Below are positions 1 to 64,000 of a DNA stretch of 64,000 nt, piece by piece (within the stretch, counting starts at the first letter, position 1; each line of letters opens with the position of its first letter). Below the pieces are notes generated by a model. It did not search any database and was not told where the DNA came from. It worked only from the letters and a program-made list of their open reading frames with translations. The DNA comes from Amanita rubescens (lineage: Eukaryota; Basidiomycota; Agaricomycetes; Agaricales; Amanitaceae): assembly GCA_015039365.1 (NCBI GenBank), contig WION01000021.1:355350-419349 (forward strand), in the 5' to 3' direction. A program made the position numbers and the translations under genes.

Positions 1-302
1 GGACGTCTGGTTGACATGGGTCCGAAAGTCCAATGCGCACAAACTGGAACACGGGGTGGGGAGGATCAACGTGGACTTAAACTGGAAGGCAAGGGGGAAC
101 TACTAGTCGTGGGCAAAAAAATGAGGCCAACAGACGCGGCCGAAGGAGGATGGACACATGGCCCAAGACAGGAACATGGGAGCCTAACGAGGGACGACGG
201 GACAGGTGGACGTGGACGAATGCAGGCATGGATGGTTCATGCCGAGGTGGGATATATGCCCCAGGACTTGACAGCGACCCCAGGAACTCCTAAACGGTCG
301 GC
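1..302. other. No gene recognised at window edge
   Basis: Purine-rich sequence with an open plus-strand frame beginning at 16, but its translation is low-complexity and shows no recognisable domain. The frame also runs over the 3' end of the minus-strand gene that stops at 303. I see no convincing feature here. Confidence 0.4.
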
Positions 303-1675
303 TTATGACAAAGGAGCGATAGCTCTCCCTTCAAATTGTAACCAGGCCGCGTCCAGAATGTTGTCCTCATCAGAAACAACCCTGCCTTCCTTCCCGTCCT
401 TGACAACCTCATCGCGCCATTTCATAATATCCATGTACTGGTCGCCATCGAATCCATCCGCTTCCTCGGGACCAATATTGCCGCCTCCTCTACCTCTGTT
501 GCTCCCATTACTGCTTCCCCCGGCTTCTGTCCGACGACGTTTTCTACTATGGTCAGGACTACGCCACTTGTGGCTCTGGAGTGTTGTTTCAGTTGGAGTA
601 TTCCATGTCTTGAGCTCCAAGGCGAGGGTACCCTGGAGCTCCCTCTCGAGCTTTGAACAAAAAACGTATAGGCGTATCACCTGAACAGAGTCGGAGAGAT
701 TAAACTGTTGCTTGTGCGCGTAGATGCGAACGAGCTAAGAAAGTTTTGAGTTTTTGGCAGCTGATACATAACTATGAACATACCGAGTCGTCAGTTGTCC
801 AGTATGAAGAGAAAATTTGCACGATGCCACAAGAGGCAATAGCCCCCATGATGATAGATTGCTTGAGTAAAAGAGCTTTCCGCTGCGCCTGTGCAGTGGC
901 AAGCACCATGATTAGCTGGTTCTTATTGCAGTCGTTCTCATCCTTCTTGAATTCTCCAGCGAACCCAATGATTGAGAAGCCGTCTGTCGACCCGCCAGTG
1001 GACCAATACAGGTGTTCTGAAATCGTTCGGTCGCCTTGAAAGGAAAACCGATCCTCTCCTATTTTATCAGCGATTATCACTGAAGGGATTGTCACCAAGG
1101 TATCGGATTGCGCATCTGGATTGCCAGCCGACGCCACAAGGCGATAGCTTTCTTCAGTTCTAATGGCAAGGTTATAGGAGATATGTGCGAGCCCGAGGGG
1201 AGAAAACGTACTTGAAGTCACAATGACGATCAAGCCTCGCACTAAAAGCTAATTCGATAATGTCGTCAATACCACGACGCTGACTATGTTCTTTGGAGTG
1301 ATTATCTGACATTTTGCGAACACGACTGAAAGCGAGGGCGAGAGTGGAAAGAACGGGTAGGATTCCATACTCGTCTCCTTCCACAGGGCGAAGTGTCGAG
1401 GCCCATGTACGCACGGCGAGCTGGAATTCGGGTTCGTTGTCTAAAACTGGTGTCCGAAAAGGACCCTACTTAGAAATTATGAGTGATAGATATGCGGGCA
1501 GGGGGATACTAACCTGAACCAGAATGCTGGGCACTTCTGCTAACTGATACAACTTATCAAAGTGGTCTGTAACTTCTACCGGGGGGATCCTTTTCTCGAC
1601 AACTTTCGCGCCATCCCTCCAGGCACGAAACAGAGAGGGTGACTTTGCAACCCTTTGCAAAACGATGAAACCCAT
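303..1675 (-). CDS. Hypothetical multi-exon protein
   Basis: I do not recognise the family. Exons joined by eye: first exon from 1675 (begins MGFIVLQRVAKSP) to about 1515; second about 1465-1213; third about 1163 to 775; last about 741-303. Joins use GT/AG introns of about 50 nt and keep one frame. The centre reads GDRTISEHLYWSTGG and GFAGEFKKDENDCNKNQ, followed by a helical stretch around LIMVLATAQAQRKALLLKQ. The C-terminal quarter is basic and disordered (SRKRRRTEAGG, then glycine/asparagine-rich). The basic tail could serve nuclear localisation, which is inference only. A start upstream of 1675 cannot be excluded. The gene ends in a neat stop at 303 and precedes the TTC7-like gene on the same strand. 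Confidence 0.6.
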
Positions 1676-2110
1676 CGAAATCGCTGAGCAATACGTGTCG
1701 ACTCACTTCGATGGTGACGCACTACTGGGGCAGTCGGAGACCAAGGATGGGGTGCCAGGCATTGATTGGGCCGTAGCGTTAGGGTTCAAAGGAGATAAAC
1801 GTTTACGGAAGCCGAGCAGGACATCCTAGAGATCTATCGTGCTTGCCTTTTTGTTAGGGGGCCTTGGAACTCTGTGACAGAATTATTCAGCTTCGGCATC
1901 ATGTTGGCCTGTCGGCTTGTCGGCTTGTCGGTTGTTCAACAGTCAGTCGCGTACACATACAAACACATTTTGTCCGATATGGACAGTCATAGGGACCCCT
2001 TTCTTGATGTCAAAATCTAGACTGCTAGATGTTGATGAATACTGTGTGAACGCCTCGTAAAATTGGTTATCCATTAGTCTATAGGTATTTTGGAGTACGA
2101 TTATTGTGTT
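1676..2110. other. Intergenic spacer with short direct repeat
   Basis: No convincing ORF. A short tandem of GCTTGTCG-type units sits at about 1911-1933. It lies between the 5' end of the unassigned minus gene and the 3' end of the TTC7-like gene, so it should hold a terminator and a promoter, but I cannot point to the motifs. Confidence 0.4.
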
Positions 2111-5100
2111 CTAAGCAACCCAACCAATGGCTGCGCTCATCTCTCTCACGCCCCGATGCTCTGATAGCTCCAGCGCGAACGCTAGACACTCGCGTTCCCG
2201 ATCCTTGCGGCCTTGCAATCCGTAAGCTTTCGCGAGGAAATACCAGGCCTCCGGAACATCCCAAGCTGGGCCACGTGTCAGGTGAGAGAGAAGACCCGCA
2301 GCGAGGTCAACGTCCTCTTGCTTGACTTCAGTTTGTGATGAATTTCCGCCATTCGATGCAATGTCAGGTGTCAGGTAAAGCCTGGCAAGATGAACGGTCG
2401 CAGAAACGTCCTCAGAGGAGATGAACAAGGCTTTTTGCAAGGCGTCGATGGCATGCTGGCGTTGGCCAAGAGCGATGTAATATAGTCCCAGCTGTTGCAA
2501 CGTGAACGTCGTACCTGCTACCGCACGATTTCGATGTGCTTACCTGTACCCAAACAGCCGGATTACTTTCATCGCGCACCTCAGCTTCTTGTATCGCACC
2601 CTTGGCCTGTTCGATCTTTCCGAGCCGCCTAAAAGTGGCTGCAGACATGAGCCAGACATTGCTTAGCATTTTGTTCTCTCTCGCAACGCGTGCATCTATC
2701 TTCGTCTGTCCAACAGGAGGCACTGGTGGTGGCGGGGGCGGAGGAGATGCCGCCGGTGTACCATCCTGTGAATGAATGATTGAGCTCACTCGGCGGCGTG
2801 AATGTATTGAAGACGCCTGATATGATGTTGGGTGAAGTACGGCATGGAGGTCTAGGCCGACGTTAGACATCACGACAGAATCCATTGGACAAGAAATCAC
2901 CTGGGGTGGAATTCGTCCTTCTTAGACTTCCATGTCGTGCAACTCCGTGTCCGATCTTCCTTGAGATTGTCGTGATCCTCTCTTGTCCTTTGTGTACACC
3001 CGTTTTAAGCATTTTCTGAACTTTTTCTTTCTTCGATTTTGAACCGTCGCCTCTTTCCATGGATGAGGATCTCTTTTGACGAGATCCACCTTTCTTGTCG
3101 GACGAATCCCGGCGTTTCTCCTTCTCCTTCTCTTTTTCTTTCTCCTTTTCTCCTACTTCTTCTATTGGCGGTGGAGGAGAGATAGTTATTGGTATCGCAG
3201 GGCTTGATGTAGCCTGGTCTCCATCGACGTTTACCACATTGTCAGCATCCTCCGATACTCGTATAATTGTTGTTGCATATGACGCAGCTCCAATGCTCAG
3301 ATCGAGGGATGGTCTGCCAACCATTGCAGGTTCTTGTGTCCCTAGATCGGCGGAGAGCCCTCCCGTAATTGGAGGAGGTGGGGCTGAACAGGAAATAATT
3401 AAATCGAGGTCAAATCAGTCTTTGGATACTTACTGTCACCAATGGTGGCCTTCTTTGCGGATATCCAGCGGAACACCTCGACCCACTTCTGTTCCGCAGC
3501 TTCCGCTCCATCGACAGCTTCCGCGAGATAAACTTGCGTAAGCCTAAGCTGCAGAGAATTTTCAACGATCTCGAAAGACAATGGCCAACACTGATCCACG
3601 ATGGAGCCGAGTAAATCTGAGCTAGGAGGCATCTGTTGAGAGTTTCGCTCCAATACGTAAACTTCGTCCCTGTACGGCTGAGTAGGAGTCACCGTCAGGT
3701 CATCTGGCCTTGCAGTTGATGCTGCAAATGAGTCTGCCTCGCCTAGGTTGGTACGGTAGCTTTGCTCCCACACCGGTATACCCAAATGATGATTTCGATC
3801 TGATTCGGGATTGACATCGACCGACTCAGGTACCTCTATATCATCGAGTGCTGCCCCTCGCTCTAGGATCTCTGCCGCAGCTTTCCATTGCTCGGTAGCA
3901 GTGAGAAGAATGCCTAGAAGGTGCCAGTATCTCACTTCGCTCGAGTTATCTTCCACGGCTTGTCCTGCGTAAACAGTCGCTTGTTCCAAATCCTGTAGCG
4001 CGCCTGCCCGAGCTAGCGAAAGGGCAAGGTAAAAGTATCCTAGGGCCGTAGGATATGCCTCGACTGACGAACGAAAGAGGTTGTAAGACTTCTCCAATCT
4101 CTGTGACCGAGTAAAGGAATCTTGCTCTAAAAATGCGGAGACGAATTAGATGAGGCTTGGGCGACTTAGACGGTACGCTTGCCTTTCAATGCCATAACAG
4201 TATTCCATATACCTTCAGTCATGTCAACGTGCGCCATCAGCCTTTTGTCATCATTATCCAAGCGCGTTCGGACCTTCTCGACTAATTCCCCTGCGTCTCG
4301 CGCGTCCTTCATTCCTTCCGTACCAGGGTTAGAGACAGCCACCTTGCATAGCATGCGTACGCCAAAGACAAGCAACTCGACCCAATTTTCGTTTGTATCC
4401 GTTTCTTCGCACATTTGAGCGCCTTGCGTCTGCCATGCTTTCCCGACGACTTGAGCATAAACTTTAAGGGTACGCTTTCCCAGTGATGCGTCCCCCGACA
4501 GGAATAGAAGGCGAGTCATATGCCTCAGTACCCGAGGTGAATTGAACGTCAGGCGCGTCGCCCACCACATAATCTAAAAGTCGACGTTAGCATCTGGAAC
4601 TGAGTCAATGAGAAGGTGGCTTACATCAATAAACCAGTTGGCATGTTCTCCAATAGCTCCCGCCGATTCCCATATCGCTGTGCACAGGTCTACGAAGTCT
4701 TCAACCTTGTTATTATGCTTGCCTGCGCGAGGAAATTTTGTAGTGATGTTCAAGATACTACGATAAGTGTTGATAACCGAACGTGCTTCTTCCAGCCAGG
4801 CGGGCACCTTCTTTGCCCGAGACGATACAGGGGTCACTGGCATGGACGAATGAAGAGATCGACCGTGTTTTATTGCTAATGCTCGAAGATAGATCACAGA
4901 TATCGTTGATCGATGAGCTGTGCGAAAGTCTGATGGCCAGTTGATGCTGCATCTCGAATAGTGTTTGAGCCACGTCCATAGACTTTCCTCCGGTTCAGCA
5001 TTTTCCGCATCTTCGAGGAGAACATTGTTAGTCCGCGCACATATGACGATGGCCCGCCACACGAGGCGGTCTACCCAACGCCACAGCTCCCGGAATCTCA

Positions 5101-6044
5101 GGAATGGCGTTAGCTCCGATTTCGTGCCAGATGCTTGCGAGGGTGGAACAAGTGGACTGAACGAAAACTCGGTGGCAGCGACGCTGATCAAGGGTAATGC
5201 TGCACGATAAGCCGATAATGCCTTCTTAGGATCCAAAGGATACAGTTTCTCGTAGGACATGCCTGTACTTAGTCTTTAGAAAATGGATATATACGTCGGG
5301 TGGAGACGGAGGTGAATGCTGACCTTGTAGACATACGCTGCGCAATGCCTCGACCATAGCCCAACTTCTCCCATCTTTGATCTCGGTCCACAAAGAATCC
5401 ATCATTGTAGCATACATCGAGCCCCCAGTAGACGAGATCGACGTTCGAGCGGATGAGGCTGGAACGGTAAGTGCTGTTGAGGGTGCCAATGAATTTGATC
5501 TCGACTCTTTCGTAGGTATGTAATCAGAAACGTTGCTTATGTCGTGTACTTGTGGTATATGCGACAAGCATTCGCTTGGATTCCCAAGAGCATATGCATA
5601 ATACGCCAGAGCGGAATTTTGTGACTGGATGCGACTTGAATGTTTTATGAGAGGATTATGCTGAGAATTCGAGGAACGTACATTAGAATTGTGAGTATGA
5701 AGCTTCTTCAAATCCTCATAACAACCCTTGGCCTCCTCAACGTGTTCATGCGGCAACATGGACTCATCTCCTACAAGCAACGGGAAATCCACATCTGAAC
5801 TGGTGTTGTTATCTTCATCGTCCATTGAGCGAGTGGCAAGTAACAAGGCCAAGGTCCGCGTCTGCGATGCCATTTCTGCGACATCTCTGAACCCGACGCA
5901 GTGCTTGTTGAACTTGCGGAGTAGCTCAGGCCAGCTGAGATTAGCGCCTGTTGGTGCTTTCGCTGGGTATTTCGCAGTCCATTGACCAGCTGTGAGAGTT
6001 GCCCTGAGCTGAGTCCAGTAGTGGACTTCCTTGTAGTTCGACAT
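2111..6044 (-). CDS. TPR protein of the TTC7/YPP1 family
   Basis: TTC7 proteins (Ypp1 in yeast) scaffold phosphatidylinositol 4-kinase III (Stt4/PI4KA) at the plasma membrane with Efr3. Start chosen at 6044 (MSNYKEVHYWTQLRATL). Exon 1 runs 6044-5324, then a GT-AG intron, then exon 2 from 5262 (reads ...VCLQ-GMSYEKLYP across the join) to about 4625, exon 3 from 4573, and further exons to the stop at 2111. The C-terminal part is clear TPR sequence: QQLGLYYIALGQRQHAIDA, then ATVHLARLYL, and the family hallmark GPAWDVPEAWYFLAKAYGL. A middle segment is low complexity: alternating K/E codons near 3120 give a polypyrimidine run on the plus strand. Upstream TPRs (SLARAGALQDLEQATVYAGQ) are also visible. 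It is divergently transcribed from DPH2 across 223 bp. No frameshift was found. The family assignment is firm; orthology to Ypp1 specifically is inferred. Confidence 0.85.
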
Positions 6045-6267
6045 GACGCGACGTAAATAAACTGGTGATCACACAATTTCCTATTTAGTACTAGCTGGCC
6101 AGCAAAAAATGTTGAACGTTGATATTCTATGACCCAACCACTAGAAAATGTTGCAAAAGAAGCGTTATCTATCCCTCATTTCTAGCGTTTTAACTTAGTT
6201 GAAGAAAGTAGACAAGTCTGCCGCAATGTGTGACGGAAGTGTGACACGGTCAACTATCTAATCTACT
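6045..6267. promoter_or_regulatory. Divergent promoter, TTC7-like / DPH2
   Basis: These 223 bp separate two genes transcribed away from each other, so the segment must carry both promoters. It is AT-richer than the flanking coding DNA. No specific box can be assigned with confidence. Confidence 0.55.
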
Positions 6268-8291
6268 ATGACAGAACCAATCACTGCCTTCTCATCGTCC
6301 AGCGAAGACGCTATCACGCGGACGATTGATGTCAATCCAGACACAGCTGCAGACAAGCTATCCGTGGAGGACTTTAACGACTACTACGAGATTGAAGAAA
6401 CAGCAGCAGAGATTTTGAAAAATGATTACAAACGGGTATGGTTTCAATGCCTATCAATCAAAGCACATGTTGATCTATTTCACGGCAGATAGCTCTACAA
6501 TTCCCGGATGAACTGCTCCACGATTCTGTCCCCATTTACCAGCGACTCAAAGGCCGGATTGGTACCGGAAGAGAGCTATACGTTCTTGCGGACACATCTT
6601 ATGGCAGGCATGCGAACACGTTTAACAGGTTTTATCGGGTACCCTGACCATCCGTTTTGGAAATATAAGCTGTTGCGTGGACGAAGTTGCCTCACAGCAC
6701 GTTGACGCGGACGCTATGATTCACTATGGATATGCATGCATGAGTCAGTGCGTATCACATCCGCTTTATCTTACATGAAATGTCTGATGCCATTCAGGAC
6801 TTCGCGCTTACCAGTTGTCTACGTTTTTGGCAAGAAAAAGATCGACATTAATCATTGCGCGGAAACGCTCGTGGATGCGCTGAATTCTCAGGTGCCATGC
6901 GATGAGCAGCGCACTGATAGCCCAATACTATTGCAGCACGATGTTGCATTCACCCACCTCGCAGGTGCGTGTAATCCAATCTAAGAAGAACAAATGTCAC
7001 TGAAACCGAGAAAGACGATCTTGTTCATAAGTTGAAGGAGCTACTAAGCCCTCTAGGTCACACTATGCACTATACGAAGCCACCCACTCGATCGATTCCA
7101 GCAACAGAGGACTCTTCTGAATCTCATGTTCAATTCCCGACGATTTTTTATATCGGACAAGAGAGTCTCGGTCTTACGAATCTCATAATAACCAACGCAG
7201 CTAGCAATGTAAGAAAGTCCAAATCTAAATTCTTGATATTTCTCAACAACGCTAGATTATATCCTATGATCCGGCGACATCCAACACTCGATTCGAGTCC
7301 TCCAAGACAAACAAGTTACTTATGCGGCGCTATGTTGCAGTCCAGAAGGCTCGAGATGCTGACGTATTTGGAATACTGGTCGGGACCTTGGGAGTGGGTG
7401 AGCCTTTTTAACGTTTGCGATAAAGATTTCGGTTGATCAGATTGCATTCAGCGTCGTATCTCCCAATGATAAAACATCTACGGACTCTGCTGGCCAAGAG
7501 CCGCAAAAAAAGTTATACAATATGCGTAGGCAGACTCAACCCGGCAAAACTGGCTAATTTCCTGGAGATCGAGTGTTTTGTCCTCGTAGCCTGTCCAGAA
7601 AATAGCCTCATCGAGGCAAAAGTCGGTTCCCTTTAGCCGAGCTTGATTTGAGCGCTCAAACATATTTACTAGGATTTCTTGCGACCCATTGTCACCCCTT
7701 TTGAGCTGAAAGCCGCTTTACAGGCTCAACAGACCTGGACAGGGAGATACGTACTGGACTTTGGTCAGCTGTTGGCCGAGCGCGATGATGAGAAACCTGT
7801 CGCAGGTTCGTACTTGGCGATAATTGTCATGAAATTGTAGTGATCATAGTACGTTTAGACGAAGACGAAGAGAATGGCGTAGAAGAAGATATAGATAAAC
7901 CCATGTTCTCACTGATAACGGGGAAATACAGACACGCGAAACGATACGGAGGTATGTCATCCGATTTCTTAAACGCTTCCTCTACATTGACGCGACAACC
8001 AAGATAAAATCGAGAGTAGGATAACAGAAGGAGAAGATAGCTCGGCAGTAATACTTCGTAATCAGGAAGGACGAATCACCAGATTAGAGGATAGCGCGGC
8101 AGGTAAGCTACGTGACCTTGCGAACCTTTTTGAGGGTGCTAATGCAACCAATCCCCTTAGCCCAATTTCTTCATAGTAGAACATATCGTGGCCTTGATCC
8201 CCGGGTAGGTCAAGATGCGCCCGGTGTGCTCGAACAAGGTAGAAGCGGGCTGGCCAGAGGTTATGAAGACGTTCGGACATTAAAATCGTAA
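6268..8291 (+). CDS. DPH2: Diphthamide biosynthesis protein 2
   Basis: DPH2 works with DPH1 in the radical-SAM-type step that transfers the 3-amino-3-carboxypropyl group to a histidine of translation elongation factor 2. Nine exons fit: intron boundaries 6436-6489, 6608-6669, 6748-6797, 6965-7014, about 7209-7255, 7399-7450, 7622-7672, one near 7806-7847, one after KRYGG (about 7952-8005), and 8103-8160. Conserved blocks: [10 protein letters not shown], then [14 protein letters not shown] (cysteine motif), [58 protein letters not shown], and the C-terminal [13 protein letters not shown]. The TAA stop is at 8289-8291. The second intron has a GC donor (AG|GCATGC): using it restores SYGSCCVDE exactly, whereas the only nearby GT gives a 41-nt intron and inserts extra residues. 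No frame disruption was seen, so the gene looks functional. Confidence 0.93.
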
Positions 8292-8999
8292 ATTTGTTTC
8301 GTATTTGAATTCAATCCGCGGCGCCGGGATCAGTTCGATACATCTCCGTTGTAAAGCCGTGATTCGCGTGATATTAATAGGCGCGATAGCCATGACACGT
8401 GCCGTCAATCACAGCACCCACTTCAAGTTCTTGCAAGGTTGACAAGCATCTAGCTGTTCTGTAACTTTGAATGATCAACCACAAACTACATGACAGATGC
8501 TGTCGTTGACGCGTGGCCGAAAATAGACCCGGCAACCATTGTTCTAACGTTCTAATGGGGTCCGCGACTCCGCGCAGCAGATCATCAGTTGAGACCGGGG
8601 TCCCTCACCTTACTAGTCACTTGCGGCGTCCCTCGCTCACGGACCAACGTTCACTGCCAACTCTCAAGTCAAATCCCGCCCCACTCATATTTTGCCCCCA
8701 CAACTCTTCAGCCAAACAAGGCATTAGCATCTATTCTCTCGCCCGTTCCCCCGATCGATCATCGATTATCGCTCGAGCCGGCTGCCTGTATCCATTGTTT
8801 CACGGTTGATTTCCTCGCGCGCCATCGGTTAACGCACACGGTGACAGTTTGGGCTTCGCACACCATCTGTTGCCTCCGATCACATTCATCCCAAATACTA
8901 CGGTTACCTTGTCCGCTCCAAGTCTGCTGAGCCCTGAGCTTCGTGCTATCCTGCTATCAAATAGGCCTACGGTATCGTTTTGTACTGGCATAAACAGGG
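8292..8999. other. Intergenic region upstream of GTPase copy 1
   Basis: Open frames here on both strands are low-complexity and overlapping, with no domain. This stretch presumably contains the DPH2 3' end and the promoter and leader of the GTPase gene that starts at 9000. Confidence 0.45.
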
Positions 9000-11900
9000 A
9001 TGTCAGACAGTGAAGTTGAATTCCCACCAAGTATGTCAAAATTTGCGCCTTGGCATTGTTGAACTTTTTCACTGACGTTATCAAATACGTTATACAGACG
9101 AGGAACAGGTTGCATTGCTCAGGGAGCGATACAGGTGTCCTCACTTCCGTATCCTTGTCATTGGAAGGGCCAATGCAGGCAAAACGACTATTCTTGAGAA
9201 GGTTTGTCGTGTGGCAAGGGGAACAATCCCCATCATATATGACAAGGAGGGTTAGTCAAACCAGATTTCTCGCACTGTTTAATATTGAGCATCTATCAGG
9301 CAAACCACTGCAACCTACTTTGACACATTTAATACCATCAATTGAAGTGAGTTGAATGGTGCATATTGGCATATAAGTGTGCTTGTTCACATCTCACAAT
9401 GTTAGAGAGGCATACATGATATTGAGCACCAGATTACATACAAAGGCAGCAACTTCATCTTTCATGACTCTCAGGGCTTTGAATCTGGTGCAACTGATGA
9501 GTTGAATGTTGCTTGGGGATTCATTGACAAGAAATCTGCTGAATCAGAGCTGAGAAACCAGTTGCATGCAATCTGGTATCTTGGGTTATTATTATTATCT
9601 TTTATAACCAGCTCACCAAATATCTCATAGGTACTGTATCCCCATGGACAGTCCTCGTCCACTTCTGCATACAGAACTCCAGTTCTTTCAAAAAGGAACA
9701 GGAAAAGGTTAGTGTTGAAGCTATTTTCTAGTGTATTGATATTTGGTTGGCATTGCAAGTTACTGCTTCACCTTTTTTACTGCTCTGCTGTGCATTAATC
9801 ACACATACATATTAACCAAATACTGACATCTTCACAGTTCCTTTGGTGGTAGTATTTACCAAATTTGATGGTCAAATAGTCAATGAGTATGTCAACATGA
9901 AGGATGCAGAGAATTATGAAGATAAGTGGGACTTAGCAAGGGTGAAAGCTGATGACAGTTTTCAGAGGATTTATCTTCCCAAAGTCTTGGATACTGAATA
10001 TCCTCCCAAAGCATTTGTGCGATTGGCAGGTGAAAATTGTTAACCTTTCTTGCTTAAACAAACTTAGACATGATGATTTTTCACAGATATGGATTTGGAT
10101 GAGAATGACTGTCCTGAATTGACTGAGCAGACTGCTGGTGCACTTGATGATGACATCATTCAACAGCTGTTCATCTCAACACAGATGAATAACCTTGATC
10201 TTTGTGTCAAAACTGCCCTTCAGTGAGGACTGTACTTCTATATAATGCTGCTGCAAATGCTGACTGTTCTTAGACATACCCTGTCTTCTGCATGTCGATA
10301 TGACACATGGATAAAGCAGACTCCTAGAATTCTCAACAAGTTTCCACATTACTGGGTACAATGATATTTTCTAAAAGTTTTGACATGGATGTGGAAAACT
10401 AAACCGAGGATGCAATAGATTGACAGAGAAGTATGTCTCTTTCATATTAGAAGGGAACTAAAAATGATAAATGTAATAGGATGTGAGCACACAAACATAC
10501 TTTGATGCTCAAGTTCTTTAACCATTGCCCTGATGAGCAGGCTGTAAGTAACACATAATACATTGATTATTTTGCTGAGCCATGGTCCTATTTTAACAGC
10601 AAGATGAAATAAATGTGAGCAACATAAACATTCTGTGGTACATGCATTAATATCTTGCATATGTATTAGTGGGTAAATGATGTCAAAGTGGTTGCAACTT
10701 CACTAGATCTGATTTTGTAACCAACAGTTTGTGCGTGATGCATCATTTTACTGCTGGGTTATCTGATCCTAGTCTTACTTAACAGGAAGTAAGTGACATT
10801 AATCACATTCCTGACAGCATCCTCATCATATTTATTATATGGCCAATAGGAGGCGAGTAGTGCTTCCCTATGGGTAAATTCAAACTCATCTTTTGAACCA
10901 TACATATATACAGGCAGTGAGTAGTACTGCACTATTTTATGCCCCACAGTTTCACTTCATCTGAAACTAGAAAGTGAGTAACACACATTTCCACCAGCCT
11001 CATCACCTATCATATGGCCAACAGCAAGTCTGTAACCTAGTGCTTTGTTCCATTAGAAGAGCTCATTAAATGTTGCCCATGATGAACAGGATGTGGGTGA
11101 CATTCAAGTTGTCATTCTTTCTGTCTGTACATCTAATTCTATGATAATAGGCAGTAAGTGGCATAACCCATCACTTGTCCTTGATGACCATATTACATGT
11201 CATCCCATGAATAGGATGTTAGTGGTATTTATTTTGTCCCAGTTAGAGATCTTATGGTCAAAAGGATGTAAGTAGCACTGCACTTCTTGCATCAGAAAGA
11301 CTTGGTCATGGATTATTGCATGACTTGCAGGAAGTGAGTAACATGTTATATTGTCAATTCATCTGCAGGAAGCTGATTTGCTCCCAATTTCCTGTAGAGA
11401 GTAGGCAGTTCTACAAAATCTTTTTCTAGAGTATTTGATACTAACATCACCTACAGGATGTGAGTAGCACTCTTGCATAAAGTAAAGTTTGATCACACCC
11501 ACCCATGACCAATGGCAGTTTGTGAGAATTCTGCAATTTTGTTCTAGGTATTCTGATCACCCCTCTTCCTGTGTCTCCAGTTTGTTAGTCCCATAGTATT
11601 ATTCCCTGACAGTCTCAGCAAGTTAACACTTTATTTCAAATAGGCAGTGAGTGGAGCTACATCATATATTCCCATGCACCAGATATTAAATGCCATTGTA
11701 GGAAGTGAGTAATATGCACATTGCATATCATCAAGATCTAACCTATTGTCAACAGGGGGTGAGGGATTTCTTGTTTTGTTTGCTAACCAATGCTAATTTA
11801 TTGTGGTCAACACTGAACAGACAGTGAGTGACACTCCTTCTCCTCCAATATACATAATCTGATTGCATATGACACATGATCGACAGCATGTGAGTGACAA

Positions 11901-14586
11901 CAGTGGCTTGTCTGTTGCAAATGAATTGATATCATATCCTATTCACAGTGGGTGAGTAACAATAATCTTTTATTTTACAGCTATGTCATAGTCACAATTT
12001 CACAGCATGTAAGTTATGACCATTTATTTCGGTCATGCTCATCCATGATCAATAGAATGTGAGAAATACTGCAAGTTTTCTTGTAAATCCTCTGATCCAT
12101 ATCATGTGCAACAGATTGTAAGTGATACTTCAACTCATCATGAAACTTCATGGCTCACTATACACAGTCAGTGAGTGAAGCTACAAATTATACAAGCTAG
12201 CCAGGCTGCACATCATTTTCATGACAAACAGAATGTAAGCTTTTATCCCATTTATTCTCTGAGGTTGGCTCATCATCTCAATCTACTTACCTAACAGAAT
12301 GTGAGCATACATGCTTTTTAGTGACAGTTCCACCTTATCCTGTGATAAATAGATAGTGTGTGACATTGCTTAGTCTTGTTAAGCAGTCCATCTGATTATC
12401 ACATGGGCAACAGAAAGTAATGACATTATCTCAGGCTTTCCTGCTAAGCAGATTAATCTCATCATGAGCAGTTTGTAGGTAACAATACTTTTTGACCCAG
12501 GCAATTTCATCCCCATTAAACAGGATGTGAGTTTTAACTGCCTTATTTTTTGAAAAATCCTTATCACAACAAACAGAAATATGAAGTGAGTTAAAACCAG
12601 GAATACTTTTGCTGTCTCATCACACAATCAATAGAATGTAAGTAAACAGTTCCAAATTTTGCCCACATACTTCTTACATTCAACCATTGACCCATAGGAT
12701 GTAAGTGACACTGGGTATTCTGCTGCCAGAAAGTCTTAATGGATATCTTATGACTTATAGCCTGTAAGTGACATTCTACTCCTCCAGGAGCTCTCATTAT
12801 ATCATATAATGATGCCAACAGGGAGTGAGCATTATTTTCTGCTTCTTGAGCCTATTATGTATAATAAATCACATACACAACAGTTTGTAAGTGATTTCTC
12901 TTGCAGGGTGATTTTTTCACATCTCTTCCACTATTGAACAGAGAGTGAGAGCACTGTACATTTTTCCTGGAAGTAAATCTCATGTATCTGGTCATACAAC
13001 TGACAGGGAGTTAGTAATGTTTCATGATTTTTCAAAGGGAGACTTATCAAAGTCATATCTATCTATTTATCTATCAATAGGGAGTAAGTTGACATGTTTT
13101 CCTGAGAAGGCTGCAATCTCATCACAAATCTTCTTACAAACAACAGGGGGTGGGTGACATACTATTTGTGTTTATTAAATAAGTTTCATCCATTTTGGCT
13201 TATGACCATCAGTCAGTGAGTGATATTATGCTTTAATCTATGGTGACATATTAATTACATCTCATGTCTTAAAATGTCAGAATGTGAGTGACAGAAATGC
13301 AAGCTGAAGCAGAATTTTCATTGTATGACCATCAGGAAGTGAGTGTCACTTGATTTTTGGTAGTGACATTATTTCTCATGTGTGCAATATTAATAAATAG
13401 GATGTGAGTAACATTGTAACAGTTTTCTCAAGCTATTTTCACAACTCATACCTTGGTCAAAGCAAGTGAGTTATGTTTGCCCTTATGTCTGTTGCTTGTC
13501 TAATGGTGGACAGTTTGTGAGTAAGAGCACACAATTTAAGCTGATTGATTTTATTCCATGACCAACAGTTTGTGAGTGGCTCACATGATATTGCTGGGGA
13601 GATTTTGTCTCATGACCAACAGTTTGTGAGTAACCCTACACATGTTCTACTAGGTAACTTATGCAATCTTGCACAATGAACAGGGAGTGAGTTACATTGT
13701 GAATTGATGTCTGCTTTGGCAACTCTCATCAACTGTCATCTCATGATGAATAGGAAGTAAGTGATTATGTGCACTTTCCTGTCTGAGAGTTGTCTGATTT
13801 AAGGACCAACAGCAAGTAAGTGACATAAAACATTTCTTCTTAGTCTCATTTCATTTCATCTGATGAACAACAGAGAGTCAGTAAATTTGCACTCTTATCA
13901 GTATAAAATCCTATCAGAACTCATCCCATGAACAGGATGTGAGCAAGACCCCTTTCTCTGATTAATGCATCCTTCTTATGTAAATTTAACAGAAAGTGAG
14001 ACCATCAGCTTTGTACTAGTATTTTATACTGCTGATATTATCATAAATAGATTGTAAGAAATGATGCCTTTGCAATATTCCTTTCTGATGGCTTTCCCTA
14101 TTACTTACCTCTCTAGGTAAGTATTGGCAGTTCAAGGTATAGAAAATTTCATGCTAATTTGTATGCAGTTTGTATGTTTGATGTACATGGGATATTTTGC
14201 TCTTGCTCATGGATAGTCTGTATTTTTCTCCATGTTTGGAGGGAAAAAAACAACAAAATTTTCACCAAAGGTAAGAGGTGCTTATGTCTGTGGAGTACAA
14301 ATGATAGTAACATAGACAGCCTTCAACCTGCCAAATCATAGTTGGTAATATAACTGATTCAATTTATATTTTCTTTGGTTAACTCTATGCAGCAATGATT
14401 ATCATTTGCAAGCTGTCATTCTGGATAAATAAGCCATTCAAATATTCAATCATTGAGGCTTTAGACCAATTCAAGAGCCAAGGATATGAGAAGAAGCTGA
14501 AGACTAGCATTACTTCCCTGTCCCTGCCCAAAGATGGTGATGAATTGCTTAAATTCCTGTATGATCTGATTAAGGACAAGTTCTGA
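9000..14586 (+). CDS. G-domain GTPase, copy 1, with microexon chain
   Basis: A P-loop GTPase of the AIG1/HSR1-like G-domain type that is abundant in mushroom genomes; the cellular role is unknown. N-terminal exons: 9000-9030, 9098-9250 (P-loop GRANAGKTT), 9300-9346, 9406-9575 (HDSQGFES, the DxxG motif), 9631-9707, 9838-10029 (TKFD, the G4 motif), 10087-10222, and 10274-10354, which ends KFPHYW in phase 0. Next comes a 12-nt exon (10419-10430), then about 60 mostly 3-nt exons up to about 14216. Then follow a 54-nt exon 14217-14270 (FFSMFGG), a 3-nt exon 14342-14344, and a last exon 14393-14586 (KLSFWINKPF, then a charged tail). The stop is at 14584-14586. The phase at the last join is unresolved: the final exon needs phase 1, but the exons I assigned give phase 0, so one exon near 14100-14340 is mis-called or missing. 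A shorter product ending in the stop TGA at 10223-10225 is also possible if the 10223 donor is not used. Confidence 0.75.
10419..14216 (+). repeat. Tandem single-codon microexon / mini-intron array, copy 1
   Basis: A chain of units, each a complete minimal intron: a GTRAGT-like donor, 45-70 nt, a branch-like TGAC/TAAC/TGAT element, and an AACAG/AATAG-type acceptor, with three bases before the next donor. I count 61 candidate exons by hand: 58 of 3 nt plus one each of 12, 15 and 9 nt, all multiples of three. Examples: 10670-10672 TGG, 10728-10730 TTT, 10786-10788 GAA. Intron interiors have diverged beyond recognition, so a repeat alone would not explain why the two borders and the 3-nt spacing stay intact. 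Donors are mostly GTGAGT or GTAAGT; one near 10850 is GC (GAG|GCGAGT). No unit codon is a stop, and none of the 3-nt exons ends in C. Confidence 0.8.
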
Positions 14587-15359
14587 TGGTTTGTACTCCA
14601 TCTAATTTTACACCATCTCACTTCACAATTGAATTTTTGAAGCAAAAGATATCACACAAATTGCCATATGGCCCGGGATACAGAGCCTGAAGGATCATTT
14701 CTTCTCTATGCCTGCCTGGTTTATGCCAATATCTTCTTTTTTCCTATGCCTGCCTTTGTTGTACCAACACTTTTGTCCTTTCCCCAGGCTGGTTATTCTT
14801 CCTGCCTGGATATATCAATGTACACCATTTGTCTTTTGCTTACTATGATAGTCCTCTTTGGGTACAGACTGTTGTTTACATAAAACTGAATGTCACTGCT
14901 GTGTGCTTCAGGTTTCAGTGTTTGAGCTGGGGAAGATTATGACAAGCCTGTTTAACAATGAACTTGTTGATTAAAAATGTTCATGAAAGTGTTGAACATC
15001 TCAAACTTGTTCTGAGATCTTTCTCACCTTCTAATCAGATGGCCATGCTAAGATATGCACACCGGGGTTACCTGACAGTGAAGTATGGAATTTTCCAAGC
15101 TGAACAATCAGGCTGGCAACACATAATGCACAAGCAGATCCAAGAGAGAATAGTGAGCAGTGTGTTTGTCTGGCATTGTTATTGCTATCATAAAGGTGGA
15201 CTAAATAAGTGATACTAATTACGGAAAACATACGTGCACGCAAACAAGGATAAGAACGGATGAGGTTGTTCAATAACGGATGACATGTATATGTTAGATG
15301 GCGAGCTCTATCGTATGGTGTCAGGGTTGATATATCGACAAGTCGGACGGCACAGCCGC
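14587..15359. other. 3' flank of GTPase copy 1 and TOM70
   Basis: AT-rich sequence between two convergent genes. Short open frames (14668-14883 and 14958-15212) show no domain. A hydrophobic, cysteine-containing stretch near 14700-14880 is probably UTR or non-coding. Confidence 0.45.
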
Positions 15360-17851
15360 TCAGAACATGCCCCGCGCGAGCTGGTTAAGCTGCGCCGCCT
15401 GGTCGGGATAATTTTTCTGGAATTCGATCTGTGCTTCTGTAGCCTGTGAATCGACTCCAATCAATAATCGTTCATGACTCAAGTGCAAGGCAATCACTCA
15501 CGTATTTATATGTTAGGGCGTTGTTCAGCTCCGGTTCGTTCCTCGCTAGTTGGACTTGCTTTTCGAACATCTCGGCTGCTTTGTCAATTTTGCCTTGTTG
15601 TAGGTTAAGCTGCGCCAGGGTCGCTATCGCCGCTTCGCACTCGGGGTCAATGCGGAGGGCTTCGTTGCAACACCGTTCGGCAGCTCCAGCATCTTGTTTC
15701 CATTGGAATAGTGTAAGACCCTTGTTTACGAGCGGGAGAACGTTCGCAAGGCGTCTAGCATGAACCTGTCAGAACCAGGACGCAGAACATTGGAAACACT
15801 CACTTGTCCTTTTCCAACTCGAACGACTTGTCAAACTTTTCCGCCGCTTCCTCGAACCTTTGTTGGTCCAACAAAAGCTCTCCGCTACGCCCCGTCATCA
15901 GATTCAACACAAGGTCCGAAAAGAAGATACACTTACTAATAGTTGTATGGCTCGCTCCTCTGCGGGAACGCTTTCAACGTTTTCCTAAACGTAGCCATGC
16001 CATTTGCCAAGCTACCCGACTTGTACTGTGCAACGGCCAACTGGATATGGCTAAACACGAATTTGTCATCCAACTCCGTCGAACGGGTGTAGTTCTCCGC
16101 CGCTTCGTTAAACTCGTTCATGATAAATAGCACTAGCGCAGGTCAACGGCTGGAATCACACGTAGAGTGCACACTCGTACCTTGTCCTCGGTGATAGAAG
16201 GCATCAGGGTCGTTCGGGTTTTGGCTGATCGCATCGTCAAAGCATTGGAACGCTTTTTTAGGATCGCCTTGTTCCATGTATACACTGGCCAGCTTGACGA
16301 GACTTTGAGTAAATTCCGGAGCAACTGCGATGGACGCAACGAAGTCGTCTTTGGCCCCATCGACGTCGCCAGTCAAGAACCTAGTCAAAAATCAGGCATA
16401 AAATTCGTAAGAGTGCACTTTGGCAACGTACTTGAACGTTCCACGAAGGTTGAGTGCCTCAGCCTTTCCTGCAGGCCATGAAATCCCCTGCTCCAGCGAC
16501 TCGTTGATATACGTCAAAGCATGGGGGTAGTCCGGAGCATCGAGCGCCTCCAGCGCCAGTTTTAGGGTCTGGTCGCCTTGCGACGGATTTTCGGGCAGTG
16601 TAGGGTGTGATCCTGCTCGAAAGAAAACATGTGGTTAACAATGGTTAGCGTTCGCAACACGCCAGGCTTACGGAGACGGAATGCAGCAAAGTAGGCTTGA
16701 ATAAAGTTGAACGATGGTAATCGAGGTTCCCGAGTCTGCCGGCCATGCAGAGCAGCGTCAGCTACCAGCTTTAAAAAAGAAACGCAGAACAGAAACGCAC
16801 TGCCATAAGCTCGGCACTTTTTTTCGTCGCCAGTTTTTTCAATACGCGTTCTACAGATTGGGCAGTATTTTGGTTTTGGAACTTGTCCAAGATGGTTGCG
16901 GCGGTAAAATCTGCAGTGGTGTTAAGTGAGGAAGGAAAAGAAGGGGGGGATAGAATTGCATACCTCGCAGAGACTCTTCGTATCTCTCCAACCCTTCCAA
17001 CGCCAGCGCGCGCCTATTCAATGCCTTGACGTACCCCGGTTCCAGTTTCAGCGCCTCATCGCAGTCATTGACCACAAGTTCGTGCTTAGGTGGGGACATG
17101 TTGATATAACCTGTAATTCGTCTTGTTAACTGTCTGTATTGTGACGGCGAAGAGCTTCACAAACTCACATGCTGCACGGTTCGAGTAAAATACCGAGTCA
17201 GCCTTAGGCGAGACCTGGATCGCTTGCGTATACAACTCTACAGCCCTTGCAAAGTCCTTGCCCGTGTACGCCGTGTTGCCTTTGGATTTGTACTCTGAAG
17301 CTTTTTTCGTCCGTTCCTACACCATACCCCGCATGTTTAACACATAACGAAAAGGTTGCAAGAATACAGGACCCTTACCTCAGTTGACATCCCGGCAATC
17401 TGAGCCTCTGACAACACTTCGACCTCACCCTCGCCTACAAAAACGAAGTATCCAAGTCAGCATCGAACACCAGGCAGGACAAACTGCACATAAGACAAAA
17501 CTCACCACTGGTGGATGCAGGCTTCACTTCCTCTAAAATCGGGCCGTCCTCATCCTTCACCGTCTTCTTCTTCTTGCTCTTCCTCTTCTTTCCGTCACTC
17601 CCCGCTTCTCCAGCGGCACCCTCCCCCTTTTCCACATCCACACCTCTCTTCGTCCGCCTTCTCGAGCCACCTGCACCGGCAGACGAAGAAGCCACATGGT
17701 ACTGGTAGGCCGCGACACCACCTACGGCCAAGAGAGCTGCAGCAGTACCAATGAGAACCGCGCGTTTATTCTCAGCAACGAAGCCTTGAATTCTCTCGAT
17801 AATCGACGTGCTCTCTTCTACGCCATAATTTGAGGCAGACTGCGAGGTCAT
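15360..17851 (-). CDS. TOM70: Mitochondrial import receptor TOM70
   Basis: TOM70 sits in the mitochondrial outer membrane and receives Hsp70/Hsp90-bound precursor proteins for the TOM complex. Start chosen at 17851 ([15 protein letters not shown]); the longer upstream frame adds a non-conserved basic leader. Residues about 29-46 form one membrane anchor ([19 protein letters not shown]). A highly charged linker with a poly-lysine run (KKRKSKKKK) follows, then TPRs: [12 protein letters not shown] and [50 protein letters not shown] with [13 protein letters not shown], and [17 protein letters not shown]. The protein ends QLARGMF at 15360. Several introns of about 50-60 nt interrupt it (for example near 17100-17170, 16610-16660 and 15900-15935). 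The architecture (N-terminal anchor, charged linker, TPR array) matches the family well, and no disruption was seen. Confidence 0.9.
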
Positions 17852-18030
17852 GGTGTTGGTAAGGATGGTCGAGGATGTACGGCTGTTCAATGGCTTTTTT
17901 CGGGATCGTGGGAATATTCGGCATCCCATTCGGCACTTCCTGATTGGTTGTCCGTAAACGTTTCCACACTAGTAGGATACTAATGTACTACTAATACGCT
18001 ACAATGCAATGTGTATTAAAATCTCAAATC

Positions 18031-20550
18031 TCATCTGGCACTCCGCTTCTCCTCCACGACCTTCTGCACCCATCTCAGCAGTACAGTTTCCAACATATCC
18101 TCCCATCCCTCGTCTTTCCTCGCCACGATGCGAGCGTCAAACTCGATGACCGGCTCCGTTGAAGACACCGGTCGTATTTTGGGCGGTGATGTACCTGGTC
18201 CAGGCATGCCAGTGTGACTTGTTGATCCTGGACTGGAAGCAGATTGAATGTGCCCAATGAGTTTCAGCGAATTCAGCGACGTCTGATTGAGTGGTTGATT
18301 TGGCGTTTGAATCGGGAGCAAGTACCGAAGCTTCAGTGCCCTGTAAAGTCATTGAATCGCTTAGGACAGACAACAAATACCAACGAAACACGTACCCGGC
18401 CCAGAGTCTCAAATTATCCGTCCTCCTAAACGTCCATCCCTTCTTTTCACTACTTTCCGTCTCCGATTGGGCCTTTTCAAGCGAAATGATATCGTGTATG
18501 CTGTCTTTACTGACGTATCCCCACGGCTTCTTGCTCTTGCGCACGCACGTGTTATACGCCATGCACAACAACTGGCCAGAGGACAGACTGCTTAAAAAGT
18601 CTGTCCTTGAATGAGGAGAACCCAACGCAGACAAAAGTTGCGAAGACAAAAACGCGCCCAGAAGCGCGTGAGCTCTTCCTAACCACAAGCATCAGCATAG
18701 ATACTTGGCATGACGCAAAACTTACCCAGATTGTCGCCAACGAACTTCGTCCTCTTTGCCCAACCGGGGAGATCCTCGTCATCCACACTGTCATCTTCGT
18801 CCTCTTCTCCCTCCGGAATACCAGCCTCCATTTCCTCTGGCTCCTCCGTCAAACTCATCCCCCTCAACAACTCCACCGCACTGGTGCTCACCCTCCTCCG
18901 ATTATCCGCCGCCGCCGCCATGATCCGCCCTGCACCATCCCCAGTACTCACTCTCCGCCCTTTACTCCTCGGTCTCATCACCCTCCTACGCTCCCTCTCC
19001 CATCCGCGTTCCATCCCCCTCACAGGCCGCTCCTCTTCCCGCTCCTGCCCCTCCTGCACCCCAAAAATGACTTTATCCACCACATCCAAATACCCCTTCA
19101 CCACCTCCCTCTCCCTAGCCAACTCCTCCATCCTCACATCTTGGCGATACAGCCACCCACTCCCCAACACCAGCCTCTCATCCCACAACTCCCGTTTCTT
19201 CTCCTCCTCAACATCACTATCACTCTCTTCGTTTTCCCAAACAGGAACCTCCTCGAGCCTGTCCCCGACTTGAATCTGAACGAGCGAGTAAGTGATGGAT
19301 AAATCACCGTCATGATCATGATGCCGCGCATCCAACTCATGATGATGGTTCAACCCCAAATCCGGGCTCATCGCACGCGCAGCAGCGCCAGCCCCCTCGC
19401 TCAGCGCATCGTACGCGTCATCGCTCAACGGTAATCGATACCGTTCCTCCACCTCCCTCAACGCAGCCAACACCTCCAAAGCCGATTTCCTAACAAGCGT
19501 AGAGGGTTCACCGGCACCTTTCTTTTGATGCTTCTGCGTGACTTGATCGCGTTCCCGACGTAAAAGATCCGGAGCCTTGTCAGGGGGAGGTTTCGCAGAC
19601 GACGAAGAAGAAGACGTGTGCGCCTCGTGACCACTCAGAGGGGTATTATGTCGATTCTGTTTACTAGGCGTACCACCTGGTCCGAGCACCATCGGTCTGA
19701 GATGAGCTCGCGAGTGGACCGGGGAAAGTGCTGAATCATCCGGGAGCGACACGAGGTAGTTCCTCGTCGATCGGATCGCTCTCGTCGTCGTTTTGAGAAG
19801 TTCGAGCACGTCGACGGGTGTAGATGATGAAGGGTCGCTGATGGTGACGATGGGGCGGTTTTCTGAGGGGAAGGATTGTTGGGTGTAGGCGGAGTGGGGT
19901 GGAAGATCATCGTTATCGAGGTTCCAGGCACGCGTTACGGCATTGAGGTCGTCAACGACACCTGGGAGGAGGGAGTCTGGATCTGTTTCGTACGTCTTGG
20001 GCTGGTTGGGTAGGAAGGTGGGTTTGTTTGGGATGGGGAGTGGGAGAGTGAATGTTTCTGGGAAGAGGGATTTGGTGGTGCTAGGCGGAGAGGACGAGAG
20101 GGATGATGTAGATGTCGATGGGGTGATGCTGGGGAGGTATGAAGCCCCTCCAATGGCGGGAACTAGACCATGGTGTGGTTTTTCGAGTGAACTATGGAAG
20201 ATCGTTAGCGTTCTAATTCTGTTAGGTGAAGCCGTGACGTACTCTTTATTCGCGACTAGTCCAGTCTTGGTAAAGTAGTGTTGTAGATGTTCAATACTTC
20301 CTAGGGCGAGGACGCTCTCGCGTTTGGCCGCGCTTCGGCTGAAAGGCTTGAGCGTCTTCGCATTAAATTTCGAATTTGGGTAAACGGCAGTAGGACGGCG
20401 ATTGGGTCCCGCTCTTTCTTCTGAACCTGGACTTTGGGGCGAAGGTGCTGAGCCAGTGCTCAATGTGCCCGTCGAGTCAGGAGTAAGACTCATGGGCGAG
20501 GGAGAGGCAGAGCCTGAGCTTTCTGCAGTCCACGAAGAGGTTCTTGCCAT
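18031..20550 (-). CDS. Conserved uncharacterised protein with serine/proline-rich N terminus
   Basis: Function not recognised. The first large exon starts at 20550 (MARTSSWTAESSGSASPSP). An in-frame 51-nt GT-AG segment near 20193-20243 may be an intron. The first 550 residues are mostly disordered and Ser/Pro/Glu-rich with short ordered islands (RKSALEVLAALREVEERYRL; LVLGSGWLYRQDVRMEELAR). A GTAAGT intron around 18675-18721 joins to the ordered C-terminal part: RAHALLGAFLSSQLLSALG, SSGQLLCMAYNTCVRKSKKP, GWTFRRTDNLRLWAG, then after another intron LKLRYLLPIQ, and ending VLLRWVQKVVEEKRSAR at the stop 18031. It lies immediately upstream of TOM70 in the same orientation. The C-terminal block looks like a real folded domain; I cannot name it. 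Confidence 0.7.
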
Positions 20551-22175
20551 TCGGGCGTGGGAAGTCTCATCAACATTTGTCGCGACAACTAATTACGCGC
20601 CGTGTCAGGTTGCCAGGACCAAGCCAGAGGTCAAGGGGGAAAGTTCATGGTCAAGTTTGAAGGTGGGATTGAAGGCCAGGAGCAAATGGCAAGAAGGGGA
20701 GGAAGGGGAAAGGGAGGGTCATTGGAGATGGGATTGATTGGAGTGAATACGAGTTTCAGTAGAACTTATTGGACGACTATCATTATTAGTGTAACATCCA
20801 ACTCCACAAAAAGTCATTGTACTTGTTATATAGTGTTAAGAGTCCTTCCTCGTCGTCAAGATATTCACCAAGAATAGCGAACGGGTGTTCAAGCGAAATC
20901 ATTTCTTACTTAATTTTCAATACCTTTCGCATCGCGCCATGGTTGATCTCAGCGCGCCAAACTGTCGGAGATCATTAAATTGAGCAAGGAGGTGTAGTAA
21001 GAAATTGAGGGTGCACTTTTGGATTCTGGTACAAAGGCCTCGGCGTCGACCGCGGCGGGATCACTAAAGGATAGAGAGCGGGTGATGACGTATACACGGT
21101 TTTGGTCACTGTTACGCATGGTGGTCAGATTGGACAGATAAGGGAGAGGTAGATATGAACCAAACTAACCGTCGAGATTTCTGCCACTGGACCAGTGCCA
21201 AGAGTGAGACTTCGACTTCGACCGAGTTTTCTTTTACTCTTTCCGTGTGACTGTAGAGAAGGGACAGGCGCTGCATAAGCAGAATGGAACAGTGAGCGAG
21301 AGGCGCAGGAAGCGCCAGCTGTATGACGGCGCTGACGGGCTATGGAGTGTCGGATGTCAGCTGTGCACCTGCTGCGGACATGCTTTTCCAGTCTGTTGAT
21401 ATGGTCCACATGCGTTTGTTGACCATCTCGGACCAGCACTTCCGTTTTCTTTGCCTTATCATTCGATCTTGTCCCAGATCACGATGACGCCGATGATGAC
21501 GAGGAGAGGAAGGACACCAGCGGCGGTTTCTTTCGTGGGAGGAAGATTGGAGGCGACGTGTTGAGAGACATGTACGCATCAGCAGGGACGGCGCGCCTTC
21601 TGAAGCGAGCGCCCGTCCGTATTGTTGCGCTACTGAGAGTCTTAGTTTCGAGAAAGAGCTAGAATAGAAGGAAGACGGGGTGAGGCGGGGTTACGTTGCT
21701 GAATGGAGCAAGTTATCCAAATATGTATGACCGGGGCTGAGAGCGAGTTCCTGTCAGTGCACCCTCGTGAACTTATAGTTCGCCCGCTATTGGCAACCCT
21801 TTGACTCCCTGCACCCTTCGATTTCGCTCTTGCCCGTGCCACACAGTACACTTACATCACTCTGCGCTCTCCCAAGTCTTGTTTCTAACGTTATCTCTTT
21901 GATCTCGACTCGCCGCTGCTAGGCTACGTGACACCATCTACACTTCACTACTGTAGGTCAAGCCAAATAATCAACTCACCACTGTTACCTGCTAATCTCT
22001 TAATCCTGTTGGGCCAGATCCCTCTGTCGGGTACACAACTCCGAACGGTCAAATTCTTGATTCACACGCCCAGCTATTGCATTTCCTATTGTCCGATTTG
22101 GCTTTTCTGTGGAACCAGACATTTCCTTTTCACTGGCAGAACCCCCTCATCAAACAATTTCATTGTGATTCTACC
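20551..22175. other. Intergenic region, possible small minus-strand gene
   Basis: Mostly without a convincing gene. On the minus strand, 21040-21650 holds short overlapping frames: RFRRRAVPADAYMS near 21570-21600, a hydrophobic run GVLPLLVIIGVIVIWDKIE near 21465-21520 that ends in a stop, and a charged helix-like VDHINRLEKHV near 21370. They lie in different frames and I could not join them with credible introns, so I do not call a gene. The last part should carry the promoter of GTPase copy 2. Confidence 0.4.
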
Positions 22176-25100
22176 ATGACATCAAACACAGCTACAACTG
22201 GTGCACTGTCCTCAGTATCTCAGGATTGCTAATCCTTGACTGACATATGAGATCCAGATGAGACACAAGTTCAATTGCTCAGGGAACGTTATCTATGCCC
22301 ACACTTTCGCATCCTTGTCATTGGGCGGGCTAATGCAGGCAAGACAACCATCCTTGAGAAGGTTTGTGGTGTAGCAAAGGGGACAAAGCCCATCATATAT
22401 AACATGGATGGTAAGTTGGTCTGAGTTTTGTGCTTCCTTTGAATGTTGAGTTTCTTGCAGGTAATCAGCTTGAACAGTCTGATAATCATTTGATGCCATC
22501 AGTTGAGGTGAGTCAGATAATGATGTATGGTTGTACCCATTCATATGCAATGATAACAGAGAGGCATGCATGATATTGAGCACCAAATTACATACCCTGG
22601 AAGTAACTTTATCTTCCATGACTCTCGGGGTTTTGAATCTGGTTCAACTGAGGAGTTGGAGATTGCTTGGAAGTTCATTGAAAAGAAGTCTGCAGAAACT
22701 GAGCTGAAAAACCAGCTGCATGCAATTTGGTATCTTGCCTTATCCCTTTACAGTACTGTCTGACCTAGCTTCCTGTAGGTACTGTATACCCATGGATAGC
22801 CCTCGTCCCATTCTACCTGCAGAACTTGAATTCTTCAATAAAGGGACAGGAAGAGGTAAGTCTTAATGAATGTATATCTTGTAACTTGTTGGTTTTGGAA
22901 AGATTGTTTACCCTTAACTATTGTCACCTCCTTTCCATTGGCCAACTTGCCACAAAATTTAGTAGTACTGACTAGTAAACATTTCCTTTACAGTTCCTTT
23001 GGTGGTTGTATTCACTAAATTTGATGGTCAAATAGCCAGTGAATTTGTCAACTTGACTGATGCAAAGGATGAAGATAAGTGGGAGACAGCCAGGGAACTT
23101 GCTGAAATCACTTTTCAGAAAGTTTATCTTACTAAAGTTTCAAATGCCAAATATCCTCCTAATGCATATGTGCGGTTGGAAGGTGAGAATGATGAGGATT
23201 TCCTCCTGAAAAGTGGGAGTAATGTTGTTGCATAGACATGGATTTACCAGAGAAGAATTGTGCTGAATTAAGTCAGCAAACTGCTGATGCAATAGATGAT
23301 AAAAGCATACATCAGCTGTTTGTTTCAACTCAGATGAATAATCTTGACCTTTGTGTTAAATCTGCACTTCAGTGAGGATCACATTCGAAATGTTACTTAC
23401 TAACATTGACATTGTTCAGACAAGTTCTGAAAGATAAAAAAGTTCGGCAATGGGATGATGTCATTCTCATAGTTTTTTCAAAATTTCCACATTTCTGGGT
23501 ATGCATTTTTGTCAGACTGCACATTGGCATAGGAAAATTTAAATGATGATAGGTGAAGAGGAAGGTAGGTGGCCTTCATATGGAATGATAAATATTTGCC
23601 AAAGTTCATCAGAAGGTAAGCAATACTCCAATGCTTCACATGAAAACAAGATTAGTCATGCTTCAGAAGGCCAATGAACAACTGACTGAAGCACAAGTTA
23701 GTTGTCAACCATATTCTTAGTGGGAGCATCTGATAATATTGATATCAGTGGGTAAGTGACATTGAACTAGTAGCATAGATCCGATATACAATGATGGTCT
23801 CATGACAATAGTTTGTGAGTAATGTTTCCCTTTGTGATCAGCAGTCTTGTCCTATGTATAATCTGCAGGAAGTGAGTGACATGACTCAATTTTGATTTTT
23901 GGTAAATGATACTATGGTGCATCATATGACCAATAGCAAGTGAGTTAATCTATCATTGTAAGCAGACTTGTCAATCCAGTCTTTCATGGACAGGGAGTGA
24001 GTAATACAACACTGCTTCACACTGCATCTGACCTGCTTAAAGAGAGTAAGCAACATTGATATTTGTGCAGCTTATCAGACATAGCTCAATGAACAACAGA
24101 AAGTTGGTGACATGCTATTATCTGAAAGAGGAGTCTCAATAAATTTGATTGGATTAATAACAGGAAGTAAGTGAGATTTGCTTTCTGTCTGCTTATAAAC
24201 ATTACATCTCAAAACAACAGGCAGTAAATATTTCTCCTATTCAAAGCCTCTTCACAAGCTAATGCAAAACAAACAGGATGTATGTGATCCTTTTGTGAGA
24301 TGTGAATTTATCATGTGAAATACCGTGGCAAAAGACAGTAGCATTGTTTTCTTTTTTCCCAACTCATGATGCAAATTCTATTCTAAAAGGAAGTGAGTGA
24401 TGCTGGCCACTTTGCTACAGGACAATTTGGATACATTGTTTTGTTCTACAGATTGTGAGCAATATTGCAAGTTTTGTGAAAACTGGTGAAATCACATCTT
24501 TTCCTATGAACATAGAAGGTTAGCAGCATGTCACATTGGTTTAGTGTTTCAAAAGATGGCCTTATCAAAAAATTGCCTATGGCCAACAGTATGTGAGCAA
24601 CATTGCAAATATTTCTTAAAAGCTGCTTTATGTATTTTTTTCCTATGACTGACAGCATGTGAGCAACATTGAACATTTTGTAGAAGACAGTCCAAGTCTC
24701 ATCACATCTTTTCCTATGACCAACAGGAAGTAAGTGACATTGCACATTTTGTGAAAGGCAGTCTCATCACATTTTTCCCTATGACCAACAGGGAGTGAGT
24801 GACATTGCACATTTTGTGAAAGGCAGTCTCATCACATCTTTTCCTATGATCAACAGCAAGCAGTGAGTGACAGTGCACATTTTGTGAAAGGCAGTCTCAT
24901 CACACCTTTTCTTATGACCAACAGCGAGTGAGTGACATTGCACATTTTGTGAAAGGCAGTCTCATGATATCTTTTCCTATGACCAACAGCGAGTGAGTGA
25001 CATTGCACATTTTGTGGAAGGCAGTCTCATCACATCTTTTCCTGTGACCAACAGGTTGTGAGTGACATTGCACGTTTTGTGAAAGACAGTCTCATCACAT

Positions 25101-28100
25101 CTTTTCCTATGACCAACAGATTGTGAGTGACATTGCACATTTTGTGAAAGGCAGTCTCATCACATCTTTTCCTATGACCAACAGGGAGTGAGTGATATTG
25201 CACATTTTGTGAAAGGCAGTCTCATCACATTTTTCTTATGACCAACAGCATGTGAGTGTCATTGCACATTTTGTGAAAGGCAGTCTCATTGCATCTTTCC
25301 TATGACCAACAGCTTGTGAGTGACATTGCACATTTTGTGAAAGGCAGTCTCATCACACCTTTTCTTATGACCAACAGGAAGTGAGTGACATTGCACACTT
25401 TGTGAAAGGCAGTCTCATCACATCTTTTCCTATGACCAACAGGATGTAAGTGACATTGCACATTTTGTGAAAGGCAGTCTCATCACATCTTTTCCTATGA
25501 CCAACAGCATGTGAGTGATATTGCACATTTTGTGAAAGGCAGTCTCATCACATCTTTTCCTATGACCAACAGATGGTGTGTGACATTGCACATTTTGTGA
25601 AAGGCAGTCTCATCACATCTTTTCTTATGACCAACAGCAAGTGAGTAACATTGCACATTTTGTGAAAGGCAATCTCATCACAGTTTTTCCTATGACCAAC
25701 AGACTGTGAGTGACATTGCACATTTTGTGAAAGGCAGTCTCATCACATCTTTTCCTATGGCCAACAGATTGTGAGTGACATTGCACATTTTGTGAAAGGC
25801 AGTCTCATCACATCTTTTCCTATGACCAACAGCGAGTGAGTGACATTGCACATTTTGCAGAAGGCAGTCTCATCACATCTTTTCCTATGACCAACAGCGA
25901 GTGAGTGACATTGCACATTTTGTGAAAGGCAGTCTCATCACATCTTTTCCTATGACCAACAGCTTGTGAGTGACATTTGCACATTTTGTGAAAGGCAGTC
26001 TCATCATACAGTAACCCTCAAAACCGTTCCAATGTTTGGCCATCTTGAAAAGATTGACCAACCACACAATGGGAAACTTTTATAAAATTAGTAGAAATTA
26101 GTAGATGATAGAATAGCATCTAAGCTTGAATTTGAGCATATACCCATGTCAATTGAGTCAGTAGTCCATGAGATATAAAATGTTTTGTGAGGCAATGTCA
26201 TTGGAACGGTTTTGTGGCCGACATGGTGGGATGACAAAACCGGTATCTAGCAATTATATGACAGTGGTGAAAGTCATGCTACAATGTTGAATAACCTTAA
26301 TATGTCTCAGATAAGTGCTTGAAATGCTTACATTGCATCAGTGTACCCTCCCAGGTGACCAACTGCCTCCTCTCACACCCCTGGCTATTCTTGCTATGAA
26401 GTCTCAACCATGAGTGGCTACAACATCCATATTGTATCCAATCTGCATTTAATTCACTTATTCTTCCTCCCAGTGACCACTGGAGGTGGGCCAAAGCAGC
26501 TGACGGGCCAAATAGCCCAGTATCCCAGTTACCTCTTTGCTTCAAGGAGGGTGGTGTCAGGTGTAGAAGTGACTAGGGCACTTCAAACTATCATGAATGG
26601 GTACCACTCCACAGATGCAACAATGTGGAATGTAAGGAGGACAGAGATAAAGGCTGTGGTGGTGTCTAAGAAGCCATTACTCACTGCAAAGCATACAGTG
26701 GAGATGCCTAGCTGTGATTAGCACATAAGGATTGGACAATTGAGAGCTGGAACAGGGTCATTTAATGATATATGACCAAAATCAATTGTCTAGAGTCAAA
26801 TGAGGGGATATGAGCCTGGATGAGGGGAAGGGAGGAGCTGAGTGACAGGTGGGTATGGGGGATGTCAAAGTTCACAGGTGAATCAACATTTCTATGAGGA
26901 CATATGATATAGGAGGGACCCATACTTGCTTACAGGATGGATGGGGGGAGGGATAGGTAACTTTATATCACCATTCTGAAGGATAGCCTTGAAGCCAGCT
27001 TTGATTACTAAGGCAGGAATTTTGAAGTCAGCAGGACAGTGATCAAAAACACACTTGTGAGAGGTCAAGAGCTGGTCTAGTAAACACAGAAATGCAGAAG
27101 AAGTGTTTCTAGTACAATTTGAGGATGGTACCTACATTGTGACTAGCCCTGGCTGACACTTCATATTCAGAATGACAAGATGCAAGAATACAGGATGACA
27201 TCCACCTGGGAGGGTACATTGATGCAATGTAAGCATTTCAAGCACTTATCTGAGACATATTAAGGTTATTCAACATTGTAGCATGACTTTCACCACTGTC
27301 ATATAATTGCTAGATACCGGTTTTGTCATCCCACCATGTCGGCCACAAAACTGTTCCAATGACATTGCCTCACAAAACATTTTATATCTCATGGACTACT
27401 GACTCAATTGACATGGGTATATGCTCAAATTCGAGCTTAGATGCTATTCTATCATCTACTAATTTCTACTAATTTTATAAAAGTTTCCCATTGTGTGGTT
27501 GGTCAATCTTTTCAAGATGGCCAAACATTGGAACGGTTTTGAGGGTTACTGTATCTTTTCCTATGACCAACAGCAAGTGAGTGACATTGCACATTCTGTG
27601 AATCACACCTTTTCCTATGACCAATAGGGAGTGAGTGACATTGCACATTTTGTGAAAGGCAGTCTCATCATATCTTTTCCTATGACCAACAGGTTGTGAG
27701 TGACATTGCACATTTTGTAAAAGCAGTCTCATCACATCTTTTCCAATGACCAACAGGATGTGAGTGACATTGCACATTTTGTGAAAGGCAGGAGTCTCAT
27801 CACTATGACCAACAGGATGTGAGTGACATTGCACATTTTGTGAAAGGCAGTCTCATCACATCTTTTCCTATGACCAACAGTTTGTGAGTGACATTGCACA
27901 TTTTTTTGAAAGGTAGTCTCATCACATCTTTTCCTATGACCAACAGCTTGTAAGTGACATTACACATTTTGTGAAAGGTAGTCTTATCACATCTTTTCCT
28001 TTGACCAACAGCAAGTGAGTGATACATTAGATGTTTTACTCTATCTCATTTGTAGTTTCAACTTCTCTCCATGTTTGGAGACCAGCAAAGCAACTTTGAA

Positions 28101-28441
28101 ATCAAGGTATCTTTGTTTTTTTTTATCTGGGCAGTACACAACTGAGACCATTGCAACAAGCCCACTCATTGCCAGATTTTAGTTTGTAAATTACTCCCTT
28201 TTCATTTCCATATTTATGCTTAAACTTTCAAGCAATTATTATCATTGCCAAACTATCCTTTTGGATCAATAAACCACTTCTGCCCTCAGTCAAAAAAGCC
28301 TTGAATCAATACAAGCAAAATGGTTATGTTCAGAAACTGAAAACTGACATTACTCCTGACTTTATGGACTCTGGTCATCAAGATTTGGTCACATTATTTT
28401 ATAGGCAGGTGACCCACCTTGATGGTAGGTACTTTGTCTAG
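22176..28441 (+). CDS. G-domain GTPase, copy 2, with homogenised microexon chain
   Basis: Paralog of the gene at 9000-14586. Exons: 22176-22200, 22258-22410 (P-loop GRANAGKTT), 22461-22507, 22560-22729 (HDSRGFES), 22779-22855, 22994-23182 (TKFD), 23236-23371, 23420-23498 (ends KFPHFW, phase 0), 23553-23564 (12 nt), 23613-23615 (3 nt), 23667-23696 (30 nt, KANEQLTEAQ). About 44 further, almost all 3-nt, exons follow to 28019, then 28056-28106 (LLSMFGDQQ), a 3-nt exon 28193-28195, and a last exon from 28233 (KLSFWINKPLLPS) to a TAG at 28439-28441. The exon order matches copy 1 step by step. A 1.5-kb transposon sits in one mini-intron. As in copy 1, the phase of the final join is unresolved. The first donor (ACT G|GTGCAC) is weak but gives the conserved DETQVQLLRERY start. 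Confidence 0.75.
23553..28055 (+). repeat. Tandem single-codon microexon / mini-intron array, copy 2
   Basis: Same architecture as in copy 1. The first part (23565 to about 24600) has diverged introns. From about 24650 to 25980 and again 27560 to 28010 the introns are near-copies of one about 60-bp unit: donor GTGAGTGACATTGCAC, middle GTGAAAGGCAGTCTCATCAC, end TTTTCCTATGACCAACAG. The three bases between successive near-identical introns differ from unit to unit (for example GAA, GGA, CGA, GTT, ATT, CAT). One exon is 6 nt (CAAGCA at about 24857). I count 47 candidate exons, all multiples of three, none containing an in-frame stop. The unit ends in a plausible branch site (TATGAC) about 8 nt before AG. 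Confidence 0.8.
26009..27551. mobile_element. Non-autonomous TIR transposon with TA duplication
   Basis: A 1543-bp element with terminal inverted repeats of about 349 bp (26009-26357 and 27203-27551). The ends are CAGTAACCCTCAAAACCG and its complement. It is flanked by TA on both sides (26007-26008 and 27552-27553); removing the element and one TA restores the array's CTCATCATATCTTTTCC sequence, as found intact near 27655. A TA target duplication and CAGT ends suggest the Tc1/mariner group, but no transposase is present. The interior (26360-27200) has a short ORF of unknown nature at 26410-26721. It lies inside a single mini-intron of the copy 2 array. Confidence 0.85.
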
Positions 28442-28990
28442 TCATGCACTACTTATGAAACATTTATGGCAGGGTGAAACATCCAGCATGATATTCAGGT
28501 GATTTATTGTCTGCATTGCCTTCACACTGCTCATATTTATTTGTACATAGATCACTTCTCTTATGCCTTCCTTTGGTTATTTATGCATCTGTCTGAGCTT
28601 TTCTTTCTAATGTAGTCATACATATGTATGGTTGTTGGCAATACATTAATATGGATTTTATACTGATATATGTAGAATAAAGAACCTTTTTGTTAAAAGT
28701 AAATATATCAAATGAAAGCTTATATGCATGTGTAACACCCCTGTTTCACCCTGTGGACTCCCTGTCCTGTGAAAAAGAAGAAAAAAGTTGGCAGAAGAGT
28801 AGGGACTCCTTGTGGACAAGTCCCATGTAACTCCCTGTTCTGGGACAAAAGAAGCAAAACAAGTCCATTTCAATCAAATACATTTATCACATGTCAGGTA
28901 CATTTTGGACATGTTCCTGCCATATTCAGTGACATTTGCCATCTATGGAGATGTATGACTCTTCACTATGACTGGCAATTGGAATACAGT
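28442..28990. other. 3' flank of GTPase copy 2
   Basis: AT-rich, with no convincing coding frame; it likely contains the 3' UTR and polyadenylation signals. It ends at the 5-bp target duplication of the retrotransposon. Confidence 0.45.
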
Positions 28991-28995
28991 GGTTC

Positions 28996-29254
28996 TGTAA
29001 CGGTCAATATTTCATTTTCATTTTATTTCATTTTATTTTCTTTTAGTTACAAGAAGTTCCCACGCTTACCTAAGGATTCCGCGGAACGACGGCATGGGAG
29101 TGACGAGTCCGAGTATATATACCTGAACACTGTTTGTGTATCCCTTAGTCTTATGATTGTTTCTGTCGTCCATAGACGCAATCTTATTCTCATTTTCCAT
29201 CTGCGTTTCTAGTCTCGAGTGTCCTAGTGATTGTGTCAGGATCACCTCCTAACA
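28996..29254 (+). repeat. 5' LTR
   Basis: 259 bp, TG...CA ends. It contains an AT-rich TTTCATTTTCATT run and a TATATATA box near 29115, consistent with the retroelement promoter. The same sequence recurs at 35417-35675 and, in reverse, at 45760-46017. Confidence 0.95.
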
Positions 29255-29596
29255 AAATCATAAGACTCTTAACACTACCACACTCGTCTGTCCGTCGTCG
29301 CCCACAACGGACATACAAACTATTCAACGGTTACTGTGCTTGATAGCACTAGTAGCCCACTTCAGATACATTTACCTCCTCACGCTGCACATCACGCGTA
29401 TCCACTACCGCTTGATAAACCCGGACTCGAGGGTTAACGAGATAGAACAGGGACTGCTCTAAACTCAGAGTTGCAGACCTTGTAAAACTACGATTCGCTC
29501 GAGTTTAGGCGTACCTATTCGATCCATAGGAGAAAACGAACTAGAACCAAACGAACAGTATAAAGAACTCCCTTCGTCCCTGTGAAGATAAGAAGA

Positions 29597-30952
29597 ATGC
29601 CGTATACACCGACGGAGGCATTGATAGGAGCATGCGTAGGATTATTGGCCGCATTGGTAGGGTCATTAGCCCCAGCTGCGGTACGAGCGCTCTGGCTGGC
29701 ATTGACCCCGGGAGACCAACGAAATGCGGGACATGGTGTAGCCCGAGCGATAGGAGAGATAAGAGAGGCGTTCAGAGAACCTCCCAGACCCCCCAGACCA
29801 CAGATGAAGATCGATCCGCCAGAAGCGTACGAAGGCAAACCCAAAAAGATAGCGCATTGGCTGAGATCGATGAGAGCGTACTTCTCATTGACGGAAGTAC
29901 TTAACAGTAGCCAAATGATCGCAATCGCCCTCCAACAAATAAAAGGAGGAACGGCGAACAGAGCAGAGAACTGGGCGGGAGTTAAACTACAAGAATTCAT
30001 GGAGTTTATAGAAGAAGTAACGAACACACCGAGAGCAAAGGACTACACATGGGAGCAATTAAGGACAGGAGTAACACCAAGAGCAGCGGTAGTAGGAGTG
30101 GTGTCACCAACAGGAGAAATGAGGGTAGAACCGAGAGCAGCAGAACTAGGAATCACGCCATTCACCCACCAACCACCATTTGACAGTTGGAACGACTTCG
30201 AAGCAAAGGGGTTAGCGTTCTTTATGACCACGGAGACGAGAGATGAAGCGATTAGACATCTGAGAGAGTTGAAACAAGGGAAAAGACCAGTGGAAGATTA
30301 CATCATCGACTTCAAGAGTTGGGCGCAACTAACAAATTTCAACGAAATCGCGTTAATCACCCAGTTCAAAGGAGGGTTGAACCCGCCACTAGGAATGAAG
30401 ATAGTAGAAAACGGAGCACCTGGAGATGGAGCAATGGCGGGGGATTTACAATTATGGTACGAACGAGCAACGGTGTTGGACAAGGCATGGAGGGACGGGC
30501 AGAAACTATATGGAACAACGACCCGACTTCCATTTAGACCCAGATTCTTCCAAAGTCCCACGTCAACGCCACAGGAGACGAAACCAACTGCGGCAGCCAC
30601 AGGGGCAACAGTTTCAACAGCGATCCCTTCGGGATTGGGATCTGATCCAAACGCCATGCAAATAGATCGCCAAAGAGGACCGGTCAAATGCTACAACTGC
30701 AACCGATTTGGACACATATCAAGAGAGTGTAAGGAACCAAGGAGAGAAAGAAGAGAAGTAAGAGAGTGGACGATGAATGCACCCAAGTGTGAGAACTGCG
30801 GAAAATTAGGGCACATGACGGAAGCGTGTTGGGGACCGAAGAGAGAAGTGAAAGAAATAAGAGAAGTAACGTGGAAGGAAAGGATCGAGGGGGCAACGGA
30901 AGAAGAAAAGGTGGAGATAGCAACGTTGATGGGTTTTCAGAATGGTCAGTAG
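29597..30952 (+). CDS. Retrotransposon Gag with two CCHC zinc knuckles
   Basis: About 451 residues from the first ATG in a good context (MPYTPTEAL). It has an N-terminal hydrophobic stretch, a capsid-like centre ([39 protein letters not shown]), and two nucleic-acid-binding knuckles near the C terminus, [14 protein letters not shown] and [14 protein letters not shown]. It forms the particle that packages element RNA. The frame is open throughout. Confidence 0.9.
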
Positions 30953-30986
30953 ACGTATCTCCAACGATACTGGCCGAAGAACGTTA

Positions 30987-31536
30987 TGTTACGACCCCTG
31001 ATGTATGTACAATACGAGGATTCTAAGCTGAATATTGATTGCATTATGTATGAACTCAGAGGGTTAGAACATAAATGGAGGAACAAAAAGATAACGACAA
31101 AAAAAGACAGATTAGAAATGTGGAAAGGACCATGGACGGTGAAATGATCAGAAGAAGGCCGGTGCGGAAGTGCGTTCGGCCAAAGGGACTACGGAGGTCA
31201 GTCCGAAGGGAGTCTCGGGTGCAGAGAGGGTGCCGAAGATGAAGGTGAATGAGTGGAAGGTGTCCGAAGCACCGAGGAATGAAAGGAACGGAAGGAATCG
31301 AACTCGGAACGAAGCTGGGGTGATAATTCGCTAACTACAACTACGTACACAATGGTATATATACTACGGAGGCATGAGGTGACCATGTGATGAATCCTGC
31401 ACCGAGCCCGAGGCCTGTGCATGCGTCCGAACTCAAACAATCATCCTCCGGGGTCGAGTATAGGCTCAGAGTGCTTCGGGGAGCTTCGGAAGGTTTCGGA
31501 GATCGGTTCCAACGTAGCCGGAATCGGCTCGTTACA
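30987..31536. mobile_element. Probable nested solo LTR of another element
   Basis: A 550-bp block between gag and pol that is foreign in composition and has no retroviral coding. It begins TGTTACGACC and ends CTCGTTACA, with a TATATATAC box inside near 31363. TG...CA ends and these termini are typical of fungal LTRs. The flanking bases (ACGTT left, ACGGT right) match at four of five positions, so the target duplication is imperfect or my boundary is off by a base. Removing it brings ILAEER close to VRRVWEQPEE, a plausible continuous gag-pol frame. Confidence 0.55.
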
Positions 31537-34500
31537 ACGGTGAGAAGGGTGTGGGAACAACCAGAAGAAATAGCAGTGCAAAGTCTAAGACAATGGGTAC
31601 ATAAAACGAGAGAAGGGGAAGTGACAGCAGAAATGGTGAATGCGTTGAACGGAATGACGGAAAAAAATGCATTGTGGCAATTGCAAAACTTAAAGACGAA
31701 AGAACATTACGTTCAAGGGAGAGGAAAAAACCAAGTAACGGTCAGCAGCGTAATCACCACGCTCAATACCTTTCAGAGACACAAGGTAGAAGTGCTCATC
31801 GACTCGGGATGCACAGGCTCTTGCATTAATGAAAGATTTGTACGACAACATAATCTTAATACACGATGCCTAGACCGACCCATCCCCATCTACAACGCCT
31901 AACTTGGGAGGAGCATTAAAAGAGATGGTACAATTGAAACTGCAAGTAGGAACTCACTACGAAGTGTTTGAATTCGGTGTATCTGCGCTCGGAAAGCTTG
32001 ACATATACTTAGGACACGATTGGTTAAAACATCATAATCCGATCGTAAACTGGAAAACGGGCTCACTCCTTATGAAAAATTGCCCAGGTACATGCCACGT
32101 AGAAGGAGAGGACAACGACGCTATAGACACTGAGGGCAATGACGAGACCGGTGGAACACATGAGTGGGAGGAAGGAGATAGATTGTTAGCAGTAATGGAG
32201 AATGAAGGAACGAGTTGGGGAATAAGAGCTCACGCAACCACGGTGACTGAAATAGCGGTAGCAAATCAAATAAAACGCGATGTGAAAGATATCGTGCCCG
32301 CTCACTATTTAAGTCACCGAGAAGTGTTTGACAAGGAGACGTTTGATGAACTGCCAAAACGAGGAAGATGGGATCACGCGATCGAGTTGGTACCTGGCGC
32401 CCAAGCGGTGGATTGCAAAATCTACCCACTGAATAAGGAGGAACAGGGACAATTGGATGCATTCCTGAAAGATAACCTAGAAACAGGGCGGATAAGAACC
32501 AGCAAATCCCCGATGGCATTGCCGTTCTTCTTTATTAAAAAGAAGGATGGAAAGTTGAGGCTGGTACAAGATTACCGAAAGCTGAACGAGATGACGATAA
32601 AAAACCGATATCCATTACCACTGATATCGGAACTAGTGGATCAACTTAGTCACGCAAAGGTATTCTCGAAGATGGACATCCGGTGGGGGTACAATAACAT
32701 ACGGATAAAGGAAGGGGATGAGTGGAAGGCAGCATTCAGAACGAATAGAGGGTTGTTTGAGCTGTTAGTAATGTTCTTTGGACTTACAAATTCACCGGCA
32801 ACCTTTCAAACGATGATGAATGACATATTTAGAGAGGAAATAGCGGAAGGATGGGTGGTGATATACATGGATGACATATTGGTGTATTCTAAGGATGAAG
32901 AGACACATAAACTACATGTGAATCGAATCTTGGAAAAACTAAAGCGGTATAAATTGTCGTTGAAAGCGGAGAAGTGTTGGTTTGATCAAAAGACAATCGA
33001 ATTCCTAGGATTGATAATATCGCACAACTCAATACGCATGGACAAAGCCAAAGTACGAGCGATATTGGATTGGCCCAGGCCTACAAATAAACGAGAGCTA
33101 CAACAATTCTTAGGATTCGTGAACTTTTATCGACGATTTATACGAGGGTTTGCGAAGATAGCCAAGCCTCTCACATGACTGATGGGGAAAGAAGGATGGA
33201 TGTGGACGGTACTGCAGGAGGAAGCGTTTATAGGGTTGAAGATGAGAGTAGGAGAGGAAGTGATACTAGCGATACCATCAGACAAAGGAAAATACCGAGT
33301 AGAAACGGACGCATCGGACTTTGCCATGGGAGCGGTGTTATCTCAACAACAAGAAGATGGTACATGGAGACCAGTAGCGTTCATCTCAAAATCGTTAAAT
33401 CCCACTGAAAGAAATTACGAAGTGTACGATAAAGAGCTATTGGCAGTCATGCATGCCCTATACGAATGGTCTCACTACTTGAAGGGAACGGAAGAACAGA
33501 TTGAGATTCTAACCGATCACCAAAATCTCACTTATTTCCAAAAACCTCAAAACATCAATCGGAGACAAGTGCAATGGGTATTGGATCTACAGGAATACAA
33601 CTTCATCCTAAAACACAGACCTGGAAAAACCAATACCAAAGCCAACACTTTATCTTGTAGAGCGGATCATGATAAGGGAGAAACGGATAACAAAGGAACA
33701 ACATTGTTGAAAGAGGAATGCTTTGTACGAGTATGGGAGGAAGGAGACGATCTACATAAAATGGAAAACGAGTTGAGAAAGATAAGCCAGAGGCAATGGG
33801 AAGAAAAGGTCAAGAAGGCGGTGGAGAATAAAGAAGATGGATGGCGAGTAAGAGAAGGAGGATTGGTGACGTGGCAAGAGAGAGTGTATGTTCCGAAGGT
33901 CCAAAAACTGCGAGAACAATTCATTGCAGAACATCATCATTGGGGACATTCAGGGATAGATAAAATGATCGAACTGATGCTACGAAACTATTGGTGGCCG
34001 GGAATGAGGAAAGATGTAGAGGACTATGTACGCAGTTGCCGAACCTGTCAGACAGTGAAACCGGACCGACAAAAGAAAGCGGCGCCACTCCATCCCAACG
34101 ACGTACCCAGAGGACCATGGAGCGTCATATCCGTGGATATGATCGGACCGTTACCTGAATCCAAAGGGTTCAACGCGATACTTGTAGTGGTAGATCGGTT
34201 CACCAAGAAAGCGTACTTCATACCCATGAATACGACACTGTCGAGTGAAGGAGTAGCAGTACTATTTCGAGATCACGTTTTCAGAGAACACGGGATACCA
34301 GAGAAAGTAATCAGCGACAGAGGACCACAGTTCGTATCGAGGTTCATGAAGGAATTATACCATGTACTCCGGATCAAAGCCAATCCTTCAACGGCGTATC
34401 ACCCCCAAACTGATGGACAGACCGAATGAGTAAATCAGGAAGTGAAAGAATTCCTAACAATGTTCGTAAATCATCAACAGGACGACTGGAGTGATTGGTT

Positions 34501-35421
34501 GGCAGTAGCCCAATTCTGTCATAACGATCGAGTACACTCGGCAACGGGATTCTCTCCCTTCTTCTTGAATAATGGGCGAAATCCTAACAAAGGACTCAAA
34601 TTGACGATAGAACGGAAGGTGTAGGCGGTAGATGAATGGGTTGATCGACTGGTGGAAGCGTGTGATCAAGCACCACGGGGACTGAACAGAGCGGCGGAAA
34701 GTATGCGAAAACAATATGATAAAAAGAGACAACCAACACGGGATTATCGAGCGGGAGACAAAGTATATATTAGCACTCAAAACCTCCCTTCGTTACGGGT
34801 AACAAAGAAGTTGGAAGGGAAGTTCGTAGGGCCTTACGAAGTAATAGAGAAAGTGGGGTTAGCGGCTTATCGGGTTAGGATACCGGCATCTTGGAAAATC
34901 TACAACGTCTTCAATGAAGTGTTGTTGAAGCCCCATACACCGGCCAAATTCCCGAAACAGAAGGCAAGAGAAGAAGAATGGGATAGGAAGAGGAGGATCA
35001 TACAAAGAGGGACAAGGAATTTGAAGTAGAAGAAGTGATCAATAGTAGACAGAGGATGCAAAAAGAAATGCGAACGGGAAGATTGGAGTATTTGGTGAAA
35101 TGGAAAGGATACCCAAATGAGGAGGCGACGTGGGAACCAGCGGATAACCTCGAAAACGCCCATCGCAAGGTCCAAGCATTTCATAAGAAGAAGCCGAGCG
35201 CGCTGCGACCGCTAGCGATGCCAGCCAAGTTTTTCCAAAGGTATCACAACTATACCGATCCGCCGGTCCACTGACAACTGTTTGGATGGGAAGATGGAAA
35301 GTTTGATGAAGGGTATCTGAAGAACATGAATAAGAAGTGGGCCGAGTGGAAACATATGCGGAAGATGGCAAACGAGGATGATGATTCTCGGGACGAGAAT
35401 CTTGAAGAGGGGGTGATGTAA
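31537..35421 (+). pseudogene. Retrotransposon Pol (PR-RT-RH-IN-chromodomain), broken
   Basis: Domains in order: aspartic protease (EVLIDSGCTGSCINE); reverse transcriptase (LRLVQDYRKLNE, YMDDILVYS near 32865); RNase H (VETDASDFAMGAVL, LTDHQNLTYF); integrase with an HHCC zinc region (HHHWGHSGIDKM ... CRTCQTVKP) and catalytic core (SVDMIGPLP, ISDRGPQF, HPQTDGQTE); a C-terminal chromodomain (LEYLVKWKGYPNEEATWEP). In-frame stops lie at 31900, 33176, 34427, 34622 and 35272, and a one-base shift occurs near 34990. Three stops are TGA or TAG where the family has Arg or Gln, fitting C-to-T change. The final stop overlaps the first bases of the 3' LTR. Confidence 0.92.
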
Positions 35422-35675
35422 CGGTCGATATTTCATTTTCATTTTATTTCATTTTCTTTTCTTTTAGTTACAAGAAGTTCCCACACTTACCTAAGGATTC
35501 CGCGGAACGACGGTGTGGGAGTGACGAGTCCGAGTATATATACCTGAACACTGTTTGTGTATCCCTTAGTCTTATGATTGTTTCTGTCGTCCATAGACGC
35601 AATCTTATTCTCATTTTCCATCTGCGTTTCTAGTCTCGAGTGTCCTAGTGATTGTGTCAGGATCACCTCCTAACA
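35417..35675 (+). repeat. 3' LTR
   Basis: 259 bp, nearly identical to 28996-29254, followed by the target duplication GGTTC at 35676-35680. Confidence 0.95.
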
Positions 35676-35723
35676 GGTTCTTGCTGATGACCTGACCTGA
35701 CATTGCAGAGTGAGTGTTCTCAG

Positions 35724-36548
35724 TAGTGTTTACAGGTCAGGTCAGGTTAGGTTATTTGCCCAAATTTTGAATAACTGTGACTGTAACCAGTTATTGAATG
35801 ACCCCTAAACCTAGTAACTGTAACCTGACCAGTTGTAACCGGTCACAACTGGTCAGGTTAACCTTGCATAACCAGTTATGACCAGTTCATAACCGGTCAT
35901 GACCAGTTAAAAATCTGCAAATAGAAATTGAAAATGCTCCACCAATTTTAGTCTCATCACCAGCAGAGTATTTTGCTATTCTTTCTGAGGGTTAGTGGCA
36001 TGTATGTATAGGATAATTTGCAAATAGACATAGAAAATGCTCCACTAATTGCAGTGTTGTCATTGGCAGAGTATTTTGCTATTTTTTCTGATGGTGGGTG
36101 GTGGCATGTATATGATAATCTGCAAAATAAAAATAGAAAATGCTCTGCCAATTGCAGTGTCATTATTGGCAGAGTATTTTGCTATTTCTCTGAAGATTGT
36201 GAGGTAGAGAATTGGGAGGTATAGTGGTCATGTAGTCATCTTTTTCAAAAATTCTTTTTAAATACATGGGTAAGTTGGAGTTGTATCACTTTTAGAGCTC
36301 AAGACATAGGGTAATTCAAGATAATATAGACAGTGTAGTTCACAACAAATAACCCATTTCAAGTTGGTCATCATAACCAGTCATGACCAGTTATAGACCA
36401 GTTATACCAATTGAGCCATTTGCCATAACTGTAACTGTAACTGATCACTGACTGGTATAACTGTGACCAATGGTCAGGTTATAACTGGTAGCGGTTAGGT
36501 CAGGTTACAGTTATTTTCTGGTTATTGTGACCTGACCTGTAAACACTA
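35724..36548. mobile_element. hAT-like non-autonomous element (MITE)
   Basis: An 825-bp element whose ends are inverted (TAGTGTTTACAGGTCAGG and its complement), flanked by an exact 8-bp duplication GTTCTCAG (35716-35723 and 36549-36556). TAGTG ends plus an 8-bp duplication are typical of the hAT superfamily. The interior is non-coding and full of AACCAGTTAT/GACCAGTT-type subterminal repeats, which in such elements can be transposase binding sites (inference). Confidence 0.85.
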
Positions 36549-36556
36549 GTTCTCAG

Positions 36557-37865
36557 AGGTCATGAATACATGTGAGAGGGTTGTCATAAGGGTTTTGTAG
36601 TCATGTGGGGGGCTGAGATGACTATCTGGAGATACATCATGGTGGTGAGCAGTTGTTAGCAGAATATTGATGGTTAGTGATTAATGGTGGCTGACACAGT
36701 GCCAGCAATTATCAATTTCTGCCTCATTACCACCACAAGGAGTGATCTACAACCACAGGCTACCACCTCACACTGCCTACCAGCTTATGCATACCTCCAG
36801 CAACCGCACCTGTAGTAGCTGAAAAGGCTGGGCATCTAGTAAGCAGACTTGAAGGGTCATCAGTACAGAAGTGACTTTAGACAGTGGATGTGTTACAAAC
36901 TTGTCAGTCATGGTCTCAACTATAATCACAGTAGTGATCACAGTCTTGACTTGTAAGTCCAAAGTCAAACAAGGTTGAGACACAGTCATGAGTTGAATAC
37001 CAAGTTAGCATCACTTGGTATTTGAGATCAAATGTGGATAGGCAATAGCACAGATACATATGTACACTGGGTAATTTGTACAGATTCGAGATAATAACTT
37101 TAACAGCCACCATATGATTTCCACCTCATTGCAGCAGGTGCCCGATGGTTTCCAATGAGGTCCTTCAAGGCTGGTATCACCCCATGCATGTACATACCTG
37201 CCTTCACAGAGTCAAGAGTAAGCAGTAAATCCCAGTTATAGTTAATGTGCTGATTACCTCATGACACAGAAACAGCCTCAGAAATGCCTTGAAACACATG
37301 TCAATAAAATAGCACAATTACTGAAACCAGGGGAAATGACAAAGAGGAGGTTTATTGAGTACACTTAATGCTCTGAAATTCAAAGTAGTGGAGATATAGG
37401 GTCGTTTTCTGCATTGGATCATGGATTTAGGCTAGGCACCAAAAGACAGAATCCAGATGGTCCACCTACAAAAATACTGTAGCCCAAAATTGTGTACTCT
37501 AATATTATCATCTCTCACAGTTACACATTTTAGAACAGAAATGTGGCCGGAATATATTAATTCTTCAATCTTTCATTTACAGCTATGTATTTCTAATGTA
37601 GATGGCAGAAACATTTTATTTCCAAGCACCTCAGAAATATATATTTTATGCAGACTTTAAGTTACCTGATTACATCACTATGAAATTAGAGCAGAAATGT
37701 GGCCAAAATATATTACTTCTTTAAAATTTCATTTACAGCTTCTGAAGCTTCTAACACAAAACATTTAATTCTGGAGATGTTTCAGCCCTATGGCATCTGC
37801 TATCTGAAATACCCAGTTTCATTGCTGTGGAATTATCTCAATAAACTCTGTAACAATATCTAACT
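36557..37865. other. Non-coding, with a 158-bp direct duplication
   Basis: No coding frame of note. Two copies of a segment beginning with GCAGAAATGTGGCC-like sequence start near 37535 and 37692 and are roughly 80% alike by eye. A polymorphic AT-rich mixture lies elsewhere. On the minus strand this is downstream of a GTPase fragment, but I found no clear further GTPase exons or AG-NNN-GT chain here. Confidence 0.45.
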
Positions 37866-38293
37866 CATTCTTTCCACCAGCTTCAAAACCTTGGGAGTTG
37901 TGGAAGATGAAGCTGCTCCCTTTGTACTGATACATATGTATGTAATCTGATGCTCAATATCATGTGTACTTTCTTAATAATTTAATATGAATTAGTAGTG
38001 AATACATGATATCAATTTAACTCACCCCAATTGATGGGTTGACATGGGTCTCCGAAGAGTCATCAGGTGATAGTCTTTCACCTAAAAGATTTTGTGGACA
38101 GAGAAACTTTGATGTGATAGCAAGACTGACCACTCTCACGAGTCATACATATATGATGTGGCTCTGTTCCCTTTGCTACACCACAAACCTTCTCAAGAAT
38201 GGTAGTCTTGCCTGCATTAGCCCTTCCCATGACAAGAATATGAAAATGGGAACACTTGTATTGTTCCCTAGTATCTGCACCAACTTCTTTCAC
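37866..38293 (-). pseudogene. GTPase gene fragment, copy 3
   Basis: The minus strand carries an exon with FHILVMGRANAGKTTILEKV (P-loop) at about 38160-38293, remnants reading LSPDDSSETHVN, and a later piece matching the HDIEHQITY exon plus a LPQLPRF-like G3 region around 37870-37960. The order matches exons 2 to 4 of the intact paralogs. TKFD and the later exons are missing, so it is a 5' truncated relic. Confidence 0.75.
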
Positions 38294-38559
38294 ATTTAGA
38301 TCTGTCGCACATTCTTTAAACTTTGACCAGTTGATATGCTAGTGGGTATGACTTACAGGATAGTACAGGTGCACTGGCAATATCAGCCATTGGGGGCATT
38401 ACTTAAGACACACATTGCACATCTCAAAACTGTCTTAATATACTTAAATTTACTTAAGTTGTACAAGTAGTTTAAGTCCAATATAACTGTCACTCAAGTC
38501 AGACCACAAATTCCTGATGGCCAGTTTGGCAGTTATATACTACAACTTGTGTAAATTCA

Positions 38560-39930
38560 CTATGAATATAAATATTCACAGCCCTCTATTTTAGAGTGAC
38601 ATGCAACATGTTTGGATAGATCTATTACCACAAGTTTCACAAGACCAATTTCTTCAAATGCTGTCAAATCTTTCACCTGCCGTAACAGTTTGAGATATGA
38701 CTGAGATCTATCACTGGGTTCAGGCCAAGTACCCATGATAATCTTGATTATCTTCAGATTTGGGAACCTGCACCTTAACTTGTGAAGAAGATTTGGGGAT
38801 TCAAAAAATCCTAGGCATGACAAATCTTCTACCAAATCTTGATAGGGAGTGATCCTGAGCCAATATTCCTCTAAAGTATTTGGAGAAGGAAGGGCCAGTA
38901 ACATCTTCCACATGGCCACAAAATGAGGCTGTTGAAGAGCATCCAGTGGAAATGTAAAGTATACAATGCGAACATTGATGCATTGGGTGAGTTGAGCAGG
39001 GTCCAAATAAAGTGGTAATCCATCTGTTGAAAGCCTCAGATGTCATATGTTCAACATGAAAATACGCATACCATGCATTTGCATCCAGGTGGTAGGAAGG
39101 AAATATTCATTGAAGAAGATGAAAAGCTGCTCTATACAATGGCCCATGTGATGTAAAAATCTCCGGGTCAAAGGAACATGTTCATCATAAGGTCGGATAT
39201 AGAATGTCTGGACCATAATATTGACACCTGGGTTAATTGATGGATCCAATACATCTCCTAGAAGTGCAAGCGAGATGTTATCGAGCATCCTGAATTGGAA
39301 AGAGCGAGGAAATATGGATAAATGGCGGGAGAGGTTTGGCTTTTCGAGGTATTTGAATTTCAGCTTTCGGAAGGCAAAGGTTTTTATAGAAGGTGGAAGC
39401 CGGCTGAAAAACATCTTGGTTTCTCCCCGGAGCCAGTAACCCACACCGTCCAGCTGCAGATCTTGCAAGTTCAAGTGGAAGATAACTTCCAGAACTGGAG
39501 GTGGTACAACCTTCCATCCAATTTTCGACATCTCATGTGCCGATATGCTTAGTGACTTGACGTTACAGAGGTTTGATGCAACTTGCATAGGGTCCCATTT
39601 TTTACGATAACGGAAACGGTGGTGGAACACATCCTGGAGGTGGATTTCTTTTACGGCCAAAGTAAAGCTGGTCCATGGCGCACCAGCACGGCGCAAAAAC
39701 CGGTCAAAAGTTTCGTGGTTGGTGAACTCGAGGGAGGAAAACAGACAACGTCGGGTTTTCACAAGGGCTCGTCTGCAAACGAGGCCAAGGGAAAGCAATG
39801 TTGATTTGTCATCGAGATTATCGATGATCTCGTCGAGAATCTCTGGAGGGAACACTGAGACGGGGTGGTTGACTGTGAGCATGATGGCCGGAAGCATACA
39901 CAACGCTGATTGTAAAGAGTCTCGGTTCAA
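38560..39930 (-). pseudogene. F-box protein with an internal stop
   Basis: Starts at 39930 (MNRDSLQSALCML). An F-box-like helix set is at residues 25-65 (VFPPEILDEIIDNLDDKSTLLSLGLVCRRAL), the usual Agaricomycete F-box pattern for SCF ubiquitin ligase adaptors. It is followed by leucine-rich repeat-like segments (VKSLSISAHEM, NLQDLQLDGVGYWL). The frame stops at a TGA (39043-39045) but continues in the same frame without a gap (HLRLSTDGLPLYLDPAQLT) to a stop at 38560. It is thus a truncated protein or a pseudogene; CGA to TGA would explain it. Confidence 0.75.
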
Positions 39931-41341
39931 GTTGTTCCGTCGTTAGGAGGCGAAAGCCTTGAAAGGGGTCACCGGATATGTTCAAGGACCCCAATCAGCG
40001 GGCCCAGTCATATGGCAAGAAGGGGAAAGGGGGGGTAGTATCACCTAAACATACGCTTAATACTATCTAACTGTTAATGTGATTAAAAAGGCATAATATA
40101 ACGTGTATTGCTGATAGAGACTACGAGGACTCGGATGGCACTCATTGACATGTTGTGGTCCCATAGGATGTTTGCTCAATTAGTGGCAGAGGGGTGATAT
40201 CCGGACGACAAATGCACGCCCTGCTCGACGGTCTGCGTGCTGATCGTTCGGCTGTGATGAGTGGAACAATGGTGTACATTCAGCCCATGTTTGCACGCAC
40301 GCATCAGAGCGCGCCTACATCTTTCGATCGAATCCGCCCCTTTTCCCACTTTGTAAGTTCATGCTGACCAAAAAGGATGCCAAGTGCTTACCACCTTGAA
40401 GCTGCCCTCACGAATCACGCGGTTGCTATGACGTCCTCCTTCCCCGACAACCTGGATAATGGTGGGTTGTGTGGTGGCACCTGCGAGCGACAGTCGCTGG
40501 GTGCGATGGGTCATTAATTCATTGACGGTGACGATGCACGTTGAACGTCGAGTGCAGACTCCTACCCAGTCCCTCGGAGCTCGCTTGACGATGTTATGTA
40601 AGCATTCCAGAGCGATGTTGGGACTGGGTAGTCTGCGTCGAGTGTTGAAAATGCCAAGTCCATTGTTTATCTAATATCCGTGTTTGACATTTGTGTTTCT
40701 TCAGCGCAAAATACTACGGTGCTCAGCGTCAGCCTCGGCCCTTGACACCCAACCAAGATACGTTTGTCCCTTAGCCTTTTCCTCGCACACAGCTTGTCCG
40801 CGCTCAGGAATGCCACAAGCCCCCATACACCAGTTCCAGCGTATGGCTGTGTTCGTTGATGAACGTTCACATGCACGGACCGTGTAGCTGAACATAACCG
40901 TGACGGTTCAAGTTGAATATAACCTTGGCATCCATCATTGGCCCCCGCTGGCTTTCAACGTTGACTTTCTCCACCATCTGGTGCTACTAACACTGATGAG
41001 TGATGAGAATCAAGTGTTGCCATCCACATGTTATGTTGAACTCATGTCTAATGGTAAAATTAGGCTAGGTAATTTTAACTGTGTCTCTTACGGGCTAATT
41101 ACATTTATTTATCTCTAATTAATGAGATACATTTTTCCTGATGACAATGGCCACTAGCTTGAACACCCGGTTAGTTCGATTCATCATTCACATCTTTATC
41201 CAATCTGACTACCGAGCACGCATTCATCGCTCACCAGCACCCGGCATCCTTTAGTCTCGCGAGTCGCGACTGACGACGTCCAGTGACGCCGGAATAATAA
41301 TCAAATCACGTTTAGTATTATTAGTTACTACTGATCTACAG
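39931..41341. other. Intergenic, nothing recognised
   Basis: Several short frames on both strands, none with a domain. It probably contains the F-box gene promoter and the 3' end of the Hsp70 gene. Confidence 0.4.
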
Positions 41342-44338
41342 CTACAACTCATCGTGCTCCTGTTTCGTATTCCTCTCCTCTCCTGCCTTCGCACTCCCAC
41401 TCGTCGTCGTCTTTTTAACCTTGGGAACCCTTCTCCGAACTAATCTCTGCAAGTGCTGCTCAAGCACCTTGGCACGCGCCTTCATCTCTGTCATCTCAAT
41501 CATTGGATCTTCATACGACTTGACTTTTTTCTGCTTCTCTACCCACTCATTCAACCACCCCTCATGCTTTCGCAAAGTCTTTTCTAGTCCCTCTAACTCA
41601 TCCTTTGTCCACTTAGTGGGTTGTCCCGCCTCTTCTTCAGCAGTTAAATTCTGCCGCGCTTCTTGCAGGAATAATCGCGTGCTCCAGTTCCACATCTGAC
41701 TGTTATTGAGCGCCTGTGGGAACGCTTCTATCTCTTGGTATCGGTGAATGATCGGTCGTTCCATGGCCTCTAATACTACGCGTTTATCGAGCAGCTGTGA
41801 TGTCTCGGCCAGGTCGCCCATCTCGAACAGCCATGTGAATGAATCGTCCAGTTTCTCAGAAATCGCCTTTCTCTGACTCTTAAGAGCATTTCTTGAATGG
41901 CGTCTCTGTGTTGTAAGGATCGAGTAGGTCGCGTAGTCGATAGAGATATCCCTCGAAAGAATCCCGTGGTTCCTCTCGGCGAACTTTGCTCGCTTCTTCG
42001 GCATCCAATGCACGAAGCCTGACGAACATGAGTTGATGACAGTGACACAGCGTACCACTCACCTGTTACGGGATTCCTTCTTCTCTTCTACTGACATCGG
42101 TTGTATAGATATAGAGTAGGTATTAATGGTCAACGGAATCGTTTGCTCTTTCTGTAAGATCTTTTGGACTTCCGCTAAGGGCGAGGGACTGGGTATTGTT
42201 GCTTCACAGAGCCTGATGGCTCCGCTTCCGCAGAGGAAGATGATGAAGGAGACGCCGCGTCTGAATCAGAATCCGATTCTCTAGGCGGCCGATTAGCGAC
42301 CGATTCCGTTGTTGTGTCTTCAGAGGAACTTGCTGCAAACAGTCCTTTCGGTTTTCCTATCCAATCGTTGGCATACTCCGCAGCCTAGACACCGTACACG
42401 TACCTGTGAGGCTATCATCCTTGATCTCTCCGTACGCAATCGCATCGGACACAGATATAAAGCCAGACTCGGAGAGCGTCACAGTAGTTTTAACAACTGG
42501 ATCAACGACTCCCAACTCGGTCAAATTCGCGATAGCTTCAGCAACTCCAACGATTTCCGCCTCGAGTATGCGTTGAGGGAAGTCACTGCAATGTAATGAG
42601 TAATTCATCAGAGTTCACCGGCTAAGATCAACGTACGGTGCAACATCCTTGTAATCAAGACTGATTGTGAAGTCGTCCCTTCTCTTGAATGTCATCGTCT
42701 TTTTCGTGCCCACCCTAGATCCAGCAGGGAAGACAAGGGTCGTGATTGTGCGAGGCTTGCCCGAGGTAGTAGTGGATCCTGCAGAGTAGGATGCTTGCAC
42801 GTCATGCGTTGCCATGTCGGATACTTTCATGTTCTTTGTCCTGAACTGCGCGCTTAGACTTGCACCGCGAAGCGCAGCACCTATAGACAACATTGGTTAG
42901 CTTATTGCTGAAGCATCGGGAACAGATACTGACCAAGGACGGCTGCTTCATCGGCATTGACGTTTTGGGCAATTTTGCTTCTGTGGGCGAATAGGTAAGC
43001 TTGGAACGGGGATAAAGAGAAGGTAGGACATACTCCCCGACAGCTCCTCTTATGGCAGCCTGAATCATCGGCGTTCGCGAGGCACCACCAGTCAAAATAA
43101 CAGATGACACGTCGTTCTACCAAGCCTTGTTGGCAAAGTGAAGAAAACATCAGAAAGACATTACTTACCATCGTCAAACCTGCACTAGCCACCGCGTCGT
43201 TCGCAAATCGCCCCTTCATATCATCGCACGACTTCTCGAACATTTCCCTCGTCACCTCGGTCTTCAAATCTAAATCCCAAGCGATACTCTCGACCTAATC
43301 CAAAAAAAACATCAGAACACCAACGCAGACCTGACTGGCATGTAATTCCTCACCTGTGCAATAGCATCCGAATTCGCGCTCAGGATCACCTTGACGCGCC
43401 CAGCTTCTTTCCAAAGCTTCGCCATCCCCTTCGCGTCCTGACGAAGATCCATCCCATGCTTGGCATTAAAACTCTCAATCAAAATCTCCCTCATCCGCCT
43501 ATCCCACCCATCCGCCTATCATACCCAACACCCATAACCGTCACCTGCGGCCCCTCCACACCAGAAGACCAGCGCTCCCCTTCTTCCCATTCCCATCCAA
43601 ACTCCCCGTCGAAAACTGCACGACCATCGCCCTAATCGACGACGCGCCCGCGTCGTATATCACATGAACCTCCGGCTTTGCAAACGTCCTCGTCATAGCG
43701 TAGTTCACCGCAACAGCCGTTCCGTCATTGATCAACGCAAGAGTTTTGAGCCCCGCGATCTCGATGGCGTCCACCATCGCGTCCCGCTCAAATTGGGTAT
43801 AGAAAGGGGGCACAGTGACGATCACGTCTCGCACTTTTTCACCGTCGGCGTAGCTCTCGGCGAGATGCTTCACGTACGAAAGTTGCATTGCGATCAGGTC
43901 CTCCGCCATGAATGGTTCCCCGGAGGACGGCAGAAAACTGACGGTTTTGCGGGAGGTAGGAGAGAGGGCAAGTCTGTATTTGTCTATAGAACCGTGTTAT
44001 TTCCGAGTCGTATGTAACGCCTTGAAGGTATTTCACGTATGAAAAAGAGTCTTGAGGGAATCGAGCAGCCTAGTGAAGATTAGAAGGTTAGTATTTTTTT
44101 GGGGAGTAGATGAGCGACGGACGAGGTTGAATGCCTTGACCGAAAACCCGGTCATCCCTTTTCCATCCTACGGAAGCTTGGATCTTCCTTTTCGAGTCCT
44201 TGTTGAGGAGAACGTCAAATGGAGTGCCAGGTTTTACGAGCGAAGCTTTAATCCATTCCGAGCCGTAGTCGACGGCTAAAATGGCCGCGAGGGCCGATTG
44301 GGTATTAAAAGAAGTGGTAAGAGGGCGAAAAGCCGCAT
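41342..44338 (-). pseudogene. ER lumenal Hsp70 (LHS1/HYOU1/GRP170 type), frameshifted
   Basis: GRP170/Lhs1 proteins are ER chaperones and nucleotide exchange factors for BiP/Kar2. Evidence: a signal-peptide-like start at 44338 (MRLFALLPLLLIP), the ATPase motif AVDYGSEWIKASLVKPGTPF, FPQDSFSYVKYLQGV, AEDLIAMQLSYVKHLAESY, VIVTVPPFYTQFER, ALINDGTAVAVNYA, VILTGGASRTPMIQAAI, a long acidic serine-rich loop (ESDSDSDAASPSSSS), a C-terminal helical domain, and the ER retention tail EHDEL at 41342. The protein cannot be read in one frame: shifts occur between signal peptide and ATPase start (about 44290-44325), near 44134, 43980, 43565, 43505, 42200 and 41875 (with a TAA). Introns with normal GT-AG ends lie between the other exons. 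Either a recent pseudogene or a local cluster of base errors. Confidence 0.8.
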
Positions 44339-45052
44339 GTGCTGTTGAGTAAGATAGGTTAGTTGGTTGAAGGAAATCCGGTCATCGACAACGGTCGAGC
44401 ACTTGAAATCTGTGTCGTGGCGGACAGGAGTCCCGTAGCATGGTTAACTCGTATTTTCACAGGGCAGCTCAATCCTTCGAACTCGAGTTCGCTGCATCAG
44501 CAGCCCGAGGCAGGGGTAAGGGGAGTGTGGGAGAGTAACACATCACGACGTCGAATTTCGACGCGTCTTTTGACACTTCCCTTTTCGAGCGTCGCATTTC
44601 CGCCGTCCCTCAATATCTTCCTCACCCTCCGCATCACCCGGAAAATCAGCTGATGTACGTCATGACCAGCAACGTTGCCAGGTGGCACCTTCTGCGATCA
44701 GTATGGTCATGCATTTGCGGCCATTTTTGTGCTCGCAATGTAATTTACCAGTCCCGGACTGACGGGTTTGCATTGACGATTTTTGACAGGTGCTAGAAGC
44801 CTTAAAACAATGGATAGAACCATTCCTGCGGGAATGCGCAACTTGCTAATCCCGCCTCCGTAATCTCCAAACAGGTCTGTTCCATTCATGTCGCCTCCGT
44901 CCTCCGCGCCCTTCCATCAATCTTCGCTATTACACATTATTCAGCATTTAATCATAGCTCTTTTTCTACGTGAAATGCACCTGAACCTCTGACTCGTCCA
45001 AAGCATCAGAGAGTCGTGCATCCACTAGTCGCTTGCGACTCACCTGCTCACT
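44339..45052. other. Intergenic upstream of the Hsp70 gene
   Basis: No domain-bearing frame. It presumably holds the LHS1-type promoter; no motif can be assigned. Confidence 0.4.
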
Positions 45053-45540
45053 CCCAAGGTTTTGAAGCTGGTGGAAAGAATGAGTTAGATATTGTTACAG
45101 AGTTTATTGAGATAATTCCACAGCAATGAAACTGGGTATTTCAAATAGCAGATGCAGGGCTGAAACATCTCCAGAATTAAATGTTTTGTGTTTCATGGAA
45201 GATGAAGTTGCTCCCTTCATACTGATACATATGTATGTAATCTGATGCTCAATATCATGTGTACTTTCTTAATAATTTAATATGAATTAGTAGTGAATAC
45301 ATGATATCAATTTAACTCACCTCAATTGATGGTTGACATGGGTCTCAGAGTCATCAGGTGATAGTCTTTCACCTAAAAGATTTTGCAGACAGAGAAACTT
45401 TGATGTGACAGCAAGACTGACCACTCTTATCATACATATATGATGTGGCTCTGTTCCCTTTGCTACACCACAAACCTTCTCAAGAATGGTAGTCTTGCTG
45501 CCCTTCCCATGACAAGAATATGAAAATGGGAACACTTGTA
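45053..45540. pseudogene. GTPase gene fragment, copy 4, internally rearranged
   Basis: About 45193-45540 duplicates 37895-38280 (minus strand: truncated P-loop exon ending KTTILEKVCGVAKG). The adjoining piece 45053-45192, corresponding to the G3 exon (QGFEAGGKNELDIVTEFIE), is in the opposite orientation here compared with copy 3. The P-loop itself is damaged (CHGKGSKTTIL). The fragment ends abruptly at about 45540, where unrelated retroelement-like sequence starts. Confidence 0.7.
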
Positions 45541-45759
45541 TTTGTTATGATCACGTCAATCTCCACCTACGATGTGTCCACGCTAAGAGCGCTTGACAAA
45601 GTAGACTAAGTCCAACGGACAAGTCAAACAATAGGTGAACGAATAAGCTAAGTGATAAGACGACTAGAAGAAGTCTTATCCTTGAGAGCGATAATGAACG
45701 GAGTAGAAACGACGTTCTTTAGGTGAGATGGGATGTGATATTGACAAAGACAAACTAAG
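45541..45759. other. Unassigned repeat-like sequence
   Basis: Starts abruptly (TGTTATGATCACGTC) at the break in GTPase fragment 4 and runs to the LTR. It could be part of another LTR; no coding. Confidence 0.35.
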
Positions 45760-46490
45760 TGTTAGGAGGTAATCCCGACACAATCACTAGGACACTCGAG
45801 TCTAGAAACGCGGATGGAAAATGAGAATAAGATTGCGTCTATGGACGACAGAAACAATCATAAGACTAAAGGACATGTAACTAGCATTCAGGTATATATA
45901 CTCAGACTCGTCACTCCCATGCCGTCGTTCCGCGGAATTCTTAGGTAAGCGTGGGAATTCTTGTAATTAAAAGAAAAGAAAATGAAATGAAATAAAAACG
46001 AAATCTCGACCGTTACATCACCCCCTCTTCAAGATTCTCGTCCCGAGAATCATCATCTTCGTCTGCCATCTTCCGCATATGTTTCCACTCGGCCCACTTC
46101 TTATTCATGTTCTTTAGATACCCTTCGTCGAACTTTCCGTCTTCCCATCCAAATAGTTGTCGAGGAACTGGTGGATCAGTATAGTTGTGATACCTTTGGA
46201 AAAACTTGGCGGGCATCGCTAACGGTCTTGGCGCGCTCGGTTTCTTCTTATGAAATGCCTGGACCTTGCGATGGGCGTTTTCGAGGTTATCCGCTGGTTC
46301 CCATGTTGCCTCCTCATTTGGGTATCCTTTCCACTTCACTAAATATTCCAATCTCCCCGTCCGACTTCCTTTCTGCATCCTCTGTCTACTATCGATCACT
46401 TCTTCCACTTCAAACTCTTCGTCTCTCTTCGTATAATCCTCCTCTTTCTTCTCAGGGGAAAGTGACCGTCCGAGTGACGGTCCCATTCGG
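45760..46490 (-). mobile_element. Retrotransposon remnant: LTR plus chromodomain end
   Basis: Same family as 28996-35675. An LTR lies at 45760-46017 in reverse, then a 157-residue open frame 46013-46486 (minus) that holds the C-terminal chromodomain (LEYLVKWKGYPNEEATWEP) and QLFGWEDGKFDEGYL. This copy keeps the frame that is broken in the other element. It is cut short at about 46490 by the foldback element. Confidence 0.88.
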
Positions 46491-47092
46491 AGTTTGAATT
46501 TTTAGTCGGAGTTTGATTATAATGATAACATCTGTTGTAATACTATAGCAACAACCAACAACCACCACCTTTTTGTGATCTGTCAAGCAATAGTGGTGTG
46601 AATACTGCTTGTCTACCATCACCACAAGTGCTGTTTTAATGCACTTAACATGCACCTGCCTACACAACAATGATTGCTGGGTGCTCCCACCACTAAAGTA
46701 CTACCTACTCCCCACTGTCTACCACTATAGAGTCACCATTGGTGCTACCACCACAGCCACTCACTGAGTACTAACAGGTACAACCTTTTGTTGCCCTCAT
46801 CATCTCCATCACTGTGTTTGGATTTGGTTCTATTCCCATGGAGTAGCACAAGTAGTAATTACTACTAATTAGTCTATCTGAACAGTGCAAGTCAGTTTGA
46901 GGCTAGTAGTACAGGTACCACATTGAGCTACTGTATGGTTACTACTATTTTTGACCGATACACTAGTAATTACTGGTACCATTACTGTCTCTACCAGAAC
47001 TTGTGCAGCAACTATGACCACAATGGTCCACTACAACTGCCACCCCCTTGCCACCACTACTGACTCAAAAGGGCTATCATTGTCTACTCATT

Positions 47093-50000
47093 GGGGGTGT
47101 ACCCCTGCAGTTCCCTAGTGTCCTGTCGTCCACCAGGGTACATCGGGGGTGTACCCCTGCAGTTCCCTAGTGTCCTGTCGTCCACCAGGGTACATCGGGG
47201 GTGTACCCCTGCAGTTCCCTAGTGTCCTGTCGTCCACCAGGGTACATCGGGGGTGTACCCCTGCAGTTCCCTAGTGTCCTGTCGTCCACCAGGGTACATC
47301 GGGGGTGTACCCCTGCAGTTCCCTAGTGTCCTGTCGTCCACCAGGGTACATCGGGGGTGTACCCCTGCAGTTCCCTAGTGTCCTGTCGTCCACCAGGGTA
47401 CATCGGGGGTGTACCCCTGCAGTTCCCTAGTGTCCTGTCGTCCACCAGGGTACATCGGGGGTGTACCCCTGCAGTTCCCTAGTGTCCTGTCGTCCACCAG
47501 GGTACATCGGGGGTGTACCCCTGCAGTTCCCTAGTGTCCTGTCGTCCACCAGGGTACATCGGGGGTGTACCCCTGCAGTTCCCTAGTGTCCTGTCGTCCA
47601 CCAGGGTACATCGGGGGTGTACCCCTGCAGTTCCCTAGTGTCCTGTCGTCCACCAGGGTACATCGGGGGTGTACCCCTGCAGTTCCCTAGTGTCCTGTCG
47701 TCCACCAGGGTACATCGGGGGTGTACCCCTGCAGTTCCCTAGTGTCCTGTCGTCCACCAGGGTACATCGGGGGTGTACCCCTGCAGTTCCCTAGTGTCCT
47801 GTCGTCCACCAGGGTACATCGGGGGTGTACCCCTGCAGTTCCCTAGTGTCCTGTCGTCCACCAGGGTACATCGGGGGTGTACCCCTGCAGTTCCCTAGTG
47901 TCCTGTCGTCCACCAGGGTACATCGGGGGTGTACCCCTGCAGTTCCCTAGTGTCCTGTCGTCCACCAGGGTACATCGGGGGTGTACCCCTGCAGTTCCCT
48001 AGTGTCCTGTCGTCCACCAGGGTACATCGGGGGTGTACCCCTGCAGTTCCCTAGTGTCCTGTCGTCCACCAGGGTACATCGGGGGTGTACCCCTGCAGTT
48101 CCCTAGTGTCCTGTCGTCCACCAGGGTACATCGGGGGTGTACCCCTGCAGTTCCCTAGTGTCCTGTCGTCCACCAGGGTACATCGGGGGTGTACCCCTGC
48201 AGTTCCCTAGTGTCCTGTCGTCCACCAGGGTACATCGGGGGTGTACCCCTGCAGTTCCCTAGTGTCCTGTCGTCCACCAGGGTACATCGGGGGTGTACCC
48301 CTGCAGTTCCCTAGTGTCCTGTCGTCCACCAGGGTACATCGGGGGTGTACCCCTGCAGTTCCCTAGTGTCCTGTCGTCCACCAGGGTACATCGGGGGTGT
48401 ACCCCTGCAGTTCCCTAGTGTCCTGTCGTCCACCAGGGTACATCGGGGGTGTACCCCTGCAGTTCCCTAGTGTCCTGTCGTCCACCAGGGTACATCGGGG
48501 GTGTACCCCTGCAGTTCCCTAGTGTCCTGTCGTCCACCAGGGTACATCGGGGGTGTACCCCTGCAGTTCCCTAGTGTCCTGTCGTCCACCAGGGTACATC
48601 GGGGGTGTACCCCTGCAGTTCCCTAGTGTCCTGTCGTCCACCAGGGTACATCGGGGGTGTACCCCTGCAGTTCCCTAGTGTCCTGTCGTCCACCAGGTAC
48701 ATCGGGGGTGTACCCCTGCAGTTCCCTAGTGTCCTGTCGTCCACCAGGGTACATCGGGGGTGTACCCCTGCAGTTCCCTAGTGTCCTGTCGTCCACCAGG
48801 GTACATCGGGGGTGTACCCCTGCAGTTCCCTAGTGTCCTGTCGTCCACCAGGGTACATCGGGGGTGTACCCCTGCAGTTCCCTAGTGTCCTGTCGTCCAC
48901 CAGGGTACATCGGGGGTGTACCCCTGCAGTTCCCTAGTGTCCTGTCGTCCACCAGGGTACATCGGGGGTGTACCCCTGCAGTTCCCTAGTGTCCTGTCGT
49001 CCACCAGGGTACATCGGGGGTGTACCCCTGCAGTTCCCTAGTGTCCTGTCGTCCACCAGGGTACATCGGGGGTGTACCCCTGCAGTTCCCTAGTGTCCTG
49101 TCGTCCACCAGGGTACATCGGGGGTGTACCCCTGCAGTTCCCTAGTGTCCTGTCGTCCACCAGGGTACATCGGGGGTGTACCCCTGCAGTTCCCTAGTGT
49201 CCTGTCGTCCACCAGGGTACATCGGGGGTGTACCCCTGCAGTTCCCTAGTGTCCTGTCGTCCACCAGGGTACATCGGGGGTGTACCCCTGCAGTTCCCTA
49301 GTGTCCTGTCGTCCACCAGGGTACATCGGGGGTGTACCCCTGCAGTTCCCTAGTGTCCTGTCGTCCACCAGGGTACATCGGGGGTGTACCCCTGCAGTTC
49401 CCTAGTGTCCTGTCGTCCACCAGGGTACATCGGGGGTGTACCCCTGCAGTTCCCTAGTGTCCTGTCGTCCACCAGGGTACATCGGGGGTGTACCCCTGCA
49501 GTTCCCTAGTGTCCTGTCGTCCACCAGGGTACATCGGGGGTGTACCCCTGCAGTTCCCTAGTGTCCTGTCGTCCACCAGGGTACATCGGGGGTGTACCCC
49601 TGCAGTTCCCTAGTGTCCTGTCGTCCACCAGGGTACATCGGGGGTGTACCCCTGCAGTTCCCTAGTGTCCTGTCGTCCACCAGGGTACATCGGGGGTGTA
49701 CCCCTGCAGTTCCCTAGTGTCCTGTCGTCCACCAGGGTACATCGGGGGTGTACCCCTGCAGTTCCCTAGTGTCCTGTCGTCCACCAGGGTACATCGGGGG
49801 TGTACCCCTGCAGTTCCCTAGTGTCCTGTCGTCCACCAGGGTACATCGGGGGTGTACCCCTGCAGTTCCCTAGTGTCCTGTCGTCCACCAGGGTACATCG
49901 GGGGTGTACCCCTGCAGTTCCCTAGTGTCCTGTCGTCCACCAGGGTACATCGGGGGTGTACCCCTGCAGTTCCCTAGTGTCCTGTCGTCCACCAGGGTAC

Positions 50001-50581
50001 ATCGGGGGTGTACCCCTGCAGTTCCCTAGTGTCCTGTCGTCCACCAGGGTACATCGGGGGTGTACCCCTGCAGTTCCCTAGTGTCCTGTCGTCCACCAGG
50101 GTACATCGGGGGTGTACCCCTGCAGTTCCCTAGTGTCCTGTCGTCCACCAGGGTACATCGGGGGTGTACCCCTGCAGTTCCCTAGTGTCCTGTCGTCCAC
50201 CAGGGTACATCGGGGGTGTACCCCTGCAGTTCCCTAGTGTCCTGTCGTCCACCAGGGTACATCGGGGGTGTACCCCTGCAGTTCCCTAGTGTCCTGTCGT
50301 CCACCAGGGTACATCGGGGGTGTACCCCTGCAGTTCCCTAGTGTCCTGTCGTCCACCAGGGTACATCGGGGGTGTACCCCTGCAGTTCCCTAGTGTCCTG
50401 TCGTCCACCAGGGTACATCGGGGGTGTACCCCTGCAGTTCCCTAGTGTCCTGTCGTCCACCAGGGTACATCGGGGGTGTACCCCTGCAGTTCCCTAGTGT
50501 CCTGTCGTCCACCAGGGTACATCGGGGGTGTACCCCTGCAGTTCCCTAGTGTCCTGTCGTCCACCAGGGTACATCGGGGGT
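47093..50581 (+). repeat. 52-bp tandem array, left arm (about 67 units)
   Basis: Unit contains CCCCTGCAGTTCCCTAGTG, CCTGTCGTCCACCAGGGTAC and ATCGGGGGTGTA; period 52 bp measured from successive AGTTCCCT positions (47161, 47213, 47265). The units are almost identical; one lacks a G near 48696. 52 is not a multiple of three, so long ORFs are not expected. Confidence 0.97.
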
Positions 50582-51479
50582 GCAATAGTGCCTGTCAGAT
50601 CATGATGGTCAACAATCAGACAATTAGTGCAACAGTGCCTGTCAGATCAAAATGACTAGACTAATATATTTCAATATTTGACCTTGACTATTGCAGTTTT
50701 GTTATCTTGGCAAAAATTACAAATTGAATCATTGAATATTTCATTTTTTGTGCTCCTGTCAGCTGCTCCTGCCTGGTACAGATCTGCAACTAGTGTTCAA
50801 TTTGCTTCTACTATTTGCTTCTACTATTCACCCTTTGTCATGTTGGTATGTATTCTTTTTTTTTCTCTTTATATTCTAGGAAGGTGGTAGGTAGCCACAA
50901 TAATATTTATGCCCCCTGGTGTGGAGTCAAGGCCACAAGCATGCACAGCAAGCCCAAGGCTATGATGGTCCATATTGGACAAAATGCAGATGCCCAACCA
51001 CTGGCAGCAGTGGTGGTGGCAGTGGTGGTGGCAGTGGTGTCCTGGGGTCCACCAGGGTACATTGGGTGTACCATACTGTGTTTGTAACTTCTGAGTATTG
51101 GCAGTAGGTAGTATCAGGTGGTGATGATTAGAGTGCTGGCAGCAGGTGGTAGTAGTAGGTGGTGATGGTAGGCAGTGGTGGTGGTACTACCAGGAGTGAT
51201 TAGTAGCCTGTTGGCACAATCAGAGCAGTGGGTGGTAGTAAGGCTGGGACTAGTAGTAGGTGATAATAGCCCAAGGGATGGTGGGCAGTGCCAGTGGCTG
51301 TGGCAGTAAATCATGCAGTTATGGTAGTGATACTGTATGTTGCAGGTAGTGGTGCAGCAGCAGTGGTGACAAGCAGTGGTGCAGCAGTGGTGGTGACAAG
51401 CAGTGGTGCAGCAGTGGTGGTGACACTGTATGTTGCAGGTAGTGGTGCAGCAGTGGTGGTGACAAGCAGTGGTGCAGCA
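50582..51479. other. Central loop of the foldback element
   Basis: AT-rich at the left, GGT/GCAGTGGTGG-rich at the right. One isolated, diverged repeat unit is visible at about 51046-51072 (GTCCACCAGGGTACATTGGG), a possible ancestral seed. No protein domain. Confidence 0.6.
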
Positions 51480-54400
51480 GGGGTACACCCCCGATGTACC
51501 CTGGTGGACGACAGGACAGTGGCACTAGGGAACTGCAGGGGTACACCCCCGATGTACCCTGGTGGACGACAGGACACTAGGGAACTGCAGGGGTACACCC
51601 CCGATGTACCCTGGTGGACGACAGGACACTAGGGAACTGCAGGGGTACACCCCCGATGTACCCTGGTGGACGACAGGACACTAGGGAACTGCAGGGGTAC
51701 ACCCCCGATGTACCCTGGTGGACGACAGGACACTAGGGAACTGCAGGGGTACACCCCCGATGTACCCTGGTGGACGACAGGACACTAGGGAACTGCAGGG
51801 GTACACCCCCGATGTACCCTGGTGGACGACAGGACACTAGGGAACTGCAGGGGTACACCCCCGATGTACCCTGGTGGACGACAGGACACTAGGGAACTGC
51901 AGGGGTACACCCCCGATGTACCCTGGTGGACGACAGGACACTAGGGAACTGCAGGGGTACACCCCCGATGTACCCTGGTGGACGACAGGACACTAGGGAA
52001 CTGCAGGGGTACACCCCCGATGTACCCTGGTGGACGACAGGACACTAGGGAACTGCAGGGGTACACCCCCGATGTACCCTGGTGGACGACAGGACACTAG
52101 GGAACTGCAGGGGTACACCCCCGATGTACCCTGGTGGACGACAGGACACTAGGGAACTGCAGGGGTACACCCCCGATGTACCCTGGTGGACGACAGGACA
52201 CTAGGGAACTGCAGGGGTACACCCCCGATGTACCCTGGTGGACGACAGGACACTAGGGAACTGCAGGGGTACACCCCCGATGTACCCTGGTGGACGACAG
52301 GACACTAGGGAACTGCAGGGGTACACCCCCGATGTACCCTGGTGGACGACAGGACACTAGGGAACTGCAGGGGTACACCCCCGATGTACCCTGGTGGACG
52401 ACAGGACACTAGGGAACTGCAGGGGTACACCCCCGATGTACCCTGGTGGACGACAGGACACTAGGGAACTGCAGGGGTACACCCCCGATGTACCCTGGTG
52501 GACGACAGGACACTAGGGAACTGCAGGGGTACACCCCCGATGTACCCTGGTGGACGACAGGACACTAGGGAACTGCAGGGGTACACCCCCGATGTACCCT
52601 GGTGGACGACAGGACACTAGGGAACTGCAGGGGTACACCCCCGATGTACCCTGGTGGACGACAGGACACTAGGGAACTGCAGGGGTACACCCCCGATGTA
52701 CCCTGGTGGACGACAGGACACTAGGGAACTGCAGGGGTACACCCCCGATGTACCCTGGTGGACGACAGGACACTAGGGAACTGCAGGGGTACACCCCCGA
52801 TGTACCCTGGTGGACGACAGGACACTAGGGAACTGCAGGGGTACACCCCCGATGTACCCTGGTGGACGACAGGACACTAGGGAACTGCAGGGGTACACCC
52901 CCGATGTACCCTGGTGGACGACAGGACACTAGGGAACTGCAGGGGGTACACCCCCGATGTACCCTGGTGGACGACAGGACACTAGGGAACTGCAGGGGTA
53001 CACCCCCGATGTACCCTGGTGGACGACAGGACACTAGGGAACTGCAGGGGTACACCCCCGATGTACCCTGGTGGACGACAGGACACTAGGGAACTGCAGG
53101 GGTACACCCCCGATGTACCCTGGTGGACGACAGGACACTAGGGAACTGCAGGGGTACACCCCCGATGTACCCTGGTGGACGACAGGACACTAGGGAACTG
53201 CAGGGGTACACCCCCGATGTACCCTGGTGGACGACAGGACACTAGGGAACTGCAGGGGTACACCCCCGATGTACCCTGGTGGACGACAGGACACTAGGGA
53301 ACTGCAGGGGTACACCCCCGATGTACCCTGGTGGACGACAGGACACTAGGGAACTGCAGGGGTACACCCCCGATGTACCCTGGTGGACGACAGGACACTA
53401 GGGAACTGCAGGGGTACACCCCCGATGTACCCTGGTGGACGACAGGACACTAGGGAACTGCAGGGGTACACCCCCGATGTACCCTGGTGACGACAGGACC
53501 TAGGGAACTGCAGGGTACACCCCCGATGTACCCTGTGTGGACGACAGGACACTAGGGAACTGCAGGGGTACACCCCCGATGTACCCTGGTGGACGACAGG
53601 ACACTAGGGAACTGCAGGGGTACACCCCCGATGTACCCTGGTGGACGACAGGACACTAGGGAACTGCAGGGGTACACCCCCGATGTACCCTGGTGGACGA
53701 CAGGACACTAGGGAACTGCAGGGGTACACCCCCGATGTACCCTGGTGGACGACAGGACACTAGGGAACTGCAGGGGTACACCCCCGATGTACCCTGGTGG
53801 ACGACAGGACACTAGGGAACTGCAGGGGTACACCCCCGATGTACCCTGGTGGCCGGACAGGACACTAGGGAACTGCAGGGGTACACCCCCGATGTACCCT
53901 GGTGGACGACAGGACACTAGGGAACTGCAGGGGTACACCCCCGATGTACCCTGGTGGACGGACAGGACACTAGGGAACTGCAGGGGTACACCCCCGATGT
54001 ACCCTGGTGGACGACAGGGACACTAGGGAACTGCAGGGGTACACCCCCCGATGTACCCTGGTGGACGGACAGGACACTAGGGAACTGCAGGGGTACAACC
54101 CCGATGTACCCTGGTGGACGACAGGACACTAGGGAACTGCAGGGGTACACCCCCGATGTACCCTGGTGGACGACAGGACACTAGGGAACTGCAGGGGTAC
54201 ACCCCCGATGTACCCTGGTGGACGACAGGACACTAGGGAACTGCAGGGGTACACCCCCGATGTACCCTGGTGGACGACAGGACACTAGGGAACTGCAGGG
54301 GTACACCCCCGATGTACCCTGGTGGACGACAGGACACTAGGGAACTGCAGGGGTACACCCCCGATGTACCCTGGTGGACGGACAGGACACTAGGGAACTG

Positions 54401-57384
54401 CAGGGGTACACCCCCGATGTACCTGGTGGACGACAGGACACTAGGGAACTGCAGGGGTACACCCCCGATGTACCCTGGTGGACGACAGGACACTAGGGAA
54501 CTGCAGGGGTACACCCCCGATGTACCCTGGTGGACGACAGGACACTAGGGAACTGCAGGGGTCCACCCCCGATGTACCCTGGTGGGACGACCAGACACTA
54601 GGGAACTGCAGGGGTACACCCCCGATGTACCCTGGGGACGACAGGACACTAGGGAACTGCAAGGGGTACACCCCCCGATTTACCCTGGGGGACGACAGGA
54701 CCATAGGGAACTGCAGGGTACACCCCGAGGTACCCTGGTGGGAGACAGCGACACTAGGAACTGCAAGGGGTTACACCACCCGAAGTACTCCTGGTGGGAC
54801 GACAGGTACACTAGGGAACTGCAGGGGTACACCCCCGATGTACCCTGGTGGACGACAGGACACTAGGGCAACTGCAGGGGTACACCCCCGATGTACCCTG
54901 GTGGACGACAGGGACACTAGGGAACTGCAGGGGTACACCCCCGATGTACCCTGGTGGACGACAGGACACTAGGGAACTGCAGGGGTACACCCCCGATGTA
55001 CCCTGGTGGACGACAGGACACTAGGGAACTGCAGGGGTACACCCCCGATGTACCCTGGTGGACGACAGGACACTAGGGAACTGCAGGGGTACACCCCCGA
55101 TGTACCCTGGTGGACGACAGGACACTAGGGAACTGCAGGGGTACACCCCCGATGTACCCTGGTGGACGACAGGACACTAGGGAACTGCAGGGGTACACCC
55201 CCGATGTACCCTGGTGGACGACAGGGACACTAGGGAACTGCAGGGGTACACCCCCGATGTACCCTGGTGGACGACAGGACACTAGGGAACTGCAGGGGTA
55301 CACCCCCGATGTACCCTGGTGGACGACAGGACACTAGGGAACTGCAGGGGTACACCCCCGATGTACCCTGGTGGACGACAGGACACTAGGGAACTGCAGG
55401 GGTACACCCCCGATGTACCCTGGTGGACGACAGGACACTAGGGAACTGCAGGGGTACACCCCCGATGTACCCTGGTGGACGACAGGACACTAGGGAACTG
55501 CAGGGGTACACCCCCGATGTACCCTGGTGGACGACAGGACACTAGGGAACTGCAGGGGTACACCCCCGATGTACCCTGGTGGACGACAGGACACTAGGGA
55601 ACTGCAGGGGTACACCCCCGATGTACCCTGGTGGACCGACAGGACACTAGGGAACTGCAGGGGTACACCCCCGATGTACCCTGGTGGACGACAGGACACT
55701 AGGGAACTGCAGGGGTACACCCCCGATGTACCCTGGTGGACGACAGGACACTAGGGAACTGCAGGGTACACCCCCCGATGTACCCTGGTGGACGACAGGA
55801 CACTAGGGAACTGCAGGGGTACACCCCCGATGTACCCTGGTGGACGACAGGACACTAGGGAACTGCAGGGGTACACCCCGATGTACCCTGGTGGACGACA
55901 GGACACTAGGGAACTGCAGGGGTACACCCCCGATGTACCCTGGTGGACGACAGGACACTAGGGAACTGCAGGGTACACCCCGATTTACCCTGGTGGACGA
56001 CAGGACACTAGGGAACTGCAGGGGTACACCCCCGATGTACCCTGGTGGACGACAGGACACTAGGGAACTGCAGGGGTACACCCCCGATGTACCCTGGTGG
56101 ACGACAGGACACTAGGGAACTGCAGGGGTACACCCCCGATGTACCCTGGTGGACGACAGGACACTAGGGAACTGCAGGGGTACACCCCCGATGTACCCTG
56201 GTGGACGACAGGACACTAGGGAACTGCAGGGTACACCCCCGATGTACCCTGGTGGACGACAGGACACTAGGGAACTGCAGGGGTACACCCCCGATGTACC
56301 CTGGTGGACGACAGGACACTAGGGAACTGCAGGGGTACACCCCCGATGTACCCTGGTGGACGACAGGACACTAGGGAACTGCAGGGGTACACCCCCGATG
56401 TACCCTGGTGGACGACAGGACACTAGGGAACTGCAGGGGTACACCCCCGATGTACCCTGGTGGACGACAGGACACTAGGGAACTGCAGGGGTACACCCCC
56501 GATGTACCCTGGTGGACGACAGGACACTAGGGAACTGCAGGGGTACACCCCCGATGTACCCTGGTGGACGACAGGACACTAGGGAACTGCAGGGGTACAC
56601 CCCCGATGTACCCTGGTGGACGACAGGACACTAGGGAACTGCAGGGGTACACCCCCGATGTACCCTGGTGGACGACAGGACACTAGGGAACTGCAGGGGT
56701 ACACCCCCGATGTACCCTGGTGGACGACAGGACACTAGGGAACTGCAGGGGTACACCCCCGATGTACCCTGGTGGACGACAGGACACTAGGGAACTGCAG
56801 GGGTACACCCCCGATGTACCCTGGTGGACGACAGGACACTAGGGAACTGCAGGGGTACACCCCCGATGTACCCTGGTGGACGACAGGACACTAGGGAACT
56901 GCAGGGGTACACCCCCGATGTACCCTGGTGGACGACAGGACACTAGGGAACTGCAGGGGTACACCCCCGATGTACCCTGGTGGACGACAGGACACTAGGG
57001 AACTGCAGGGGTACACCCCCGATGTACCCTGGTGGACGACAGGACACTAGGGAACTGCAGGGGTACACCCCCGATGTACCCTGGTGGACGACAGGACACT
57101 AGGGAACTGCAGGGGTACACCCCCGATGTACCCTGGTGGACGACAGGACACTAGGGAACTGCAGGGGTACACCCCCGATGTACCCTGGTGGACGACAGGA
57201 CACTAGGGAACTGCAGGGGTACACCCCCGATGTACCCTGGTGGACGACAGGACACTAGGGAACTGCAGGGGTACACCCCCGATGTACCCTGGTGGACGAC
57301 AGGACACTAGGGAACTGCAGGGGTACACCCCCGATGTACCCTGGTGGACGACAGGACACTAGGGAACTGCAGGGGTACACCCCC
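51480..57384 (-). repeat. 52-bp tandem array, right arm (about 113 units)
   Basis: The reverse complement of the left-arm unit, longer than the left arm. Most units are exact, but scattered single-base indels occur at 53490-55990, with a heavily corrupted cluster near 54560-54890. Open frames here are by-products of the repeat. Confidence 0.97.
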
Positions 57385-60300
57385 AATGAGTAGACAATGA
57401 TAGCCCTTTTGAGTCAGTAGTGGTGGCAAGGGGGTGGCAGTTGTAGTGGACCATTGTGGTCATAGTTGCTGCACAAGTTCTGGTAGAGACAGTAATGGTA
57501 CCAGTAATTACTAGTGTATCGGTCAAAAATAGTAGTAACCATACAGTAGCTCAATGTGGTACCTGTACTACTAGCCTCAAACTGACTTGCACTGTTCAGA
57601 TAGACTAATTAGTAGTAATTACTACTTGTGCTACTCCATGGGAATAGAACCAAATCCAAACACAGTGATGGAGATGATGAGGGCAACAAAAGGTTGTACC
57701 TGTTAGTACTCAGTGAGTGGCTGTGGTGGTAGCACCAATGGTGACTCTATAGTGGTAGACAGTGGGGAGTAGGTAGTACTTTAGTGGTGGGAGCACCCAG
57801 CAATCATTGTTGTGTAGGCAGGTGCATGTTAAGTGCATTAAAACAGCACTTGTGGTGATGGTAGACAAGCAGTATTCACACCACTAATATTGCTTGACAG
57901 ATCACCAAAAGGTGGTGGTTGTTTGTTGTTGCTATAGTAATAAGTATTACGACAGAGGTTATCATTATAATCAAACTCCGATGGTAGTCATGTGACGCCC
58001 GCGAGTCGCGGGCTCTTGCAACAATCCAAGGCGGGAAGGGAGCTCCAACTTCAGGAGCACACCGAGAATCCAATACGGCGTTATCGACGGATGAGGGAGC
58101 TTAGGAGGTGCGATGACGGGCACAGGTGAACGAGAAGGATCTTGATGGTGCGTTTTCCTTATCGCTCTCTCGTTTCCTCGGCTGACTGCTTTCACAGCTT
58201 CACTTATCGTTTCCTGGGACTCAGAAGTGAGCCCCTATCGGTTTTCCTGCCAACGGACGATAGGCGAGAGGGAGGTGATGGAAAGACTATGGGTCGCCCA
58301 TCACTTCCACGCACGAGACTTAGGGTCGACCCTCTCTCTTTCAGCAGAACGCGGCCGAAATGCGAGGGCTGGAGCCAGCATGCTGCCGCAGTGTGCGCAG
58401 CTTCGGGACTAGGTAAACCCTGTGATTCTCTTTGCTCCCATGTTTATAATAAATGCGTCGTATAGGCGCAGTGTCTTAAACTGGCCGTCCGTTAGTTGTC
58501 CAGAGGAAGAGACTCATTCGAATCCCGATTGTAAATATTCGGAGAGTTCGTTTGAACTCTCCATCGTCTTGAATGATTTGATTATCACTACACGCCCAGC
58601 GCCTCTTCCCCTTCAAGAAGGAAAAAACGGGCGTCGGATAGCAATTGCGGGAACTCTCGTATGAGTTCGAGTTCCCATACGAGGTTAAGGGTATAAATAG
58701 GTAAGTTTCTTATACCCGGGAATAATGATTTATTGACGACGTTGTAGCGTCGCCGTTTTGTCCGTTGTGATTGGCTTACGGCCGGGAGAGGGAGTAGACG
58801 GGGTAGACTGCGAGAGAGCAGCTTTGGAAGCGGGTGCGTTCTCGTTTTCCGCTCATTTTGATTCGTATTAACTGCATTGCACAGGCGCAGCTATCCCGGC
58901 TTGTCGGACGTTAAGAGGTGGGAGGACTCAGTACGAGTCCTTTCGAGGATTTATTTGAGACCTGGACGATTGTCGGTCTCGAGGGCGGGACTCCGCGTCG
59001 ACCTCTCGCTCGTTGGATCGATGCAGAAACAAGTGCGTGCGAGGGCCAGGAAGGCAGATGGAATTAGAGAGGGAGAAGGGGTGGAGACTACGAGGATATG
59101 TAAGTCTCCTTTTCTCTTTATTTCTCTATTCTGCTCGTATTGACTGCGAGATGCACTAGCGCAATGATCCAGAGTGTGTAGAATGGACGAGGACTCAGAA
59201 TTGAATCCTCAATGATTACTTGGAGAGTTCGTTGGAACTCTCCGATTTTCTTGGATCGCGATGAATCTAACTCGTCACGAGTTCCTTCCTTTCTTACAAG
59301 AAGAGGGAAGTTAGGATTAGATTTGTGGAGACTCTGGCGAGTCCTTCCAAGTAAGTTGATTAATTTGAGTCATATATAATTCAATGTCGTTATTTCATAT
59401 AGTTGATATAATATATTCATAATTTACACATTTACGTGTGTGGAGGGCTCGGATTTAGCCCTCCGAATCAATTCGCAAATACCACAAGAGGATGAACAAC
59501 AAGGGAGACGAGAGAGTGGCGATGACGTGGCGACCTCGTCAGAGTGCTTGTAAATCGGGAAACGTCGATATTTGATCGTCGTAGCCTCAAGTGGCTGATG
59601 CGAAGGAAGTTGAATGGTGTGGGCAGTATTCGTACTGCGCGACTTAAGAGTGAGCGGTTGTCACCCGTATAATTTGTTTTATTGATGACAAAACAGATTT
59701 GTCGTCTCCAGATGACCGCTACTTAGGGCGGTTTACAGCGGGCGCACCAAATACGTTCGACGCACGCAGAACCAGGAGTTTCCGCCCACCACAAAGGCTC
59801 AGGCGGAAGTATGGGCTCGTGGTGGTCTTGGCGTCGATGTAGGCATAAGGAGGGGCTGAGGTGGGAGCCTCGTCGTCCTCAATGTACTCGTGGATGATTG
59901 TGTACTCCGTCTCTTCGGCCTCGCGATTCCTGATTGCACAGAAGGTAATGACACGGAGGACCCACATCATTCTCAACAACATGCCACGACTACAGCAAAG
60001 GGCGAAAGCAACAGCTTGGCTGGTGCGTTTGGGCATATGCGGTGTGAGTACCACCACGGGTTGAGGCGAGTACCAGTTGGCACTCAAGTCGAACTTAGCA
60101 TTAACGATATCCGAAGGATATCGTTGGGAACTTCGGGTCTCAAGACATGGGGAAGCTCCGAAGGTTTCAGCTGGACATTCAGCTGAAGGATTGGAGGAAC
60201 CAGCTGTGGATCGGCTGGTATACGTGAACGCGGTAGGGGGACCGCAGGGGAATCGAGTGAGTACCAAACGGCACTTGTTTTCACGTTACTGACAGCCCAC

Positions 60301-61076
60301 AGGTTGCGCTGTCGAATTGTTGCTCCATTTGGCTGATATGAAGCTTTTTGAGGGAATAGGGGGCCGAATTGCAGAGTTCTTCCTGATTCAGTTATGATGG
60401 GAGAAGGCTCGGTACATTCGGCCTTAGACTCAGGTGAGTACTCGTTGGCACTCGCCGGGTTATTGACGTATTGATGACATCCCAAGGACGTTGTCGGGAT
60501 GTATGAAGCCAGTCGAGTTCAACACTCGACTGTGTGGATGGACGAACCAGCCGATGCGAATCAAGCAGGGTCTCGACTGGAAGGATGGAGAGGCCTGCGT
60601 AGGGTAGGCAGACGCAGACGAGTATAACGGCATGAGGGCCGTATTGGGTACATCCTGAGGTGAGCATGTGTCCATGCTCATATCCACGTTACTGACGGCG
60701 TGCAGTTCTCGCTGCCGTTGGATGCTCGTCTCGTCAAACACAGGGCCAGGAAGCCGCGTGATGGATTCAGAATGCTCAGAGGAGAGCTCGTTCGCTCTCC
60801 GGGTCTTGAGCTGTTGGCGAGTAGCATCGGGTCGTACCGGAGGGTATTCCGAGTCTTCAGGTTTAGGTGAGCGTATCATCACGCTCGCTTCTATTTCTTT
60901 ATTGACGACTCGTGTATTCAGTCGTCTAGAATCCGATTCGGGGTCGGCAGCCTCGTCAGGTGGATCATTTGAAGCATGACGAACGGATTCGTCACAGGCG
61001 AGGGAGCGTCAGTTCATACGCTCCCGAATACAGGCTGCGGCTCTCGCGAGCTGCTCTCCTTCATTCCTCGAAGGAG

Positions 61077-61970
61077 CTATGGGTTGTTGGGACTGTCTTC
61101 GAGCAGTCCCGGTATAAGGTGAGCGCAGTAATTCACTCGCATCTTATTGATGACGCTTAGGATGCGTCGTCCGGGTACCACCTCACTGACAGGCGGTGAA
61201 CACTCGTCCGAAGGTGAACGAGTGGATGTGGTTGGCGCAAGACGGATGGACGAGGGAACGGATGTGGAGAATGGCAGTGTGGCAGCTACTGTATCTTCAG
61301 GTACGTTTTCTTCACTTCTATTGATTTGAATCTTGACGACGGTATCGTAGATCCGCCGTTTCTTCTCCATTTCATCCGAAAAGGAAAAGGTTGTGACTCG
61401 TGCGCCGATGAGTCTTTGAATTTGAGTAGTGCGCTCAGCGAAACACTCGTGGGTTTTGGGAGAGTGAGGTGGCTCTCCCCTGGATTCAGCGAATAGTGTG
61501 GCTTCTCCCGTAACAGGAGAAGACGGGTTTTCACCAGACGGTGGTGAAAAAGATTCATTGGAGACCCGAGAGAGGGTCTCCATCAAACGGTGCATAGTAT
61601 TAATATTTACTACGTGATTTGTACTTACGAAGCTCGATGCGCGTCGTTTCGAGACTACAGGGAAAGGTGTCGAAGCCCTGTCTTTGGAAGGACGAGTCGG
61701 AGGAGGGCGAGTTGAGGAGATAATGACGGGCGAGGGTCTTGACAGTGAGGAGGCTGTCTTAGACTGTGCAGGTAGGTGTTTAAGTGCATTCGTTCCTTTC
61801 GTAGGATTGACTTCAGCCTTTCCAGGTTGTTTCTCAACATCCTGACGTTTCGGAGTGGAAGTCGAGACGGCTCGGCCAGAAGACTTGATGCTGATACGAG
61901 AGTTTCCCTTCGGGAGCTCTCTGGTACTCAGAACGGTCTTCTTAGACTGTTCTCCAGCCTTAGCATGCAT
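61077..61970 (-). CDS. Long open frame, unknown, low confidence
   Basis: An uninterrupted 297-codon minus-strand frame starting MHAKAGEQSKKTVLS, rich in Ser, Pro, Thr and Arg. It contains an intron-like GTAAGT...TTAATAC stretch near 61590-61630. There is no domain. It overlaps many hairpins and candidate plus-strand splice signals, so it may be chance in GC-rich structured DNA, or the disordered part of a real gene. Confidence 0.3.
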   Translation of the reverse strand: MHAKAGEQSKKTVLSTRELPKGNSRISIKSSGRAVSTSTPKRQDVEKQPGKAEVNPTKGTNALKHLPAQSKTASSLSRPSPVIISSTRPPPTRPSKDRASTPFPVVSKRRASSFVSTNHVVNINTMHRLMETLSRVSNESFSPPSGENPSSPVTGEATLFAESRGEPPHSPKTHECFAERTTQIQRLIGARVTTFSFSDEMEKKRRIYDTVVKIQINRSEENVPEDTVAATLPFSTSVPSSIRLAPTTSTRSPSDECSPPVSEVVPGRRILSVINKMRVNYCAHLIPGLLEDSPNNP

Positions 61971-62432
61971 GCCAGAGCTGATTGAAGGTCAGAAGATGGG
62001 TAAGACCATCTCCGGGACAGGTTTGAGGGTTGTGAGCCAGTATTGGCTTGTGAGCAACATTCCGGGGACTCATCTTGAATCCCTGAGGTTTAGGAGGGTT
62101 GTCCGGCTTCGCAGAGCTCGGACTAGCTTTAGAATGGGTCAACTGAGCTCGTTCGGGCGTGTTTCGAGTCTCGGGAGCCGAGACTCTTTGAATGGCTATA
62201 GGCGTAGCTTGCGGGTGGCTTCCTTCTCTTTTTTTCTTTTTTTTATAATAGGAATTTCAAATCGGTAGCAAGGTAATAGACAGATGAGACTGTACACGGT
62301 ATGCATGGCGCCTTCGGGCGTATATGAGGGGAGTGATGCGTAACAAAAAGAAACGTAAACACTATGGTGAGAGACATACGGTAAATCACTCGATGGTGAT
62401 TTTCAGCTTATAGAGTGAGGGAGGCCTATCAT

Positions 62433-63074
62433 TCAATGTACGTCCCAAGGGACGCACCCGAAGGACCATATGGAGAAGGCACCCTGGACATGAGGCATAG
62501 AGTAGGCGATCCGGTCGCCGAAGTAGCAAGGATTACGTTTGTTCTTGCAAACACGTTGAGAGTGGTGATTAGGAAATGCTTGGTGAAGACAGGTCAAGCC
62601 TGTCGTTATGGTGCCAGGTGGAAGCTCGTCGGCTTCAAGTGAGAGAGGAGGGAGGAAGGGTTTGCAGAGTTGGTGCCGGGGCACCGGTATGACAACGGTT
62701 GGCAACGCTCGAAGCGTTCCAGGTATTTCGAGTGGAAGCGTAATCGCTTCAGGTAGAGGTGCCAGAAGCAGTGATGGGGGTTCCTGACATTCGAAAATGA
62801 CAGGCGGTGGAAGGTAAGAGAGTTTGAGGGCTGGTGGAGCCCGTGGTGGTCCTGGCAGTAGAGGGGTCCATGGGATCCTGTAGGCTTCAAAAGGGTCAAA
62901 GAAGGTGTTGACGGTTGGGGCTGGTGGCAGAACTCCAAAGAGTTCAAACAACAAGTCTTTGAGACTTGTGGGGAGAGGGAGCGACGGGGCGACGGGGAAG
63001 TTGGTGTGACGGTTGGCGTCACAACGTATGTTTTTGGCTACATTTGTATACCGCATCGCATGCCTAAGACACAT
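62433..63074 (-). CDS. Proline-rich open frame, unknown, low confidence
   Basis: 213 codons, proline- and leucine-rich in the centre (PWTPLLPGPPRAPPALKLSY). No domain, no signal peptide. Hairpins at 62704-62718, 62735-62750, 62930-62945 and 62951-62969 fall inside it. Confidence 0.3.
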   Translation of the reverse strand: MCLRHAMRYTNVAKNIRCDANRHTNFPVAPSLPLPTSLKDLLFELFGVLPPAPTVNTFFDPFEAYRIPWTPLLPGPPRAPPALKLSYLPPPVIFECQEPPSLLLAPLPEAITLPLEIPGTLRALPTVVIPVPRHQLCKPFLPPLSLEADELPPGTITTGLTCLHQAFPNHHSQRVCKNKRNPCYFGDRIAYSMPHVQGAFSIWSFGCVPWDVH

Positions 63075-63105
63075 ATAAACTTATCGATGGCGGCACGAGT
63101 GCCGC

Positions 63106-64000
63106 AGGTCCCGCTACGTGAAAGAACAATCATATTTGTATCATAATCTTTTAAACTTCGTTTATACCCAATAATGCACCAAAATGGCTCCTACTGCCAC
63201 TAATATTAATGGGACTCTCAACGCACACCGGCGAAGCGTCGGAGATTGAAATTAAAACACCGAACATGAAGTTGATAGTAGTGGTGGATGGTGGACGTTC
63301 GGCGGTGGACGGTGGACCGGTGGATGTTCGGCGGTGGTGGACAGTGGACAGTTGATGCGCTGATGTTCGGCGGTGGGCGGTGGACTGGGCGGTGGACGGT
63401 GGACGCCGGACCCGGACAGCGTGATCGCAAGTGGTCAGCAGTGGGCGATAAGCCGGTTGGAATCTCATACTAATAGTCACTGATAACAACCCTCAATGTT
63501 CCCTGGTGGAACAATCACTAAAAATGACGGGCAGTGCTTTGAAGTCGGTTTCACGGACATGATATTACACGCTGCTCATTTAATTGGGAGCTGCAGGGTC
63601 AAAGATGATTCCACGGAAACTTTTTTATTCCAATAACCTCAATGCATTCTACGTAAACAAATTTATAGATTATCATGTACACGAAATCACATTCTAGTAA
63701 CCTTAGATCAATGGTAACAACCTTGCTCAATGTGGTATAGAACGGAATTCAGCATTAGCCATTGCCTGGATAACTTGTGAGCTCAAGACTTGAAAAAGGA
63801 ACGCATATAGTAGTATTCATACAGGTTTGGCAGGCGAGATCCGGGGGGTAGCGCTAAGCGGTTGGCGTGGGTGGTGGGTATCGGTGGAAAACTTCGAGTT
63901 AGAGGAACTCCGAACGGGCCCTGATAAGATTTTCAAAGTGATGGAAGAGATTCTACTCACTGCCACAATCGAAGTACTCCGAGTGGTCGTTGCCAGAGCC
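63106..64000. other. Non-coding, with G-rich degenerate repeat
   Basis: 63283-63425 is a run of GGTGGAC, GGCGGTGG and GATGTTCGGCGG variants. The G clusters could fold as quadruplexes. The rest, to the window end, shows no convincing feature. Confidence 0.5.

Follow-up and report, generated by a model that had tools for sequence, protein, structure and literature searches.

Arrays of single-codon exons and near-identical introns in a GTPase gene family of Amanita rubescens

Introduction

Amanita rubescens is a common forest symbiont. In a 64,000-nt stretch of its genome (the window), a GTPase gene referred to here as copy 2 contains a long run of near-identical introns between which three bases change from unit to unit. 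This locus raises the question of what these bases (slots) encode and how they come to differ between introns that are almost the same. An earlier note on this DNA had offered two explanations: a mobile intron inserting again and again between codons of a pre-existing exon, and conversion among introns with selection holding the codons.

Results

Gene anatomy of copy 2

Copy 2 is an A. rubescens GTPase gene in which a tiny-exon region follows the GTPase domain and precedes a hydrophobic C-terminal part (Table 1). Joining its 56 exons across 55 introns, every one of them bordered by GT and AG (55/55), gave one open frame of 433 residues with no stop. The model starts at the GTPase-domain exons, downstream of the most 5' exon(s), and position 28424 is the end of the modelled C-terminal exons, not a fixed gene end. 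A total of 44 tiny exons (43 of 3 nt and one of 6 nt) were identified; all are symmetrical, they supply 45 of the 433 modelled codons, and the array introns are phase 0. Splicing is predicted, from the frame and splice sites, to join these 44 exons into one protein.

Table 1. Features of copy 1 and copy 2 and their positions in the window
Feature	Position	Strand	Basis
Copy 1, same family, 65 exons (56 of 3 nt)	10338..14583	+	Match to transcript-type protein P0148
Seven GTPase-domain exons of copy 2 (P-loop GRANAGKT, FTKFDG; end ..KFPHFW)	22252..23498	+	Open spliced frame; NCBI record P0021
12-nt exon (23553-23564), 3-nt exon (23613-23615), 30-nt exon KANEQLTEAQ (23667-23696)	23553..23696	+	16-locus alignment; spliced frame
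13 single-codon exons W F E Q G R K E A D E I K, diverged introns	23749..24518	+	Spliced frame; paralogue codons; P0154 order
Two single-codon exons TAT, CAT; introns partly master-like	24590..24658	+	Spliced frame
Homogenised block I: 20 exons (19 of 3 nt, one of 6 nt), near-identical 61-62 nt introns	24727..25965	+	Spliced frame; diversity
MITE-like inverted-repeat insertion of ~1.54 kb in one array intron, between blocks I and II	26009..27551	+	Arm comparison
Homogenised block II: 8 single-codon exons Q G V D D F L Q	27574..28014	+	Spliced frame
C-terminal exons FQLLSMFGDQQSNFEIK, PTHCQILVS, IIIIAKLSFWINKP.., in frame with array	28056..28424	+	18-locus alignment; spliced frame

The roughly 28 units with near-identical introns described earlier were recovered as 28 slots, 20 in block I and eight in block II. 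The description of the slots as three bases long holds for 27 of them; the remaining one (24857-24862, block I) has 6 nt. The feature, previously placed at 23553..28055, is real and reaches further, with single-codon exons between diverged introns from 23613 and C-terminal exons to 28424. The joined slots yield the expected peptide EGQARRVIGHLED and continue to QGVDDFLQ, and in the predicted protein the array EGQARRVIGHLED..QGVDDFLQ lies between KANEQLTEAQWFEQG and FQLLSMFG. The helix-like character attributed to this peptide was not confirmed, the variable stretch having pLDDT <50 in the model of the relative P0027.

Upstream of the homogenised blocks, the first codons of the W-F-E run are common to paralogues (TGG, the anchor, in 20/20 loci; TTT and GAA in 19/20 each), and the transcript-type protein P0154 has the same residue order (WFEQGRKEMD). 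At the C-terminal side, PTDCQ, comparable to the PTHCQILVS exon, was found in the transcript-type protein P0121. The arms of the insertion (26006-26357 and 27203-27554) are 352 nt long and 99% complementary, with TA bordering the insertion on each side (ends read by eye).

Comparison of slots and introns

Allowing up to 3 mismatches, the pattern CAACAGNNNGTGAGTGACATTG matched 38 times in the window (matches in copy 1 count towards this total), whereas 100 shuffles gave 0.06 matches on average. A plain 65-bp tandem repeat, as put out by a tandem repeat finder, was rejected as a description, as it misses the codon pattern of the array. Slots and introns were parsed in 24 loci, and chosen sets of 8 loci were used for diversity, 14 for stops, 15 for codon order and GTPase codons and 14 for slot lengths, mostly one per duplicate group; L037 was kept to the intron-codon linkage test because its slots are irregular.

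Alignment of the units of copy 2 revealed a per-site diversity of 0.051 in the introns (19 introns of 62 nt) and of 0.68, 0.72 and 0.55 at the three slot positions (25 slots of 3 nt), which agrees with the earlier reading of uniform introns and variable slots. Across 8 loci the introns are at 0.022 (267 introns; highest single site 0.114) and the slots at 0.61, 0.68 and 0.50 (288 slots), a roughly 27-fold higher diversity in the slot bases. One 62-nt intron consensus is common to all 13 arrays compared. At L030, 23 of the 25 introns of 62 nt are identical to the master, one has a single change and the most 5' has 21, and the slots are still diverse.

Analysis of slot content showed no stop among 460 slots against 20.1 expected (14 loci), with 275 slots one step from a stop; a wider recount over 29 loci, L037 left out, found one stop, a TGA in L023, among 806 3-nt slots. 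Slot length is a multiple of three in 467 and exactly 3 nt in 460 of the 472 slots of 14 loci, and in the wider recount (29 loci, L037 left out) it is a multiple of three in 816 of 825, leaving 9 that are not. Slots ending in NGT were observed once against 49.0 expected, and GTA or GTG slots once against 28.9 expected (14 loci each). Codons ending in A or T make up 442 of the 460 slots versus 186 of 285 codons in the gene's own GTPase exons.

Odd slots abound in L037, and L014 also has slots that are not divisible by three. Three 7-nt slots look, in our own reading, like donor ambiguity. The slots that are not multiples of three and the odd L037 are possibly pseudogenes or assembly errors.

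These observations bear on whether the array is a non-coding minisatellite or a dead gene whose codon pattern is accidental. The TGA slot in L023, the indivisible slots in L014 and L037, the insertion inside the copy 2 array and the public protein of the copy 2 gene, P0021, which ends ahead of the array, would all suit such a reading. Against it stand the continuous frame through the 56 exons of copy 2, the avoidance of stops and false splice sites in the slots and the conservation of the 5' microexons, and we regard it as highly improbable. The open frame and the avoidance of stops instead support the earlier proposal of a coding gene with 3-nt exons whose codons are under selection.

Distribution of the array unit and the GTPase family

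The 65-nt unit has 525 matches in the genome, and among the matches listed, which are a part of the 525, all 24 arrays adjoin a GTPase of one family. At least 150 scored GTPase-exon matches in the assembly (haplotypes included) suggest that this family is large in A. rubescens. Among 41 relatives, 13 Pfam families were matched, with MMR_HSR1 in 27 of the 41; the composite protein by itself had no Pfam match.

Fungal introner-like elements are near-identical spliceosomal introns present in hundreds of copies (PMC4457414), and the 525 matches and low intron diversity found here resemble them. A mobile 62-nt intron inserted repeatedly between the codons of a contiguous exon would also account for arrays of different age giving the same consensus, as if one master had seeded them, and for the loose linkage of intron variants to codons (see below). 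Furthermore, a contiguous version of the loop, which the earlier note had suggested looking for in relatives, is present at the level of transcript-type sequence in transcript-type relatives. Such an invasion nevertheless fits poorly because of the one-codon spacing, where free insertion would give any spacing, and because all 24 arrays among the matches listed lie beside the GTPase, whereas introner-like elements occur in unrelated genes. The preference of slots for A/T-ending codons over the gene's ordinary exons, the unit-sized indel between the duplicates L029 and L027, and copy 1, which has single-codon exons too but with unrelated introns (mean 48% identity to the master over 48 introns), also count against it. 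Introner-like invasion, the first of the two explanations offered earlier, is therefore considered unlikely.

Copy 1 and transcript-type proteins

P0148 (295 aa, from a 1107-bp JGI contig; JGI sequences are classed as transcripts from the size of their contigs) matches copy 1 in 160 of 167 residues over 65 exons on 4.2 kb. The copy 1 slot peptide, derived without the protein, scored 94 against P0148 versus at most 12 in 500 shuffles, and a protein-guided fit gave 59/61 versus at most 33/61 for 8 shuffled loops. In the protein-free parse one slot was read as TGA; GAA before GTGAGT is an alternative reading of the same place, and E is the residue that P0148 shows there. This agreement supports splicing of the single-codon exons of copy 1 into one message and, for copy 1, speaks against a dead gene.

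Comparison of 19 transcript-type proteins with the slot peptides of the fetched loci revealed only P0148 with copy 1 as convincing (96 versus 11 reversed). The other scores are at most 18 (reversed up to 11), the highest being those of P0130 and P0012, and are probably due to chance or to the common W-F-E start. No transcript among these proteins could be assigned to a homogenised array, and a 192-residue query found none for the L027 array.

The hypervariable stretch is also seen in transcript-type relatives, and their loops vary in length. Together with the frame neutrality of single-codon exons, this length difference would be expected if tiny exons were variably skipped to give many loop lengths per gene, as in schistosome micro-exon genes, which combine very small frame-neutral exons with fast evolution of the gene families (PMC4350168). 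P0148, the one testable transcript-type protein, argues against skipping, since from DERDFF to EQRDKI it follows the protein-free slots of copy 1 without a break in their order. We regard variable skipping as improbable in its own right; it is compatible with the explanation favoured below rather than exclusive of it. The likeness to micro-exon genes lies in tiny frame-neutral exons in fast-evolving families. The difference is that here almost every small exon is a single codon, the introns are near-identical 62-nt copies and the gene is a fungal GTPase, and that in copy 2 the very small symmetrical exons hold a minority of the codons, as counted above, and not most of the coding region.

Codon turnover between sister genes and duplicates

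In all 15 sister-gene pairs with 5' flanks at least 96% identical (17 loci; the pairs share loci and are not independent), the codon strings fall within the range of 60 shuffles. The 5' flanks of paralogues with unrelated codon strings are 97.6-99.6% identical, and the variable loop is accordingly predicted, from genomic codons, to be completely different between sister genes. Near-identical duplicates keep 83-100% of their codon strings in 6/6 pairs, and L025 and L026 are alike in 26 of 28 codons. No codon string is common to non-duplicate loci, the 8 of 378 pairs that stand out all being duplicates (L011, with one detected intron, left out), so no donor was caught. L029 is without one complete 65-bp unit that L027 has. 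Among three near-identical pairs, five of the seven codon substitutions replace two or all three bases together, the outcome expected if a codon is copied from another unit.

Codon order along the arrays is near random, with a modest excess of neighbouring equal codons (88 of 420 versus 65.7 expected; 15 loci in both cases). The linkage of intron variants to codons is loose, with 77 same on the left versus 64 expected (436 pairs) and 88 on the right versus 68 (432 pairs); by locus, p<0.05 was reached in L027 (left) and in L013, L016 and L019 (right), and not in the other loci tested.

A codon-targeted mutator that rewrites the three bases between introns and leaves the introns untouched would explain the diverse slots of L030 between its master-identical introns, the replacement of codons between near-identical copies whose introns are nearly unchanged, and the near-random codon order. 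However, synonymous codons are rare: slot pairs with the same residue differ in codon in 0-14%, whereas slot pairs differ in residue in 68-94%, so the slot bases do not mutate freely. Nor are the slots constantly hypermutable, since two haplotype-like copies of an older array, whose introns have diverged by about 1%, keep 25 of 27 slots and all six duplicate pairs keep most codons. The mutator is thus a doubtful explanation.

Comparison with known systems

The Podospora HNWD NOD-like receptors (het-d, het-e) resemble the arrays in having homogenised units with few hypervariable codons. In those receptors it is coding WD40 sequence that is conserved within the unit, whereas here it is the intron and the coding part is one codon. 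Their combination of NACHT and WD40 domains was not found by Pfam in the 41 relatives, of which one matched NACHT (E 0.0091), and WD40 is absent from the 13 families matched. Aphid bicycle genes form families that evolve rapidly and contain numerous internal exons of unusually small size and of one phase (PMC9168663); those exons are nearly all phase 2, in contrast to the phase 0 introns and one-codon exons of the copy 2 array. Micro-exon 8 of Drosophila hth is a 3-nt exon spliced in vivo with the same CAG-exon-GTGAGT or GTAAGT borders (PMC7392893); it is a single such exon in hth, whereas here there are tens in succession. Immunity-related GTPases (IRG), immune GTPases that combine a G domain with the IRG helical domain, are a further system for comparison with the A. 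rubescens family. A literature search, with most subscription papers and preprints beyond its reach, found no title or abstract describing arrays of single-codon exons and nothing on Amanita with the term microexon.

Discussion

Overall, we consider it probable that a GTPase loop is encoded in one-codon exons whose near-identical introns act as recombination tracks, codons being swapped, gained or lost unit by unit in frame. The array unit would consist of one intron and one codon. Whenever identical introns exchange, whole codons of the protein would be swapped, added or lost with the frame intact. Gene conversion at the level of units, together with unequal exchange, may rewrite the codons and homogenise the introns, and selection may favour amino-acid change while removing stops and false splice sites. 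Copy 2 itself would be spliced like copy 1, and its presumably disordered loop, rewritten by unit recombination under selection, may recognise something variable, such as non-self. This explanation is close to the earlier suggestion of intron conversion with selection holding the codons; the codons, however, are not simply held, as the strings are unrelated in sister genes whose 5' flanks are about 98% identical. Several points weigh against unit recombination: the intron-codon linkage is weaker than plain unit duplication predicts, the excess of neighbouring equal codons is modest, no codon string is common to non-duplicate loci, and homogenisation that spares the codons would need strong selection.

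It is conceivable, and put forward tentatively, that the arrays constitute a built-in hypervariability machine in which a codon with its recombination-competent intron rewrites the recognition loop of the GTPase, as a fungal counterpart of the antibody hypervariable loop. Tens of consecutive 3-nt exons challenge splicing models, and gene finders overlook such regions, P0021 being an example. The arrays also make it possible to test concretely whether introns are kept identical for the sake of recombination. If the favoured explanation is true, it would constitute a new route to protein diversity in which single codons are the variable letters and an intron is the repeat that recombines, and the spliceosome would build a hypervariable loop from tens of single-codon exons in a large fungal GTPase family.

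Gene model of copy 2

Alignments of array loci from the same genome (assembly of 75.7 Mb), 16 upstream and 18 downstream with a nineteenth downstream locus (L032) lacking an anchor, were used to model copy 2, the GTPase-family gene that carries the array. In this family the GTPase domain ends in KFPHFW and is followed by exons of 12, 3 and 30 nt and by the single-codon exons; 3' of these are HELFSMFGDKQKNFAVK, then PTDCQVLVS and then a hydrophobic C-terminal exon. TGG, used as the anchor, is the first single-codon exon at all 20 loci; TTT comes next at 19 and GAA at 19, and early single-codon exons are common to the paralogues despite the diverged introns between them. Copy 2 was found to have 56 exons, 43 of them 3 nt long and another 6 nt, with GT..AG at all 55 introns and a single open frame of 433 residues for the modelled part, which stops short of the gene's extreme start and end. 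The array intron of copy 2 that carries an inverted-arm insertion is 1608 nt long. The window also holds retrotransposon reading frames, which from their motifs we take to be gag-like with zinc knuckles, reverse transcriptase and integrase, and two long minisatellite arrays whose consensus units look like mutual reverse complements.

Features of the window and array loci elsewhere in the genome (positions without a contig name are window coordinates; C13, C134 and C749 are contigs)
Feature	Position	Strand	Observation
Copy 1	10338-14583		Own single-codon exon array with diverged introns; GTPase exon match holds one TAA
Array of copy 2	23553-28055		
Insertion in one copy 2 array intron	26009-27551		352-nt inverted arms, 99% complementary; TA on both sides
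Retrotransposon frames	29564-35274		
GTPase-like fragments	38078-38338, 45317-45544	minus	Both resemble start of same GTPase family
52-bp minisatellite	47089-50582		67 copies, 98-99% matches
52-bp minisatellite	51477-57388		113 copies, 98-99% matches
L014	C13:578621-588620		Codons nearly all CAA, CTA, CGA; two 2-nt slots, one 4-nt (second parse: one more each)
L037	C749:1500-5500		Slots of 0-4 nt; introns otherwise of array type
L038	C134:33800-40800		Haplotype-like copy of L033/L034 array; about 2.8 kb extra inside array

Splicing of single-codon exons

A transcript-type match, that is, a protein from a JGI contig read as cDNA-derived, was found for copy 1 and none for copy 2. P0148 (295 residues, 1107-bp contig) matches copy 1 at 160 of 167 residues from KFPHYW onward, across 65 exons over 4.2 kb, 56 of them of 3 nt; one residue near the array start fits only through an odd pair of 7-nt and 2-nt exons. 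We infer that this contig is cDNA because 1107 bp is too short for the 4.2-kb genomic stretch. Since five of the seven mismatches fall in the last exon, P0148 may come from another haplotype, a paralogue or a close species. The copy 1 slot peptide (slots being the short coding pieces, mostly 3 nt, between array introns) was derived earlier than, and independently of, P0148, and scores 94 against it, the best of 500 shuffles scoring 12; forced fits of eight shuffled loops reached at most 33 of 61 residues vs 59 of 61 for the real loop. The protein-free parse of copy 1 called one slot TGA; GAA before GTGAGT can be read there too, and P0148 has E. Another protein, P0154 (198 aa, 1213 bp), reads WFEQGRKEMD, vs WFEQGRKEAD encoded by ten consecutive single-codon exons of copy 2. 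Overall, our analysis suggests that the array is very probably coding and spliced as single-codon exons.

Constraint on slots was found across loci. No stop occurs among 460 3-nt slots at 14 loci, vs 20.1 expected from base frequencies, with 275 slots one step from a stop; at 29 loci (all except L037) a single TGA, in L023, occurs among 806 slots. Slot lengths are divisible by three in 467 of 472 cases; 137 of 538 introns are not 62 nt long, and in 74 of these the difference is not a multiple of three. Slots creating a false donor are avoided (NGT, one observed vs 49.0 expected; GTA or GTG, one vs 28.9). Counter to constraint are five of the 472 slots (2 nt twice, 4 nt twice, 7 nt once) and the irregular slots of L037, which may be a decayed copy or an assembly error.

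Diversity of slots and introns

The earlier note's observation of 28 copy 2 slots with varying bases between near-identical introns proved real, with its values as noted, and comparison by site revealed a mean diversity of 0.051 for introns vs 0.55-0.72 for slot sites. Across eight loci, with 288 slots and 267 introns of 62 nt, intron diversity is 0.022, with no single site above 0.114, vs 0.50-0.68 for slots. L030 is the extreme: among its 25 62-nt introns, 23 are letter-identical to the master (the shared 62-nt consensus), one differs by one letter, and the 5'-most carries 21 changes; the slot-to-intron diversity ratio is 337 if the latter is excluded, and intron diversity is 0.028 once it is included. 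The majority intron is identical in 13 of 13 loci compared, with the adjoining microexon zone (sequence for 11 of the 13) 74-99% identical in listed pairs. Seven of eight older arrays (L012, L019, L020, L021, L022, L024, L025), with mean intron identity of 86-91% to the master, yield its consensus with zero or one differing site; the consensus of L010 (80%) differs at 12 sites, mostly a shared deletion. Loci were detected by similarity to the master, and very different introns would escape, copy 1 being such a case.

Repeated insertion of introners into an existing exon, an explanation offered in the earlier note, accounts for the identical introns but does not explain why they lie one codon apart, why the codons are unusual (A or T in third position at 442 of 460 slots vs 186 of 285 in GTPase exons) or why the arrays seem confined to one family (24 of 24 among the matches listed), and we consider it poorly supported.

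Change of codons between sister genes

P0027 and P0031, both transcript-type, have a near-identical C-terminus and most of the GTPase part, vs unrelated residues between NYYVD and REILPELFS, a stretch that coincides with the array position; P0027 residues 315-350 are predicted to be disordered (pLDDT <50; model mean 82.1). Comparison of 17 A. rubescens loci gave 21 pairs with 5' flank identity of at least 96%. Codon strings (the slots of one array in order) are inside the range of 60 shuffles for 15 distinct sister-gene pairs with 97.6-99.6% identical 5' flanks, pairs that are not independent as loci recur among them; six duplicate pairs (L015/L017/L018 mutually, L027/L029, L033/L034, L025/L026) retain 83-100% of codons. 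No codon strings were common to non-duplicate loci, the eight of 378 pairs that stand out all being duplicates.

Differences are concentrated in slots for L017/L018 (4 of 108 slot vs 2 of 2232 intron bases; Fisher 6e-5) and L015/L018 (5 of 109 and one gap vs 3 of 2234 and two gaps; Fisher 1e-5). L027/L028 and L027/L029 show zero slot substitutions, with L029 lacking one complete unit (an intron and a codon) relative to L027, and slots are identical in L033/L034. In L034/L038, an older array, 25 of 27 slots are kept and 19 of 1724 intron bases differ; at the two altered slots CTT stands in place of CAA, and the preceding intron differs in length in each case. A codon-targeted mutator changing the slots is hard to square with such conservation of slots in older arrays. 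Among the seven codon substitutions in the three pairs showing any, five involve more than one base (two or three), and one, CTA/CTT, leaves the residue unchanged; for this replacement of whole codons, copying from another unit fits better than point mutation. Recombination among units accounts only in part for the constant master and for how loosely intron variants are linked to codons. Slot pairs with the same residue differ in codon in 0-14% of cases, vs 68-94% of slot pairs differing in residue, a contrast that suggests either selection favouring changes of amino acid or a limited set of unit types. On balance we lean towards a process in which the units would recombine with each other under selection, rewriting the codons of this GTPase family.
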